This document shows positions 1-64,000 of a stretch of 64,000 nucleotides of DNA, in pieces. Each line of letters starts with the position of its first letter. The stretch's first letter is position 1. The notes below the pieces were generated by a model. That model saw only the letters and a program-made list of their open reading frames with translations. It made no database searches and was not told where the DNA came from. The stretch is from Tricholoma matsutake (Eukaryota > Basidiomycota > Agaricomycetes > Agaricales > Tricholomataceae): assembly GCA_026075535.2 (NCBI GenBank), contig AP026540.1, forward strand, positions 4,836,001 through 4,900,000. Reading direction: 5' to 3'. The translations under genes were made by a program, and so were the position numbers.

Positions 1-663
1 AAGATCTGTAGGTACGAACATCAGGTCGATCACCGTGGGGTGAAGGCCCTGTTGTGGGGGGAAGTGGGTAGGGCCCTCCGCTACTGGTAGAGCTCTAGTC
101 AGGCCTAATGCCGTAGCCGTTTCCACTAAGTGGTCAGCGTGAATGGAGTGCTCAGGCCCCTGGGGGTCCCAGGAGGCATGTCTCACGTTAAAATCGCTGC
201 ACATAAAGTGTAGGCGTGGGATCATCATGACGTTCTCGAACAGGAGCGTAATGGCTGAGTGTTGGCTATCCAAGTATACGTTAGCAAGTAGCATGACGTC
301 CTCCCCTATCCCAAGTGAGAAGAGGAGGATGTCACGATCGTCGATCAGATCTCGTCTGAGACCAGGTCTTAGATTAGCGATGCTGTTCGCAAAGTATACA
401 GCGACGCGTGGAGGGGAGTCAATTCCCGATGGACGCACTAAGGTTCCCCAATTAGGGCTCATTGGTGCGCCTATAACTTCTTCCCCTTCCCTGTTGTGGG
501 CAGAGGGGGCGTGTCTTATTAATCGCCAAGGAGGCTCTTGAATGAATAGCAAATCATAATCGTCTACGAAATCTGCCAGTAGAGAGTCCATGTAACCCCA
601 GTTTCTGTTTACATTCTGACTGAATACTCGTAGCTGAGGGGTAGATCTAAGTCTTTCTCTCAT
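1..663 (-). CDS. LINE L1 ORF2, N-terminal part (APE endonuclease)
   Basis: First ~221 codons of the LINE polyprotein ORF2, cut by the window edge. It starts at ATG 663-661, directly after the ORF1 stop codon at 666-664. The part present is the apurinic-like endonuclease that nicks target DNA: the FSQNVNRNWG motif near residue 14, the catalytic Glu in FIQEPPW near 43, and the phosphoesterase motif near 155-160, where the second Gly-Asp of the CGDFN motif reads CSDFN. I saw no stop codon in the part present. Reverse transcriptase and RNase H domains would follow to the left. Identity is clear from near-identity with the full copies at 9103-12972 and 50993-54862. Confidence 0.85.
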   Translation of the reverse strand, partial: MRERLRSTPQLRVFSQNVNRNWGYMDSLLADFVDDYDLLFIQEPPWRLIRHAPSAHNREGEEVIGAPMSPNWGTLVRPSGIDSPPRVAVYFANSIANLRPGLRRDLIDDRDILLFSLGIGEDVMLLANVYLDSQHSAITLLFENVMMIPRLHFMCSDFNVRHASWDPQGPEHSIHADHLVETATALGLTRALPVAEGPTHFPPQQGLHPTVIDLMFVPTDL

Positions 664-2604
664 TTACGTTCGGCCACCGCGTCCTGCAGGATGGTAAGTA
701 GGAGGAGAGCGAGAGTTGCGTCTCGCACTCACCTCGTCGTAGCGAGCCTTGATCCAATCACGGTCAAAGCGATGTCGCCAGAAATTGCATCGACGATCGT
801 CAGATGCATGATTCTTCCGGCAGTTTATGCATCTGGCCGGGTGAGGACATGCTGCCCCCTCTGGGGTAGCTGGGATGGGAGGGTTCACCTTGGCATTGCC
901 CTTACAGCACCCCGCTAGGGCACGATGGTGCTCCTTGCGGTGTGGGCCTGCACAAATCGGACACTTCGACTGTGGAGCTCTGCATGCTGGGGTGGGGTGG
1001 CCCCACTTCCAGCATCGTTGGCATAGCGGGAGACCAGGGTTTGCCCTGGCTGCCCTAACATAGGCGACATAGCGTCCGAATTGGACGCCACGTCCGAATT
1101 GGACGCCACGTCCGATAAGAGCTTTCGCTCGTGCGCCGCTGACCGAGTCAGCGACGTTGAGGTAAACGGTGCACGTGTCCGACATTCTCGAATCACGGAC
1201 TACTCGTGGGGGGACTTGCAGAATGGTGAGGTCAGATATGCCTGACTTCCCCAGGTGTGCTATAACAACATCAGGTGTAATCGCCTTGTCGTTTGCGATG
1301 TAGGGCACGTCTACCAACTTGAGGTAGGACGTGGACGTCGGTAGCGCTGCATCGATTTGGAGCGCGAAGGGGAAGGCTTTGTGGGCCGCCTCCTTGAAAC
1401 ATCGTAGGTCCTCATCTGAGGCCACTACGTCAGTTGACACTGAGAGATTTCCGGCGTGCATGGTGGCAGACTGCGCCACTAACTTAGAGTGGTGTAGTCC
1501 TAAAGTCGTCCAGACATGGTCCAGGAAGTCAGCAGGGTTCGTTCCCTCCTCCAGGGGGGGTCGAACGTGAACGAGGACCTGTCTTCAAGACGGTCCGTGG
1601 ATGGTGGGCGAAGGCTTTGCAGCCTTGGGCCTGGAAGGGCCGACGTGCTGCTGGATGTCGGCAAGCTTGTCGGTTGGGAGCTCAGGGAAGGCCTTGGCTA
1701 GTCGCACAAGGCCGTCCATGGATGTGTTAGGTGCTCGCCCCCCAGGGAAGCGAGCGACCTGAGCAAATGTCCCCTTGCCCGAAGGCTTGGTCGACATGTT
1801 CACGGGGGGAGGAGGTCCTCTACCCCATGACGAAGAAGTGCCCCCTGCTGGGGGTTTAGGAAGAGGTTGAGCCCCTCTTGGGCCTCGTGTCCTCGCAGAT
1901 TTGTGAGGGGGGGGGCGTGGCCCATCCCATCCCTCCAGGTGATCCGTCCTTGGGACGTCGTTAGGGTCAGTAGTCGCAGGTCGTTTGCCTGCACTGCCAG
2001 CCCTGTCGATAGCTCTTCGTAGGGTAGTGTTCCCCAAGTCGCGATGAAATCCAACCATGGTCGCTGCGTAAAGCACCGCCCCCAGTTGTTCTGCAATTTC
2101 CTGCCGCTGTTCAGCAGTGGGTCGTAGGGCTCCAGTCCTGTTAAGGACAGTTATGAATCCCTGAGCGTACTCCCCGAGGTTGTGGGCAAAGGTGGCTGGG
2201 CTGGCCCAATCGTCGTCCGCATCGCTTGCCATCACCGCGTCTTGGATCACGGGCTCGGGGTTGGGTGTAGTAACTTCATCCCCCCACCTGGAGGCAGGAG
2301 TAGACGGAGTGGTAGGAGGTGCAGGGGATGCTGTGGCCCTCCTGGGAGATAGTGTCGGCACGCTGAATCGCTGTGCGCGAGGTGTGATCGTTCCGGCCCC
2401 ATACGGGGAGGGAGTTGGAGAACTTCTTTGGGACCGATGAGGGCCCACGGAAGGTGCTATCTGTGAGGATCTGCGGCCCCCAGAGGGCCGCAGCGAGTCA
2501 ATGGGATCGTCGCCAGGAGTTCTGGGCGTACCGGCTCTGGAAAGGCTCCCCTCGTCCATTGCTTCACCCGATCTCCCCCTTATTCTAGATGCTGAATCAG
2601 ACAT
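664..2604 (-). pseudogene. LINE L1 ORF1 (Gag-like RNA-binding protein), one nonsense codon
   Basis: Runs from ATG 2604 (MSDSASRIRGRSG) to TAA 666-664, 647 codons in one frame, closed once by TGA at 1587-1585 (codon ~340) where other copies have CGA (Arg). The N-terminal half is Pro/Ser/Arg-rich with an acidic patch and a predicted helical block (LGEYAQGF onward). The C-terminal half has three Cys/His knuckles, the first being CQRCWKWGHPTPAC (CX2CX4HX4C). ORF1 proteins of this type coat the LINE RNA. An 18-bp tandem duplication near 1080-1115 repeats RGVQFG, explaining six extra codons compared with other copies. Confidence 0.85.
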
Positions 2605-2730
2605 GCGCTGGTAAGACGCTGTATAGACCGGATCGCTTGGATCGTAGACGGATTGAGCTACAGAGAGTGAAAACGGTGTCGACGAAAATTTCGGTGGCTG
2701 TGCACGTCGCGGTAACAAGTCAAGAAGCGA

Positions 2731-4772
2731 TGGTCATGGATCTCGTAGTTTCTCTCTACAGCACTAAGGCTTTTGGAGTAGAACGCAACAGGATGCCACT
2801 TCTGGTCCTCTGGAGACTGCTGAGACAACACAGCGCCCGTCGCAAAGTCAGAACTGTCGGCTTCTACACGAAAAGGACGCGAATCGTCAGCAAAGGTAAG
2901 GATCGGAGTGGAAGTGACCATCTCCTTAAGCTTTTCGAACGCCTCCTGTTGTGCATTATCCCACCTCCATGCCTCCTTTCCTGTCAAGTCGAACAGCGGT
3001 CGTGCATGATGTGAGAAATCCTTGATAAAACGCCGATAAAAATTGATGAAGCCCAGGAAAGACTGCACCTCCTTCTTGTTCGTGGGCGTAGGCCAAGCTG
3101 TGACCCCATTTACCTTGATAGGATCCATCTCCACTTGACCCTCCGAGATAATCAGGCCGAGGTACTCGATCTTGGTCCTTTCGAACTCGCATTTGTCCTG
3201 ACGAAGGTAGAGTTTGTACCGTCGAAGTCGCTCTAGGACGAGGCGCGTGATGCAACGGTGCTCTTCAACCGTGCGAGTGAAGATGAGGATGTCGTCGAGA
3301 TAGATGCAGACAACGCCTTCGAGGATGAGGTCATGGAAGATGTCGTTCATCATGGTCTGAAAGGTGGCAGGGCTATTAGTAAGGCCAAAGAACATGACAA
3401 GCGGTTCAAAAAGACCACGGTTGGTACGAAAGGCTGCCTTCCACTCATCTCCCTCCTTTATCCTCACATTATTATAGCTCCAACGGACATCGAGCTTGGT
3501 GAAGTATCGGGCTCCACGGAGCTGGTTTACGAGTTCGGAGATGAGGGGTAGTGGGTAGCGATTTTTGACCGTGATGTTGTTGAGTCTTCTGTAGTCTTGA
3601 ACCGGTCGAAGTGAGCCATCCTTCTTCTTGACAAAGAAAAAGGGAGAGGCCATGGGTGACTTCGATGGTCGAATACGTCCAGAGGCCAGGTGCTCGTCGA
3701 TGAACTGGTCAAGCTGCCGTTGTTCCTCCGGAGAGAGAGGATAGACCTTGCAGGATGAAGGGGTTGTGCCGGGGGTGAGTTCGATCACGTGATCCCATGG
3801 CTTACGCGCAGGAAGAGAGTCAAATGACTCCTTGGAGAACACGTCTTCAAACTCATGGAGATGAGGGAGTAAGGAGTTAGTAGAGGATTTAGCAGCGTTG
3901 TTTTTGTGGAAGGCCTCGGCGAGGCGTTGGGATATGTTCGATGTGGCACACACCTCATGCGATGAGCGAATCGCAGTGTAGAAGATCCGATCACCCTCCT
4001 CCACTTCCTCTGGGTCCTCATCATCATCATCCGAGTCCGGCATTAGATCAGGAACCCCTTCCAATTCCACTTCAGGTATAGGCAGGGGTCCAGCACGACA
4101 CTTCTGAGTTCGTCGTATTGCCGCCTTCTGTCCACGACGTTCTTGCCTGGCTTCTGTGAAACACGTCTGACAGCGGGATGGACATTGGCTCATGGTAACC
4201 TCCCCGGTGCGCCAGTCGACCTCTGGGTTATGGTCTTGAAGCCATGGATATCCCAAAATCGCCTTTTGCTTTCCTAATTGAGTGAAAGCAAAAAGGGCAC
4301 GCTCACTATGATCTTTGTAATGGAGAACCAGGTCCGCAACCTCTCGGATGGCACCAGCTTCATTTGGGGATCCATCCACGTTATATACAGGTATCGGACG
4401 TGAGAGTGAGCGAGTATTTAGACGATGTTGTTGTACCAGATGGGAATCGATGAAGAGACCAGTCGCACCAGAGTCCAGGAGCGCAGAAACACCGAGTATC
4501 TGTCCAGTGTCGGTCGTCTGCAGTTCGATGGCTAGGTTTAAGGAATGTGCAGAGGGAGTGGATGCCACAATATACTTGCGTGGTAGTTTACGCTCCCATG
4601 ATTTAATTTTGGGACGTGGAGTAGAAGGAGAGATGGGGAGAGCAGGTACGTCTTTAGCCAACTTCGAAGGGTCAGAGAGGGGAGCAGTCACAGAAATGGA
4701 TTCATTCTCCAGGGATTCAACTGACAAGACTTCAAAGCGGTTATGGACAGGCAGTGAGGGCGTACGATTCAC
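2731..4772 (-). pseudogene. pol: Gypsy Pol (protease, RT, start of RNase H), truncated by L1
   Basis: About 680 codons of Pol remain; the open frame then runs ~24 codons into antisense L1. In order: aspartic protease with LLDSGATG (Asp near residue 100), an acidic linker (~246-260), reverse transcriptase with KLDVRWSYNNVRI, FGLTNSPATF and the catalytic YLDD at about 491-494, and the start of RNase H (FRVEADSSDFATGA, ~635-648). Integrase is not in the window. The start codon is GTG at 4772-4770, overlapping the gag stop by four bases (GTGA); related elements commonly have ATGA there, so GTG is probably a decayed ATG. Apart from the insertion, the frame is open. Confidence 0.88.
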
Positions 4773-5887
4773 TCGCTGCGAATAGGAAAATCCTGCTCCT
4801 CTACAACTTCCAGCTTAACCTCCTCTGCAACTTGATCCTTCGCTTCCTCAACATCTACAAGTGCCAACAGATCTTGCAGGAGTTCGTCTCATCCCTCGGG
4901 GGTGAGCATGCGGATATCCTGACGATGGGGACACGCTCCAGCCCTGTGTCCAGGTTCCCCACAACGGTAGCAGAGATCCAACTTACGTGCACGGCTGCGG
5001 GCTGCATCAACATCCATTGGTACTGGGATATTGACGGCTGGTGTGGGAGTTTGACGAGCAGGAATGGGGTTAGGGCGGGGGAGGCTTCGATTGAAGGTGT
5101 AGGGTGTATGAGTGGTAGTTGGAGCATGGAATGCAGCATTAAACGCCGCATTTGTGAGTTGGTTCTCGTCACAGAGTGAAGCAGCTTCATACCAAGCAAG
5201 GATATCATCGTCCGCTGGGCGCCCTTCCAACATCTGTGCAATCTGGTCCTGAATTTCTCGGTTGAGCCCCCGTCGGAACTTCACCACCACTGGTAACCCA
5301 CTCCCATACCCTGCCATGTCCACCAAATCCTTGAACTCATCGATATAGTCGTCCACGGATCGATGTCCCTGGTGGTAAGTGGATGACTCAAGTCGTGTCA
5401 CTGCTCGGTGGCGTTCATTGAGGGGGCAGAAGTGGCATACGAACTCAGCTCGAAAGTCACCCCAAGTGGAGAAAGGTAGAGAACCGAGTTCTTTAGTTTG
5501 ACGTAGGATACGGTCCACATAGAGATAGGCGCGTTCAGATTTCATGTATGTGAAGGCCCAATAAATTTTTGCAGCCTCATCGACGAATTGATGCGACTGG
5601 AGACTAATGTATAACTCACAGGAATTAAGGAATGCACGTCCCTGCGCACGTGCACCATTAAATTCGGCGGGGGGGGACGGTTTGATCTGGGCACGTTCCT
5701 TAGTGGACGCGTTTGGCAAAACATCGTTGTTGGGTGCGCTTGGAGTCGTGAAGGGGGAACTATTAGTCGTAGGGTTAGCCTGGAGGGTCCTAATGAAGTT
5801 TTCAATCGTAGATTTAAGCGAGTCGATTTGCACGCGCATTCCGGAAACGTCGCTTTCAAGCGCGTCGAAGCGTTCTGATGCGTCCAT
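4769..5887 (-). pseudogene. gag: Gypsy Gag with CCHC knuckle, one nonsense codon
   Basis: Capsid/nucleocapsid protein, 372 codons from ATG 5887 to TGA 4771-4769, with an internal TGA at 4891-4889 in the frame. A coiled stretch (MDASERFDALESDVSGMRV) opens the protein. The central region resembles the retrotransposon Gag domain (RLESSTYHQGHRSVDDYIDEF), followed by a zinc knuckle CYRCGEPGHRAGAC (CX2CX4HX4C, near residue 308). After the nonsense codon the same frame continues with an acidic tail to the GTGA overlap with pol, so the stop is best read as CGA to TGA decay rather than the natural end. Confidence 0.85.
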
Positions 5888-6039
5888 GTCGCTAGGGAGC
5901 GCGTTTGGCGAAAATGGCGGCGCAATAAAGGCGAGAGTATCTGGAACGGTGTGTAGGGACTCTGTGGAGCTTTGGGAAGCGTCGTCCAGTCCGTACCTGC
6001 CTATTTTGGGCAGCGCGTTCGCGATTTTCGGGCCTTAGG

Positions 6040-6479
6040 GGAGAGTTTTCTACTATAAGGGCAACCTAAGCCTCTAGCAAAGGGAAATCCGAAGTTAAAA
6101 TTATACTACATAATACAGGCATTGGGGGCGCACCTAGCAAAGGGAAATCCGAAGAGAAAACTCTAAGGATCCCCTTGCTGATGCCCAGTATATGTGAAGA
6201 CGACAAAAATCAAATATAACCTAAAAATAGAAAAAGGCGGAGATAGGCGGATCAAGGCCGCCGAATGACATCATACCAAGGGGTATGTGTCGGAAGGGGT
6301 ACTCCGCCTCTAAATATAAAAGTGTCAACATATACAAACATGATAGCAAGGGAAAATTAGTAATAAAATCCGGAAAAATCATAGAAAATGAAGAATAGAA
6401 GGAAATGAGGTGGGGAAAAATATGGGACGAACATAAAAAATAGGAAAAACACACAGGGCACCCCCTTAGTCCCCTTACA
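6040..6479 (-). repeat. Gypsy 5' LTR and leader region
   Basis: AT-rich stretch between gag and the L2 junction, unlike the GC-rich surroundings. The outer edge (6479) starts TGTAAGGGG in minus sense. A TATA-like CTTTTATATTTA (minus) lies near 6311-6323. A 21-bp segment starting CTAGCAAAGGGAAATCC occurs twice, at 6074-6094 and 6134-6154, exactly 60 bp apart. I could not place the inner LTR boundary or primer-binding site, so the start given is approximate. The stretch 5888-6040 holds gag leader with nothing recognised. Confidence 0.6.
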
Positions 6480-7053
6480 ACGGGTGTGCCAATCCTTACA
6501 AACAGCCTTTTCGACCTGGTTTTTAAGGTAGTCTAAAGACGTCCGCAGGTGTCTGCCCATGGAGATCTTGGTAGATGTAGCTACATCGTGAGCCATCTTG
6601 TGTACGTTCCACTTGAACTTCGAGGGGACATGCCAGAATGTTACAATTCTCTCCACGTCCCCAGCTAGCCAGGGACGAAGAGAGCGACAAGCGTCCAGAG
6701 CAAAGATTTGCCCAGAGCGTGGTTTTGGATCTACGAGGGACTCGATGCCCATGGTAGAGTCCGAGAATATCACCAACTTTTTGCATCCTCTGCTGCACGC
6801 AGCGGATACTCCCAGTTGGAGAGCGAAGAGTTCGACTTCCGGGGGGGTTCTCCTCCTGGAGGCTGAGACAACGCGATCTACTTGTTCCCCCTGTCCAAAG
6901 ATGAGAGCACAAGCAACAGCTTGGAATTTAGCATCTGTGGGCACTGAAGCGTCCACTGCGACGACGAGAGTGTTATCCTCCATCTGAGCCGAGGCCCAGG
7001 CTTTGTCGAGGTCACTCCTGTAAGAACTCCTTGCCCCATCCTCCTTGGAGACA
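6480..7053 (-). pseudogene. L2 ORF2 fragment, RNase H domain
   Basis: Minus-strand remnant of the LINE RNase H domain. Visible are VVAVDASVPTDAKFQAVACA with its first catalytic Asp, the EVELFALQLGVSAAC block with the Glu, VIFSDSTMGIES with the third acidic residue, and HVPSKFKWNVHKMAHD with the last. It ends at the gypsy LTR (6480) on its 3' side and at L3 (7053) on its 5' side. The apparent 208-codon ORF at 6357-6983 continues into LTR sequence and is chimeric. Confidence 0.88.
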
Positions 7054-7179
7054 TCGCTTCTTGTCTTGCTACTGCGACGTGCACAGCCACCAAAAACTTC
7101 GTCGACTCCGTTTTCCTATTTTGTGGCTCCATCCGTCAACGATCCCAGCGATCCGGTTTAAATAGCATCTTACCAACGC

Positions 7180-9102
7180 ATGTCAGACTCTGTTAGTAGA
7201 ATAAGGGGGAGATCGGGCGAAGCAATGGACGTGGGGAACCCTTCCAGAGCCGGTACGCCCAGAACTCCTGGCGACGACCCCATTGATTCTCTACGGCCCT
7301 CTGGGGGCCGTAGATCCTCACAGATAGCACCTTCGGTGGGCCCTCATCGGTCCCAAAGAAGCTCTCCAACTCCCTCCCCGTATGGGGCCGGAACGATCAC
7401 ACCTCGCGCACAGCGATTTAGCGTGCCGACACTATCTCCCAGGAGGGCCACAGCGTCCCCTGCACCACCTACCACTCCTTCTACTCCTGCCTCCAGGTGG
7501 GGGGACGAAGCTTTGACACCCAACCCCGAGCCCGTGATCCAAGACACGGTGATGGCGAGCGATGCGGACGACGATTGGGCCGGACCAGTCACCTTCGCCC
7601 ACGACCTCGGGGAATACGCCCAGGGATTCATTACTGTTCTGAACAGGACTGGAGCCCGACAACCTACTGCTGAACAACGGCAGGAAATTGCAGAACAACT
7701 GGGGGCAGTGCTGTATGCAGCGACCACAGTTGGATTCCATCGCGACTCGGGGAACACGACCCTCCGAAGAGCCATCGACAGGGCTAGCGGTGCAGGCAAA
7801 CGACCTGCGACTACTGACCCCAACGACGTCCCAAGGACGGAGCACCTGGAGGGATGGGATGGGCCATGCCCCCCCCCTCACAAATCTGCAAGGACACGAG
7901 GCCCGAGAGGGGCTCGACCTCTTCCTAAACCCCCAACAGGGGGCACCTCTTCTTCATGGGGCAGAGGACCTCCTCCCCCTGTGAACATGTCAACCAAGCC
8001 TCCGGGCAGGGGGACGTTTGCTCAGGTCGCTCGCTTCCCCGGGGGGCGAGCCCCTAACACATCCATGGACGGCCTTGTGCGACTAGCCAAGGCCTTCCCT
8101 GAGCTTCCAACCGACAAACTAGCTGACATCCAGCAGCACGTCGGTCCATCCAGGCCCAAGGCTGCAAAGCCTTCGCCCACCGTTCACGGACCGTCACGAA
8201 GACAGGTCCTCGTTCACGTTCGACCCCCCCTAGAGGAGGGAACGAACCCTGCTGATTTCCTGGACCATGTCCGGACGACCTTAGGACTGCACCACTCCAA
8301 GTTAGTGGCGCAGTCTGCTACCATGCACGCCAGGAATCTATCGGTGTCAACTGACGTAGTGGCCTCGGACGAGGACCTACGATGCTTCAAGGAGGCGGCT
8401 CACAAGGCCTTCCCCTATGCGCTCCAGATCGACGCAGCGCTACCAACGTCCACGTCTTACCTCAAGTTGGTAGACGTGCCATACATTGCAAACGACAAGG
8501 CCATTACGCCTGATGTTGTCATAGCTCACCTGGGGAAGTCAGGCATATCTGACCTCACCGTGCTGCAGGTCCCCCCACGGGTCGTCCGTGATTCGAGAAT
8601 GTCGGATACGTGCACCGTGTACCTCAACGTTGCTGACTCCGTCAGTGGCACACGAGCGAAAGCTCTCATCGGACGTGGTGTCCAGTTTGGATGATACGTC
8701 GCCTACGTTAGGGCAGCCAGGGCGAATCCCGGACTCCCACTATGCCAACGGTGCTGGAAGTGGGGCCACCCCACCCCAGCATGCAGAGCTCCACAGTCGA
8801 AGTGTCCGATATGTGCAGGCCCACACCGCAAGGAGCACCATCGTGCCCTAGCGGGGTGCTGTAAGGGTAACGCCAAGGCGAACCCTCCCATCCCAGCCAC
8901 CCCAGAGGGGGTAGCATGTCCTCACCCGGCTAGGTGCTTGAACTGCCAGAAGAACCACGCATCCGACGATCGTCGATGCAATTTCTGGCGACATCGCTTT
9001 GACCGTGACTGGATCAAGGCTCGCTATGACGAGGTGAGTGCGAGACGTAACTCTCGCTCTCCTCCTACTTACCATCCCGCAGGACGCGGTGGCCGAACGT
9101 AA
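7180..9102 (+). pseudogene. LINE L3 ORF1 (Gag-like), one nonsense codon
   Basis: RNA-binding ORF1 protein, 640 codons plus TAA. Start ATG 7180 gives MSDSVSRIRGRSGEAMD. Residues ~1-130 are low-complexity Ser/Pro/Arg; ~130-200 hold an acidic patch and a helical block (LGEYAQGFITVLNRTG, then AEQRQEIAEQLGAVLY). An RGPRG-rich basic linker follows, then a conserved block with VLVHVRPPLE, then three C-terminal zinc knuckles (CQRCWKWGHPTPAC, a CPICAGPH motif, a CLNCQKNH motif). A TGA at 8692-8694 (codon 505) replaces an Arg codon seen in other copies and would remove all knuckles. The frame then stays open to TAA 9100-9102. Confidence 0.9.
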
Positions 9103-9105
9103 ATG
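9100..9105 (+). promoter_or_regulatory. ORF1 stop / ORF2 start junction TAA-ATG
   Basis: The ORF1 stop TAA is followed at once by the ORF2 ATG, in the same frame, so a single codon separates the two proteins. The same TAAATGAG occurs in L1 (663-666), L2 (21560-21565), L6 (32767-32772), L4 (40056-40061) and L8 (54860-54865). This fits stop-start reinitiation, as shown for the UAAUG of the silkworm LINE SART1, or stop-codon readthrough. Which one is used cannot be told from sequence. Confidence 0.7.
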
Positions 9106-12100
9106 AGGGACAGACTTAGATCTACCCCACAGTTACGTATATTTAGTCAAAATGTAAATCGAAATTGGGGTTACATGGACTCGATACTGGCAGATTTTGT
9201 AGATGATTATGATTTGCTTTTTATCCAAGAGCCACCTTGGCGGCTGATAAGACACGCCCCGTCTGCCCACAACAGGGAAGGGGAGGAAGTTATAGGCGCG
9301 CCGATGAGCCCAAACTGGGGAACGTTGGTGCGCCCCTCGGGTATTGATTCCCCCCCACGCGTTGCCGTCTACTTTGCAAACGGCATCACTAACTTAAGAC
9401 CAGGCCTCAGACGAGACCTAATCGACAATCGTGACATCCTTCTGTTCTCGCTGGGAATAGGGGAGGACGTCATGCTACTCGCTAATGTGTATTCAGATAG
9501 CCAACACTCGGCCATCACGCTCTTGTTTGAGAACGTCATGACGATCCCTCGCTTACATTTCATGTGTGGTGATTTTAACGTGAGACACGCCTCCTGGGAC
9601 CCCCAGGGGCCTGAACACTCTATCCACGCTGACCACTTAGTGGAAACGGCTATGGCACTTGGCCTAACTAGAGCCCTACCAGTAGTGGAGGGCCCTACCC
9701 ATTTTCCCCCACAACTGGGCCTTCACCCCACGGTGATCGACCTGATGTTTGTACCTACAGACCTCAGATTTGTATTGTACTGCGAGATCGTACCTGAAGC
9801 CAGGGGGACGTCTGACCACACCCCTCTGACATTAGTGCTACCTGGCCCGGGATCTTTGGTCCCGGTCACCAAGTGGTCCATCAAAAAAGGATCCGAGGAG
9901 GAAGCATCCTATCGGGATGCTGTCTCCTCTGCTTTAACTCTGTGGCTGAATTGGCACGGGGATACCTCGGCAGAAATCGATGAGGTCGTCTCGGCGATAT
10001 CAACAATTTTAAACAAGGCGTGGGAAAACCATGCCAAGGAATCTCGCCTCGGCAAGTCGTCCAAGGGCTGGTGGACAGACGAGTGCAGTGGTGCCCTAGA
10101 CGCGTACAGAGCCTCTCGGGATGAGGGGGACTGGAAGCTCTATAGGAAGGTCATGCGACATGCAAAGCGTGACTTCTTCGATGACCGTATCCAAGAAGTG
10201 GCTACGATGAACAGACGACCCTGGGATCTAATGTCCTGGACTCGCCAACGTAACCTCCCATCGTACGAGGCGATCTCCTATCGGGGAGAACCTTGTAACG
10301 ATCTGGACTCTCTTTGGGCTGCCCTTGATGGGTCCTATAATGCTGCATCAGATCGAGTAGTCGATCTGAGCATTCTTGATGGACTTGATCCGGTGCCTGA
10401 AAGGGCCTGGATCTCGTTCTCCGTCACGGAAATGAAAGAAGCACTAAACACGTGTTCTTCCCGTTCCGCTCCAGGGCCCGATCATGTCACTTGGTCGCAC
10501 CTAAAATACTGGTGTAGCAACCCGGAAGTGGCAGGGCTCATCACCCGCATTGCCGAGGCGTGCATCACCGCTGGCCACTGGCCAGATCACTTTAAGGAGT
10601 CCCTGTCGGTTATTATCCCGAAGCCAGGGAAGCCTAATTACTCTACCCCTAAGTCGTTCAGGCCCATTGTGCTTCTGAACACTCTGGGCAAATTAGTCGA
10701 AAAGATGTTGTCAAGACGACTTCAGTTCGATGGTGTCGCACACGAGGCTTTCGAACAAAACCAGTTCGGAGGCGTCGCCCAGTGCTCCACTGAGGACGCA
10801 GGTATCTACCTTACCCACCTGGTCAGAGCAGGGTGGGCCAAGGGACTTAAAACGAGCGTTGTCGCTTTCGACATCGCTCAATTCTTCCCCTCCTTGAACC
10901 ACCAAGTTCTGTTGGAGATCATCTCTCGGTCGGGGTTCCCTGCGCAAGTAGTGAACTTCTTCCGTTCTTATCTTGTCGGTCGCAAAACGACCTACAAATG
11001 GAACGCTTTCTCATCTGGCTCCTTTGCAGCCGATGTGGGAGTAGGCCAAGGCTCTGCTTTGTCCCCGGTCTTATCGGCGTTGTACCTAACGCCCATTATG
11101 AAGCTCTTCAGAAGGAGCGAAATCGGCAGAGATGTCGATCTCATGTCGTATGTGGACGATGGCACTCTCATCGCCCGCTCTCCACAGCTGGAGGATAACC
11201 TCCCCCTGCTCAAAAAAGCATATGGCTGGATATTCCAGGCGTTCACCTCCCTCGGGCTTGTCCTTGAACACGACAAGTCTGAAATATTTCATTTCTCAAG
11301 GGCGAGGAGGTTCACTCCCCTACCCATTGATCTCGGATTCGCCCCCTACACGGGCAATACCCCTCTCAAACCCAAGGTTACCTGGAGGTACCTTGGCTTT
11401 TTCTTCGACCGCAAGCTCTCCTTCAAGGAGCACACGCGGTTCTACTCCACCAAAGCCCTTACCACTGCGAGGGCAATGGGAATGCTCGGCAATTCCGTCA
11501 GAGGGTTAACCCCTATGCAGAAACGCCTTCTGTACCATTCATGTGTCGTACCTATTATGACATACGGACTCAGACCATGGCACTTTAAAGGCGCTCGCGT
11601 CAAAGGTGTCATCAAAACGTTGGCCCAAGTGCAGTCCATTGCTGCGCGCTGGATCCTCGGTGCATTCAGAACCACCCCAATCGGTGGCCTGGAAAGTATC
11701 GCTGGACTGCTGCCTATGCAGCTGTTACTGCGTCGTCTAGTCGACAGAGGGGTATTCAGAACCCCCCTGTTGGCTCCATCACACCCCCTAAGAGCGATCT
11801 TAGGGCCTAATCACGTCGGTACTACCCACTCTCATGAGCTAGGACTCTGGGGAGGGAACGTGCTCGACACACTCAACCTGCAAGGCCCATCTGTCGCGTC
11901 AGCTGCAGCTCTGGCCCTCGTACCAGGTGATGAATTCGACCCCTTCGGGGAAGAAAACACACCTGGGAACAGAGTGAAGGATCTATTCCCCACTCGTTTC
12001 TCCTCTCATCGCCTCACCTCTAAGGAGGATGGAGTGAGGAACTCTTACAGGAGTGACCTCGATAAGGCCTGGGCTTCTGCCCAGGTCGAGGACGACACTC

Positions 12101-12972
12101 TCGTCGTTGCAGTGGACGCTTCGGTGCCCACAGATGCCAAATTTCAAGCTGTCGCCTGCGCTCTTGTCTTCGGACAGGGAGAACAGGTCGATCGCGTTGT
12201 CTCAGCGTCTGGGAGGAGAACCCCCCCAGAAGTCGAACTCTTTGCTCTCCAACTGGGTGTATCGGCTGCTTGCAGCAGAGGATGCAAAAAGTTGGTGATA
12301 TTCTCGGATTCTACTATGGGCATTGAGTCCCTAATCGATCCAAAACCACGTTCTGGGCAAATCTTCGCCCTGGACGCCTGTCGCTCCCTTCGTCCCTGGT
12401 TAGCTGGAGACGAGGAGAGGAATGTAACATTCTGGCATGTCCCCTCGAAGTTCGAGTGGAACGCACACAAGATGGCTCACGATGTAGCTACATCCACCAA
12501 GATCTCCGTGGGCAGACACCCGCGGACGTCTCTAGACTACCTTAAAAACCAGGTCGAAAAGGCCGTTTGCAAGGATTGGCACACCCGGTTCTCAGACCCG
12601 GCGTATCGTGGTCGGCACTTCTACCAACTCAAAGGAGTTGGTGGAAAGCCAGTGTTACCCTCGACTCACAAAGGTGGGCCTTGGCTGAAAGCTATGGGAA
12701 GCAACACCACGTTGACTTCTCGTTCAACTCGCATGATCACTGGCCATGCTCCCATAGGGGAGTATCGCCAACGTCTATCCCTTGACGGGGAATACCAGTG
12801 TTGGTGCCTTGGTCCCGAAATACAAACTCGAGACCACTTACTACGCGTCTGCCACAAGGTGGATCGCAAAGAGACTCGTGCAAGCCCAGACTCTGTCGAA
12901 GGCTTCACCGAATTTATGAACAATAACCCTGCACTAGGGTCGTTCAACTCACTTGCGTGGAATCCAGGATAG
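9103..12972 (+). CDS. LINE L3 ORF2: APE endonuclease, reverse transcriptase, RNase H; intact
   Basis: 1289-aa polyprotein that nicks target DNA and reverse transcribes LINE RNA at the nick. The APE domain (~10-245) has FSQNVNR, Glu43 in IQEPPW, the CGDFNVRHASWD motif (~155-166) and the SDH motif near 237-239. The RT domain (~500-780) has AFDIAQFFPSLNH (Asp near 590), GQGSALSP (~648-655) and YVDD at ~683-686. RNase H (~1000-1130) has Asp1005, Glu1045, Asp1069 and Asp1127. A C-terminal Cys/His motif, CWC...H...C, sits at ~1233-1250. It begins directly after the ORF1 stop in the same frame. No stop or frameshift is seen and all catalytic motifs are present, so it may be active. Confidence 0.95.
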   Translation: MRDRLRSTPQLRIFSQNVNRNWGYMDSILADFVDDYDLLFIQEPPWRLIRHAPSAHNREGEEVIGAPMSPNWGTLVRPSGIDSPPRVAVYFANGITNLRPGLRRDLIDNRDILLFSLGIGEDVMLLANVYSDSQHSAITLLFENVMTIPRLHFMCGDFNVRHASWDPQGPEHSIHADHLVETAMALGLTRALPVVEGPTHFPPQLGLHPTVIDLMFVPTDLRFVLYCEIVPEARGTSDHTPLTLVLPGPGSLVPVTKWSIKKGSEEEASYRDAVSSALTLWLNWHGDTSAEIDEVVSAISTILNKAWENHAKESRLGKSSKGWWTDECSGALDAYRASRDEGDWKLYRKVMRHAKRDFFDDRIQEVATMNRRPWDLMSWTRQRNLPSYEAISYRGEPCNDLDSLWAALDGSYNAASDRVVDLSILDGLDPVPERAWISFSVTEMKEALNTCSSRSAPGPDHVTWSHLKYWCSNPEVAGLITRIAEACITAGHWPDHFKESLSVIIPKPGKPNYSTPKSFRPIVLLNTLGKLVEKMLSRRLQFDGVAHEAFEQNQFGGVAQCSTEDAGIYLTHLVRAGWAKGLKTSVVAFDIAQFFPSLNHQVLLEIISRSGFPAQVVNFFRSYLVGRKTTYKWNAFSSGSFAADVGVGQGSALSPVLSALYLTPIMKLFRRSEIGRDVDLMSYVDDGTLIARSPQLEDNLPLLKKAYGWIFQAFTSLGLVLEHDKSEIFHFSRARRFTPLPIDLGFAPYTGNTPLKPKVTWRYLGFFFDRKLSFKEHTRFYSTKALTTARAMGMLGNSVRGLTPMQKRLLYHSCVVPIMTYGLRPWHFKGARVKGVIKTLAQVQSIAARWILGAFRTTPIGGLESIAGLLPMQLLLRRLVDRGVFRTPLLAPSHPLRAILGPNHVGTTHSHELGLWGGNVLDTLNLQGPSVASAAALALVPGDEFDPFGEENTPGNRVKDLFPTRFSSHRLTSKEDGVRNSYRSDLDKAWASAQVEDDTLVVAVDASVPTDAKFQAVACALVFGQGEQVDRVVSASGRRTPPEVELFALQLGVSAACSRGCKKLVIFSDSTMGIESLIDPKPRSGQIFALDACRSLRPWLAGDEERNVTFWHVPSKFEWNAHKMAHDVATSTKISVGRHPRTSLDYLKNQVEKAVCKDWHTRFSDPAYRGRHFYQLKGVGGKPVLPSTHKGGPWLKAMGSNTTLTSRSTRMITGHAPIGEYRQRLSLDGEYQCWCLGPEIQTRDHLLRVCHKVDRKETRASPDSVEGFTEFMNNNPALGSFNSLAWNPG

Positions 12973-13512
12973 GCTGTGCGTGCAGGGCGTATGACCCCCG
13001 TCTGGTTCTAGCTAGTGTTATCGGTATGTTGGGGTGGCCGCAGGGCACCAGACGAGTCCGTTAACCCTCATAAAGGGGGCCCACCCGTGTTCAGGAGCGA
13101 CTGTCAGGGAGGGGGGACACGAACCTAGGTACCGGTTCGGGGAGGTGCCTGAGCGCTTTCAGATCCGCTGTCGGTTGTGCGCTACTGCTTTAACGCTGAC
13201 TGCGCCTTCCTTTCCGAGCTGAGAGGCTCACGTCGGGGCGGCAGTATCCCCTAAATCTTGCACTCATACCCGTAGGGATTCGAGGACACGACATCGTCAA
13301 GCTCGGGTTGTCGGTACGCCACCACTGGCAAGTCCGTTTACTCGATAAAGGGGGCCCCCTTAGTGGTCAGCGCAGCTATCCAGGTGGTTGGTGCGAAGAT
13401 CAGCAGGAGGAGGACTTGGGCTGGGCGTAGTGTACCTCGTTTGTATGTCTCTACCGCGGACTGCGATCGGGCGCCGCGTTATAAACTTGTGACCCAAAAA
13501 AAAAAAAAAAAA
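12973..13512 (+). other. LINE 3' UTR and poly(A) tail (L3 copy)
   Basis: About 520 nt, non-coding and conserved in all LINE copies. It contains the palindrome AAGGGGGCCCCCTT (13348-13361) inside an outer pairing ACCACT (13321-13326) with AGTGGT (13362-13367). The last ~60 nt, ending CGCGGACTGCGATCGGGCG and then a TTATAAACTTNTGACCC-type terminus, match the 3' ends of the short elements. This is the likely site bound by the LINE reverse transcriptase. The tail is A17 at 13496-13512. Confidence 0.75.
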
Positions 13513-13527
13513 TCCTCCTTGGAGACA
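13513..13527. repeat. Target-site duplication shared by L3 and N1 (middle of three copies)
   Basis: TCCTCCTTGGAGACA. Copies lie before L3 (7039-7053), between L3 and N1 (13513-13527) and after N1 (15631-15643, 13 bp, TCCTCCTTGGAGA). The target is L2 ORF2 sequence. Three copies around two elements mean the second element inserted at the same nick site as the first. Confidence 0.9.
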
Positions 13528-13530
13528 AAA

Positions 13531-14187
13531 CGCTCCTTGACTTGTTACAACCACCATAAATAGTGGTAAACACCTCTGCTCAACGTTGCATGCGACGTTG
13601 ACACTTCAATTTTTGTCCGATTTTTGATCGGATTTCGCCATCACGAATGCTCTCGGCGTCTCCAGGCCTGCCCTGATTTGCTAAGAGATCCGTCTATCCG
13701 ATCTCCGGGGATGTCTCGGTCATTGTTTCCAACAGTGACTGCTATCTGTCTCGTTCCCCTTGGCTTCGAGGATCCTGGCTAGGTGAGTGATGTCTATGAA
13801 AGAGTAGTCTGGGTCCCTATGAGGGCTTAGAGCGGGTGTGGGATGCCTGCTTCAATGCTCGCCCAAGTAGAAGCGCTCGTTTAGCTGGGGGAGGTCTGGC
13901 TTATAAAAGGGGCCGGGTGATGGTGCCCCCTGACAGCTAGGTCAACACTCTGGTGGCCGCTACTCACCACCAACTCTCTACCTCCGGTGCTCACTCTTCT
14001 AGGGTGCTATGACCCGGGTTCAATCTTCTCCCACTGGGTGACAGGATGTGCGGCCTGTCCCCCCCTCGGAGCATTCAGAGGCAGTATCGGGTGGACCTGG
14101 AATAGAGATAAGGGACCAACTGTTATCGATGGCACGCTACGTATCTTGATTTCTACTATCACCTACTAGCACTAACTTCCCCTCTCA
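13531..14187 (+). other. Structured leader of short element N1
   Basis: Non-coding leader with four candidate RNA hairpins seen in all copies: ACCAC/GTGGT just inside the 5' end; TCAACGT/ACGTTGA near 13580-13600; TCCGAT-TTTTG-ATCGGA at 13616-13632; and CATTGT-TTCCA-ACAGTG at 13721-13737. The last one covaries between copies. The remainder is conserved among elements but holds no ORF I would support. Confidence 0.7.
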
Positions 14188-14195
14188 ATGCCTAA

Positions 14196-14996
14196 ATGCG
14201 AACCAGAGCCCAAACACCATGCTGGGGTCTACACAACCCCTCCCTGATTACAGGCGACATCTACGACGATGGCGTCCAAGACTACGACACCCGGTACGAT
14301 CAGGACGATCCGGATGTAGCTACTGCCCTACGGGCAGTTAGAGATCTATGGGCTGGAGAAGACCTCTCCGACCCTGAGGATGACGAGGACTCTCTTGCTA
14401 TGCAAGAGGCCCTCAATTATGCCGAGAGCAGCCCCAAGTTGGCCTCGAGGCAAACGATAGACCGTGTGCTGTGGGCGCAGGACGTCCATGTTGCACATAA
14501 ACGATGGACTCGCAGTCTTGAACGCGAGGACATGTATTCACAGGAGCTCAGCATGGCCGAGCTCTTCTATCCAGAGGCATCCCCTGCCCCAGTACCGCCT
14601 TTGCCCCCCATCCCTGAGTTGGTGGAGGACGAAGTGCCGTTATCCATGAATGAGAGGCTGGAAATCGAAGCCACCTCTCATGCCATGCTACACCAACTCG
14701 ACGCGATGACCATGTTCATTGGTACCGTCCGTACATCCGCCGTTCCCCCTGCAGAGAGGAACGCATGGCGCCAAATGGCCTGGGAGTTATTCATGACCAC
14801 CTGGCGACTGTCTGAGACGATGTCGGCGGAACTAGCAGCCGTTCCAACACCTCTCGACCTCACGTCTCCGGCAGCCTTCCGGGCTTCCTACGCGGCGGTG
14901 CACACTGCTCAATCAGAGCCTCAATCTGGGGAACCCTCGTCCCCAGCATGGCGCCATCATCCTCGAGGTCCTCGTGGACAGCAGCGCCGCAACTAG
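14196..14996 (+). CDS. Short-element protein, subtype A (N1), unknown function
   Basis: 266 aa, no family recognised. The N-terminal part is acidic (ITGDIYDDGVQDYDTRYDQ, LSDPEDDEDS). A proline-rich hinge (PAPVPPLPPIPELVEDEVPL) follows, then a likely helical core of ~80 residues (IEATSHAMLHQLDAM, AERNAWRQMAWELF, RLSETMSAELA), then a basic C-terminal tail with RGPRGQQRRN. A one-base loss just after the family start (ATG 14188) shifts the frame, but a new ATG at 14196 keeps the rest open. The core and RGPRG tail faintly recall the N-terminal half of LINE ORF1. An RNA-binding or RNP role is my inference only. Confidence 0.75.
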   Translation: MRTRAQTPCWGLHNPSLITGDIYDDGVQDYDTRYDQDDPDVATALRAVRDLWAGEDLSDPEDDEDSLAMQEALNYAESSPKLASRQTIDRVLWAQDVHVAHKRWTRSLEREDMYSQELSMAELFYPEASPAPVPPLPPIPELVEDEVPLSMNERLEIEATSHAMLHQLDAMTMFIGTVRTSAVPPAERNAWRQMAWELFMTTWRLSETMSAELAAVPTPLDLTSPAAFRASYAAVHTAQSEPQSGEPSSPAWRHHPRGPRGQQRRN

Positions 14997-15302
14997 TACA
15001 GGGGTCTATCCCCCTCTACGTTCACGGCCACCAAGTAACTGGTGGCCACTATCGGGATGGTGACATGGTGTTGCTTCCCTATACCTTCCCCCCACTGCAG
15101 GGGGGACGATGTTATTGAGTGCATGCACATGGGTGCATTTGCTCAAGGGGGGTCTCGGCCCCCTACTTACGGCAGTCACGGTGAATAACCAGGTGAACAA
15201 CCACCCACCTTGTTACTGTCACTTGTGCACAACACGGTGATGGTCCACCTCATTCGTCTGGGGTGGTCAATCCTCGTTGGCTGGAAAAACGCAGACGGTT
15301 AT

Positions 15303-15320
15303 TCCTCCCGCAAGGGGGGA
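15303..15320 (+). other. GNRA-tetraloop hairpin in short-element 3' UTR
   Basis: TCCTCCC-GCAA-GGGGGGA: a 7-bp stem (one U.G pair) closed by a GCAA tetraloop. Present in every short-element copy whose 3' UTR is in the window: 15303-15320, 16922-16939, 19462-19479, 22148-22165, 22882-22899, 27138-27155, 35994-36011, 41215-41232, 44190-44207, 48962-48979 and 56035-56052. The N3 copy (19462-19479) differs at two stem positions and still pairs throughout. Confidence 0.75.
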
Positions 15321-15630
15321 TTTACGGTGAATTAACACTGCTGTGCCTGGTCTGGCCTCGGTCGGACATGTGGCTGGGGGACCGTTTGCTCCAGGGGGCG
15401 ATCTAATGGCTAACTTCGGGAGGGGGGGGCGCCCCCTCCAGATTATTGCCTTTCCTGGCTGAGAGGCCAATGTCTGTGGCACTGCCCGCCTAAAGTGGCT
15501 AAAACGGGGACCTGAGTGGGAGATGGGTGAGGGGAATGCGTAGATAAAGTAGTACCCAAGTTTGTACCCTGCTCTGCGGACTGCATTTGAGCCCCGCGTT
15601 ATAAATTCTGATCCAAAAAAAAAAAAAAAA

Positions 15631-16610
15631 TCCTCCTTGGAGATGAGTCGATGAGAGAAAAAGCGAGTGGGAAATAAATCCTTCACTCTGTTCCCGGGTG
15701 TGTTTTCTTCCCCAAAGGGGTCGAATTCATTGCCTGGTATGAGGGCCAACACTGCAGCTGAAGCGACAGATGGACCCTGTAGGGTGAGTGTGTCGAGCAT
15801 GTCTCCTCCCCAGAGTCCTAGCTCATGAGAGTGGGTGGTGCTGACATGATTGGGCCCTAGGATTGCTCTTAGGGGGTGAGATGAGGCCAGCAGGGGGGTC
15901 TGAGATACTCCCTTGTCGACCAGACGACGCAATAACAGCTGCATAGGCAGCAGCCCTGCGATACTTTCCAGACCGCCGATAGGGGTGGTTCTGAATGCAC
16001 CGAGGATCCAACGAGCAGCAATGGACTGCACTTGGGCCAGCGTTTTGATGACACCTTTGACGCGAGCGCCTTTCAAATGCCAGAGTCTCAGTCCATATGT
16101 CATGATAGGTACGACACACGAGCGGTACAAAAGGCATTTCTGCATAGGGGTTAGCCCTCTCACAGAATTGCCAAGCATTCCCATTGCCCTTGCAGTGGTA
16201 AGGGCTTTGGTGGAGTAGAACCGTGTATGCTCCTTGAAGGAGAGTTTGCGGTCAAAGAAAGATCCAAAGTACCTCCAGGTAACTTTGGGTTTGAGGGGGG
16301 TATTGCCCGTGTAAGGAGCAAAGCCGAGGTCAATGGGTAAGGGAGTGAATCTCCTCGCCCTTGAGAAGTGGAATATTTTGGACTTGTCATGTTCAAGGAC
16401 AAGTCCGAGGGAGGTGAATGCCTGGAAGATCCAGCCATACGCTTTTTTGAGGAGGGGGAGGTTATCCTCCAACTGTGGAGAGTGGGCGATGAGGGTGCCA
16501 TCGCATGAGATCAACATCTCTGCCGATATTGCTTCTTCTGAAGAGTTTCATAATGGGCGTCAGATATAACGCCAATAAGACTGGGGACAAGGCTCTGCCT
16601 TGTCCCACTT
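15631..16610 (-). pseudogene. L2 ORF2 fragment, end of RT to RNase H linker
   Basis: Minus-strand LINE ORF2 sequence between N1 and N2. It carries the post-catalytic RT region (LEHDKSKIFHFSRARRF, RYFGSFFDRKLSFKEH) and the connecting region (HVSTTHSHELGLWGGDML). About 11 nt covering the catalytic YVDD are deleted near 16505, shifting the frame and making the copy dead. The 3' side meets the TSD of N1 (15631-15643). Confidence 0.88.
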
Positions 16611-18832
16611 TGTTTTTTTTTTTTTGGATCAGAATTTATAACGCGGGGCTCGAACGCAGTCCGCGGAGCAAGGTACAAACTTGGGTACTACTTTATCTAC
16701 GCGTTCCCCTCGCCCATATCCCACTCAGGTCCCCGTTTTAGCCACCTTTAGGCGGGCAGTTCCACAGACGTTGGCCTCTCAGCCAGGAAAGGCAATAATC
16801 TGGAGGGGGGCGCCCCCCCCTCCCGAAGTTAGCCATTAGATCGCCCCCTGGAGCAAACGGTCCCCCAGCCACATGTCCAACCGAGGCCAGACCAGGCGCA
16901 GCAGTGTTAATTCACCGTAAATCCCCCCTTGCGGGAGGAATAACCGTCTGCGTTTTTCCAGCCAACGAGGATTGACCACCCCAGACGAATGAGGTGGACC
17001 ATCACCGTGTTGTGCACAAGTGACAGTAACAAGGTGGGTGGTTGTTCACCTGGTTATTCACCGTGACCGCCGTAAGTAGGGGGCCGAGACCCCCCTCGAG
17101 CAAATGCACCCATGTGCACGCACTCGATGACATCGTCCCCCCCGCAGTGGGGGGAAGGTATAGGGAAGCGACACCATGTCACCATCCCGATAGTGGCCAC
17201 CAGTTACTTGGTGGCCGTGAACGTAGAGGGGGATAGCCCCCTGTACTAGTTGCGGCGCTGCTGTCCACGAGGACCTCGAGGACGACGGCGCCGTGCTGGG
17301 GACGAGGGTTCCCCAGATTGAGGCTCTGATTGAGCGGTGTGCACCGCCGCATAGGAAGCCCGGAAGGCTGCCGGAGATGTGAGATCGAGAGGTGTCGGAA
17401 CGGCTGCTAGTTCCGCCAACATCGTCTCAGACAGTCGCCAGGTGGTCGTGAATAACTCCCAGGCCATTTGGCGCCAAGCGTTCCTCTCTGCAGGGGGAAC
17501 GGCGGACGTACGGACGGTACCAACGAACATGGTCATCCCGTCGAGTTGGTGTAGCATGGCATGAGAGGTGGCTTCGATTTCCAGCCTCTCATTCACAGAT
17601 AACGGCACTTCGTCCTCCACCAGCTCAGGGATGGGGGGCAAAGGCGGTAACGGGGCAGGGGATGCCTCCGGATAAAAGAGCTCAGCAATGCCAAGCTCCT
17701 GAGTGTACATGTCCTCGCGTTCGAGACTGCGAGTCCATCGTTTATGTGCGACATGGACGTCCTGCGCCCACAGCACACGGTCGATCGTTTGCCTCGAGGC
17801 TAGCTTGGGGCTGCTCTCAGCATAATTGAGGGCCTCCTGCATAGCAAGAGAATCCTCGTCATCCTCAGGGTCGGAGAGGTCTTCTCCAGCCCATAGATCT
17901 CTAACTGCCCGTAGGGCAGTAGCTACATCCGGATCGTCATGATCGTACCGGGTGTCGTAGTCTTGGACGCCATCATCGTAGATGTCACCCGTAATCAGGG
18001 AGGGGTCGTGTAGACCCCAGCGTGGTGTTTGGGCTCTAGTTCGCTGTTTAGGCATTGAGAGGGGAAGTTAGTGCTAGTAGGTGATAGTAGAAATCAAGAT
18101 ACGTAGCGTGCCATCGATAACAGCTGGTCCCTTATCTCTATTCCGGGTCCACCCGATACTGCCTCCGAATGCTCCGAGGGGGGGACAGGCCGCACATCCT
18201 GTAACCTAGTGGGAGAAGATTGAACCCGGGTCATACCACCCTAGAAGAGTGAGCACCGGAGGTAGAGAGTTGGTGGAGAGTGGTGGCCACCAAGGTGTCG
18301 ACCTAGCCGCCAGGGGGCACCATCGCCCGGCCCCTTTTAACGATGGTGTATTCCAACGGGTAGTCAGTGTAGCATGTCTCTAGTAATAGAAACTCACAGA
18401 GCATGGAGGCTAGAAGCCTCCCAGACACCTAGCAATCCAGTGATAACGTCCCTTCTCCCTAAGCCAGACCTCCCCCACCTAAACGAGTGTGTCGACTTGG
18501 GCGAGCGTTGAAGCAGGCATCCCACACCCACTCTAAGCCCCCAGAGGGACCCAGACTACTCTTTCATAGACGACACTCACCTAGTCAGGATCCTCGAAGC
18601 CCAGGAGAACGAGACAGATAGCAGCCATTGTCAAAAACAATGACCGGGGCATCCACGGAGATCGGATGGACGGATCTCTTAGCAAATCAGGGTAGGCCTG
18701 GAGACGCCGAGAGCGTTCGTGATGGTGAAATCCGATCGAAAATCGGACGAAAATTGAAGTGTCGACGTCGCATGCAACGTTGAGCAGAGGTGTTTACCAC
18801 TGTTTATGGTGGTTGTAACAAGTCAAGGAGTG
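16611..18832 (-). mobile_element. Short element N2, subtype A, full length
   Basis: Minus-strand copy with poly(T) at 16611-16625 (tail), CTGATCC-type 3' terminus, ORF and 5' end near 18832. TSD CCTTGTCCCACTT at 16598-16610 and 18840-18852 (L2 RT sequence). About seven extra bases (CCCCCGG) lie between the 5' end and the TSD, as often seen at LINE 5' junctions. Leader hairpin CATTGT/ACAATG at 18626-18642. Confidence 0.92.
17246..18055 (-). CDS. Short-element protein, subtype A (N2), unknown function, intact
   Basis: 269 aa from ATG 18055 (MPKQRTRAQTPRWGLHDPSL); the cleanest subtype A copy. Acidic N-terminus, conserved ELGIAELFYPEASPAP, proline hinge, the IPELVEDEVPLS motif, helical core with ERNAWRQMAWELFTTTWRL and a C-terminal RGPRGQQRRN tail. 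It matches the N10 and N1 proteins closely and the subtype B proteins over the C-terminal ~150 residues. No enzyme motif, signal peptide or membrane segment is seen. Conservation of frame across copies argues it is, or was, translated. Confidence 0.8.
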   Translation of the reverse strand: MPKQRTRAQTPRWGLHDPSLITGDIYDDGVQDYDTRYDHDDPDVATALRAVRDLWAGEDLSDPEDDEDSLAMQEALNYAESSPKLASRQTIDRVLWAQDVHVAHKRWTRSLEREDMYTQELGIAELFYPEASPAPLPPLPPIPELVEDEVPLSVNERLEIEATSHAMLHQLDGMTMFVGTVRTSAVPPAERNAWRQMAWELFTTTWRLSETMLAELAAVPTPLDLTSPAAFRASYAAVHTAQSEPQSGEPSSPARRRRPRGPRGQQRRN

Positions 18833-18839
18833 CCCCCGG

Positions 18840-19127
18840 CCTTGTCCCACTTCCACATCGGCTGCAAAGGAGCCAGACGAGAAAGTGTTCCACTTGTAAG
18901 TCGTTTTACAACCGATGAGGTATGAACGGAAGAAATTCACTACTTGCACAGGGAATCCCGACCACAAAATGATCTCCAGCAGAACCTGGTGGTTCAGGGA
19001 GGGAAAGAACTGAGCGATGTTGAATGCGACAACACTCGTTTTAAGCCCCTTGGCCCACCCTGCTCTAACCAGGTGGGCATCCTCAGTGGAATGCTGGGCA
19101 ACACCCGCGAACTGATTTTGCGACACC
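18840..19127 (-). pseudogene. L2 ORF2 fragment, RT fingers/palm
   Basis: Minus-strand RT piece with QNQFAGVAQHSTEDA, the first catalytic motif as AFNIAQFFPSLNH (the catalytic Asp is Asn here) and FFRSYLIGCKTTYKWN. Small deletion after STEDA. LINE homology stops at ~19120, just before the N3 tail. The Asp-to-Asn change would itself inactivate the RT. Confidence 0.85.
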
Positions 19128-19162
19128 TTTTTTTTATTTTTTATTTTTTATTTTTTATTTTT
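19128..19162 (-). repeat. (A6T)n heptameric 3' tail of N3
   Basis: In minus sense the tail reads A5 T A6 T A6 T A6 T A8; the interrupting bases lie at 19136, 19143, 19150 and 19157, exactly 7 bp apart. All other tails in the window are plain A runs, or nearly so. Confidence 0.85.
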
Positions 19163-19746
19163 GGGTCAACAATTTATAACGCGGGGCTCGATCGCAGTCC
19201 ACAGGTCAAGATACAAACAAGGTACTACTAAGACTACGCATTCCCTATGTCCGCATCCCACACCAGGTCCCTTGCAGAAGCCACATTACGGTGGGCATAC
19301 CAGTGTTGTCCTCTCAGACAGGAAAGGCAATAATCTGTAGGGGAGGGGCCCCCCCCCACAAAGGCTAGCCGTTAGTTCGCCGTCTGGTGCTATCTCAGTC
19401 CCCCTGGCCACATATCCAACCAAAGTCAGATCAGGCGCAAGCAGTGTCAATTCACCGTAAGTCCTCCCTTGCGGGAAGAGTAACCGTCTTTCACCAGACA
19501 ATGAGGATTGACCACCCCATGCAAGTGAGGTGGACCATCACTGTGTCCACGCACAAGTGACAGTGATGAGGCAGCTGGTTGTTCACCGGAACTGCCATAG
19601 CTGGTTATTCACCGGAGCTACTGTAAGTAGGGGGTCGAGGCCCTCCCCTCGAGCAAATGCTACTCTGAGCATGCACTCAGTGACATATTGTCACCATCCC
19701 AACAACAGCCCTGGTGGGCGGTGAAGAGAAGGGGAGGTCCCCTTCT

Positions 19747-20577
19747 TCAAGCTCGGCGTGGTCGTTGGCGGGGCCCACGAGGACGACGATGCTGTTCCGG
19801 GGACAAGGGTTCCTCGGTTGGAGGCTCTGCCACTGGTGGAGCAGACTGAGCTGCCTGCATCGCCGCATAGGAAGCCTGGAAGGCTACCGGAGACGTAAGG
19901 TCGAGGGGAGCTGATACCGTGCGAAGCGACTCCATCATGCTCCCTGAAAATCGCCGGGTGGTGGTGAAGAGCTCCCATGCCATCTGACGCCAAGAGTTCC
20001 TGTCGTTGAGAGGAACCGCGGACACTCGGACGGTACCTGCAAAGGAGGTCATCATGTCCAGTAAATGCAACATGGCATCAGAGGTGGCTTTGATCTCCAG
20101 CCTCTGATCCCTAGATAGCGGCACTTCGTCCTCCACCAACTCGGGGATGGGGGGCCAAGGCGGTAGCGGGGCAGGGGATGCCTCCGGATAAAGGAGCTCA
20201 GCAATGCCAAGCTCCTGTGAATACATATCCTCCTTTGGGAGGCTACGAGCCCAGCGCTTGTGTTCGACATCGACACCCAGTGCCCATCGTACATGATCGA
20301 TTGTTTTCCTCGAGGAGAGCCTAGGCCCCCCCTCAGCAAAAATGAGAGCCTCTTGCATGGCAAGAGAGTCGTCATCGTCATCATCGTTAGGGTCGGAGAG
20401 GTCTTCCCCAGCCCATAGATCTCTAGCTGCCTTGAGAGCAGCTGCTACCTCCAATTCGTCCTGCACAAACCAGGTGTCATAGTCTTGGACGTCATCATCA
20501 AAGATGTCGCCCGTGATCAAAACAGGGTCACATAGACCCCAATGCGGTGGTTGGCCTCTGGTTCACCGTTTGGGCAT
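19747..20577 (-). pseudogene. Short-element protein, divergent subtype A (N3), nonsense at codon 5
   Basis: From ATG 20577 (MPKR then TGA at 20565-20563, a CGA to TGA change), the frame continues open to 19747, ~277 codons. The protein keeps ITGDIFDDDVQDYDT, LWAGEDLSDPNDDDDDD, ELGIAELLYPEASPAPLP, IPELVEDEVPLS, RNSWRQMAWELFTTTRRF and a basic tail RRPRGPRQRPRRA. Despite strong divergence at the DNA level the reading frame and motif order are kept, which supports past selection on the protein. Confidence 0.75.
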
Positions 20578-21345
20578 TGAGAGTGTGTGTTAGTGCTAGT
20601 AGATGATGGTAAGAATCAAAATACGCAGCGTGGAATCGATAATGGCTGGTCCCTTATCTACATTCTGGGTCCACCCGATACAGCCTCCGAATGCTCCGAG
20701 GGGGCAAGCAAGCTGCACATCCTGCTGCCTAGTGGGAGAAGATCGAACCCGGGTCATACCACCCTAGAAGAGTGAGCACCGGAGGTAGAGGGATGGTGGT
20801 GAGAAGCGGCCACCAAGGTGTAGGCCTAGCCGCCAGGGGGCACCATCACCCGGCCCCTTTTAGCGATGGTGTATTCCAATGGGTAGTCAGTGTAGCATGT
20901 CTCTAGTAGTAGAAACTCACAGAGCAAGGAGGTTCGTGGCATCCAAGCCGACCAACAGTCCAGTAAGAATGTCCTTCCCCCTAAGCCAGACCTCCCCCAG
21001 CTAAACGAGTGCTTCTACTTGGGCGAGCGTTGAAGCAGGCATCCCACACCCACTCTAAGCCCCCATAGGGACCCAGACTACTCTTTCATAGACATCACTC
21101 ACCTAGCCAGGATCCTCGAAGCCAAGGGGAACGAGACAGATAGCAGTCACTGTTGGAGACAATGACCAAGACATCCCCAGAGATCGGATGGACGGATCAG
21201 GCCAGGCCTGGAGACGCCGAGAGCGTTCATGATGGCAAAATCCAATCGAAAATCGGACCAAAATTGGAGTCTCGACGTTGCTACCAACATCGAGCAGGAG
21301 TGTTTACCACTGTTTATGGTGGTTGTAACAAGTCAAGGAGTGTTG

Positions 21346-21837
21346 TGTAATTTGGGCTCATTGGTGCACCTATAACTTCTTCCCCTTCCCTGTTGTGGGC
21401 AGAGGGGGCCTGTCTTATTAATCACCAAGGAGGCTCTTGAATGAAAAGCAAGTCGTAGTCATCTACGAGATCTGCTAGTAATGAGTCCATGTAACCCCAG
21501 TTTCTGTTTACATTTTGACTAAATACGCGTAGCTGAGGGGTAGATCTAAGTCTGTCTCTCATTTACGTTCAGCCACTGCGTCCTGCGGGATGGTAAGCAA
21601 GAGGGGAGCGAGAGTTACGTCTCGCACTCACCTCGTCATAGCGAGCTTTGATCCAATCACGGTCAAAGCGATGTTGCCAAAAATTGCACTGACGGTCATT
21701 GGATGCGTGGTTCTTCCGGCAGTTTATGCACCTAGCCGGGTGAGGACAGGCAACCCCCTCTGGGGTGGCTGGAATAGGAGGGTTCACCTTGGCATTTCCC
21801 TTGCAACAACTGGCCAGAGCCCGATGGTGCTCTTTCT
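21346..21837 (-). pseudogene. L2 ORF2 start and ORF1 end
   Basis: Minus-strand LINE junction region: ORF2 ATG at 21562-21560 with ORF1 stop 21565-21563 just upstream. The ORF2 part codes for the first ~70 residues of APE (FSQNVNRNWGYMDSLLADLV); the ORF1 part holds the last zinc knuckle (CINCRKNHASNDRQC). It ends in GATGGTGCTCTTTCT (21823-21837), the TSD of N4 that reappears at 60076. Confidence 0.88.
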
Positions 21838-22571
21838 TTTTTTTTTTTTTTTGGGTCAACAATTTATAACGCGGGGCTCGAATGCAGTCCGCGGAGCGGG
21901 GTACAAACTTGGGTACTACTCTATCTATGCGTTCCCCTCGCCCATCTCCCACCCAGGTCCCCGTTTTAGCCACTTTAGGCAGGCAGTGCCACAGACATTG
22001 GCCTCTCAGCCAGGAAAGGCAATAATCTGGAGGGGGAGCCCCCCCTCCTGAAGCTAGCCATTAGCTCGTCAGCTAGTGCGGAATGGTCCCCCAGCCACAT
22101 ATCCAACCGAAGTCAGATCAGGCACGGCCGTGTTAATTCACTGTAAATCCCCCCTTGCGGGAGGAATAACCGTCTGCATGTTCCCAGCCAACAAGGGTTG
22201 ACCACCCCAGGCGAATGAGGTGGACCATCACTGTGCCTGCGCACGAGTGATGAAAATGAGGTAGCTGGTTATTCACCTGGTTACTCACCGGAACTACCAT
22301 AGGCAGGGGGCCAAGGCCCCCCTCGAGCAAGTGCCAACACATGCACGCGCTCGATGACAACATCCCCCCCGCAGCGGGGAGAAGGTGTAGGGTAACGGCT
22401 AAGCATCATTGTCCCGATAACGGCCACCACTCCTGTGATGGGCATATATGTGGAGGGGTGGTTCCCCTTTTTTTAGTAGCGACGCTGCTGTGCTCGAGGA
22501 CCTCGAGGACAACAGCGACGTGCTGGGGACGAGGGTTCCCCAGATTGAGGCTCTGATTGAGCTGCTAGCAT

Positions 22572-23225
22572 CTTTTTTTTTTTTTTGGATCAGAATTTAT
22601 AACGCGGGGCTCGAATGCAGTCCGCGGAGCAAGATACAAACTTGGGTACTACTTTATCTATGCGTTCCCCTCGCCCATCTTCCACTCAGGTCCCCGTTTT
22701 AGCCACCTTTAGGCGGGCAGTTCCACAGACGTTGGCCTCTCAGCCAGGAAAGGCAATAATCTGGAGGGGGCGCCCCCCCCTCCCGAAGTTAGCCATTAGA
22801 TCGCCCCCTGGAGCAAACGGTCCCCCAGCCACATGTCCAACCGAGGCCAGACCAGGCGCAGCAGTGTTAATTCACCGTAAATCCCCCCTTGCGGGAGGAA
22901 TAACCATCTGCGTTTTTCCAGCCAATGAGGATTGACCACCCCAGACGAATGAGGTGGACCATCACCGTGTTGTGCACAAGTGACAGTAACAAGGCGGGTG
23001 GTTGTTCACCTGGTTATTCACCGTGACCGCCGTAAGTAGGGGGCTGAGACCCCCCTCGAGCAAATGCACTCGATGACATCATCCCCCCCGCAGTGGGGGG
23101 AAGGTATAGGGAAGCAACACAATGTCACCATCCCGATAGTGGCCACCAGTTACTTGGTGGCCGTGAACGTAGAGGGGGATAGCCCCCTGTACTAGTTGCG
23201 GTGCTGCTGTCCACGAGGACCTCGA
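22572..23225 (-). mobile_element. N5: second 3' end (subtype A 3' UTR and tail) inside N4
   Basis: Minus-strand 3' UTR of subtype A with T-run at 22572-22586 and CTGATCC terminus, joined upstream to the N4 subtype B body within the shared C-terminal coding region. The ~74 bp ending GCTGCTAGCATC occurs on both sides (about 22498-22571 and 23220-23292) with one difference. Either a 5'-truncated subtype A insertion with an unusually long duplication, or a full chimeric element joined tail-first to a truncated subtype B copy by template jumping. Confidence 0.7.
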
Positions 23226-24028
23226 GGACGACAGCGACGTGCTGGGGACGAGGGTTCCCCAGATTGAGGCTCTGATTGAGCTGCTAGCATCGCCACATAG
23301 GAAGCTCGAAAGGCTGCTGGAGACATGAGATCGAGAGGTGACGCGGCAGCTGCTAGTTCTGCTGACATCGTCTCAGACAATCGCCATGTGGCTGTGAATA
23401 ATTCCCAAGCCATCTGACACCATACGTTCCTCTCCGTAAGAGGGACAGCAGACACTTGGACGGTACCGACGAAAATCGTCATTGCCTCCAGTAGATGTAG
23501 AAAGCCATGAGAGGTGGCTGTTATCTCCACCCTCTCATCTCTCGACAACGGAGGCTCATCCTCCACCAACTCTGGGATGGCGGATGAACCCGGTGAAGTG
23601 GGGAGGGGCAGCACAGATTGCTCCTGCTGCCCCTCTGGATAAAGGAGCTCGGCAATGCCGAGCTCCCAATTGTTGTTGGCCTCGAGCCCAAGCTCGAGAG
23701 CCAGATTACTCATATCGTTGGCCACCTGCTGTGACCACAAGACGTGGTTTATAGTCTCCTGCAAGGCTAGCTCGGTGAGACCTGGGATGAATTCGACGTC
23801 TCCGCCAATGGCAGAGTCGTCAACTTCTGATAGGTTGGAGGAGTCGTCCTCCGACCATAGATTGTGGAGCTGGTTGTCCACATCAGAGTCCCATCCACCC
23901 AAAGAGATGTGACCGAACTCTGGGAGATAGTCGTCGTTGAAGTCTGCGACGTCGAAATTGGAGTGTAAGAGGGGGTCACTGTGCGCCACCCAGTGTCGAA
24001 TTCGCGCTCTACGGTTTGCAGAGGGCAT
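23192..24028 (-). CDS. Short-element protein, subtype B (N4), unknown function
   Basis: 278 aa from ATG 24028 (MPSANRRARIRHWVAHSDPL). The N-terminal ~120 residues differ from subtype A but are also acidic (VADFNDDYLPEFGHISLGG, SEDDSSNLSEVDDS). From ELGIAELLYPE on it matches subtype A: hinge, IPELVEDEPPLSRDERVEI, helical core with ERNVWCQMAWELFTATWRL, and basic tail RGPRGQQHRN. The last ~20 codons come from N5-type sequence, so the frame is open only because the two subtypes agree there. No known domain recognised. Confidence 0.75.
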   Translation of the reverse strand: MPSANRRARIRHWVAHSDPLLHSNFDVADFNDDYLPEFGHISLGGWDSDVDNQLHNLWSEDDSSNLSEVDDSAIGGDVEFIPGLTELALQETINHVLWSQQVANDMSNLALELGLEANNNWELGIAELLYPEGQQEQSVLPLPTSPGSSAIPELVEDEPPLSRDERVEITATSHGFLHLLEAMTIFVGTVQVSAVPLTERNVWCQMAWELFTATWRLSETMSAELAAAASPLDLMSPAAFRASYVAMLAAQSEPQSGEPSSPARRCRPRGPRGQQHRN

Positions 24029-24391
24029 TGAGGATGATTTAGCAAAGTAGATGACAGTAGAAGTCAAGATACGTAGCGTGATAACGATAACAGACGGTCC
24101 CTTATCTCAATTCCGGATCCATCCGATATAGCCTCCAATCGCTCCGAGGGGACAGACAGGCTGCACATCCTGCTGTCGAGTGGGAGAAGATCGAACCTGG
24201 GTCATACCACCCCAAAGGAGTGAGCACCGGAGGTGAGAAGTTGGTGGTGAGTAGCGGCCACCAGACGCTTCTTGTCTTCCTACCGTGATGTGCACAGCCA
24301 CAAAAAATTTCCGTCGACACCGTTTTCAACCTTTGTAGCTCAATCTGTCCTCGATCTCAGCGATCCGGTACCACCAGCATCTTACCAACGC

Positions 24392-25599
24392 ATGTCAGAT
24401 TCGTACTCCAGAAGAGGGGGGAGATCGGGCGAGGCGATGGACGAGGGGAGACCTTCTAGATCCAGTATGCCCAGAACTCCTGGCGATGACCCAATTGATT
24501 CCCTGCGGCTCTCTTCGAGCCACAGATCCACACAGAACGCACCCTCAGTGGGCCCTCACAGGACCCAAAGAGGCTCTCCAACCCCCTCCCCCTACGGGGC
24601 AGGCATCGTCACTCCGCGAGCACAGCGATTCAGCGTGCCAGCGTTATCTTCCAGAGACGCGACTGCATCTCCTGCACCTCCGGCTACCCCTTCTACACCT
24701 GCTTCGTGGGCTGATGAAGTGGCTGATAACCTCTCCTCCCACGTCATTCAGGACATGGAGATGGCTAGCGACAACTGGAGTGGACCCCAGACCTTCGCCA
24801 AAGACCTGGGAGAGTATGCTGAAGGATTCTGAGTTGTTCTCAACAGGACAGGATCTAGACGACCAACTGCTGAGGATCGGCAGCTCATTGCAGAATGGCT
24901 GGGCTCGGTGCTGGTAGCAGCTGCCGAGGCTGGTATCGATCATGACTCAGGAAGCGCTACGCTCCAGGGAGCTATAGACAGAATGTCAGGGGGCAGTAAA
25001 CGACCTAGGTCGGGCACTGTCACCAACAATCCCAATGTGGACTACCTGGAGGGATGGGATGGGCACGTCTCTTCATCATGGGGTTGAGGACCACCTCCCC
25101 CCATGAACTGGTCCACCAGGCCTTCGGGCAGGGGGACCTTTGCTCAGGTTGCCCGCTTCCCGGGGGGGCGAGCACCTAACACATCCATGGATGGCCTGGT
25201 GCGTTTAGCCAAGGCCTTCCCTGAGCTCCCAACCAACAAGCTGGCTGACATACAGCAGCATGTCGGCCCATCTAAACTGAAGGCAGCAAAGCCCTCACCT
25301 ACTGTATACGGACCGTCGAGACGACAGGTCCTAGTCCACATTCGTCCCCCCCTCGGGGCGGAGACGAATCCTGCTGACTTCCTGGACCATGTCCAGACCA
25401 CTCTCGGACTGCACCACTCCAAACTGGTGGCCCAGTCTGCATCTATGCATGCTGGTAACTTATCAGTAGCTACAGACGTCGTTGCCTCCGAGGAGGACCT
25501 TCGTTGTTTGAAGGAGGCTGCCTACAAGGCGTTCCCTTTCGTGTTGCAAGTAGACGCAGCGCTACCCACATCCACATCATACCTCAAGCTGGTCGATGT
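24392..25599 (+). pseudogene. LINE L4 ORF1, N-terminal part
   Basis: Starts ATG 24392 (MSDSYSRRGGRSGEAMDEG). Nonsense TGA at 24830-24832 and 25085-25087, both at positions that are CGA in L8. An in-frame deletion removes the SARTRGPRG linker before 25085. The N-terminal low-complexity, acidic and helical regions and the PSRRQVLVHIRPPL block are readable. It stops at the chain insertion (TSD AGCTGGTCGATGT, 25587-25599) within KLVDV and resumes at 39460. Confidence 0.85.
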
Positions 25600-25605
25600 C
25601 GTCAA

Positions 25606-27464
25606 CGCTCCTTGACTTGTTACAACCACCATAAACAGTGGTAAACACTCCTGCTCGATGTTGGTAGCAACGTCGAGACTCCAATTTTGGTCCGATTTTC
25701 GATCGGATTTCACCATCACGAACGCTCTCGGCGTCTCCAGGCCTGCCCTGATTTGCTAAGAGATCCGTCCATCCGATCCCCGGGGATGCCCCGGTCATTG
25801 TTTTTGACAATGGCTGCTATTCGTCTCGTTCTCCTGGGCTTTGAGGATCCTGACTAGGTGAGTGGTGTCTATGAAAGAGTAGTCTAGGTCCCTATGGGGG
25901 CTTAGAGTGGGTGTGGGATGCCTGCTTCAACGCTCGCCCAAGTCGACGCACTCGTTTAGTTGGGGGAGGTCTGGCTCAGGGGGAGGGACATCGTTACTGG
26001 ACTGCTGGTCGTCTCTGGGGCTTCCAACCTCCATGCTATGTGAGTCACTACTACTAGGGACAAGCTACACTGACTACCTGTTGGAATACACCATCGCTAA
26101 AAGGGGCCGGGTGACGGTGCCCCCTGATAGCTAGGTCGATGCTCTGGTGGCCGCACTTCACCACCGACTCCTCACCTCCGATGCTCACTCCTCTGGGGTG
26201 TTATGACCCGGGTTCAATCTTCTCCCACCAGGCAACAGGATGCGCGGCCTGTTCGCCCCCTCGGAGCGTTTGGAGGCTGTATCGGGTGGACCTGGAACTG
26301 AGATAAGGGGCCATCTGTTATCGATCTTACGCTACGTACTTTGACCCCTATCATCATTTACCTGTGCTAACTCACTCTCAATGCCCAAATGGCTGAACAG
26401 AGACCAAACCACACGCTGGGGCCTTCACGACCCCACCTTGATTACGGGTGACATCGTTGATGATGGTGCCCAAGACTACGACACCCAGCTCTCACAGAAC
26501 GAACTGGAGGTAGCAGCTGCCCTAGGCAGTTTGAGATTTGTGGGCCGGGGAGGACCTCCCCGACCCTGACGACTATGTGGACTCTCTTGCTAGGCAGGAG
26601 GCCCTCGCTTACACTGCACACTGCGTATTTCGATCACTAGCATCATATACCAGTACTAACTTGCTCCTGATGCCCAAGTGGACAACCAGAGACGATCGTT
26701 CCAATGATCCTATGCCTCCGGCAGCTGTTCCAGCTTCCTGTGTGGCGATGCCAACAGCTCTAGCAGAGCTCCAATCTGGGGAACCCTCGTTCCCAGTACA
26801 GTGCCGTCATCATCACAGATGGCCGTGCTGCTACTTGTGTGGGGCATCCTGCTCCACACCCATCACCGCCAGTCCGCTGGCTGCTGTCGGGTTGGTGACA
26901 AATGTCGCTACCCTTTACGTTCTCCCCGCTGCGGGGGGGAAATTGCTATCGAGTGCATGTGCTGGCAGTGCATTTGCTCGAGGGGGGCTTTGGCCCCCTG
27001 CTTACGGCGGTTCCGGTGAATAACCAGGTGAACAACCAGCTGCCACATTACTGTTACTCGTGCATGACACGGTGATGGTCCACCTCGTTCATCTGGGGTG
27101 GTCAATCCTTGTTGGCTGGGAGTATGCGGACGGTTATTCCTCCCGCAAGGGGGGATTTACGGTGAATTGACACTGCTGCGCCTGATCTGACTTTGGTTGG
27201 ATATGTGGCCGGGGGACCGCTTCGCACCAGCTGACGATCTAATGGCTAGCTTCGGGAGGGGGTCTCCCCCTCCAGATTATTGCCTTTCCTGGCTGAGAGG
27301 CCAACGTCTGTGGCACTGGCCGCCTAAAGTGGCTAAAACGAGGACCTGGGTAGGATATGGGCGAGGGGAAGCGTAGTTATAGTAGTACCCAAGTTTGTAT
27401 CCTGCTCCGGGGACTGCGATCGAGCCCCACATTATAAATTGTTGACCCAAAAAAAAAAAAAAAA
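25606..27464 (+). mobile_element. Short element N6, subtype C (internally deleted)
   Basis: 1.86 kb plus-strand copy with complete 5' end (after six extra bases CGTCAA), leader hairpin CATTGT/ACAATG at 25796-25812, rearranged ORF, GNRA hairpin at 27138-27155, and tail A16 at 27449-27464. Most of the ORF core is gone. The same rearrangement is seen in N8 and N12. Confidence 0.9.
26381..26830 (+). pseudogene. Short-element ORF, subtype C remnant (N6)
   Basis: Begins MPKWLNRDQTTRWGLHDPTL from ATG 26381 and follows subtype A for ~45 codons, then a one-base deletion near 26520 shifts the frame to a stop at 26567-26569. Downstream, sequence like the element's own leader and start (ATGCCCAAGTGGACAACC) recurs near 26670, and the helical core is missing; the C-terminal coding end follows (CAATCTGGGGAACCCTCG). 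No functional protein is expected. The same structure at N8 and N12 shows it was fixed before these copies spread. Confidence 0.75.
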
Positions 27465-28421
27465 GAAGTTATAGGCGCACCAATGAGCCCAAATTGGGGT
27501 ACTTTGGTGCACCCATCAGGAATTGATTCCCCTCCTCGCGTCGCTGTCTATTTTGCGAACAGCATCGCTAATCTAAGACCGGGTCTCAGACGGGATCTGA
27601 TCGACGATCGTGACATTCTTCTATTCTCACTGGGAATTGGGGAGGATGTCATGCTACTCGCTAACGTGTATTCGGACAGCCAACACTCGGCCATCACACT
27701 CTTATTTGAGAATGTCATGACGATCCCAGGCTTGCACTTCATGTGCGGCGACTTCAACGTGAGACATGCCTCCTGGGACCCCCAGGGGCCTGAGCACTCG
27801 ATCCATGCTGACCACTTAGTGGAAATGGCTGCAGCATTAGGCCTGACTAGAGCCCTACCAGTAGTGGAGGGCCCTACCCACTTTCCCCCTCAACAGGGCC
27901 TTCACCCTACGGTGATCGACCTGATGTTCGTACCTACAGATCTCAGATTTGTATTGTACTGCGAGATCGTACCTGAAGCCAGGGGGACGTCTGATCATGC
28001 CCCTCTGACGTTAGTGCTACCTGGCCCGGGATCTCTGGTCCCGGTCACCAAGTGGTCCATCAAAAAAGGATCCCAGGAGGAACCATCGTACCGGGATGCT
28101 GTCTCCTCGGCTTTAACTCCGTGGCTAAACTGGCACGGAAATACATCGGCAGAAATTGATGACGTTGTTTCGGCAATATCAATGATTTTAAACAAGGCAT
28201 GGGAAAACCATGCCAAGGAATCTCGCCTCGGCAAGTCATCCAAAGGTTGGTGGACAGACGAATGCAGTGGCTCCCTAGACCCGTACAGAGCCTCTCGTGA
28301 TGAGGAGGACTGGAAGCACTATAGAAAAGTCATGCGACACGCAAAGCGAGACTTTTTCGACAACCGTATCCAAGAAGTGGCTACGACGAATAGACGACCC
28401 TGGGACCTGATGGCCTGGACT
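27465..28421 (+). pseudogene. L5 ORF2, APE domain part
   Basis: Codes for ORF2 from about residue 62 (EVIGAPMSPNWGTLVHPSG) to residue ~380 (PWDLMAWT). It includes FMCGDFNVRHASWD, LHPTVIDLMFVPTDLRF and TSDHAPLTL, so most of the endonuclease is readable, but the N-terminal motifs with the catalytic Glu are missing because the copy is truncated. Interrupted by L7. Confidence 0.85.
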
Positions 28422-29259
28422 TTTTTTTTTTTTTTTTGGTTCAAAAGTTTATAACGCGGCGCCTGATCGCAGTCCGCGGTAGAGACATACAAACAGAGTA
28501 CACTATGCCCAGCCCAAGTCCTCCTCCTGCTGATCTTCACACCAACCACCTGGATAGCTGCAATGACCACTAAGGGGGCCCCCTTTATCGAGTAAACGGA
28601 CTTGCCAGTGGTGGCGTACTGACAACCCGAGCTTGACGATGCCGTGTTCCCTGAATCCCTACGGGTATGTGTGCAAGATTTAGGGGAGACTGCCGCCCCG
28701 ACGTGAGCCTCTCAGCTCAGAAAGGAAAGCGTATTCAGCATCGAAGCTGTAACGCGTAACCGACAGTGGATCTGGAAGCGCTCAGGCGCCTCCCCGAACC
28801 GGTACCTAGGTTCATGTCCCCCCTCCCTGACAGTCGCTCCTGAACACGGGTGGGCCCCCTTTATGAGGGTTAACGGACTCGTCTGGTGCCCAACGGCCAC
28901 CCCGACATACCGATAACACTAGCTAGAACCAGACGAGGGTCATACGCCCTGCGCGCACAACCTATCCTGGATCCCACGCAAGTGAGTTGAACGACCCAAG
29001 CGCAGGGTTATTGTCCATGAATTCGTGGAAGCCCTCGACGGAGTCAGGGCTAGCACGAGTTTCTTTGCGATCCACCTTGGGGCAGACGCGTAGTAAGTGG
29101 TCTCGAGTTTGTATCTCAGGACCAAGGCACCAACATTGGTATTCCCCGTCGAGGGATAAACGTTGACGATACTCCCCTATAGGAGCATGGCCAGTGATCA
29201 TACGAGTTGAACGGGAAGTCATCGTAGTGTTGTTTCCCATTACTTTCAGCCAAGGCCCA
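28422..29259 (-). mobile_element. LINE copy L7, strongly 5'-truncated
   Basis: Minus-strand 838-bp LINE 3' end: T-run at 28422-28437, complete 3' UTR, and the last ~90 codons of ORF2 (28962-29240; CWCLGPEIQTRDHLLRVC motif). TSD CTGATGGCCTGGACT at 28407-28421 and 29260-29274 (L5 ORF2). A textbook 5'-truncated TPRT product. Confidence 0.92.
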
Positions 29260-32005
29260 CTGATGGCCTGGACTCGTCAGCGTAACCTCCCATCGTACGA
29301 GGCAATCTCCTACCGGGGAGAACCTTGCAACGATCTGGAATCTCTGTGGGCAGCCCTAGACGGGTCCTATAACGCTGCTTCAGATCGAGTAGTCGATCTG
29401 AGCATTCTCGATGAACTTGACCCGGTGCCTGAAAGGGCCTGGATCTCGTTCTCTGTTACGGAAATGAAAGAAGCGTTAAACGTGTGTTCTTCCTGTTCCG
29501 CTCCAGGTCCCGATCATGTTACATGGTCGCACCTCAAGTACTGGTGTAGCAACCCAGAGGTGGCAGGGCTTATCACCCGCATCGCTGAGGCATGCATCAC
29601 TGTTGGCCATTGGCCAGCTCACTTTAAGGAATCCCTGTCGGTTATTATCCCAAAGCCAGGTAAACCTAACTACTCCACGCCAAAGTCGTTCAGGCCTATT
29701 GTGCTACTGAACACTCTGGGCAAGTTAGTCGAAAAAATGTTGTCCAGGCGACTTCAGTTCGACGGTATCGCACACGAGGCTTTCGAGCAAAACCAGTTCG
29801 GAGGCATCGCCCAGCGTTCCACTGAGGACGCAGGAATCTACCTCACCCACCTGGTTAGAGCAGGGTGGGCTAAAGGACTCAAAATGAGTGTTGTTGCCTT
29901 CAACATTGCTCAATTCTTCCCCTCCTTGAATCACCAGGTTCTGTTGGAGATTATTTCTCGGTCGGGGTTCCCTGCGCAAGTAGTGAACTTCTTCCGTTCA
30001 TACCTGGTCGGTCGTAAGACGACCTACAAATGGAACGCTTTCTCGTCTGGCTCCTTTGCAGCCGACGTGGGAGTGGGACAGGGCTCTGCCCTATCCCCAG
30101 TCTTATCGGCGCTATATCTGATGCCTATCATGAAGCTCTTCAGAAGAAGCAAAATCAGCAGAGATGTCGATCGCATGTCTTATGTGGACGATGGTACCCT
30201 CATCGCCCGCTCTCCACAGTTGGAGGATAACCTCCCCCTTCTGAAAAAAGCATATGGCTGGATCTTCCAGGCATTCACCTCCCTCGGTCTGGTCCTTGAA
30301 CATGACAAGTCCGAGATATTCCACTTCTCAAGGGCGAGGAGATTCACTCCCTTACCCATTGACCTTGGTTTCGCCCCCTACACGGGCAATACCCCCCTCA
30401 AACCCAAGGCTACCTGGAGGTACCTTGGATTTTTCTTCGACCGCAAACTCTCCTTTAAAGAGCATACGCAGTTCTACTCCACCAAAGCCCTTACCACTGC
30501 AAGGGCAATGGGAATGCTCGGCAACTCTGTCAGAGAGCTAACCCCTATGCAGAAACGCCTCCTGTACCGTTCGTGTGTCGTGCCTATCATGACATATGGA
30601 CTCAGACTTTGGCATTTTAAAGGCGCTCGCGTCAAAGGTGTCATCAAAACGCTGGCCCAGGTGCAGTCCATTGCTGCTCGCTGGATCCTTGGTGCCTTCA
30701 GAACCACCCCTATTGGTGGTCTGGAAAGTATTGCAGGACTGCTGCCCACGCAGCTGTTACTGGGTCGTCTAGTCAACAGAGGAGTGTTCAGAACCCCCCT
30801 ATTGGCTCCATCTCACCCTCTAAGAGCAATCTTAGGACCCAATCACGTAGGCACCACCCACTCTCATGAGCTAGGACTCTGGGGAGGGAACGTGCTTGAC
30901 ACACTCACCTTACAAGGTCCATCTGTCGCTTCGGCTGCAGCTTTGGCCCTCGTACCAGGCGATGAATTCGACACCTTTGGGGAAGAAAACGCACCTGGAA
31001 ACAGAGTGAAGGATTTATTCCCCACTCGCTTCTCCTCTCATCGCCTCACCTCTAAGGAGGATGGAGCGAGGAACTCTTACAGGAGGGACCTCGACAAGGC
31101 CTGGGCCTCCGCCCAGGTGGAGGATAACACTCTGGTCATTGCTGTGGATGCTTCGGTGCCCACTGATTCTAAATTCCAAGCTGTTGCCTGCACTCTTGTC
31201 TTCGGGCAGGGAGAGCAGGTCGATTGCGTTGTCTCAGCTTCTGGGAGGAGAACCCCCCCCGGAAGTCGAACTTTTCGCTCTCCAACTTGGCATCTCCGCT
31301 GCGTGCAGCAGGGGCTGCAAGAAGTTGGTTATCTTTTCGGATTCTACTATGGGCATTGAGTCCCTAATCGATCCAAAACCACGCTCTGGGCAAATCTTTG
31401 CCCTGGACGCCTGTCGCTCCCTTCGTCCTTGGCTAGCTGGGGACGAGGAGAGGAACGTGACATTCTGGCATGTCCCCTCGAAATTTGAGTGGAACATTCG
31501 CAAGATGGCTCACGATGTAGCTACATCTACCAAGATCTTTGTGGGCAGACACCTGCGGACGTCTTTAGACTACCTTAAAAACCAGGTCGAGAAGGCCGTT
31601 TGCAAGGATTGGCACACCCGGTTCTCAGATCTGGCGTACCGTGGTCGGCATTTCTACCAACTCAAAGGAGTGGGTGGAAAACCGGTATTACCCTCGACTC
31701 ACAAAGGTGGGCCCTGGCTGAAAGTTATGGGAAACAACACTACGTTGACTTCCCGTTCGACTCGTATGATTACTGGCCATGCTCCTATAGGGGAGTATCG
31801 TCAACATTTATCACTCGACGGGGAATACCAATGTTGGTGCCTTGGTCCTGAGATACAAACTCGAGACCACTTACTACGCGTCTGCCCTAAGGTGGATCGC
31901 AAAGAGACTCGTGCAAGCCCAGACTCCGTCGAAGGCTTCAACAAATTCATGGACAACAACCCGGCGCTCGGGTCGTTCAACTCACTCGCGTGGGATCCAG
32001 GATAG
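29260..32005 (+). pseudogene. L5 ORF2, RT and RNase H part, one frameshift
   Basis: Continues ORF2 after L7 to the natural stop at 32003-32005. RT motifs are kept: GQGSALSPVLSAL and YVDDGTL; the first Asp of motif A reads AFNIAQFF (Asn). A change in the C-run near 31251-31259 (GAACCCCCCCCGG) shifts the frame inside RNase H; the domain continues in another frame (ISAACSRGCKKLVIFSDST). Both changes would inactivate it. Confidence 0.85.
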
Positions 32006-32543
32006 GTTGTGCGCGCAGGGCGTATGACCCTCGTCTGGTTCTAGCTAGTGTTATCAGTATGTCGGGGTGGCCGTGGGGTGCCAGACAAGTCCGTTAACCC
32101 TCATAAAGGGGGCCCACCCGTGTTCAGGAGCGACTGTCAGGGAGGGGGGACATGAAACTAGGTACTGGTTCGGGGAGGCGCCTGAGCGCTTTTAGATCCA
32201 CTGTCGGTTGTGCGTTACGGCTTCAACGCTGACTACGCTTTCCTTTCCAAGCTGAGAGGCTCACGTCGGGGCGGCAGTTTCCCCTAAATCTTGCACTCAT
32301 ACCCGTAGGGATTCGGGGAACACAGTATCGTCAAGCTCGAGTTGTCGGTACGCCACCACTGGCAAGTCCGTTTACTCAATAAAGGGGGCCCCCTTAGTGG
32401 TCATTGCAGTTATCCAGGTGGTTGGTGCGAAGACTAGCAGGAGGAGGACTTGGGCTGGGCGTAGTGTATCCCATTTGTATGTCTCTACCGCGGACTGCGA
32501 TCGGGCGCCGCGTTATAAACTTTTGACCCAAAAAAAAAAAAAA

Positions 32544-32769
32544 GGTGAATCCTCCTGTCCCAGCTACCCCTGAAGGGGCAGCATGTCCTCACCCGGCTAG
32601 GTGCATAAACTGCCGGAAGAACCACGCATCCGACGATCGTCGGTGCAATTTTTGGCGACATCACTTTGACCGTGACTGGATCAAAGCTCGCTATGACGAG
32701 GTGAGTGCGAGACGCAACTCTCGTTCCCCTCCTGCTTACCATCCCACAGGACGCGGTGGCCGAACGTAA
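32544..32769 (+). pseudogene. L6 ORF1, last zinc knuckle
   Basis: About 75 codons: CPHPARCINCRKNHASDDRRC and the conserved FDRDWIKARYDEVSARRN stretch to TAA 32767-32769. The upstream ORF1 was never copied (5' truncation), so it lacks a start of its own. Confidence 0.85.
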
Positions 32770-35676
32770 ATGAGAGACAGACTTAGATCTACCCCTCAGC
32801 TACGCATATTTAGTCAAAATGTAAACAGAAACTGGGGTTACATGGACTCTTTACTGGCAGATTTCGTAGACGATTATGATTTGCTTTTCATCCAAGAGCC
32901 TCCTTGGCGATTAATAAGACACACCCCCTCTGCCCACAACAGGGTAGGGGAAGAAGTTATAGGCGCACCAATGAGCCCAAATTGGGGTACCTTAGTGCGC
33001 CCATTGGGAATTGACTCCCCTCCACGCGTTGCCATCTACTTTGCGAACAGCATCGCTAATCTAAGACCGGGTCTCAGACGAGATCTGATCGACGATCGTG
33101 ACATCCTTCTTTTCTCACTAGGAATAGGGGAGGACGTCATGCTACTTGCTAATGTTTACTCAGATAGCCAACACTCAGCCATCACGCTCTTATTTGAGAA
33201 CGTCATGATGATCCCACGTCTACACTTCATGTGTGGCGATTTTAACGTGAGGCACGCCTCCTGGGATCCCCAGGGGCCTGGACACTCTATCCATGCTGAC
33301 CACTTAGTGGAAACGGCTACGGCATTAGGCCTGACTAGAGCCCTACCAGTAGTGGAGGGCCCTACCCATTTCCCCCCACAACAGGGCCTTCACCCCACGG
33401 TGATCGACCTGATGTTCGTACCTACAGATCTTAGATTTGTACTGTACTGCGAGATTGTACCTGAAGCCAGGGGAACATCTGACCACGCCCCTCTGACGTT
33501 AGTACTACCTGGCCCGAGATCTTTGGTTCCGGTTCCCAAGTGGTCCATCAAAAAAGGATCCAAGGAGGAAGCATCATATCGGGATGCAGTCTCCTCCGCT
33601 TTAACTCCGTGGCTAGATTGGCACGGAGATACTTCAGCAGAAATTGATGATGTCATTTTGGCGATATCAATGATTTTAAACAAGGCATGGGAAAACCATG
33701 CCAAGGAATCTCGCCTCGGCAAGTCGTCCAAAGGCTGGTGGACAGACGAATGCAGTGGTGCTCTAGACGCTTACAGAGCTTCCCGTGATGAGGAGGACTG
33801 GAAGCACTACAGGAAAGTCATGCGACATGCAAAGCGTGACTTCTTCTATGACCGTATCCAAGAAGTGGCTACAATGAATAGACGACCCTGGGACCTAATG
33901 TCCTGGACTCGTCAACGCAACCTCCCGTCATATGAGGCGATCTCCTATTGGGGAGAACCTTGCAATGATCTGGACTCTCTTTGGGCTGCCCTTGATGGGT
34001 CCTATAACGCTGCCTCAGATCGAGTAGTCGATCTGAGCATTCTTGATGGACTTGATCCGGTGCCTGAAAGGGCCTGGATCTCGTTCTCCGTCACGGAAAT
34101 GAAAGAAGTGTTAAATGCATGTTCTTCCCATTCCGCTCCAGGTCCCGATCATGTCACTTGGTCGCACCTAAAACACTGGTGTAGCAACCTGGAAGTGGCA
34201 GGGCTCATCACCTGCATTGCTGAGGCGTGCATCACTGCTGGCCACTGGCCAGCTCACTTTAAGGAATCCCTGTCGGTCATCATCCCAAAACCAGGGAAAC
34301 CTAATTACTCTACCCCTAAGTCGTTCAGGCCCATCATGCTCCTGAACACTTTGGGCAAATTAGTCGAAAAGATGTTGTCTAGGCGACTTCAGTTCGACGG
34401 TGTCGCACACGAGGCCTTCGAGCAAAATCAGTTCGGAGGCGTCGCCCAGCATTCCACTGAGGATGCAGGTATTTACCTTACCCACCTGGTCAGAGCAGGA
34501 TGGGCCAAAGGGCTCAAAACGAGTGTTGTCGCCTTCGACATCACTCAGTTCTTCCCCTCCTTGAACCACCAGGTTCTATTGGAGATTATCTCTCAGTCGG
34601 GATTCCCTGCGCAAGTAGTGAATTTCTTCCGCTCATACTTGGTCGGTCGCAAGATGACCTACAAGTGGAACACTTTCTCATCTGGCTCCTTTGCAGCCGA
34701 TGTGGGAGTGGGGCAAGGCTCTGCCTTGTCCCCTGTCTTATCGGCGTTATACCTGACGCCCATTATGAAGCTCTTCAGAAGAAGCGAAATCGGCAGAGAT
34801 GTCGATCTCATGTCCTATGTGGACGATGGTACCCTCATCGCCCGCTCTCCACAGTTGGAGGATAACCTCCCCCTCCTTAAAAAAGCGTATGGCTGGATCT
34901 TCCAGGCATTCACCTCCCTCAGACTTGGCCTGGAACACGACAAATCCGAAGTATTTCACTTCTCAAGGGCAAGGAGATTCACTCCCTTACCCATCGATCT
35001 CGGCTTTGCCCCCTATTTGGGCAATACCCCCCTCAAGCCCAAGGTTACCTGGAGGTACCTCGGATTTTTCTTTGATCGCAAACTCTCCTTCAAGGAGCAT
35101 ACGCGATTCTACTCCACCAAAGCCCTTACCACTGCAAGGGCAATGGGAATGCTCGGCAATTCTGTCAGAGGGCTAACCCCTATGCAGAAACGCCTCTTGT
35201 ACCATTCGTGTGTTGTACCTATCATGACATATGGGCTCAGACTCTGGCACTTTAAAGGCGCTCACGTCAAAGGTGTCATTAAAACGCTGGCCCAAGTGCA
35301 GTCCATCGCTGCCCATTGGATCCTCGGTGCCTTCAGAACCACCCCTATCGGGGGTCTGGAAAGTATCGCAGGACTGCTGCCTATGCAGCTGTTACTACGT
35401 CGTCTAGTCGACAGGGGAGTACTCCGAACCCCCCTATTGGCCCCATCACACCCCCTAAGAGCGATCTTAGGGCCCAATCATGTTGGCACTACCCACTCTC
35501 ATGAGTTAGGACTCTGGGGAGGAAACATGCTCGATACACTCACCCTACAGGGCCCCTCTGTCGCTTCGGCTGCAGCTTTGGCCCTTGTACCAGGCGATGA
35601 GTTCAACCCCTTTGGGGAAGAAAACACACCTGGAAACAGAGTGAAGGATCTTTTCCCCACTCGCTTTTCCTCTCAT
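32770..35676 (+). pseudogene. L6 ORF2, first part (APE, RT), interrupted by N7
   Basis: Begins MRDRLRSTPQLRIFSQNVNR at ATG 32770, right after the ORF1 TAA. Open for ~969 codons with IQEPPWRL, FMCGDFNVRHASWD, SDHAPLTL, RT motifs AFDITQFFPSLNH, GQGSALSPVLSAL and YVDDGTLI. The frame breaks at N7 in the SSHRLTSKEDG region; the rest is at 37940-38917. Joining the two parts without N7 would give one open frame by eye, so N7 is the main lesion. Confidence 0.88.
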
Positions 35677-37939
35677 TTTTTTTTTTTTTTGTTTTTTGGG
35701 TCAACGATTTATAACGCGGGGCTCGATCGCAGTCCGCGGAGCAGGGTACAAACTAGGGTACTACTATATCTATGCGTTCCCCTCGCCCATCTCCCACCCA
35801 GGTCCCCGTTTTAGCCACTTTAGGTGGGCAGTGCCACAGACGTTGGCCTCTCAGCCAGGAAAGGCAATAATCCGGAGGGGAAGCCTCCCCCTCCCGAAGC
35901 TAGCCATTAGGTCACCCACTGGTACCAACCGGTCCCCCGGCCACATATCCAACCGAAGTCAGATCAGGCGCAGTGGTGTCAATTCACCGTAAATCCCCCC
36001 TTGCGGGAGGAATAACCGATAGCCTACTTCCAGCCAGCGAGGAATGACCACCCCAGACGAATGGGGTGGACCATCACCGTGTTTGCACACGAGTGACAGA
36101 GATGTGGTAGCTGGTTGTTCACCTGGTTATTCACCAGAACTACCGTAGGCAGGGGGGCCAAGGCCCCCCTTCAAGCAAATGCCGACATGTGCATGCACTC
36201 GATGACAACGTCCCCCCCACAGCGGGGGGAAGGTGGAGGGAAGCGACAAGATGTCACTATCCCATTATCGGCCACCAATTATTTGGTGGGCGTGGTTGTG
36301 GAGGGGTGTTCCCCTATTGGTTGCGGCGCGGCTGTCTCCGAGGACCTCGAGGATGACGGCGTCGTGATGAGGACGAGGGTTCCTCATGATGGAGGTCTGC
36401 ATGAGCTGCCTGCCTAGCCGCGTAGGAAGCCCTGAAGGCTGCCGGTGACGTGAGATCGAGAGGCAATCCGGCAGCTGCTAGTTCTGCCGACATTGGCTCG
36501 GACAATCGCCAGGTGGTTGTGAATAGTTCCCATGCCATCTGGCGCCATGCATTCCTCTCTATGAGCGGAACGGCGGATACTCGGACGGTACCGACAAAAA
36601 TCGTCATAGCCTCCAGTAAGTGTAGAAAGCCATGAGAGGTGGACGTTATGTCCACCCTCTCATCTCTCGACAGCGGAGGCTCATCCTCCACCAACTCTGG
36701 GATGGCGGATGAACCCGGTGATGTGGGGAGGGGCGGCGCAGATTGCTCCTGCTGCCCCTCCGGATAGAGGAGCTTGGCGATGCCGAGCTCTTGATTGTTA
36801 TTGGCCTCGAGCCCAAGCTCGAGAGCCAGATCATGCACCTCATCGGCTATCACTTGTGATGCCAAGAAGCGGTTTATCGTCTCCTGCGAGGCTAGCTCGG
36901 TGAGACCCAGGATGAATTCGACGTCTCCGCCGGTGGCAGAGCCGTCATCGTCATCTGGCAGGTCGGAGGAGTCATCCTCCGCCCAAAGATTGTGGAACTG
37001 GTTAGCCACATCAGAGTCCCATCCGCTCAGGGAGACATGTCCGAACTCTGGGAGGTAGTTGTCGTCGAAGTCTGCGAAGTCGGCGTTTGTGTATAGGAGG
37101 GGGTCGCCATGAGCTGCCTGGTGTCGAGTTCGCACTCTACGGTTTGCAGAGGGCATTGAGGATGATTTAGCACAAGTAGATGACGGTAGAAGTCAAGATA
37201 CGTAGCGTGATAACGATAACAGACGGTCCCTTATCTCGATTCCGGGTCCACCCGACACAGCCTCCAGACGCTCCAAGGGGGCAGGCAGGCCGCAAATCCT
37301 GCTGCCGATTGGGAGAGACGATTGAACCCGGTTCCAAACACCTCAAGGGTGTGAGTGCCGGAGGTGAAGAGTCGGTGGTGAGTAGCGGCCACCAGAGCGT
37401 CGACCTAGCCACCAGGGGGCACCATCGCCCGGCCCCTTTTAACGATGGTGTATTCCGATAGGTAGTCAGTGTAGCAGGTCTCTAGATGTAGAAACTCACA
37501 CAGCATGGAGGTAGGAAGCCTCCCAGACGACCCACAATCCAGTGAATATGTCCCTCCTCCTGAACCAGACCTCCCCCAGCTAAACAAATGTGACGACTTG
37601 GGCGAGCATTGAAGTAGGCATCCCACACCCACTCTAAGCCCCCTTAGGGGCCCAGACTACTCTTTCATTGCCAGCACTCACCTAACCAGGATCCTCGAAG
37701 CCCAGGAGAACGAGATGAATAGCAGACACTGTCAAAAACAGTGACCGGGGCATCCACAGAGATCGGATGGACGGATCCCTTAGCAAATCAGGCCAGGCCT
37801 GGAGACACCGAGAGTGTTCGTGATGGCAAAATCCGATCGAAAATCGGACCAAAATTGGAGTCTCGACATTGCTACCAACATCAAGCAGGAGTGTTTACCA
37901 CTGTTTATGGTGGTTGTAACAAGTCAAGGAGCGGCGTTG
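35677..37939 (-). mobile_element. Short element N7, subtype B, full length
   Basis: Minus-strand copy with tail T14-G-T6 at 35677-35697, TTGACCC-type terminus, intact ORF, and leader hairpin CACTGT/ACAGTG at 37727-37743. TSD CGCTTTTCCTCTCAT at 35662-35676 and 37940-37954. About seven extra bases lie at the 5' junction. Confidence 0.92.
36314..37156 (-). CDS. Short-element protein, subtype B (N7), unknown function, intact
   Basis: 280 aa from ATG 37156 (MPSANRRVRTRHQAAHGDPL). Basic first 15 residues, then acidic region (DDSSDLPDDDDGSATGGD), ELGIAKLLYPEGQQEQ, proline/serine hinge, IPELVEDEPPLSRDERVDI, helical core ERNAWRQMAWELFTTTWRL, and basic tail RGPRRQPRRNQ. It is the most complete subtype B protein in the window; N11 is its close sister with a nonsense codon. 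Function unknown; the charge layout (acidic then basic end) is shared by all subtypes. Confidence 0.8.
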   Translation of the reverse strand: MPSANRRVRTRHQAAHGDPLLYTNADFADFDDNYLPEFGHVSLSGWDSDVANQFHNLWAEDDSSDLPDDDDGSATGGDVEFILGLTELASQETINRFLASQVIADEVHDLALELGLEANNNQELGIAKLLYPEGQQEQSAPPLPTSPGSSAIPELVEDEPPLSRDERVDITSTSHGFLHLLEAMTIFVGTVRVSAVPLIERNAWRQMAWELFTTTWRLSEPMSAELAAAGLPLDLTSPAAFRASYAARQAAHADLHHEEPSSSSRRRHPRGPRRQPRRNQ

Positions 37940-38917
37940 CGCTTTTCCTCTCATTGCCTCACCTCTAAGGAGGATGGAGCGAGGAATTCTTACAGGAGCG
38001 ACCTCGATAAAGCCTGGGCGTCGGCCCAAGTGGAGGATGACACTCTTGTTGTTGCAGTGGACGCTTCGGTGCCCACAGATTCTAAATTCCAGGCTGTCGC
38101 CTGCGCTCTTGTCTTCGGACAGGGAGAGCAGGTTGATCGCGTTGTCTCAGCTTTGGGGAGAAGAACCCCCCCAGAAGTCGAACTCTTCGCTCTCCAACTG
38201 GGCGTCTCGGCTGCTTGCAGCAGAGGATGCAAAAAGTTGGTGATCTTCTCGAATTCTACTATGGGCATTGAGTCCCTAATTGATCCAAAACCACGTTCTG
38301 GGCAAATCTTTGCCCTGGACGCTTGTCGCTCCCTTCGCCCCTGGCTAGCTGGGGACAAGGAGAGGAACGTTACATTCTGGCATGTCTCCTCGAAATTCGA
38401 GTGGAATGTTCACAAGATGGCTCACGATGTAGCTACATCTACCAAGATCTCCGTGGGCAGACACCTGCGGACGTCTTTAGATTACCTTAAAAATCAGGTT
38501 GAAAAGGCCATTTGTAAGGATTGGCACACCCGGTTCTCAGATCCGGCGTATCATGGTCGGCACTTCTACCAACTCAAAGGAGTAGGTGGAAAACTGGTAT
38601 TACCCTCGACTCACAAAGGTGGGCCTTGGCTGAAAGTTATGGGAAACAACACTTCGTTGACTTCCCGTTCAACTCGTATGATCACTGGCCATGCTCCTAT
38701 AGGGGAGTATCGTCAACGTCTATCCCTCGACGGGGAATACCAATGCTGGTGCCTTGGTCCCAACATACAAACTCGAGACCATCTACTACGCGTTTGCCCC
38801 GAGGTAGATCGCAAAGAGACTCGTGCAAGCCCCGACACCATCGAAGGCTTCCACGAATTTATGGACAACAACCCAGCATTAGGGTCGTTCAACTCACTTG
38901 CGTGGGATCCAGGATAG
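37940..38917 (+). pseudogene. L6 ORF2, RNase H part
   Basis: ORF2 resumes after N7 with the KEDGARNSYRSDLDKAW region and RNase H: VVAVDASVPTDSKFQ, EVELFALQLGV, VIFSNSTMGIES (third acidic residue changed to Asn), KMAHDVATS, then CWCLGPNIQTRDHLLRVC, to TAG 38915-38917. The Asp-to-Asn change suggests RNase H is inactive. Confidence 0.85.
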
Positions 38918-39459
38918 GTTGTGCGCGCAGGGCGTATGACCCCCGTCTGGTTCTAGCTAGTGTTATTGGTATGTCGGGGTGGCTGTAGGGCACCAGACGA
39001 GTCTGTTAACCCTCATAAAGGGGGCCCACCCGTGTTCAGGAGCGACTGTCAGGGAGGGGGGACACAAAACTAGGTACTGGTTCGGGGAGGCGCCTAAGCG
39101 CTTTCAGATCCACTGTCGGTTATGCGTTACGGCCTCAATGCTGGCTACACTTTCCTTTCCGAGCTGAGAGGCTCACATCGGGGCAGCAGTATCCCCTAAA
39201 TCTTGCACTCATACCCGTAGGGATTCAGGGAACACGGCATCGTCAAGTCTGGGTTGTCGGTACGCCGCCACCGGCAAGTCTGTTTACTCGATAAAGGGGG
39301 CCCCCTTAGTGGTCATCGCAGCTATCCAGGTGGTTGGTGTGAAGATCAGCAGGAGGAGGACTTGGGCTGGGCATAGTGTACTCTGTGTGTATGTCTCTAC
39401 CGCGGACTGCCTTCGGGCGTCGTGTTATAAATTTTTGACCCAAAAAAAAAAAAAAAAAA

Positions 39460-40058
39460 GCTGGTCGACATGCCATTCATCGCTAACGACAAGGCGTTAA
39501 CGCCTGATGTTGTCATCACACACTTGGGAAAGTCCAGAATTTCGGACCTCACAGTGCTTCAAGTCCCCCACCGTGTAGTACGCGATTCGAAGATGTCGGA
39601 TACGTGCACGAGCCAAGGCTCTTATCGGTCGAGGCATTCAATTTGGATGCTACGTTGCTTATGTTAGGGCTGCCAGGGCGAACCCTGGATTGCCCATCTG
39701 CCAACAATGCTGGAAGTGGGGCCACCCCACCCCAGCATGCAGAGCTCCACAGACCAAATGTCCGATCTGTGCAGGCCCACACCATAAGGAGCACCATCGT
39801 GCTCTCGCAGGGTGTTGTAAGGGAAACGCCAAGGTGAACCCTCCTGTCCCAGCTACCCCAGAGGGGGCAGCCTGTCCTCACCCGGCTAGGTGCATTAACT
39901 GCCGGAAAAATCATGCATCCGACGATCATCGGTGCAACTTCTGGCGACATCGCTTTGACCGAGATTGGATCAAAGCGCGCTATGACGAGGTGAGTGCGAG
40001 ATGTAACTCTCGCTCCCCTCCTGCTTACCATCCCGCAGGACGCGGTGGCCGAACGTAA
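39460..40058 (+). pseudogene. L4 ORF1, C-terminal part
   Basis: Resumes at KLVDMPFIANDKALTPDVV after the chain. A deletion of ~35 bp after MSDTCT (near 39606) shifts the frame. From 39690 on the zinc knuckles are readable in frame: CQQCWKWGHPTPAC, a CPICAGPH motif and CINCRKNHASDDHRC, ending TAA 40056-40058 directly before the ORF2 ATG. Confidence 0.85.
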
Positions 40059-40455
40059 ATGAGAGACAGACTTAGATCTACCCCTCAGCTACGTGTATTT
40101 AGTCAGAATGTAAATCGAAATTGGGGTTACATGGACTCGTTACTGGCGGATTTCGTAGATGACTACAACCTGCTTTTCATTCAAGAGCCTCCCTGGCGAT
40201 TAATAAGACACGCCCCCTCTGCCCACAACAGGGAGGGGGAAGAAGTTATAGGTGCACCAATGAGCCCAAATTGGGGTACTTTGGTGTGCCCATCGGGAAT
40301 TGATTCCCCTCCTCGCATTGCTGTCTATTTTGCGAACAGCATCGCTAATCTAAGACCGGGTCTCAGACGAGATCTGATCAATGATCATGACATCCTCTTG
40401 TTCTCACTGGGAATAGGGGAGGATGTCATGCTATTCGCTAACGTATACTCGGACA
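40059..40455 (+). pseudogene. L4 ORF2, N-terminal part (APE)
   Basis: MRDRLRSTPQLRVFSQNVNR from ATG 40059 to about residue 132 (FANVYSD), where N8 is inserted. Contains FSQNVNRNWG and FIQEPPWRL. Continues at 44526. Confidence 0.85.
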
Positions 40456-40906
40456 TCGCTCCTTGACTTGTTACAACCACCATAAACAGTGGTAAACACC
40501 TCTGCTCAACGTTGCCAGTGACGTCGACACTTCAATTTACGTCCGATTTTTGATCGGATTTCACCATCACGAACGCTCTCGGCGTCTCCAGACCTGCCCT
40601 GATTTGCTAAGAGATCCGTCCATCCGATCCCCGGGGATGCCCCGGTCATTGTTTTTGACAATGGCTGCTATTCGTCTCGTTCCCCTGTGCTTCGAGGATC
40701 CTGGCTAGGTGAGTGGTGTCTATGAAAGAGTAGTCTAGGTCCCTATGGGGGCTTAGAGTGGGTGTGGGATGCCTGCTTCAATGCTCGCCCAAGTCGACGC
40801 ACTCGCTTAGTTGGGGGAGGTCTGGCTCAGGGGGAGGGACATTGTTACTGGACTGCTGGTCGTCTCTGGGGCTTCCAACCTCCATGCTATGTGAGTCACT
40901 ACTACT

Positions 40907-43093
40907 TTTTTTTTTTTTTGGGTCAAAAATTTATAACGCGGGGCTCGAACGCAGTCCGCGGAGCGGGGTACAAACTTGGGTACTACTCTATCTACGCGTT
41001 CCCCTCGCCCATCTCCCACCCAGGTCCCCGTTTTAGCCACTTTAGGTGGGCAGTGCCACAGACGTTGGCCTCTCAGCCAGGAAAGGCAATAATCTGGAGG
41101 GGGAGCCCCCCCTCCCGAAGCTAGCCATTAGGTCGTCAGCTAGTGTGGAACGGTCCCCCAGCCACATATCCAACCGAAGTCAGATCAGGCGCGGCCGTGT
41201 TAATTCACTGTAAATCCCCCCTTGCGGGAGGAATAACCGTCTGCATGTTCCCAGCCAACAAGGGTTGACCACCCCAGGCGAATGAGGTGGACCATCACTG
41301 TGCCTGCGCACGAGTGACAAAAATGAGGTAGCTGGTTATTCACCTGGTTACTCACCGGAACTACTGTAGGCAGGGGGCCGAGGCCCCCCTCGAGCAAGTG
41401 CCAACACAAGCACGCACTCGATGACAACATCCCCCCCGCAGCGGGGAGAAGGTGTAGGGTAATGGCTAAGCGTCATTGTCCCGATAATGGCCACCACTCC
41501 TGTGATGGGCGTATATGTGGAGGGGTGGTACCCCTTTTTAGTAGTGACGCTGCTGTGCTCGAGGACCTCGAGGACGACGGCGACGTGCTGGGGACGAGGG
41601 TTCCCCAGATTGAGGCTCTGATTGAGCTGCTAGCATCGCCACATAGGAAGCTCGAAAGGCTGCCGGAGACGTGAGATCGAGAGGTGATGCGGCAGCTCCT
41701 AGTTCTGCCGACATCGTCTCAGACAATCACCATGTGGCTGTGAATAATTCCCAAGCCATCTGACGCCATACGTTCCTCTCCATAAGAGGGACGGCAGACA
41801 CTCGGACAGTACCGACGAAAATCGTTATTGCCTCCAGTAGATGTAGAAAGCCATGAGAGGTGGCTGTTAATTCCGCCCTCTCATCTCTCGACAACGGAGG
41901 CTCATCCTCCACCAACTCTGGGATGGCGGATGAACCCGGTGAAGTGGGGAGGGGCGGCACAGATTGCTCCTGCTGCCCCTCTGGATAAAGGAGCTCGGCA
42001 TTGCCAAGCTCCCGATTGTTGTTGGCCTCGAGCCCAAGCTTGAGAGCCAGATTACTTGTATCGTTGGCCACCTGCTGTGACCACAAGACACGGTTTATAG
42101 TCTCCTGCGAGGCTAGCTCGGGGAGACCTGGGATGAATTTGACGTCTCCGCCGATGGCAGAGTCGTCAACTTCTGATAGGTCGGAGGAGTCGTCCTCCGA
42201 CCATAGATTGTGGAGCTGGTTGTCCACATCAGAGTCCCATCCACCCAAAGAGATGTGACCGAACTCTGGGAGATAGTCATCGTCGAAGTCTGCGATGTCG
42301 AAATTGGAGCGGAAGAGGGGGTCGCTGTGCACCACCCGGTGCCGAATTCGCACTCTACGGTTCGCAGAGGGCATTGAGGATGATTTAGCAAAGTAGATGA
42401 CGGTAAAGGTCAAGATATGTAGCGTGATAACGATAACAGACGGTCCCTTATCTCAATTCCGGATCCACCTGATATAGCCTCCAATCGCTCTGAGGGGACA
42501 GACAGGCCGCACATCCTGCTGTCGAGTGGGAGAAGATTGAACCTGGGTCATACCACCCCAAAGGAGTGAGCACCGGAGGTGAGAAGTTGGTGTTGAGTAG
42601 CGGCCACCAGAGCATCGACCTAGCCATCAGGGGGCACCATCACCCGGCCCCTTTTAACGATGGTGGAGGCTGGAAGCCCCCCAGGCGACCAGCAATCCAG
42701 TGAGAGTGTCCCTCCTCCTAAGCCAGACCTCCCCCAACTAAGCGAATGCGACGACATGGGCGAGCGTTGAAGTAGGCATCCCACACCCACTCTGAGACCC
42801 CAGAGGGACCCAGACTACTCTTTCATTGACAACACTCACCTAGCCAGGATCCTTGAAGCCCAGGAGAATGAGACAAATAGCAGACACTGTCAGAAACAGT
42901 GCCCAAGGCATCCACAGAGATCGGATGGACGGATCCCTTAGCACATCAGGCTATGCCTGGAGACACCGAGAGCGTTCGTGATGGTGAAATCTGATCGAAA
43001 ATCGGACAAAAATTGAAGTGTCGACGTCGCGTGCAACGTTGAGCAGAGGTGTTTACCACTATTCATGGTGGTTGTAACAAGTCAAGGAGCGTC
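40907..43093 (-). mobile_element. Short element N9, subtype B, full length, inside N8
   Basis: Minus-strand copy with T13 tail at 40907-40919 and TTTTTGACCC terminus; 5' end near 43093. TSD GAGTCACTACTACT at 40893-40906 and 43094-43107 (N8 leader). Leader hairpin CACTGT/ACAGTG at 42885-42901. This sits five layers below the host: L2, N4, L4, N8, N9. Confidence 0.92.
41538..42374 (-). pseudogene. Short-element protein, subtype B (N9), one nonsense codon
   Basis: 279 codons from ATG 42374 (MPSANRRVRIRHRVVHSDPL) to 41538, closed once at 41729-41727, where W-TGA-LSE replaces WRLSE (CGA to TGA, about codon 216). Otherwise the same layout as N4 and N7: acidic N-terminus, ELGNAELLYPEGQQEQ, IPELVEDEPPLSRDERAEL, helical core, basic tail. 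The nonsense codon falls in the core and would remove the basic tail. Confidence 0.78.
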
Positions 43094-43432
43094 GAGTCAC
43101 TACTACTAGAGACAAGCTACACTGACTACCTGTTGGAATACACCGTCATTAAAAGGGGCCGGGTGATGGTGCCCCCTGATAGCTAGGTCGATGCTCTGGT
43201 GGCCGCATTTCACCACCGACTCCTCACCTCCGGTGCTCACTCCTCTGGGGTGTTATGACCCGGGTTCAATCTTCTCCCACCAGGCAACAGGATGCGTGGC
43301 CTGTTCGCCCCCTCGGAGCGTTTGGAGGCTGTATCGGGTGGACCTGGAACTGAGATAAGGGGCCATCTGTTATCAACCTTACGCTACGTACTTTGACTGT
43401 TATTGTCATTTACCTGTGCTAACTCACTCTCA

Positions 43433-43850
43433 ATGCCCAAACGGCTGAACAGAGACCAAACCACACGCTGGGGCCTTCACGACCCCACCTTGATTATGGG
43501 TGACATCGTTGGTGATGATGCCCAAGACTATGACACCCAGTTCTCACAGAATGAACTGGAGGTAGCAGCTGCCCTAGGCAGTTTGAGATCTGTGGGCTGG
43601 AGAGGACCTCCCCGACCCTGATGACTACGTGGACTCTCTTGCTAGGCAGGAGGCCCTCGCTTACACTGCACGCTGCATATTTCAATCACTTGCATCATAT
43701 ACCAGTACTAACTTGCTCCTGATGCCCAAGCGGACAACCAGAGACGATCATTCCAACGATCCTACGCCTCCGGCAGCTGTTCCAGCTTCCTGTGTGGTGA
43801 TGCCAACAGCTCTAGCAGAGCTTCAATCTGGGGAACCCTCGTTCCCAGTA
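43433..43850 (+). pseudogene. Short-element ORF, subtype C remnant (N8)
   Basis: Starts MPKRLNRDQTTRWGLHDPTL at ATG 43433, frameshifted after ~45 codons to a stop at 43619-43621. Then a repeated leader/start-like segment (ATGCCCAAGCGGACAACC near 43722) and the C-terminal coding end, with the helical core missing. Matches N6 closely. Confidence 0.75.
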
Positions 43851-44525
43851 CAGTGCCGTCATCATCACAGATGGCCGTGCTGCTACTTGTGTGGGGCATC
43901 CTGCTCCACACCCATCACTGCCAGTCCGCTGGCTGCTGTCGGGTTGGTGACAAATGTCGCTACCCTTTACGTTCTCCCCGCTGCGGGGGGGAAACTGTTA
44001 TCGAGTGCATGTGCTTGCAGCGCATTTGCTCAAGGGGGGCCTTGGCCCCCTGCTTACGACGGTTCCGGTGAATAACCAGGTGAACAACCAGCTGCCACAT
44101 TACTGTCACGCGTGCATTACATGGTGATGGTCCACCTCATTTGTCTGGGGTGGTCAATCCTCATTGGCTGGGAGTATGCGGACGGTTATTCCTCCCGCAA
44201 GGGGGGATTTACAGTGAATTAACACGGCCATGCCTGATCTGACTTTGGTTGGATATGTGGCTGGGGGACCGGTTCGCACCAGTGGGTGATCTAATGGCTA
44301 GCTTCGGGAGGGGGTCTCCCCCTCCAGATTATTGCCTTTCCTGGCTGAGAGGCCAATGTCTGTGGCACTGGCCGCCTAAAGTGGCTAAAACGAGGACCTG
44401 GGTAGGATATGGGTGAGGGGAAGCGTAGTTATAGTAGTACCCAAGTTTGTATCCTGCTCCGCGGACTGCGATTGAGCCCCATGTTATCAATTGTTGACCC
44501 AAAAAAAAAAAAAAAAAAAAAAAAT

Positions 44526-47500
44526 GTATACTCGGACAGCCAACACTCGGCCATCACACTCTTATTTGAGAACGTCATGACGATCCCCCGCCTACATTTC
44601 ATGTGTGGTGATTTCAATGTGAGACACGCCTCCTGGGACCCCCAGGGGCCTGAACACTCTATCCATGCTGACCACTTAGTAGAAACGGCTACGGCATTAG
44701 GCCTGACTAGAGCCCTACCAGTAGTGGAAGGCCCCACACATTTCCCCCCTCAACAGGGCCTTCACCCCATGGTGATCGACCTAATGTTCATACCTACGGA
44801 TCTCAGATTCGTACTGTACTGTGAAATTGTACCTGAAGCCAGGGGAACATCTGACCACGCCCCTCTGACATTAGTGCTACCTGGCCCGGGATCCTTGGTT
44901 CCAGTTCCCAAGTGGTCCATCAAAAAAGGATCCGAGGAGGAAGCGTCTTACCGGGACGATGTCTCTTCCGCTTTAACTCCGTGGCTAAATTGGCACGGAG
45001 ATACTTCGGCAGAAATTGATGATGTCGTTTCGGCGATATCAGCAATTTTAAACAAGGCATGGGAAAACCATGCCAAGGAATCTCGCCTCGGCAAGTCGTC
45101 CAAAGGCTGGTGGACAGACGAATGCAGTGGTGCCCTAGATGCTTACAGAGCCACCCGAGATGAGGAGGACTGGAAGCAGTACAGGAAAGTCATGTGACAC
45201 GCAAAGCGTGATTTCTTCGACGACCGTATCCAGGAAGTGGCTACGACGAATAGACGACCCTGGGATTTGATGTCCTGGACGCGTCAACGTAACCTCCCGT
45301 CGTACGAGGCTATCTCCTATCGGGGAGAACCCTGCAATGATCTGGACTCCCTCTGGGCTGCCCTGGATGGGTCCTATAACGCTGCCTCAGATTGAGTAGT
45401 TGATCTGAGCATTCTTGATGAACTCGACCCGGTGCCTGAAAGGGCCTGGATCCCGTTCTCCGTTACAGAAATGAAAGAAGCGCTAAATGCGTGTTCTTCC
45501 CATTCCGCTCCAGGTCCAGATCATGTTACATGGTCGCACCTTAAACACTGGTGCATCAACCCAGAAGTGGCAGGGCTCATAACCCGCATTGCTGAGGCAT
45601 GCATCACTGCTGGCCATTGGCCGGCTCACTTTAAGAAATCCCTGTCAGTTATTATCCCGAAGCCAGGGAAACCTAATTACTCTACCCCTAAGTCGTTCAG
45701 GCCTATCGTGCTACTGAACACTTTGGGCAAACTAGTCGAGAAGATGTTGTCTAGGCGACTTCAGTTCGACGGTGTCGCACACGAGGCCTTCGAGCAAAAT
45801 CAGTTCGGAGGCATCGCCCAGCGTTCCACTGAGGACGCAGGAATCTACCTTACCCACCTGGTCAGAGCAGGATGGGCCAGAGGACTCAAAACGAGTGTCA
45901 TCGCCTTCGACATTGCTCAATTTTTCCCCTCCTTGAACCATCAGGTTCTATTGGAGATTATCTCTTGGTCGGGATTCCCTGCGCAAGTAGTGAATTTCTT
46001 CCGCTCTTACCTGGTCGGCCCCAGGACGACTTACAAATGGAACACTTTCTCATCTGGCTCCTTTGCAGCAGATGTGGGAGTGGGACAAGGATCTGCCTTG
46101 TCCCCTGTCCTGTCAGCGCTATACCTAATGCCTATCATGAAACTCTTCAGAAGAAGCAAAGTCGGCAAAGATGTCGACCTCATGTTGTATGTGGACAATG
46201 GTACCCTCATCGCCCACTCCCCACAGTTGGAGGATAACCTCCCCCTGCTTAAGAAAGCTTATGGCTGGATCTTCCAGGCATTCACCTCACTCGGACTTGT
46301 CCTCAAACATGACAAGTCCGAAATATTTCACTTCTCGAGGGCGAGGAGATTCACCCCTGACCTCGGCTTTGCCCCGTACACGGGCAATACCCCTCTCAAA
46401 CCCAAGGTCACCTGGAGGTACCTTGGTTTCTTCTTCGACTGCAAACTCTCCTTTAAGGAGCACACACGGTTCTACTCCACCAAAGCCCTTACTACAGCAA
46501 GGGCGATGGGAATGCTCGGCAATTCGATCAGAGGGTTAACCCCTATGCAGAAGCGCCTCTTGTACCGGTCGTGTGTCGTACCTATTATGACATACGGACT
46601 CAGACTATGGCACTTCAAAGGCGCTCATGTCAAAGGTGTCATTAAAACGTTGGCCCAAGTGCAGTCTATTGCTGCTCGTTGGATCCTCGGTGCATTCAGA
46701 ACCACTCCTATCGGTGGACTGGAAAGTATTGCAGGGCTGCTGCCTATGCAGCTGCTACTGCGCCGCCTGGTCGACAGAGGGGTGTTCAGGACCCCCCTGC
46801 TGGCTCCATCTCACCCCCTAAGAGCAATCTTAGGGCCTAATCACATTGGCACCACCCACTCTCACGAGCTAGGACTCTGGGGAGGGAACGTGCTCGACAC
46901 ACTCACCCTACAAGGCCCATCTGTCGCTTCGGCTGCAGCTCTGGCCCTGGTACCAGGCGATGAGTTCGACCCCTTTGGGGAAGAAAGCACACCTGGAAAC
47001 AGAGTGAAGGATCTCTTCCCCACTCGTTTCTCCTCTCATCGTCTCACCTCTAAGGAGGATGGAGCGAGGAATTCGTACAGGAGTGACCTCGATAAAGCCT
47101 GGGCATCGGCCCAAGTGGAGGATGACACTCTCGTTGTCGCAGTGGACGCTTCGGTGCCCACAGATGCTAAATTCCAAGCTGTCGCCTCTGCTCTTGTCTT
47201 CGGACAGGGAGAACAGGTCAATCGTGTTGTTTCAGCTTCTGGGAGAAGAACCCCCGCAGAAGTCAAACTCTTCGCTCTCCAACTGGGTGTCTCGGCTGCT
47301 TGCAGCAGAGGATGCAAACAGTTGGTGATCTTCTCGGACTCTACTATGGGCATTGAGTCCCTAATCGATGCTAAACCATGGTCTGGGCAAATCTTTGCCC
47401 TAGACGCTTGTCGCTCTCTTCGCCCCTGGCTAGCTGGGGATGAGGAGAGAACCGTTACATTCTGGCATGTCCCCTCAAAATTCGAGTGGAACGTACACAA

Positions 47501-47990
47501 GATGGCTCATGATGTAGCTACATCTACCAAGATCTCCGTGGGCAGACACCCACGGACGTCTCTAGATTACCTTAAAAACCAGGTCGAAAAGGCCATTTGT
47601 AAGGATTGGCACACCCGGTTCTCAGATCCGGCGTATCGTGGTCGGCATTTCTACCAACTCAAAGGAGTGGGTGGGAAACCGGTACTACCCTCGACTCACA
47701 AAGGTGGGCCTTGGCTGAAAACAACACTACGTTGACTTCCCGTTCAACTCGTATGATCACTGGCCATGCTCCTATAGGGGAGTATCGTCAACGTCTATCC
47801 CTCGACGGGGAATACCAATGCTGGTGTCTTGGTCCCGACATACAAACTCGAGACCACCTACTATGCGTCTGCCCTAAGGTGGATCGCAAAGAAACTCGCG
47901 CAAGCCCTGACTCTGTCAAGGGCTTCCACGAATTCATGGACAACAACCCAGTTCTCGGGTCGTTCAACTCACTCGCGTGGGATCCAGGAT
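44526..47990 (+). pseudogene. L4 ORF2, main part (APE end, RT, RNase H), several lesions
   Basis: Resumes ORF2 after N8. Nonsense TGA at 45195-45197 and 45393-45395, both CGA in L3. The RT site reads YVDN instead of YVDD (GACGAT to GACAAT, another CpG change) near 46190. A 10-bp deletion near 47720 (after GGPWLK) shifts the frame before the last ~80 codons. RNase H motifs are readable (VVAVDASVPTDAKFQ, VIFSDSTMGIES). Ends at TAG 47988-47990. Not functional. Confidence 0.87.
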
Positions 47991-48208
47991 AGGTTGTGCG
48001 CGCAGGGCGTATGACCCCCGTCTGGTCCTGGCTAGTGTAATCGGTATGTCGGGGTGGCCGTTGGGCACCAGGCAAGTCCGTTAACCCTCATAAAGGGGGC
48101 CCACCCATGTTCAGGAGCGACTGTCAGGGAGGGGGGACACAAAACTAGGTACTGGTTCGGGGAGGCGCCTGAGCACTTCCAGATCCACTGTCGGTTATGC
48201 GTTACAGC
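47991..48208 (+). other. L4 3' UTR, first part
   Basis: Non-coding LINE 3' UTR up to TATGCGTTACAGC, where L8 is inserted. It continues at 59187 (TATGCGTTACGGC, TSD with one difference) to the A14 tail at 59508-59521. Confidence 0.85.
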
Positions 48209-48651
48209 TTTTTTTTTTTTTTTTTTTTTGGGTCAGAAGTTTATAACGCGGCGCCCGATCGCAGTCCGCGGTAGAGACATACAAACAAAGTACACTATGC
48301 CCAGCCCAAGTCCTCCTCCTGCTGATCTTCGCACCAACCACCTGGATAGCTGCACTGACCACTAAGGGGGCCCCCTTTATCGAGTAAACGGATTTGTCAG
48401 TGGTGGCGTACCGACAACTCGAGCTTGATGATGTCATGTTCCCCGAATCCCTATGGGTATGAGTGCAAGATTTAGGGGATATTGCTGCCCCGACGTGAGC
48501 CTCTCAGCTCGGAAAGGAGGGCGTAATCGGTGTCAGAGCCGTAACGCACAACCGACAGTGGATCTGAAAGCGCTCAGGCGCCTCCCTGAACCAGTACCTA
48601 GTTTCGTGTCCCCCCTCCCTGACAGTCGCTCCTGAACACGGGCGGGCCCCC

Positions 48652-50879
48652 CCTTTTTTTTTTTTTTGGATCAGAATTTATAATGCGGGGCTCGAACGCA
48701 GTCCGCGGAGCAAGGTACAAACTTGGGTACTACTTTATCTACGTGTTCCCCTCGCCCATCTCCCACTCAGGTCCCCGTTTTAGCCACTTTAGGCGGGCAG
48801 TGCCACAGACGTTGGCCTCTCAGCCAGGAAAGGCAATAATCTGGAGGGGGCGCCCCCCCCTCCCGAAGTTAGCCATTAGATCGCCCGCTGGAGCAAATGG
48901 TCCCCCAGCCACATGTCCGACCAAGGCCAGACCAGGCGCAGCAGTGTTAATTCACCGTAAATCCCCCCTTGCGGGAGGAATAACCTTCTGCGTTTTTCCA
49001 GCCAACGAGGATTGACCACCCCAGACGAATGAGGTGGACCATCACTGTGTTGTGCACGAGTGACAGTAACAAGGTGGGTGGTTGTTCACCTGGTTATTCA
49101 CCGTGACCGCCGTAAGTAGGGGGCCAAGGCCCCCCTCGAGCAAATGCACACATGTGCATGCACTCGATGACATTGTCCCCCCCGCAGTGGGGGGAAGGTA
49201 TAGGGAGGTGCCACCATGTCACCATCCCAATAATGGCCACCAGTTGGTACTTGGTGGCCGTGAGTGTAGAGGGGGATAGGCCCCTGTACTAGTTGCAGTG
49301 CTGCTGTCCACGAGGACCTCGAGGACGGCGGCGCCGTGCTGGGGACGAGGGTTCCCCAGATTGAGGCTCTGATTGAGCAGTGTGCATCGCCGCATAGGAA
49401 GCCCGGAAGGCTGCCAGAGACGTGAGATCGAGAGGTGTCGGAACGGCTGCTAGTTCCGCCGACATCGTCTCAGACAGTCGCCAAGTGGTCGTGAATAACT
49501 CCCAGGCCATTTGGCGCCATGCGTTCCTCTCTGCAGGGGGAACGGCGGACGTACGGACGGTACCAACAAACATGGTCATCGCGTCGAGTTGGTGTAGCAT
49601 GGCATGAGAGGTGGCTTCAATTTCCAACCTCTCATTCACAGATAGCGGCACTTCGTCCTCCACCAACTCAGGGATGGGGGGCAAAGGCGGTAACGGGGCA
49701 GGGGATGCCTCCGGATAGAAGAGCTCGGCCATGCCGAGCTCCTGTGTATACATGTCCTCGCGTTCAAGACTGTGAGTCCAACGTTTATGTGCGATATGGA
49801 CGTCCTGCGCCCACAGCACACGGTCGATCATTTGCCTCGAGGCTAGCTTGGGGCTGCTCTCGGCATAATTGAGGGCCTCCTGCATAGCAAGAGAATCCTC
49901 GTCATCGTCATCGTCAGGGTTGGAGAGGTCTTCTCCGGCCCACAGATCTCTGACTGCTCTTAGGGCAGTAGCTACCTCCGGATCGTCTTGATCGTACCGG
50001 GTGTCGTAGTCTTGGATGTCATCTTCATAGATGTCGCCCATAATCAGGGAGGGGTTGTGTAGACCCCAATGTGGTGTTTGGTCTCTAGTTCGCCATTTAG
50101 GCATTGAGAGGAAGTTAATGCTTGTAGATGATGGTAGAAATCGAAATACGTAGCGTGCCATCGATAATGGGTGATCCCTTATCTCTATTCCGGGTCCACC
50201 CGATACTGCCTCCGAACGCTCCGAGGGGGAACAGGCCGCACATCCTGTAGCCTGGTGGGAGAAGATTGAACCCAGGTCATAACACCCCAGAGGAGTGAGC
50301 ACCAGAGGTAAAGGGATAGTGGTGAGAAGCGGCCACCGAGGTGTAGACCTAGCCGCTAGGGGGCACCATCGCCCGGCCCCTTTTCATGATGGTGTATTCC
50401 AGCAGGTAGTCAGTGTAGCATGTCTCTAGTAGCAGAAACTCACAGAGCATGGAGGCTGGAAGCCTCCCAGATGACCAGCAGTCCAGTGATAATGTCCCTC
50501 CTCCCTAAGCCAGACCTCCCCCACCTAGACGAGTGTGACGACTTGGGCGAGCATTGAAGCAGGCATCCCACACCCACTCTAAGCCCCCAGAGGGACCTAG
50601 ACTACTCTTTCATAGACAACACTCACCTAGTCAGGATCCTCGAAGCCCAGGAGAACGAGACGAATAGCAGCCATTGTCAAAAACAATGACCGGGGCATCC
50701 ACGGAGATCGGATGGACGGATCTCTTAGCAAATCAGGGCAAGCCTGGGGACGCCGAGAGCGTTCGTGATGGTGAAATCCGATCGAAAATCGGACAAAAAT
50801 TGGAGTCTCGACGTTGCTACCAACATCGAGCAGGAGTGTTTACCACTGTTTATGGTGGTTGTAACAAGTCAAGGAGCGT
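48652..50879 (-). mobile_element. Short element N10, subtype A, full length
   Basis: Minus-strand copy in the L8 3' UTR. Tail T14 near 48654-48667, CTGATCC terminus, intact ORF, leader hairpin CATTGT/ACAATG at 50672-50688. TSD GGCGGGCCCCC at 48641-48651 and 50880-50890, the shortest seen (11 bp). Confidence 0.92.
49289..50104 (-). CDS. Short-element protein, subtype A (N10), unknown function, intact
   Basis: 271 aa from ATG 50104 (MPKWRTRDQTPHWGLHNPSL). Same layout as N2: acidic block (LSNPDDDDDEDSLAMQEAL), ELGMAELFYPEASPAPLP, IPELVEDEVPLSVNERLEI, helical core with ERNAWRQMAWELFTTTWRL, SPLDLTS-like segment and C-terminal RGPRGQQHCN. The frame stays open upstream of the ATG (to ~50302), but the ATG matches the start in the other copies, so I choose it. 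Confidence 0.8.
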   Translation of the reverse strand: MPKWRTRDQTPHWGLHNPSLIMGDIYEDDIQDYDTRYDQDDPEVATALRAVRDLWAGEDLSNPDDDDDEDSLAMQEALNYAESSPKLASRQMIDRVLWAQDVHIAHKRWTHSLEREDMYTQELGMAELFYPEASPAPLPPLPPIPELVEDEVPLSVNERLEIEATSHAMLHQLDAMTMFVGTVRTSAVPPAERNAWRQMAWELFTTTWRLSETMSAELAAVPTPLDLTSLAAFRASYAAMHTAQSEPQSGEPSSPARRRRPRGPRGQQHCN

Positions 50880-50992
50880 GGCGGGCCCCCTTTATGAGGG
50901 TTAACGGACTCGCCTGGTGCCCTACGGCCACCCCGACATACCGATAACACTAGCCAGAACCAGACGAGGGTCATACGCCCTGCGCGCACGAC

Positions 50993-53900
50993 CTATCCTG
51001 GATCCCACGCAAGTGAGTTGAACGACCCAAGCACTGGGTTGTTGTCCATGAATTCGTTGAAGCCTTCGACGGAGTCTGGGCTTGCACGAGTCTCTTTGCG
51101 ATCCACCTTGGGGCAGACGCGTAGTAGATGGTCTCGAGTTTGAATCTCGGGACCAAGGCACCAACATTGGTACTCCCCGTCGAGGGATAAACGTTGACGA
51201 TACTCTCCTATAGGAGCATGGCCAGTGATCATACCAGTTGAACGGGAAGTCAATGTAGTGTTACTTCCCATAACTTTCAGCCAAGGCCCACCTTTGTGGG
51301 TCGAGGGTAATACCGGTTTTCCACCTACTCCTTTGAGTTGGTAGAAATGCCGACCACGATACGCCGGATCTGAGAACCAGGTGTGCCAATCCTTACAAAT
51401 GGCCCTTTCGACCTGATTTTTAAGGTAGTCTAGAGACATCCGCGGGTGTCTGCCCATGGAGATCTTGGTAGATGTAGCTACATCGTGAGCCATCTTGTGA
51501 ACGTTCCACTCGAATTTCGAGGGGACATGCCAGAATGTAACTTTCCTCTCCTCATCCCCAGCTAGCCAGGGACGAAGGGAGCGACAAGCGTCCAGGGCAA
51601 ATATTTGCCCAGAACGTGGTTTTGGATCGGTTAGGGACTCGATGCCCGTAGTGGAATCCGAAAAGATCACCAACTTTTTGCATCCCCTGCTGCACGCAGC
51701 GGACACGCCTAGTTGGAGAGCGAAAAGTTCGACTTCCGGGGGGGTTCTCCTCCCAGAGGCTGAGACAACGCGATCCACCTGTTCTCCATGTCCGAAGACA
51801 AGAGCGCAGGCAACAGCTTGAAATTTAGCATCAGTGGGCACCGAGGCGTCCACTGCAATGACGAGGGTGTCATCCTCCACCTGGGCAGAAGCCCAGGCTT
51901 TGTCGAGGTCACTCCTGTAAGAGTTCCTCACTCCGTCCTCCTTAGAGGTGAGGCGATGAGAGGAGAAACGAGTGGGGAATAGATCCTTCACTCTGTTTCC
52001 AGGTGTGTTTTCTTCCCCGAAGGGGTCGAACTCATCGCCTGGTACAAGGGCCAACGCTGCAGCTGAAGCGACAGATGGACCTTGCAGGTTGAGTGTGTCA
52101 AGCACGTTCCCTCCCCAGAGTCCTAGCTCATGAGAGTGGGTAGTGCCAACGTGATTAGGTCCTAAGATAGCTCTTAGGGGGTGTGAAGGAGCCAATAGAG
52201 GGGTTCTGAATACTCCTCTGTCGACTAAACGATGCAGTAACAGCTGCATGGGCAGCAGTCCCACGATACTTTCCAGACCACCGATTGGGGTGGTTCTGAA
52301 TGCACTGAGGATCCAACGTGCAGCAATGGACTGCACTTGGGCCAACGTTTTGATGACACCTTTGACGCGAACGCCTTTGAAGTGCCACAGTCTGAGTCCA
52401 TATGTCATGATGGGCACGACACACGAACGGTAAAGGAGGTGTTTCTGCATAGGAGTTAGCCCTCTGACAGAATTGCCGAGCATTCCCATCGCCCTCGCAG
52501 TAGTAAGGGCTTTGGTGGAGTAGAACCGCATGTGCTCCTTGAAGGAGAGTTTGCGGTCGAAGAAAAAACCAAGGTACCTCCAGGTGACCTTGGGTTTGAG
52601 GGGGGTATTGCCCATGTAAGGGGCAAAGCCGAGATCGATGGGTAGGGGAGTGAACCTCCTTGCCCTCGAGAAGTGGAAGATTTCGGACTTGTCATGTTCA
52701 AGGACAAGCCCGAGGGATGTGAACGCCTGGAATATCCAGCCATACACTTTTTTGAGCAGGGGGAGGTTATCCTCCAGCTGTGGAGAGTGGGCGATGAGAG
52801 TGCCATCGTCTACATATGACATGAGATCGACATCTCTGCCAATTTCGCTTCTTCTGAAGAGCTTCATGATGGGCGTCAGGTATAACGCCGACAGGACAGG
52901 GGACAAGGCAGAACCTTGACCCACTCCCACATCCGCTGCAAAGGAGCCAGACGAGAAAGCATTCCATTTGTAGGTCGTCTTGCGACCGACCAGATATGAG
53001 CGGAAGAAATTCACTACTCGCGCAGGGAATCCCGACCGAGAAATAATCTCCAATAGAACCTGGTGGTTCAAGGAGGGGAAGAACTGAGCGATGTCGAAAG
53101 CGACGACGCTTGTTTTGAGCCCTTTGGCCCATCCTGCTCTGACCAGGTGGGTAAGGTAAATACCTGCATCCTCAGTGGAACGCTGGGCGACGCCTCCGAA
53201 CTGGTTTTGCTCGAAGGCCTCATGTGCAATGCCGTCGAACTGAAGTCGCCTAGACAACATCTTTTCGACTAACTTGCCCAGAGTGTTCAGTAGCATGATG
53301 GGCCTGAACGACTTTGGAGTGGAGGAGTTAGGTTTCCCTGGCTTCGGGATGATAACCGACAAGGATTCCTTAACGTGAGCCGGCCAATGGCCAGCAGTGA
53401 TGCATGCCTCAGCAATGCGGGTGATGAGCCCTGCCACTTCTGGGTTGCTACACCAGTGTTTAAGGTGCGACCACGTAACATGATCGGGACCTGGAGCGGA
53501 ATGGGAAGCACATGCATTTAGTGCTTCTTTCATTTCTGTGATGGAAAACGGGATCCAGGCCCTTTCAGGCACCGGATCAAGTTCATCGAGAATGCTCAGA
53601 TCGACTACTCGATCTGAGGCAGCGTTGTAGGACCCATCAAGGGCAGCCCAGAGAGAATCCAGATCGTTGCAAGGTTCTCCCCAGTAGGAGATCGCCTCGT
53701 ACGATGGGAGGTTACGTTGACGAGTCCAGGCCATCAGATCCCAGGGTCGTCTATTCATCGTAGCCACTTCCTGGATACAGTCATCGAAAAAGTCCCATTT
53801 TGCGTGACGCATGACTTTTCTATAGTGCTTCCAGTCCTCCTCATCATGCGAGGCTCTGTACGCGTCTAGGGCACCACTGCATTCGTCTGTCCACCAACCT

Positions 53901-54862
53901 TTGGACGACTTGCCGAGGCGGGATTCCTTGGCATGGTTTTCCCATGCCTTGTTTAAAATCGTTGATATCGCCAAAACGACATCATCGATTTCTGCCGAAG
54001 TATCTCTGTGCCAATCTAGCCACGGAGTTAAAGCGGAGGAGACAGCATCTCGGTAAGATGCTTCCTCCTCGGATCCTTTTTTGATGGACCACTTGGTGAC
54101 CGGGACCAAAGATCCCGGGCCAGGCAGTACTAACGTCAGGGGAGCGTGGTCAGACATCCCCCTGGCTTCAGGCACGATCTCACAGTACAGTACAAATCTG
54201 AGATCTGTAGGTACAAACATCAGGTCAATCACCGTGGGGTGAAGGCCCTGTTGTGGGGGGAAGTGGGTAGGGCCCTCCACTACTGGTAGGGCTCTAGTCA
54301 GGCCTAGTGCCATAGCCGTTTCCACCAAGTGGTCAGCATGGATTGCGTGTTCAGGTCCCTGGGGGTCCCAGGAGGCGTGCTGCACGTTAAAATCACCACA
54401 CATAAAGTGTAGGCGTGGGATCGTCATGACGTTCTCAAATAAGAGCGTGATGGCCAAGTGTTGGCTATCCAAGTAGACGTTAGCAAGTAGCATGACGTCC
54501 TCCCCTATTCCCAGTGAGAACCGGAGGATGTCACGATTATCGATCAGGTCTTGTCTGAGACCTGGTCTTAAGTTAGCGATGCTGTTCGCAAAGTAGACAG
54601 CAACGCGTGGGGGGGAGTCGATACCCGAGGGGCGCACTAAGGTTCCCCAATTTGGGCTCATTGGTGCGCCTATAACTTCTTCCCCTGCCCTGTTATGGGC
54701 AGAAGGGGTGTATCTTATTAATCGCCACGGAGGCTCTTGGATAAACAGCAAATCATAATCGTCTATAAGGTCTGCCAGTAACGAGTCCATGTATCCCCAA
54801 TTGCGGTTAACATTCTGACTAAATATATGCAACTGCGGTGTAGATCTAAGTCTATCCCTCAT
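50993..54862 (-). CDS. LINE L8 ORF2: APE, RT, RNase H; intact
   Basis: 1289 codons from ATG 54862 to TAG 50995-50993, same length as L3 ORF2. APE motifs FSQNVNRNWG, FIQEPPWRL, FMCGDFNVQHASWD and SDHAPLTL; RT motifs AFDIAQFFPSLNH, GQGSALSPVLSAL and YVDDGTLI; RNase H VIAVDASVPTDAKFQ, EVELFALQLGV, VIFSDSTTGIES, KMAHDVATS; C-terminal CWCLGPEIQTRDHLLRVC. No stops or shifts. The closest thing in the window to a working enzyme with an otherwise intact partner ORF1, until N11 split that ORF. Confidence 0.95.
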   Translation of the reverse strand: MRDRLRSTPQLHIFSQNVNRNWGYMDSLLADLIDDYDLLFIQEPPWRLIRYTPSAHNRAGEEVIGAPMSPNWGTLVRPSGIDSPPRVAVYFANSIANLRPGLRQDLIDNRDILRFSLGIGEDVMLLANVYLDSQHLAITLLFENVMTIPRLHFMCGDFNVQHASWDPQGPEHAIHADHLVETAMALGLTRALPVVEGPTHFPPQQGLHPTVIDLMFVPTDLRFVLYCEIVPEARGMSDHAPLTLVLPGPGSLVPVTKWSIKKGSEEEASYRDAVSSALTPWLDWHRDTSAEIDDVVLAISTILNKAWENHAKESRLGKSSKGWWTDECSGALDAYRASHDEEDWKHYRKVMRHAKWDFFDDCIQEVATMNRRPWDLMAWTRQRNLPSYEAISYWGEPCNDLDSLWAALDGSYNAASDRVVDLSILDELDPVPERAWIPFSITEMKEALNACASHSAPGPDHVTWSHLKHWCSNPEVAGLITRIAEACITAGHWPAHVKESLSVIIPKPGKPNSSTPKSFRPIMLLNTLGKLVEKMLSRRLQFDGIAHEAFEQNQFGGVAQRSTEDAGIYLTHLVRAGWAKGLKTSVVAFDIAQFFPSLNHQVLLEIISRSGFPARVVNFFRSYLVGRKTTYKWNAFSSGSFAADVGVGQGSALSPVLSALYLTPIMKLFRRSEIGRDVDLMSYVDDGTLIAHSPQLEDNLPLLKKVYGWIFQAFTSLGLVLEHDKSEIFHFSRARRFTPLPIDLGFAPYMGNTPLKPKVTWRYLGFFFDRKLSFKEHMRFYSTKALTTARAMGMLGNSVRGLTPMQKHLLYRSCVVPIMTYGLRLWHFKGVRVKGVIKTLAQVQSIAARWILSAFRTTPIGGLESIVGLLPMQLLLHRLVDRGVFRTPLLAPSHPLRAILGPNHVGTTHSHELGLWGGNVLDTLNLQGPSVASAAALALVPGDEFDPFGEENTPGNRVKDLFPTRFSSHRLTSKEDGVRNSYRSDLDKAWASAQVEDDTLVIAVDASVPTDAKFQAVACALVFGHGEQVDRVVSASGRRTPPEVELFALQLGVSAACSRGCKKLVIFSDSTTGIESLTDPKPRSGQIFALDACRSLRPWLAGDEERKVTFWHVPSKFEWNVHKMAHDVATSTKISMGRHPRMSLDYLKNQVERAICKDWHTWFSDPAYRGRHFYQLKGVGGKPVLPSTHKGGPWLKVMGSNTTLTSRSTGMITGHAPIGEYRQRLSLDGEYQCWCLGPEIQTRDHLLRVCPKVDRKETRASPDSVEGFNEFMDNNPVLGSFNSLAWDPG

Positions 54863-55705
54863 TTACGTTCGGCCACCGCGTCCTGCAGGATGGTAAGTAG
54901 GAGGAGAGTGAGAGTTGTGTCTCACACTCACCTCGTCATAGCGAGCTTTGATCCAATCACGGTCAAAGCGATGTCGCCAGAAATTGCATCGACGATCGTC
55001 AGATGCGTGGTTTTTCCGGCAGTTTATGCACCTAGCCGGGTGAGGACAGGCTGCCCCCTCTGGGGTAGCTGGAACAGGAGGGTTCGCCTTGGTATTTCCC
55101 TTACAACACCCTGCAAGGGCACGATGGTGCTCCTTCCGGTGTGGGCCTGCACAGATCGGACATCTGGTCTGTGGAGCTCTGCATGCCGGGGTGGGGTGAC
55201 CCCACTTCCAGCACCGTTGGCAAAGAGGCAAACCAGGGTTCGCCCTGGCAGCCCTAACATAAGCGACGTAGCGTCCAAATTGAATGCCCCAACCGATGAG
55301 AGCCTTGGCTCGTGCACCGCTGACTGAGTCAGCGATGTTAAGGTAGACAGTGCACGTATCCAACATCTTCGAATCACGTACTAGACGGGGGGGGACTTGA
55401 AGCACTGTGAGGTCTGATATTCCGGACTTTCCCAAGTGTGCAATGACGACATCAGGCGTTAACGCCTTGTTGTTAGCGATGAATGGCACATCGACCAGCT
55501 TAAGGTACGACGTGGATGTGGGTAACGCTGCATCCACTTGCAACGTGAAAGGGAACACCTTGTGGGCAGCTTCCTTGAAACATTGAAGGTCCTCCTCAGA
55601 GGCCACAACGTCTGTAGCTACTGATAAATTACCAGCGTGCATCGATGCAGACTGAGCCACCAATTTGGAGTGGTGCAGTCCGAGAGTGGTCCGGACATGG
55701 TCCAG
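54863..55705 (-). pseudogene. LINE L8 ORF1, C-terminal part
   Basis: ORF1 after N11: TTLGLHHSKLVAQSASMHAGNL region, the KLVDVPFIANNKALTPDVV block, three zinc knuckles (CQRCWKWGHPTPAC, CPICAGPH, CINCRKNHASDDRRC), ending TAA 54865-54863 directly before the ORF2 ATG. Open throughout. Together with 57978-59057 it makes 641 codons, the family length. Confidence 0.9.
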
Positions 55706-55720
55706 GAAGTCAGCAGGATT

Positions 55721-57977
55721 TTTTTTTTTTTTTTTTTTGGGTCAACAATTTATAACGCGGGGCTCAATCGCAGTCCGCGGAGCAGGGTACAAACTAGGGT
55801 ACTACTATATCTACGTGTTCCCCTCGCCCATCTCCCACCCAGGTCCTCGTTTTAGCCACTTTAGGCGGGCAGTGCCACAGACGTTGGCCTCTCAGCCAGG
55901 AAAGGCAATAATCCGGAGGGGAAGCCTCCCCCTCCCGAAGCTAGCCATTAGGTCGCCCACTGGTACCAACCGGTCCCCCGGCCACATATCCAACCGAAGT
56001 CAGATCAGGCGCAGTGGTGTCAATTCACCGTAAATCCCCCCTTGCGGGAGGAATAACCGATAGCCTACTTCCAGCCAGTGAGGATTGACCACCCCAGACG
56101 AATGGGGTGGACCATCACCGTGTTTGCGCACGAGTGACAGAGATGTGGTAGCTGGTTGTTCATCTGGTTATTCACCGGAACTACCATAGGCAGGGGGGCC
56201 AAGGCCCCCCCTTCGAGCAAATGCTGACATGTGCATGCACTCGATGACAACGTCCCCCCCGCAGCGGGGGGAAGGTGGAGGGAAGCGACAAAATGTCACT
56301 ATCCCGATATCGGCCACCAATTATTTGGTGGGCGTGGTTGTGGAGGGGTGTTCCCCTATTGGTTGTGGCGCGGCTGTCTCCGAGGGCCTCAAGGATGATG
56401 GCGTCGTGATGAGGACGAGGGTTCCTCATTATGGAGCTCTGCATGAGCTGCCTGCCTAGCCGCGTAGGAAGCCCTGAAGGCTGCCGGTGACGTGAGATCG
56501 AGAGGCAATCCGGCAGCTGCTAGTTCTGCCGACATTGGCTCGGACAATCGCCAGGTGGTTGTGAATAGTTCCCATGCCATCTGGCGCCATGCATTCCTCT
56601 CTATGAGCGGAACGGCGGATACTCGGACGGTACCGACAAAAATCGTCATAGCCTCCAGTAAGTGTAGAAAGCCATGAGAGGTGGATGTTATTTCCACCCT
56701 CTCGTCTCTCGACAACGGAGGCTCATCCTCCACCAACTCTGGGATGGCGGATGAACCCGGTGATGTGGGGAGGGGCGGCGCAGATTGCTCCTGCTGCCCC
56801 TCCGGATAGAGGAGCTCGGCAATGCCGAGCTCTTGATTGTTGTTGGCCTCGAGCCCAAGCTCGAGAGCCAGATCATGCACCTCATCAGCTATCACTTGTG
56901 ATGCCAAGAAGCGGTTTATCGTCTCCTGCGAGGCTAGCTCGGTGAGACCCGGAATGAATTCGATGTCTCCACCGGTGGCAGAGCCGTCATCATCGTCTGG
57001 CAGGTTGGAGGAGTCATCCTCCACCCAAAGATTGTGGAACTGGTTAGCCACATCAGAGTCCCATCCGCTCAAGGAGACGTGTCTGAACTCTGGGAGGTAG
57101 TTGTCGTCGAAGTCTGCGAAGTCGGCGTTTGTGTATAAGAGGGGGTCGCCATGCGCCGCCTGGTGTCGAGTTCGTGCTCTATGGTTTGTAGAGGGCATTG
57201 AGGATGATTTAGCACAAGTAGATGACGGTAGAAGTCAAGATACATAGCGTGATAATGATAACAGATGGTCCCTTATCTCAATTCCGGGTCCACCCGACAC
57301 AGCCTCCAGACGCTCCGAGGGGGCAGACAGGCCGCAAATCCTGCTGCAGATTGGGAGGGACAATTGAACCCGGTTCTGAACACCTTGAGGGTGTGAGTGC
57401 CGGAGGTAAAGAGTCGGTGGTAAGTAGCGGCCACCAGAGCGTTGACCTAGCCACCAGGGGGCACCATCGCCCGGCCCCTTTTAACGATGGTGTATTCCAA
57501 TGGGTAGTCAGTGTAGCAGGTCTCTAGATGTAGAAACTCATGCAGCATGGAGGTAGGAAGCCTCCCAGATGACCCACAATCCAGTGAATATGTCCCTCCT
57601 CCTGAACCAGACCTCCCCCAGCTAAACGAATGCGATGACTTGGGTGAGCGTTGAAGTAGGCATCCCACACCCACTCTAAGCCCCCATGGGGGCCCAGACT
57701 ACTCTTTCATTGCCAACACTCACCTAACCAGGATCCTCGAAGCCCAGGAGAATGAGACGAATAGCAGACACTGTCAAAAACAGTGACCGGGGCATCCACA
57801 GAGATCGGATGGACGGATCTCTTAGCAAATCAGGGCAGGCCTGGAGACGCTGAGAGCGTTCGTGATGGTGAAATCCGATCGAAAATCGGACAAGAATTGG
57901 AGTCTCGACGTTGCTACCAACGTCAAGCAGGAGTGTTTACCACTGTTTATGGTGGTTGTAACAAGTCAAGGAGCCAC
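55721..57977 (-). mobile_element. Short element N11, subtype B, full length
   Basis: Minus-strand copy in L8 ORF1. T18 tail 55721-55738, TTGTTGACCC terminus, 5' end near 57973. TSD GAAGTCAGCAGGATT at 55706-55720 and 57978-57992. Leader hairpin CACTGT/ACAGTG at 57769-57785. Very similar to N7 in the body. Confidence 0.92.
56356..57198 (-). pseudogene. Short-element protein, subtype B (N11), late nonsense codon
   Basis: 281 codons, same length as N7, from ATG 57198 (MPSTNHRARTRHQAAHGDPL). TGA at 56391-56389 replaces CGA just before GPRRQP, removing only the last ~11 residues, that is, the basic tail. All other motifs (ELGIAELLYPEGQQEQ, IPELVEDEPPLSRDERVEI, ERNAWRQMAWELFTTTWRL) are kept. Confidence 0.8.
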
Positions 57978-59057
57978 GAAGTCAGCAGGATTCGTCTCCG
58001 CCCCAAGGGGGGGACAAACGTGGACTAGGACCTGTCGTCTCGACGGTCCATGTACAGTAGGTGAGGGCTTTGCAGCCTTCGGTCTGGAGGGACCAACGTG
58101 CTGCTGTATGTCAGCCAGCCTGTCGGTTGGAAGTTCAGGGAAAGCCTTGGCTAATTGCACAAGGCCATCCATGGAAGTGTTAGGTGCTCGCCCCCCAGGG
58201 AAGCGAGCAACCTGAGCAAAGGTCCCCCTGCCCGAAGGCCTGGTGGACCAGTTCATGGGGGGAGGTGGTCCTCGACCCCATGATGAAGAGACTCCCCCTG
58301 TTGGGGGTTTAGGAAGAGGTCGAGCCCCTTTCGGGCCTCGAGTTCTCGCTGATTTGTGAGGGGGGGGGCGTTGCCCATCCCATCCCTCCAGGTACTCCAT
58401 CCTTGGGATGTCGTTAGGATCGTTGGTGACAGTGCCCGACCTAGGTCGTTTACTGCCCCCAGCCATTCTATCGATAGCGCTCCGGAGCATAGCGTTTCCA
58501 GAGTTGCGATCCAGGCCAGCCTCGGCAGCTGCTACCAGCACCGAGCCCAGTTGTTCCGCTATGAGCTGCCATTCTTCAGCAGTCGGTCGTCTAGATCCCG
58601 TCCTGTTGAGGACAACTCGGAATCCTGTAGCATACTCTCCCAGGTCACTGGCGAAGGTCTGGGGTCCACTCCAGTCATCGCTAGCCATCTCCGTGTCCTG
58701 AATGACGTGGGTAGAGAGATTGTCGGCCACTTCGTCAGCCCATGAGGCAGGTGTCGAAGGGGTAGCCGGTGGTGCAGGAGACGCAGTCGCATCCCTGGAA
58801 GATAACGCTGGCACGCTAAAACGCTGTGCTCGCGGAGTGATCACGCCCACCCCATAGGGGGAGGGGGTTGGAGAGCCTCGTTGGGTCCTGTGAGGGCCCA
58901 CTGAGGGAGCATTCTGTGTGGATCTGCGGCTCAAAGAGAGCCGCAGGGAATCAATTGGGTCATCGCCAGGAGTTCTGGGCGTACCGGATCTGGAAGGTCT
59001 CCCCTCGTCCATCGCTTTGCCTGATCTCCCCCCTCTTCTAGAAAACGTTTCAGACAT
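57978..59057 (-). pseudogene. LINE L8 ORF1, N-terminal part
   Basis: From ATG 59057 (MSETFSRRGGRSGKAMDEG). Low-complexity Ser/Pro/Arg region, acidic patch, helical block (LGEYATGFRVVLNRTG, EEWQLIAEQLGSVLVAA), SARTRGPKGARPLPKPPTGG linker, ending at N11 in GAETNPADF. No stop in the frame. The broken state is due to N11 alone. Confidence 0.9.
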
Positions 59058-59186
59058 GCGCTGGTAAGACGCTAGGTATACCGGATCGCAGGGATCGAGG
59101 ACGGATTGAGCTACAAAGGTTGAACACGGTGTTGACGAAAATTTTTTGTGGCTGTGCACGTCGCGGTAGGAAGACAAGAAGCGATC

Positions 59187-59521
59187 TATGCGTTACGGCT
59201 TCGACGCTGAATACGCTTTCCTTTCCGAGCTGAGAGGCTCACGTCGGGGCAGCAATATCCCCTAAATCTTGCACTCATACCTGTAGGGATTCGGGGAACA
59301 CGACATCGCCAAGCTCGGGTTGTCGGTATGCCACCACTGGCAAGTCTGTTTACTCGATAAAGGGGGCCCCCTTAGTGGTCATTGCAGCTATCCAGGTGGT
59401 TGGTGTGAAGATCAGCAGGAGGAGGACTTGGGCTGGGCGTAGTGTACTTCGTTTGTACGTCTCTACCGTGGACTGCGATCGGGCGCCGCGTTATAAACTT
59501 TTGACCCAAAAAAAAAAAAAA
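59187..59521 (+). other. L4 3' UTR, last part, and A14 tail
   Basis: Non-coding. Contains the AAGGGGGCCCCCTT palindrome with outer ACCACT/AGTGGT pairing and the conserved 3' terminus before the tail (59508-59521). Confidence 0.85.
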
Positions 59522-59534
59522 GTAGCGGCCACCA

Positions 59535-60075
59535 TAGCATCGACCTAGCCATCAGGGGGCACCATCACCCGGCCCCTTTTAACGATGGTGTATTCCAATG
59601 TGTAGTCAGTGTAGCATGTCTCTAGTAGTAGAAACTCACAAAGCATGGAGGCTGGAAGCCCCCCAGGCGACCAGCAGTCCAGTGAGAGTGTCCCTCCTCC
59701 TAAGCCAGATCTCCCCCAACTAAGCGAATGCGACGACATGGGCGAGCGTTGAAGTAGGCATCCCACACCCACTCTGAGACCCCAGAGGGACCCAGACTAC
59801 TCTTTCATTGACAGCACTCACCTAGCCAGGATCCTCGAAGCCCAGGAGACCGAGACAGATAGCAGACACTGTCAGAAACAGTGCCCGAGACATCCACAGA
59901 GATTGGATGGACGGATCCCTTAGCAAATCAGGCTACGCCTGGAGACGCCGAGAGCGTTCATGATGGTGAAATCCGATCGAAAATCGGACGAGAATTGCAG
60001 TCTCGACGTTGCTACCAACATCGAGCAGGAGTGTTTACCACTGTTTGTGGTGGTTGTAACAAGTCAAGGAGCGAT
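59535..60075 (-). other. N4 leader, outer part, and 5' end
   Basis: Minus-strand short-element leader cut from the rest of N4 by L4. Contains all leader hairpins and ends GGTTGTAACAAGTCAAGGAGC next to the TSD at 60076. No ORF. Confidence 0.88.
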
Positions 60076-61755
60076 GATGGTGCTCTTTCTAGTGTGGACC
60101 TGTGCAGATCGGGCATTTCGACTGTGGTGCTCTGCATGCCGGGGTGGGATGGCCCCATTTCCAGCAGCGTTGGCACAGTGGGAGACCAGGGTTTGCCCTG
60201 GCTGCCCTAACGTAGGCGATGTAGTGTCCAAACTGGACACCATGCCCAATGAGAGCCTTAGCTCGTGCACCACTGACTGAGTCAGCAATGTTTAGATATA
60301 CAGTGCATGTATCCAACATCTTTGAGTCGCATACTACCTGTGGGGGGACCTGTAACACTGTGAGGTCCAAAATTCCGGACTTTCCCAGGTGGGAAATGAC
60401 AACATCAGGCGTAATAGCCTTGTCGTTGGCAATGAAGGGCACGTCGACCAGTTTTAGGTACGACGTGGATGTGGGTAGCGCAGCATCAACTTGCAATGCA
60501 AAGGGGAAGGCCTTGTGGGCTGCCTCCTTGAAACACCATAGGTCCTCTTCCGAAGTGACTACATCTGTGGACACTGAGAGATTCCCAGTGTGCATGATAG
60601 CTGACTGCGCCACTAACTTGGAGTGGTGTAGTCCTAACGTCGTCTGGATGTGGTCCAGACAGTCTGCAGGGTTTGTTCCTTCCTTGAGGGGAGGTCAAAT
60701 GTGTACCAGGACCTGTTGTCTCGACAGTCCATGGACAGTGGGTGAAGGCTTTGCAGCCTTTGGCCTGGAGGGGCCGACATGCTGCTGAATGTCAGCCAGC
60801 TTGTCGGTAGGAAGTTCAGGGAAGGCTTTGGCTAATCGCACAAGGCCATCCATGGAAGTGTTAGGTGCTCATCCCCCAGGGAAATGAGCGACCTGAGCAA
60901 AGGTCCCCTTGCCCAAGGGCTTGGTTGACCAATTCACAGGGGGGGGGGGGGGAGGTCCCCTGCCCCATGACAAAGAGACACCCCCTGCTGGGGGTTTAGG
61001 AAGAGGTCGAGCCCCCCTAGGGCCTCGAGTTCTCGCAGATTTGTGAGGGGGGGGCGTTGCCCATCCCATCCCTCTAGATGATCCGTCCTTGGGCCATCAT
61101 GAGGATTGTTGGTGACGGTGCCCAACCTAGGCCATTTACCGCCCCTACCCACCTCATCTATAGCTCTTCGGAGGGTGTCGCTCCCCGAATCACAATTAAA
61201 TCCGACAGCAGTTGCAGCACTGATTACCGCCCCTAGCTGTTCAGCGATTTCCTGCCATTGTTCAGCAGTTGGTCTACGAGCTCCTGTCCTACTAAGGACC
61301 GTTAGGAATCCCTGTGCATATTCCCCCAGGTCGTGCGCAAAGGTGACTGGTCCGGCCCAATCGTCCTCAGCATCGCTTGCCATCTCCATGTCCTGGATCG
61401 CAGGAATGGGATTTGATATCTCAGCTTTGTCAGCCCACTGTGAAGCAGGTGTAGAAGGAGTAGTAGGAGGTGCAGGGGACGAAGTAGCCCACCTGGGAGA
61501 TAATGCTGGCACGCTGAATCGCTGTGTGCACGGTGTGGTCATTCTGGCCCCATAGGGGGAGGGAGTTGGAGAACCTCTTTGGGTCCGATGAGGACCCACA
61601 GAGGGAGCTATCTGTGAGGATCTACGGCCCTCTGGGGGCCGTAGAGAATCAATAGGGTCATCGCCAGGAGTTCTGGGTGTACCGGATCTAGAAGGTCTCC
61701 CCTCATCCATCACTGCGTCCGATCTCCTCCCTTTTTATATGAAAGAATCTGACAT
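60076..61755 (-). pseudogene. L2 ORF1, most of the gene, degraded
   Basis: Minus-strand ORF1 from ATG 61755 (MSDSFI then TAA at codon 7). The N-terminal region reads on (MDEGRPSRSGTPRTPGDD, LGEYAQGFLTVLSRTGARRP) to a G-run expansion near 60938-60950 that shifts the frame. The C-terminal part is readable at 60089-60613 (KLVDVPFIANDKAITPDVV, CQRCWKWGHPTPAC) to the N4 junction, and its end lies at 21563-21837. Clearly older than L3 and L8. Confidence 0.85.
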
Positions 61756-61885
61756 GCATTGGTAAGATGCTATATAAACCGAATCGCTTGGATCGTAGAC
61801 GGATTGAGCTACAGAGGTTGAAAACGGTGTCGACAAAAATTTTTGTGGCTGTGCACGTCACAGTAAGAGGTCAAGAAGCGATGGC

Positions 61886-62533
61886 GACAAGTTCCTTCAG
61901 ACTCCCTGAGCCCGGGCTGCATTGTTAAAAGGTGGTATCGTCTGGCGTCTATCATGGGATGCTGTTGGGGTAGAAGCAGCCCTTGGCGGTCCATCTCCAG
62001 AGGTGTTCTGGACCGGTCATCACTTCTTCTCTGAGCAAGCATATCTTTGGGATGATGAGTTGTCAGAAGACGAGCTTAACTTGATATGTGGCATATACAA
62101 AGTATTCACAGGTAAGCAATATCAACATTCTTGACCAGATGCATCGATTGCCTGTGTCTAAATATGTGTTAGGGAGTGGTAAACAAGATTCCCATCAATC
62201 TTGGTGGCCAAAACCCAATGCTTGGGAGAAATGCTCGCTAAACATTGGGCAGTGGACAGACAAATGTGAAACTTGGTTTCAGATATGCCTCAACAAGATT
62301 CGATCTGGTGAAGCATGGCTAAAAAATGGTCAAGAGTGGACTTGTTCACTGAACATGCATCATGATACGAAGAAGGTCACAAGCATCAACAGAAAGCTGG
62401 CAGGGAATGCATTACTACGCTTGCATTGGTGTGTTTGAAATATGCAATCATTATAACGTCCAATGTAAGCCCCGGTTTACAATGTAACATACTTTACTCA
62501 AATATATCATGCAATGAATGGCTGGCCCAACAT
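61886..62533 (+). pseudogene. Host-like gene fragment with one intron
   Basis: The only sequence between elements, with lower GC. Exon-like 61922-62111 codes for KGGIVWRLSWDAVG, WDDELSEDELNLICG and YKVFTG; an intron with GTAAGC at 62112 and TAG at 62170-62172 (61 nt, phase 1) joins it to exon-like 62173-62438 with SGKQDSHQSWWPKPNAW, IGQWTDKCETWFQ and RSGEAWLKNGQEW. Such proteins recur as hypothetical, multi-copy genes in Agaricomycetes; function unknown. No good start is seen and the ends are cut by L2 and L9. From 62439 to 62533 I see nothing. Confidence 0.55.
62112..62172 (+). other. Probable spliceosomal intron in the host-like fragment
   Basis: GTAAGC donor, TTAG acceptor, 61 nt, typical size for basidiomycete introns. 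Removal joins two open frames in phase 1 (G split across the junction), linking VFTG to SGKQDSHQSWW. Confidence 0.55.
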
Positions 62534-62832
62534 CACTTCTTGTCTTCTTACCATGATGTGCACAGCCACAAAAAACTTCATCGACACCGTTTTCACACTT
62601 TGCAGCTCAATCCGTCCACAATCTCAGCAATCCGGTATAACCAGCGTCTTACCAACGCATGTCAGAATCTTACTCTAGAAGAGGGGGGAGATCGGGCGAA
62701 GCGATGGATGAGGGGGGACTCTCTAGATTGGGTATGTCCAGAACTCCTGGCGATGATCCAATTGATTCTCTGCGGCTCAAAGAGATACTCCCTCAGTGGG
62801 CCCGCATAGGACCCAAAGAGGCTCTCCAAATC
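62534..62832 (+). mobile_element. LINE copy L9, 5' end, interrupted by N12
   Basis: Plus-strand LINE 5' end (CACTTCTTGTCTTCTTACC) and leader, then the start of ORF1 up to N12 at 62833. The rest would lie past the right edge. Confidence 0.88.
62659..62832 (+). pseudogene. LINE L9 ORF1, first ~58 codons
   Basis: MSESYSRRGGRSGEAMDEGG from ATG 62659, with SRTPGDDPIDSLRL. A deletion/frameshift after SLRL (KEILPQWA in place of the SRRSTQNAPSVGP region). Cut by N12 at GPKEALQI. Confidence 0.82.
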
Positions 62833-64000
62833 CGCTCCTTGACTTGTTACAACCACCATAAACAGTGGTAAACACCTCTGCTCAACGTTGCCAGCAACGT
62901 CGACACTTCAATTTACGTCCGATTTTCGATCGGATTTCACCATCACGAACGCTCTCGGCGTCTCCAGGCCTGCCCTGATTTGCTAAGAGATCCGTCCATC
63001 CGATCCCTGGGGGTGCCCCGGTCATTGTTTTTGACAATGGCTGCTATTTGTCTCGTTCCCCTGTGCTTCGAGGATCCTGGCTAGGTGAGTAGTGTCTATG
63101 AAAGAGTAGTCTAGGTCCCTATGGGGGCTTAGAGTGGGTGTGGGATGCCTGCTTCAATGCTCGCCCAAGTCGACGCACTCGTTTAGTTGGGGGAGATCTG
63201 GCTCAGGGGGAGGGACATCGTTACTGGACTGCTGGTTGTCTCTGGGGCTTCCAACCTCCATGCTATGTGAGTCACTACTACTAAGGACAAGCTACACTGA
63301 CTACCTGTTGGAATACACCGTCGCTAAAAGGGGCCGGGTGACGGTGCCCCCTGATAGCTAGGTCGATGCTCTGGTGGCCGCATTTCACCACCGACTCCTC
63401 ACCTCCGGTGCTCACTCCTCTGGGGTGTTATGACCCGAGTTCAATCTTCTCCCACCAGGCAACAGGATGCGCGGCCTGTTTGCCCCCTTGGAGCATTTGG
63501 AGGCTGTATTGGGTGGACCTGGAACTGAGATAAGGGGCCATCTGTTATCGACCTTACGCTACGTACTTTGACTGTTATCGTCATTTACCTGTGGTAACTC
63601 ACTCTCAATGCCCAAATGGCTGAACAGAGACCAAACCACATGCTGGGGCCTTCACAACCCCACCTTGATTACGGGTGACATCGTTGGTGATGATGCCCAA
63701 GACTACGACACCCAGTTCTCACAGAACGAACTGGAGGTAGCAGCTGCCCTAGGCAGTTTGAGATCTGTGGGCTGGGGAGGACCTCCCCAACCCTGACAAC
63801 TACGAGGACTCTCTTGCTAGGCAGGAGGCCCTCGCTTACACTGCACGCTGCGTATTTCAATCATTAGCATCATATACCAGTACTAACTTGCTCCTGATGC
63901 CCAAGCGGACAACAAGAGATGATCGTTCCAACGATCCTACGCCTCTGGCAGCTGTCCCAGCTCTCTGTGTGGCGATGCCAACAGCTCTAGCAGAGCTTCA
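62833..64000 (+). mobile_element. Short element N12, subtype C, runs off the right edge
   Basis: Plus-strand 5' end CGCTCCTTGACTTGTTAC, leader hairpin CATTGT/ACAATG at 63023-63039, ORF remnant at 63608-63796 (MPKWLNRDQTTCWGLHNPTL) with the same frameshift and internal rearrangement as N6 and N8 (second ATGCCCAAGCGGACAAC near 63897). The 3' UTR and tail lie outside. Confidence 0.9.

Follow-up and report, generated by a model that had tools for sequence, protein, structure and literature searches.

The reverse transcriptase (RT) of R2 is able to jump end to end between templates in vitro, from the 5' end of one template to the 3' end of another RNA. Three-part insertions are already known from genomes. 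Gogvadze et al. (2007, PMC2104539) described in Magnaporthe grisea a WEIRD-MgSINE-MGL tripartite chimera with a 14-bp target-site duplication (TSD) and switch sites showing no microhomology but a GCC*A/U motif, and the same paper gives tripartite B2-U6-L1 chimeras of mouse with perfect direct repeats of 15 and 16 bp. Mammalian L1 chimeras with U6, U3, 5S and other RNAs were treated by Law and Burns (2026, PMC13174262), who leave both RNA ligation and template switching open for the U6 chimeras. In Coccomyxa, the Zepp LINE forms nested clusters, one per chromosome and probably centromeric (PMC3446292).

The chain N6-L5-L6 of Tricholoma matsutake, found in a stretch of 64,000 nucleotides (the window; AP026540.1, positions 4,836,001 to 4,900,000), adds another three-part insertion to these, and the precedents in M. 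grisea and mouse take away the novelty that a preliminary description of this DNA had seen in a product of three RNAs from two families. Like the M. grisea chimera, it has three same-orientation transcript copies, a full-length 5' part followed by two 5'-truncated 3' parts, and a non-autonomous element together with a LINE under one TSD. In contrast, two of its three parts are LINE copies, its upstream units retain poly(A) of 16 and 14, both of its joints have the form AA/G (the slash marking the joint), and it went into a LINE within a putative centromere; the M. grisea motif fits the L6 joint (GCC/AA) but not the L5 joint. The mouse chimeras also have three parts, but these include a SINE and a small RNA and no second LINE copy. 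The mammalian L1 chimeras, as far as the part of the catalogue used here goes, share a foreign 5' part, a 5'-truncated LINE and a mostly sense orientation of U6 and U3, whereas they join small RNAs to one LINE and are timed by multi-species alignment. With Zepp in Coccomyxa, the locus shares nested LINE clusters at a probable or putative centromere.

Structure of the insertion

Nested repeats fill the region of the chain almost throughout, and the LINE-rich stretch around it may be centromeric. The LINE L3 has an ORF1 of 504 aa with its stop at ref 1641 and an ORF2 from ref 2050, in which PF14529, PF03372 (slightly under the cut-off), PF00078 and PF13456 were found; these endonuclease, RT and RNase H domains mark it as an endonuclease-bearing LINE. 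The N family is non-autonomous, with 1,020 exact 5' ends counted genome-wide. In 20 N relatives that were fetched, the 5' end agrees with the start of N6 to within 2 nt, and a few extra bases are frequent at N 5' ends.

The unit coordinates (Table 1) confirm that N6, L5 and L6 are joined directly head to tail, all on the plus strand and within one LINE (L4), with N6 as the 5'-most unit retaining its 5' end and with L5 and L6 both truncated at theirs. After removal of later nested insertions the chain measures about 10.7 kb. Abrupt starts after poly(A) had been placed inside ORF2 for L5, which holds, and inside ORF1 for L6, which is only approximate because the start lies between the ORF1 stop and the beginning of ORF2. 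The 13-bp L4 duplication reported at the outer flanks was also recovered: its copies match at 11 of 13 positions, and both mismatches are CpG-type and would fit decay of an original CG to TG on one side and to CA on the other. L4 covers ref 2-1424 to the left and resumes at 1411/1413 to the right, and its own TSD encloses everything, so the outer TSD does not depend on a chance match between LINE copies.

No inner TSD was found at 27464/27465 or 32543/32544, as had been claimed, in a search covering 9 kb upstream of the last piece of each joint with at most one mismatch per 10; it gave one-mismatch matches only, at unrelated positions and none adjoining an element start. As listed for LINE template-switch chimeras of the MINE type, the 5' part is full-length, the 3' parts are 5'-truncated, the joins are direct and in the same orientation, and one pair of short direct repeats lies outside the chain and none inside.

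Table 1. Coordinates in the window of the three-unit chain, its host LINE and the second candidate chain (chain 2)
Feature	Position	Strand	Remarks
Left outer TSD	25587..25599	+	L4 ref ~1411-1424; AGCTGGTCGATGT
Extra bases between left TSD and N6	25600..25605	+	6 bases, CGTCAA
N6	25606..27464	+	Full-length short-type N, non-autonomous, A16 tail
L5	27465..32543	+	LINE 5'-truncated at ref 2233 (inside ORF2), A14 tail
LINE nested in L5	28422..29259	-	5'-truncated (ref ~5621-6442), younger
TSD of LINE nested in L5	28407-28421/29260-29274		15 bp, CTGATGGCCTGGACT
L6	32544..39459	+	LINE 5'-truncated at ref 1823/1824, A18 tail
N nested in L6	35677..37939	-	Full-length, younger
TSD of N nested in L6	35662-35676/37940-37954		15 bp, CGCTTTTCCTCTCAT
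Right outer TSD	39459..39471	+	AGCTGGTCGACAT; L4 picks up again at ref 1411/1413
L4	24264..59521	+	Full-length LINE enclosing the chain; pieces 24266-25599, 39460-40453, 44525-48208, 59189-59521
TSD of L4	24251-24263 and 59522-59534		GTAGCGGCCACCA
Chain 2, right TSD copy	21823..21836	-	14 bp, GAAAGAGCACCATC
Chain 2, truncated N	21837..22572	-	A-type, A16 tail
Chain 2, Nq	22573..60073	-	N mosaic, A-type towards the 5' end and B-type towards the 3' end; A14 tail; interrupted by L4
Chain 2, left TSD copy	60076..60089	-	14 bp

Joints, related loci and ages

Both inner joints read AA/G in intact copies. This form occurs in 12 of 61 other joints, and an A precedes the joint in 53 of the 61. Scored on the site motif, which is weak, the L6 joint exceeds 98% of background A-preceded sites and the L5 joint about 71%. 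An independent N is inserted at ref 2233 of the LINE at C3:4901887 with an ordinary 13-bp TSD, and ref 2233 is therefore a genuine insertion target. This match was not counted as proof, because AA/G positions number 101 in the LINE and many insertions use such sites. Among the best 40 candidates scored, two or three further places align across the ref-2233 joint; over most of the L6 joint, five places align among the best 40 of 1,690, one of which is known to be several bases off. Truncation at the 5' end, tallied by eye, was seen in both downstream units of the chain and in 2 of 22 ordinary insertions backed by TSDs or matching arms (Fisher P 0.022), which speaks for jumping.

The divergence of the three units, proposed earlier as a check, gave a divided outcome. 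In ORF2, L5 (23/2803) and L6 (19/2954) carry private nonsynonymous changes at similar rates, with 22/2928 in L4 and a median rate of 0.0044 in 53 rows, and an age difference between L5 and L6 is not detectable from them. In contrast, the nearest relatives found (98% over the full length for N6, 96% for L6 and 94% for L5) and the end branches (0.020 for N6, 0.072 for L5 and 0.086 for L6) differ. LINE divergence is mainly synonymous (pN/pS 0.06-0.10), so it largely predates the insertions, and for this reason the nearest-relative ages were dropped as an age test.

How the parts were joined

Whatever the way in which its parts came together, N6-L5-L6 was probably one insertion event. One outer TSD, no inner TSD, one orientation and an L4 that is complete around the chain all point to it, and the earlier proposal of a single event gains further because private nonsynonymous changes reveal no age difference between L5 and L6 and because neither the exact string nor the best 40 of 1,690 candidates gave a second L5/L6 locus. 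Template jumping is favoured for the chain, and that it joined N6, L5 and L6 in one target-primed insertion into L4 at ref ~1411 has in our judgement close to an even chance. Priming would take place at the poly(A) of L6 RNA, which the LINE RT would copy to about ref 1824; it would then switch to L5 RNA at its poly(A) end and copy to about ref 2233, and finally switch to an N RNA, again at the poly(A) end, and copy it through to its 5' end; pairing of two A's of the LINE with poly(A) may help each move. As with R2, the jump would lead to the 3' end of another RNA, but the matsutake LINE units stop internally. The whole of this picture, in which three separate polyadenylated RNAs belonging to two families gave a single cDNA of about 10.7 kb through two internal-to-poly(A) jumps guided by two-base A microhomology, in a putative centromere, is put forward tentatively, and we lean somewhat against every part of it being right.

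The preliminary description had one target-primed event with template jumps, of which the single event is supported while jumping over read-through is not established, because AA/G is a common ordinary site form and the joints would equally suit a read-through RNA transcribed from a nested donor. Such a donor would hold an N, sense-oriented, at 2233 of a LINE that in turn lies in sense at 1823 of another LINE; transcription starting at the 5' end of the N would run past two poly(A) sites, and the RNA would be retrotransposed once into L4 without any jump. This would account together for the one TSD, the full N 5' end and the left arms left behind; both inner joints have the insertion-site form, N is known in a LINE at exactly 2233 at another locus, and nesting in sense is frequent, at 30 of 65 joints between LINE and N. 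However, an exact search of the assembly gives the L5/L6 joint string a single time and no other whole-joint match is present among the best 40 of 1,690 candidates, so that no donor was found; the sole well-matched locus with N at LINE 2233 is too divergent (94% and 91%), and two sites must be passed in a very long RNA. We regard this route as unlikely, yet deserving serious weight. Somewhat less probable still is a series of ordinary insertions at the site itself, with L6 entering L4, L5 entering L6 and N6 entering L5, and with left arms lost later or, as a variant, with N6 gained by re-insertion and recombination between N copies. Ordinary nesting by itself fails because neither L5 nor L6 has a left arm. 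Losses of the kind have parallels: the N at 19128-21340, a possible third chain, sits where LINE 2262-3702 is absent, for which an insertion that deleted 1.44 kb of its target is the best reading, and the arms around a LINE at C3:4810650-4813369 are mismatched (2670/5778). A TSD is absent in 3 of the 20 full-length N relatives (a script flagged 15 TSDs, and 2 more were seen by eye), and in-register junctions do occur. Against it, the loss must stop precisely where L4's TSD ends, a chance estimated at about 1% or less, and the mosaic signal in N6 is not significant (P 0.11) at low power.

Successive insertions into poly(A) tails, reportedly described for Zepp in Chlorella, would yield the same outer TSD and, with invisible all-A target duplications, no visible inner one. 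At two loci (C7:5746708 and C12:9386299) a full-length LINE does begin 4-5 nt past an N-type tail, which would suit tail insertion, and these loci may also be possible end-to-end jump products. Yet N is mostly full-length, and a search by exact strings, which misses tails of other make-up, returned only six places with a tail and then N, all with a spacer of 12-18 nt and none with the N 5' end immediately on the tail; given this outcome in a genome with 1,020 exact N 5' ends, this Zepp-type mode is strongly disfavoured and very improbable here. The L3/N1 border, the case read at a tail, left a visible TSD, in line with the earlier account. An assembly error within the repeat array is about as hard to credit, or slightly harder: the region is nearly all nested repeats, but the nearest relatives found are about 6% (L5) and 4% (L6) different, the bookkeeping of nested TSDs in L4 closes across 35 kb, and the assembly is reported telomere to telomere.

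If template jumping is true for the chain, it would be one route by which the LINE arrays of matsutake grow. As a candidate case of double template use by the LINE of a fungus, the chain is long and TSD-bounded, and the genome supplies over a thousand intact N 5' ends for comparison.

Other candidate chains

A tail followed by a truncated unit with no TSD, earlier taken as the signature of a jump, proved insufficient for such a call, because chain 2 (Nq and a truncated N in the same window) shows a tail, a truncated unit and no inner TSD and yet holds a mosaic N. The best reading of Nq is that a fragment of another N interrupts an N copy in register, and chain 2 was rejected as a simple jump. 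In-register nesting can thus probably yield the usual chimera signature, which matters when chimeras are called elsewhere. Three apparent chains outside the window (L020, L025 and L011) likewise became ordinary nesting once their flanks were extended (L031, L032 and L033), with overlaps in LINE coordinates of 15, 7 and 9 bp, respectively. No two-part chimera was proven among the resolvable insertions, which counts against jumping. Three N copies without TSD (L045, L046 and L049) had no outer TSD within 7.7-9 kb downstream, which leaves their chimera status not proven, and the joint of LINE and N near C3:4900847 has no TSD. For L035/L009 the best reading is an ordinary insertion of a full-length LINE into an N, because CACTGCTG directly precedes a LINE 5' end at C13:4811910.

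Structure and setting of the N6-L5-L6 chain

PMC10211490 describes a single GC-rich, LINE-rich region per chromosome, or two in the case of chromosome 1, as possible centromeres. Among the first 100 matches listed genome-wide (161,040,721 bases in 13 contigs), the 5' ends of the N family form two clusters on contig C1, in line with the two regions given for chromosome 1 in that article. The window is located at C3:4836001-4900000, and its DNA is almost all nested L and N copies, besides one LTR element. L, a LINE of 6.44 kb, encodes endonuclease, RT and RNase H domains (its reference copy, L3, provides the ref coordinates), and the named relatives of its ORF2 protein come from mushrooms, for example Candolleomyces and Coprinellus. 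N is non-autonomous, about 1.85 or 2.24 kb long, and its final ~50 bases are similar to the 3' end of L.

The preliminary description had N6, L5 and L6 joined end to end, and this is confirmed by the joints and the outer TSD. With L and N making up almost all targets in this DNA, a match of L to L alone has little weight. However, the surrounding LINE copy L4 has a TSD of its own; it covers ref 2-1424 on the left of the chain and continues from 1411 on the right, and thus the chain sits within one element, at one site.

Positions of the features (in the window unless a contig is named)
Feature	Position	Strand	Details
N6	25606-27464	plus	tail A16, then L5 beginning at L ref 2233
L5	27465-32543	plus	tail A14, then L6 beginning at L ref 1823/1824
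L6	32544-39459	plus	tail A18, then L4 resuming at ref 1411/1413
Outer TSD of chain	25587-25599 and 39459-39471		AGCTGGTCGAYRT
TSD of L4	24251-24263 and 59522-59534		13-bp
L3 (reference copy)	7054-13495		
L3 and N1	7037-15643		same target TCCTCCTTGGAGA used, present three times
Chain 2	21823-60089	minus	14-bp TSD GAAAGAGCACCATC, Nq (full-length N, A14), truncated N (A16), TSD again
Full-length N	19128-21340		LINE arms without ref 2262-3702 (1.44-kb target deletion); tail of AAAAAAT repeats
5'-truncated LINE (L067)	C3:4810650-4813369		arms ref 2670 and 5778 imply 3.1-kb target deletion
Full-length LINE 5' end	C7:5746708-5746750		4-5 nt past N-type poly(A) tail, without TSD-sized spacer
Full-length LINE 5' end	C12:9386299-9386339		4-5 nt past N-type poly(A) tail, without TSD-sized spacer

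Age of the units

Most differences between L copies are synonymous (pN/pS medians: L5 0.08, L6 0.10, L3 0.06), and therefore identity to the nearest relative is no clock for insertions. In the ORF2 region ref 4216-5919 (1.7 kb), no stops were present in 23 LINE copies, and the median synonymous differences of L5, L6 and L3 to other copies were 0.28-0.32. It appears that selection has kept several old lineages of the LINE active, the copies being fairly recent insertions. Private nonsynonymous changes had a median of 0.0044 among 53 copies or pieces (L4 0.0075, L5 0.0082, L6 0.0064), seven of which contained stops (two in L4, none in L5 and L6), and the ORF2 of L5 has one 1-base insertion. The end branch of N6 was 0.020 compared to a median of 0.011 in 20 relatives. 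The proposed comparison of divergence did not separate the three units in age, nor did it prove them equally old.

Origin of the probable composite

As controls for the inner joints, 67 joints of tail and flank were taken from the window and the fetched genome loci, with seven redundant loci left out; one was unmapped and two had too little context, and subtracting three chain joints from these 64 gave 61 ordinary joints. In the reference sequence, A directly precedes the visible joint in 53 of the 61, and 12 have the form AA/G (slash at the joint). The insertion sites share a weak motif with A at position -1, in half of the cases a second A at -2, and in 55% G at +1 (mean rank 0.667). Both inner chain joints are AA/G in the window's intact copies, with motif scores above those of about 71% (L5 joint) and 98% (L6 joint) of background A-preceded positions. 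AA precedes 5.2% of random LINE positions, which makes it unlikely that random truncation produced both AA joints; the two are either jumps guided by microhomology or sites of earlier insertions. Ref 2233 is also the site of an independent N insertion 38 kb away, in opposite orientation and with a TSD of 13 bp. Compared with the chain, that N is 94% and the LINE arm 91% alike, so it is no recent duplicate.

N6-L5-L6 probably entered as one composite insertion. Ordinary nesting of the units in place would require a left arm for L5 and one for L6, both of which are missing, and is improbable, since we estimate a later loss ending exactly at the end of the L4 TSD at about 1% or less. The preliminary description proposed one TPRT event in which the reverse transcriptase jumped from L6 RNA to L5 RNA and then to N6 RNA; the single insertion is favoured, and the jumps are preferred to read-through but not established. 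We tentatively give two template jumps slightly less than an even chance of having made the composite. Read-through RNA of a nested donor locus seems rather unlikely, although the AA/G inner joints speak for it and against jumping. No fitting donor was found in the assembly with exact joint strings, or among the best 40 of 1,690 and best 40 of 1,634 candidates for 188- and 191-base joint queries, and jumping is preferred mainly for this reason and because chimeras of this sort have been described from a fungus. Besides 33 elements of two parts, PMC2104539 includes a WEIRD-MgSINE-MGL chimera, whose repeats are 14 bp long, and two B2-U6-L1 chimeras of mouse, whose repeats measure 15 and 16 bp; mammalian L1 chimeras are catalogued in PMC13174262. 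A literature search of limited depth found no published account of the N6-L5-L6 locus.

Chain 2 and insertion into poly(A) tails

The signature relied on earlier, a tail followed by a truncated unit with no inner TSD, is not sufficient alone, as the second apparent chain in the window (chain 2) has it but reads as in-register nesting. Diagnostic sites tell apart type A of N (L061, N-40906) and type B (N-16613, N1, N-48654, L035). Nq is a mosaic of the two: as far as 1566 almost every site is A-type, and from 1590 on almost every site is B-type. The truncated N, which begins at Nq position 1512 and is identical to Nq from 1512 to 1572, is A-type at nearly all sites. The simplest reading is that a B-type 3' fragment interrupts a single A-type N at 1512, the fragment's left end being in register with the host, probably through pairing of cDNA with the homologous target. 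The duplication would then span 55-78 bp, more than TSDs here usually do. Less simply, chain 2 may come from a switch between N RNAs. Such a shortcut cannot alone build N6-L5-L6, because N6 has no homology to L4 where both meet, and a mosaic test of N6 was not significant (P 0.11). Three of the 20 full-length N relatives (L045, L046, L049) have unmatched flanks and no TSD.

If insertion into tails had made the chain, full-length N right after tails would be expected, since among the 22 ordinary insertions resolved in C3:4816001-4928000, backed by TSDs or matching arms, 20 are full length (tally by eye, unresolved and odd ones left out). Exact N 5' ends number 1,020 in the genome. When an N start was sought at most 30 nt beyond a tail with an exact pattern, which variant tails escape, six places matched genome-wide, each with 12-18 nt of other sequence in between and none with N directly on the tail. 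One target was used by both L3 and N1, and the five further places are probably the same kind of re-insertion. The LINE version of the pattern gave two LINE starts 4-5 nt after a tail; the places on C7 and C12 are possible end-to-end jump products.
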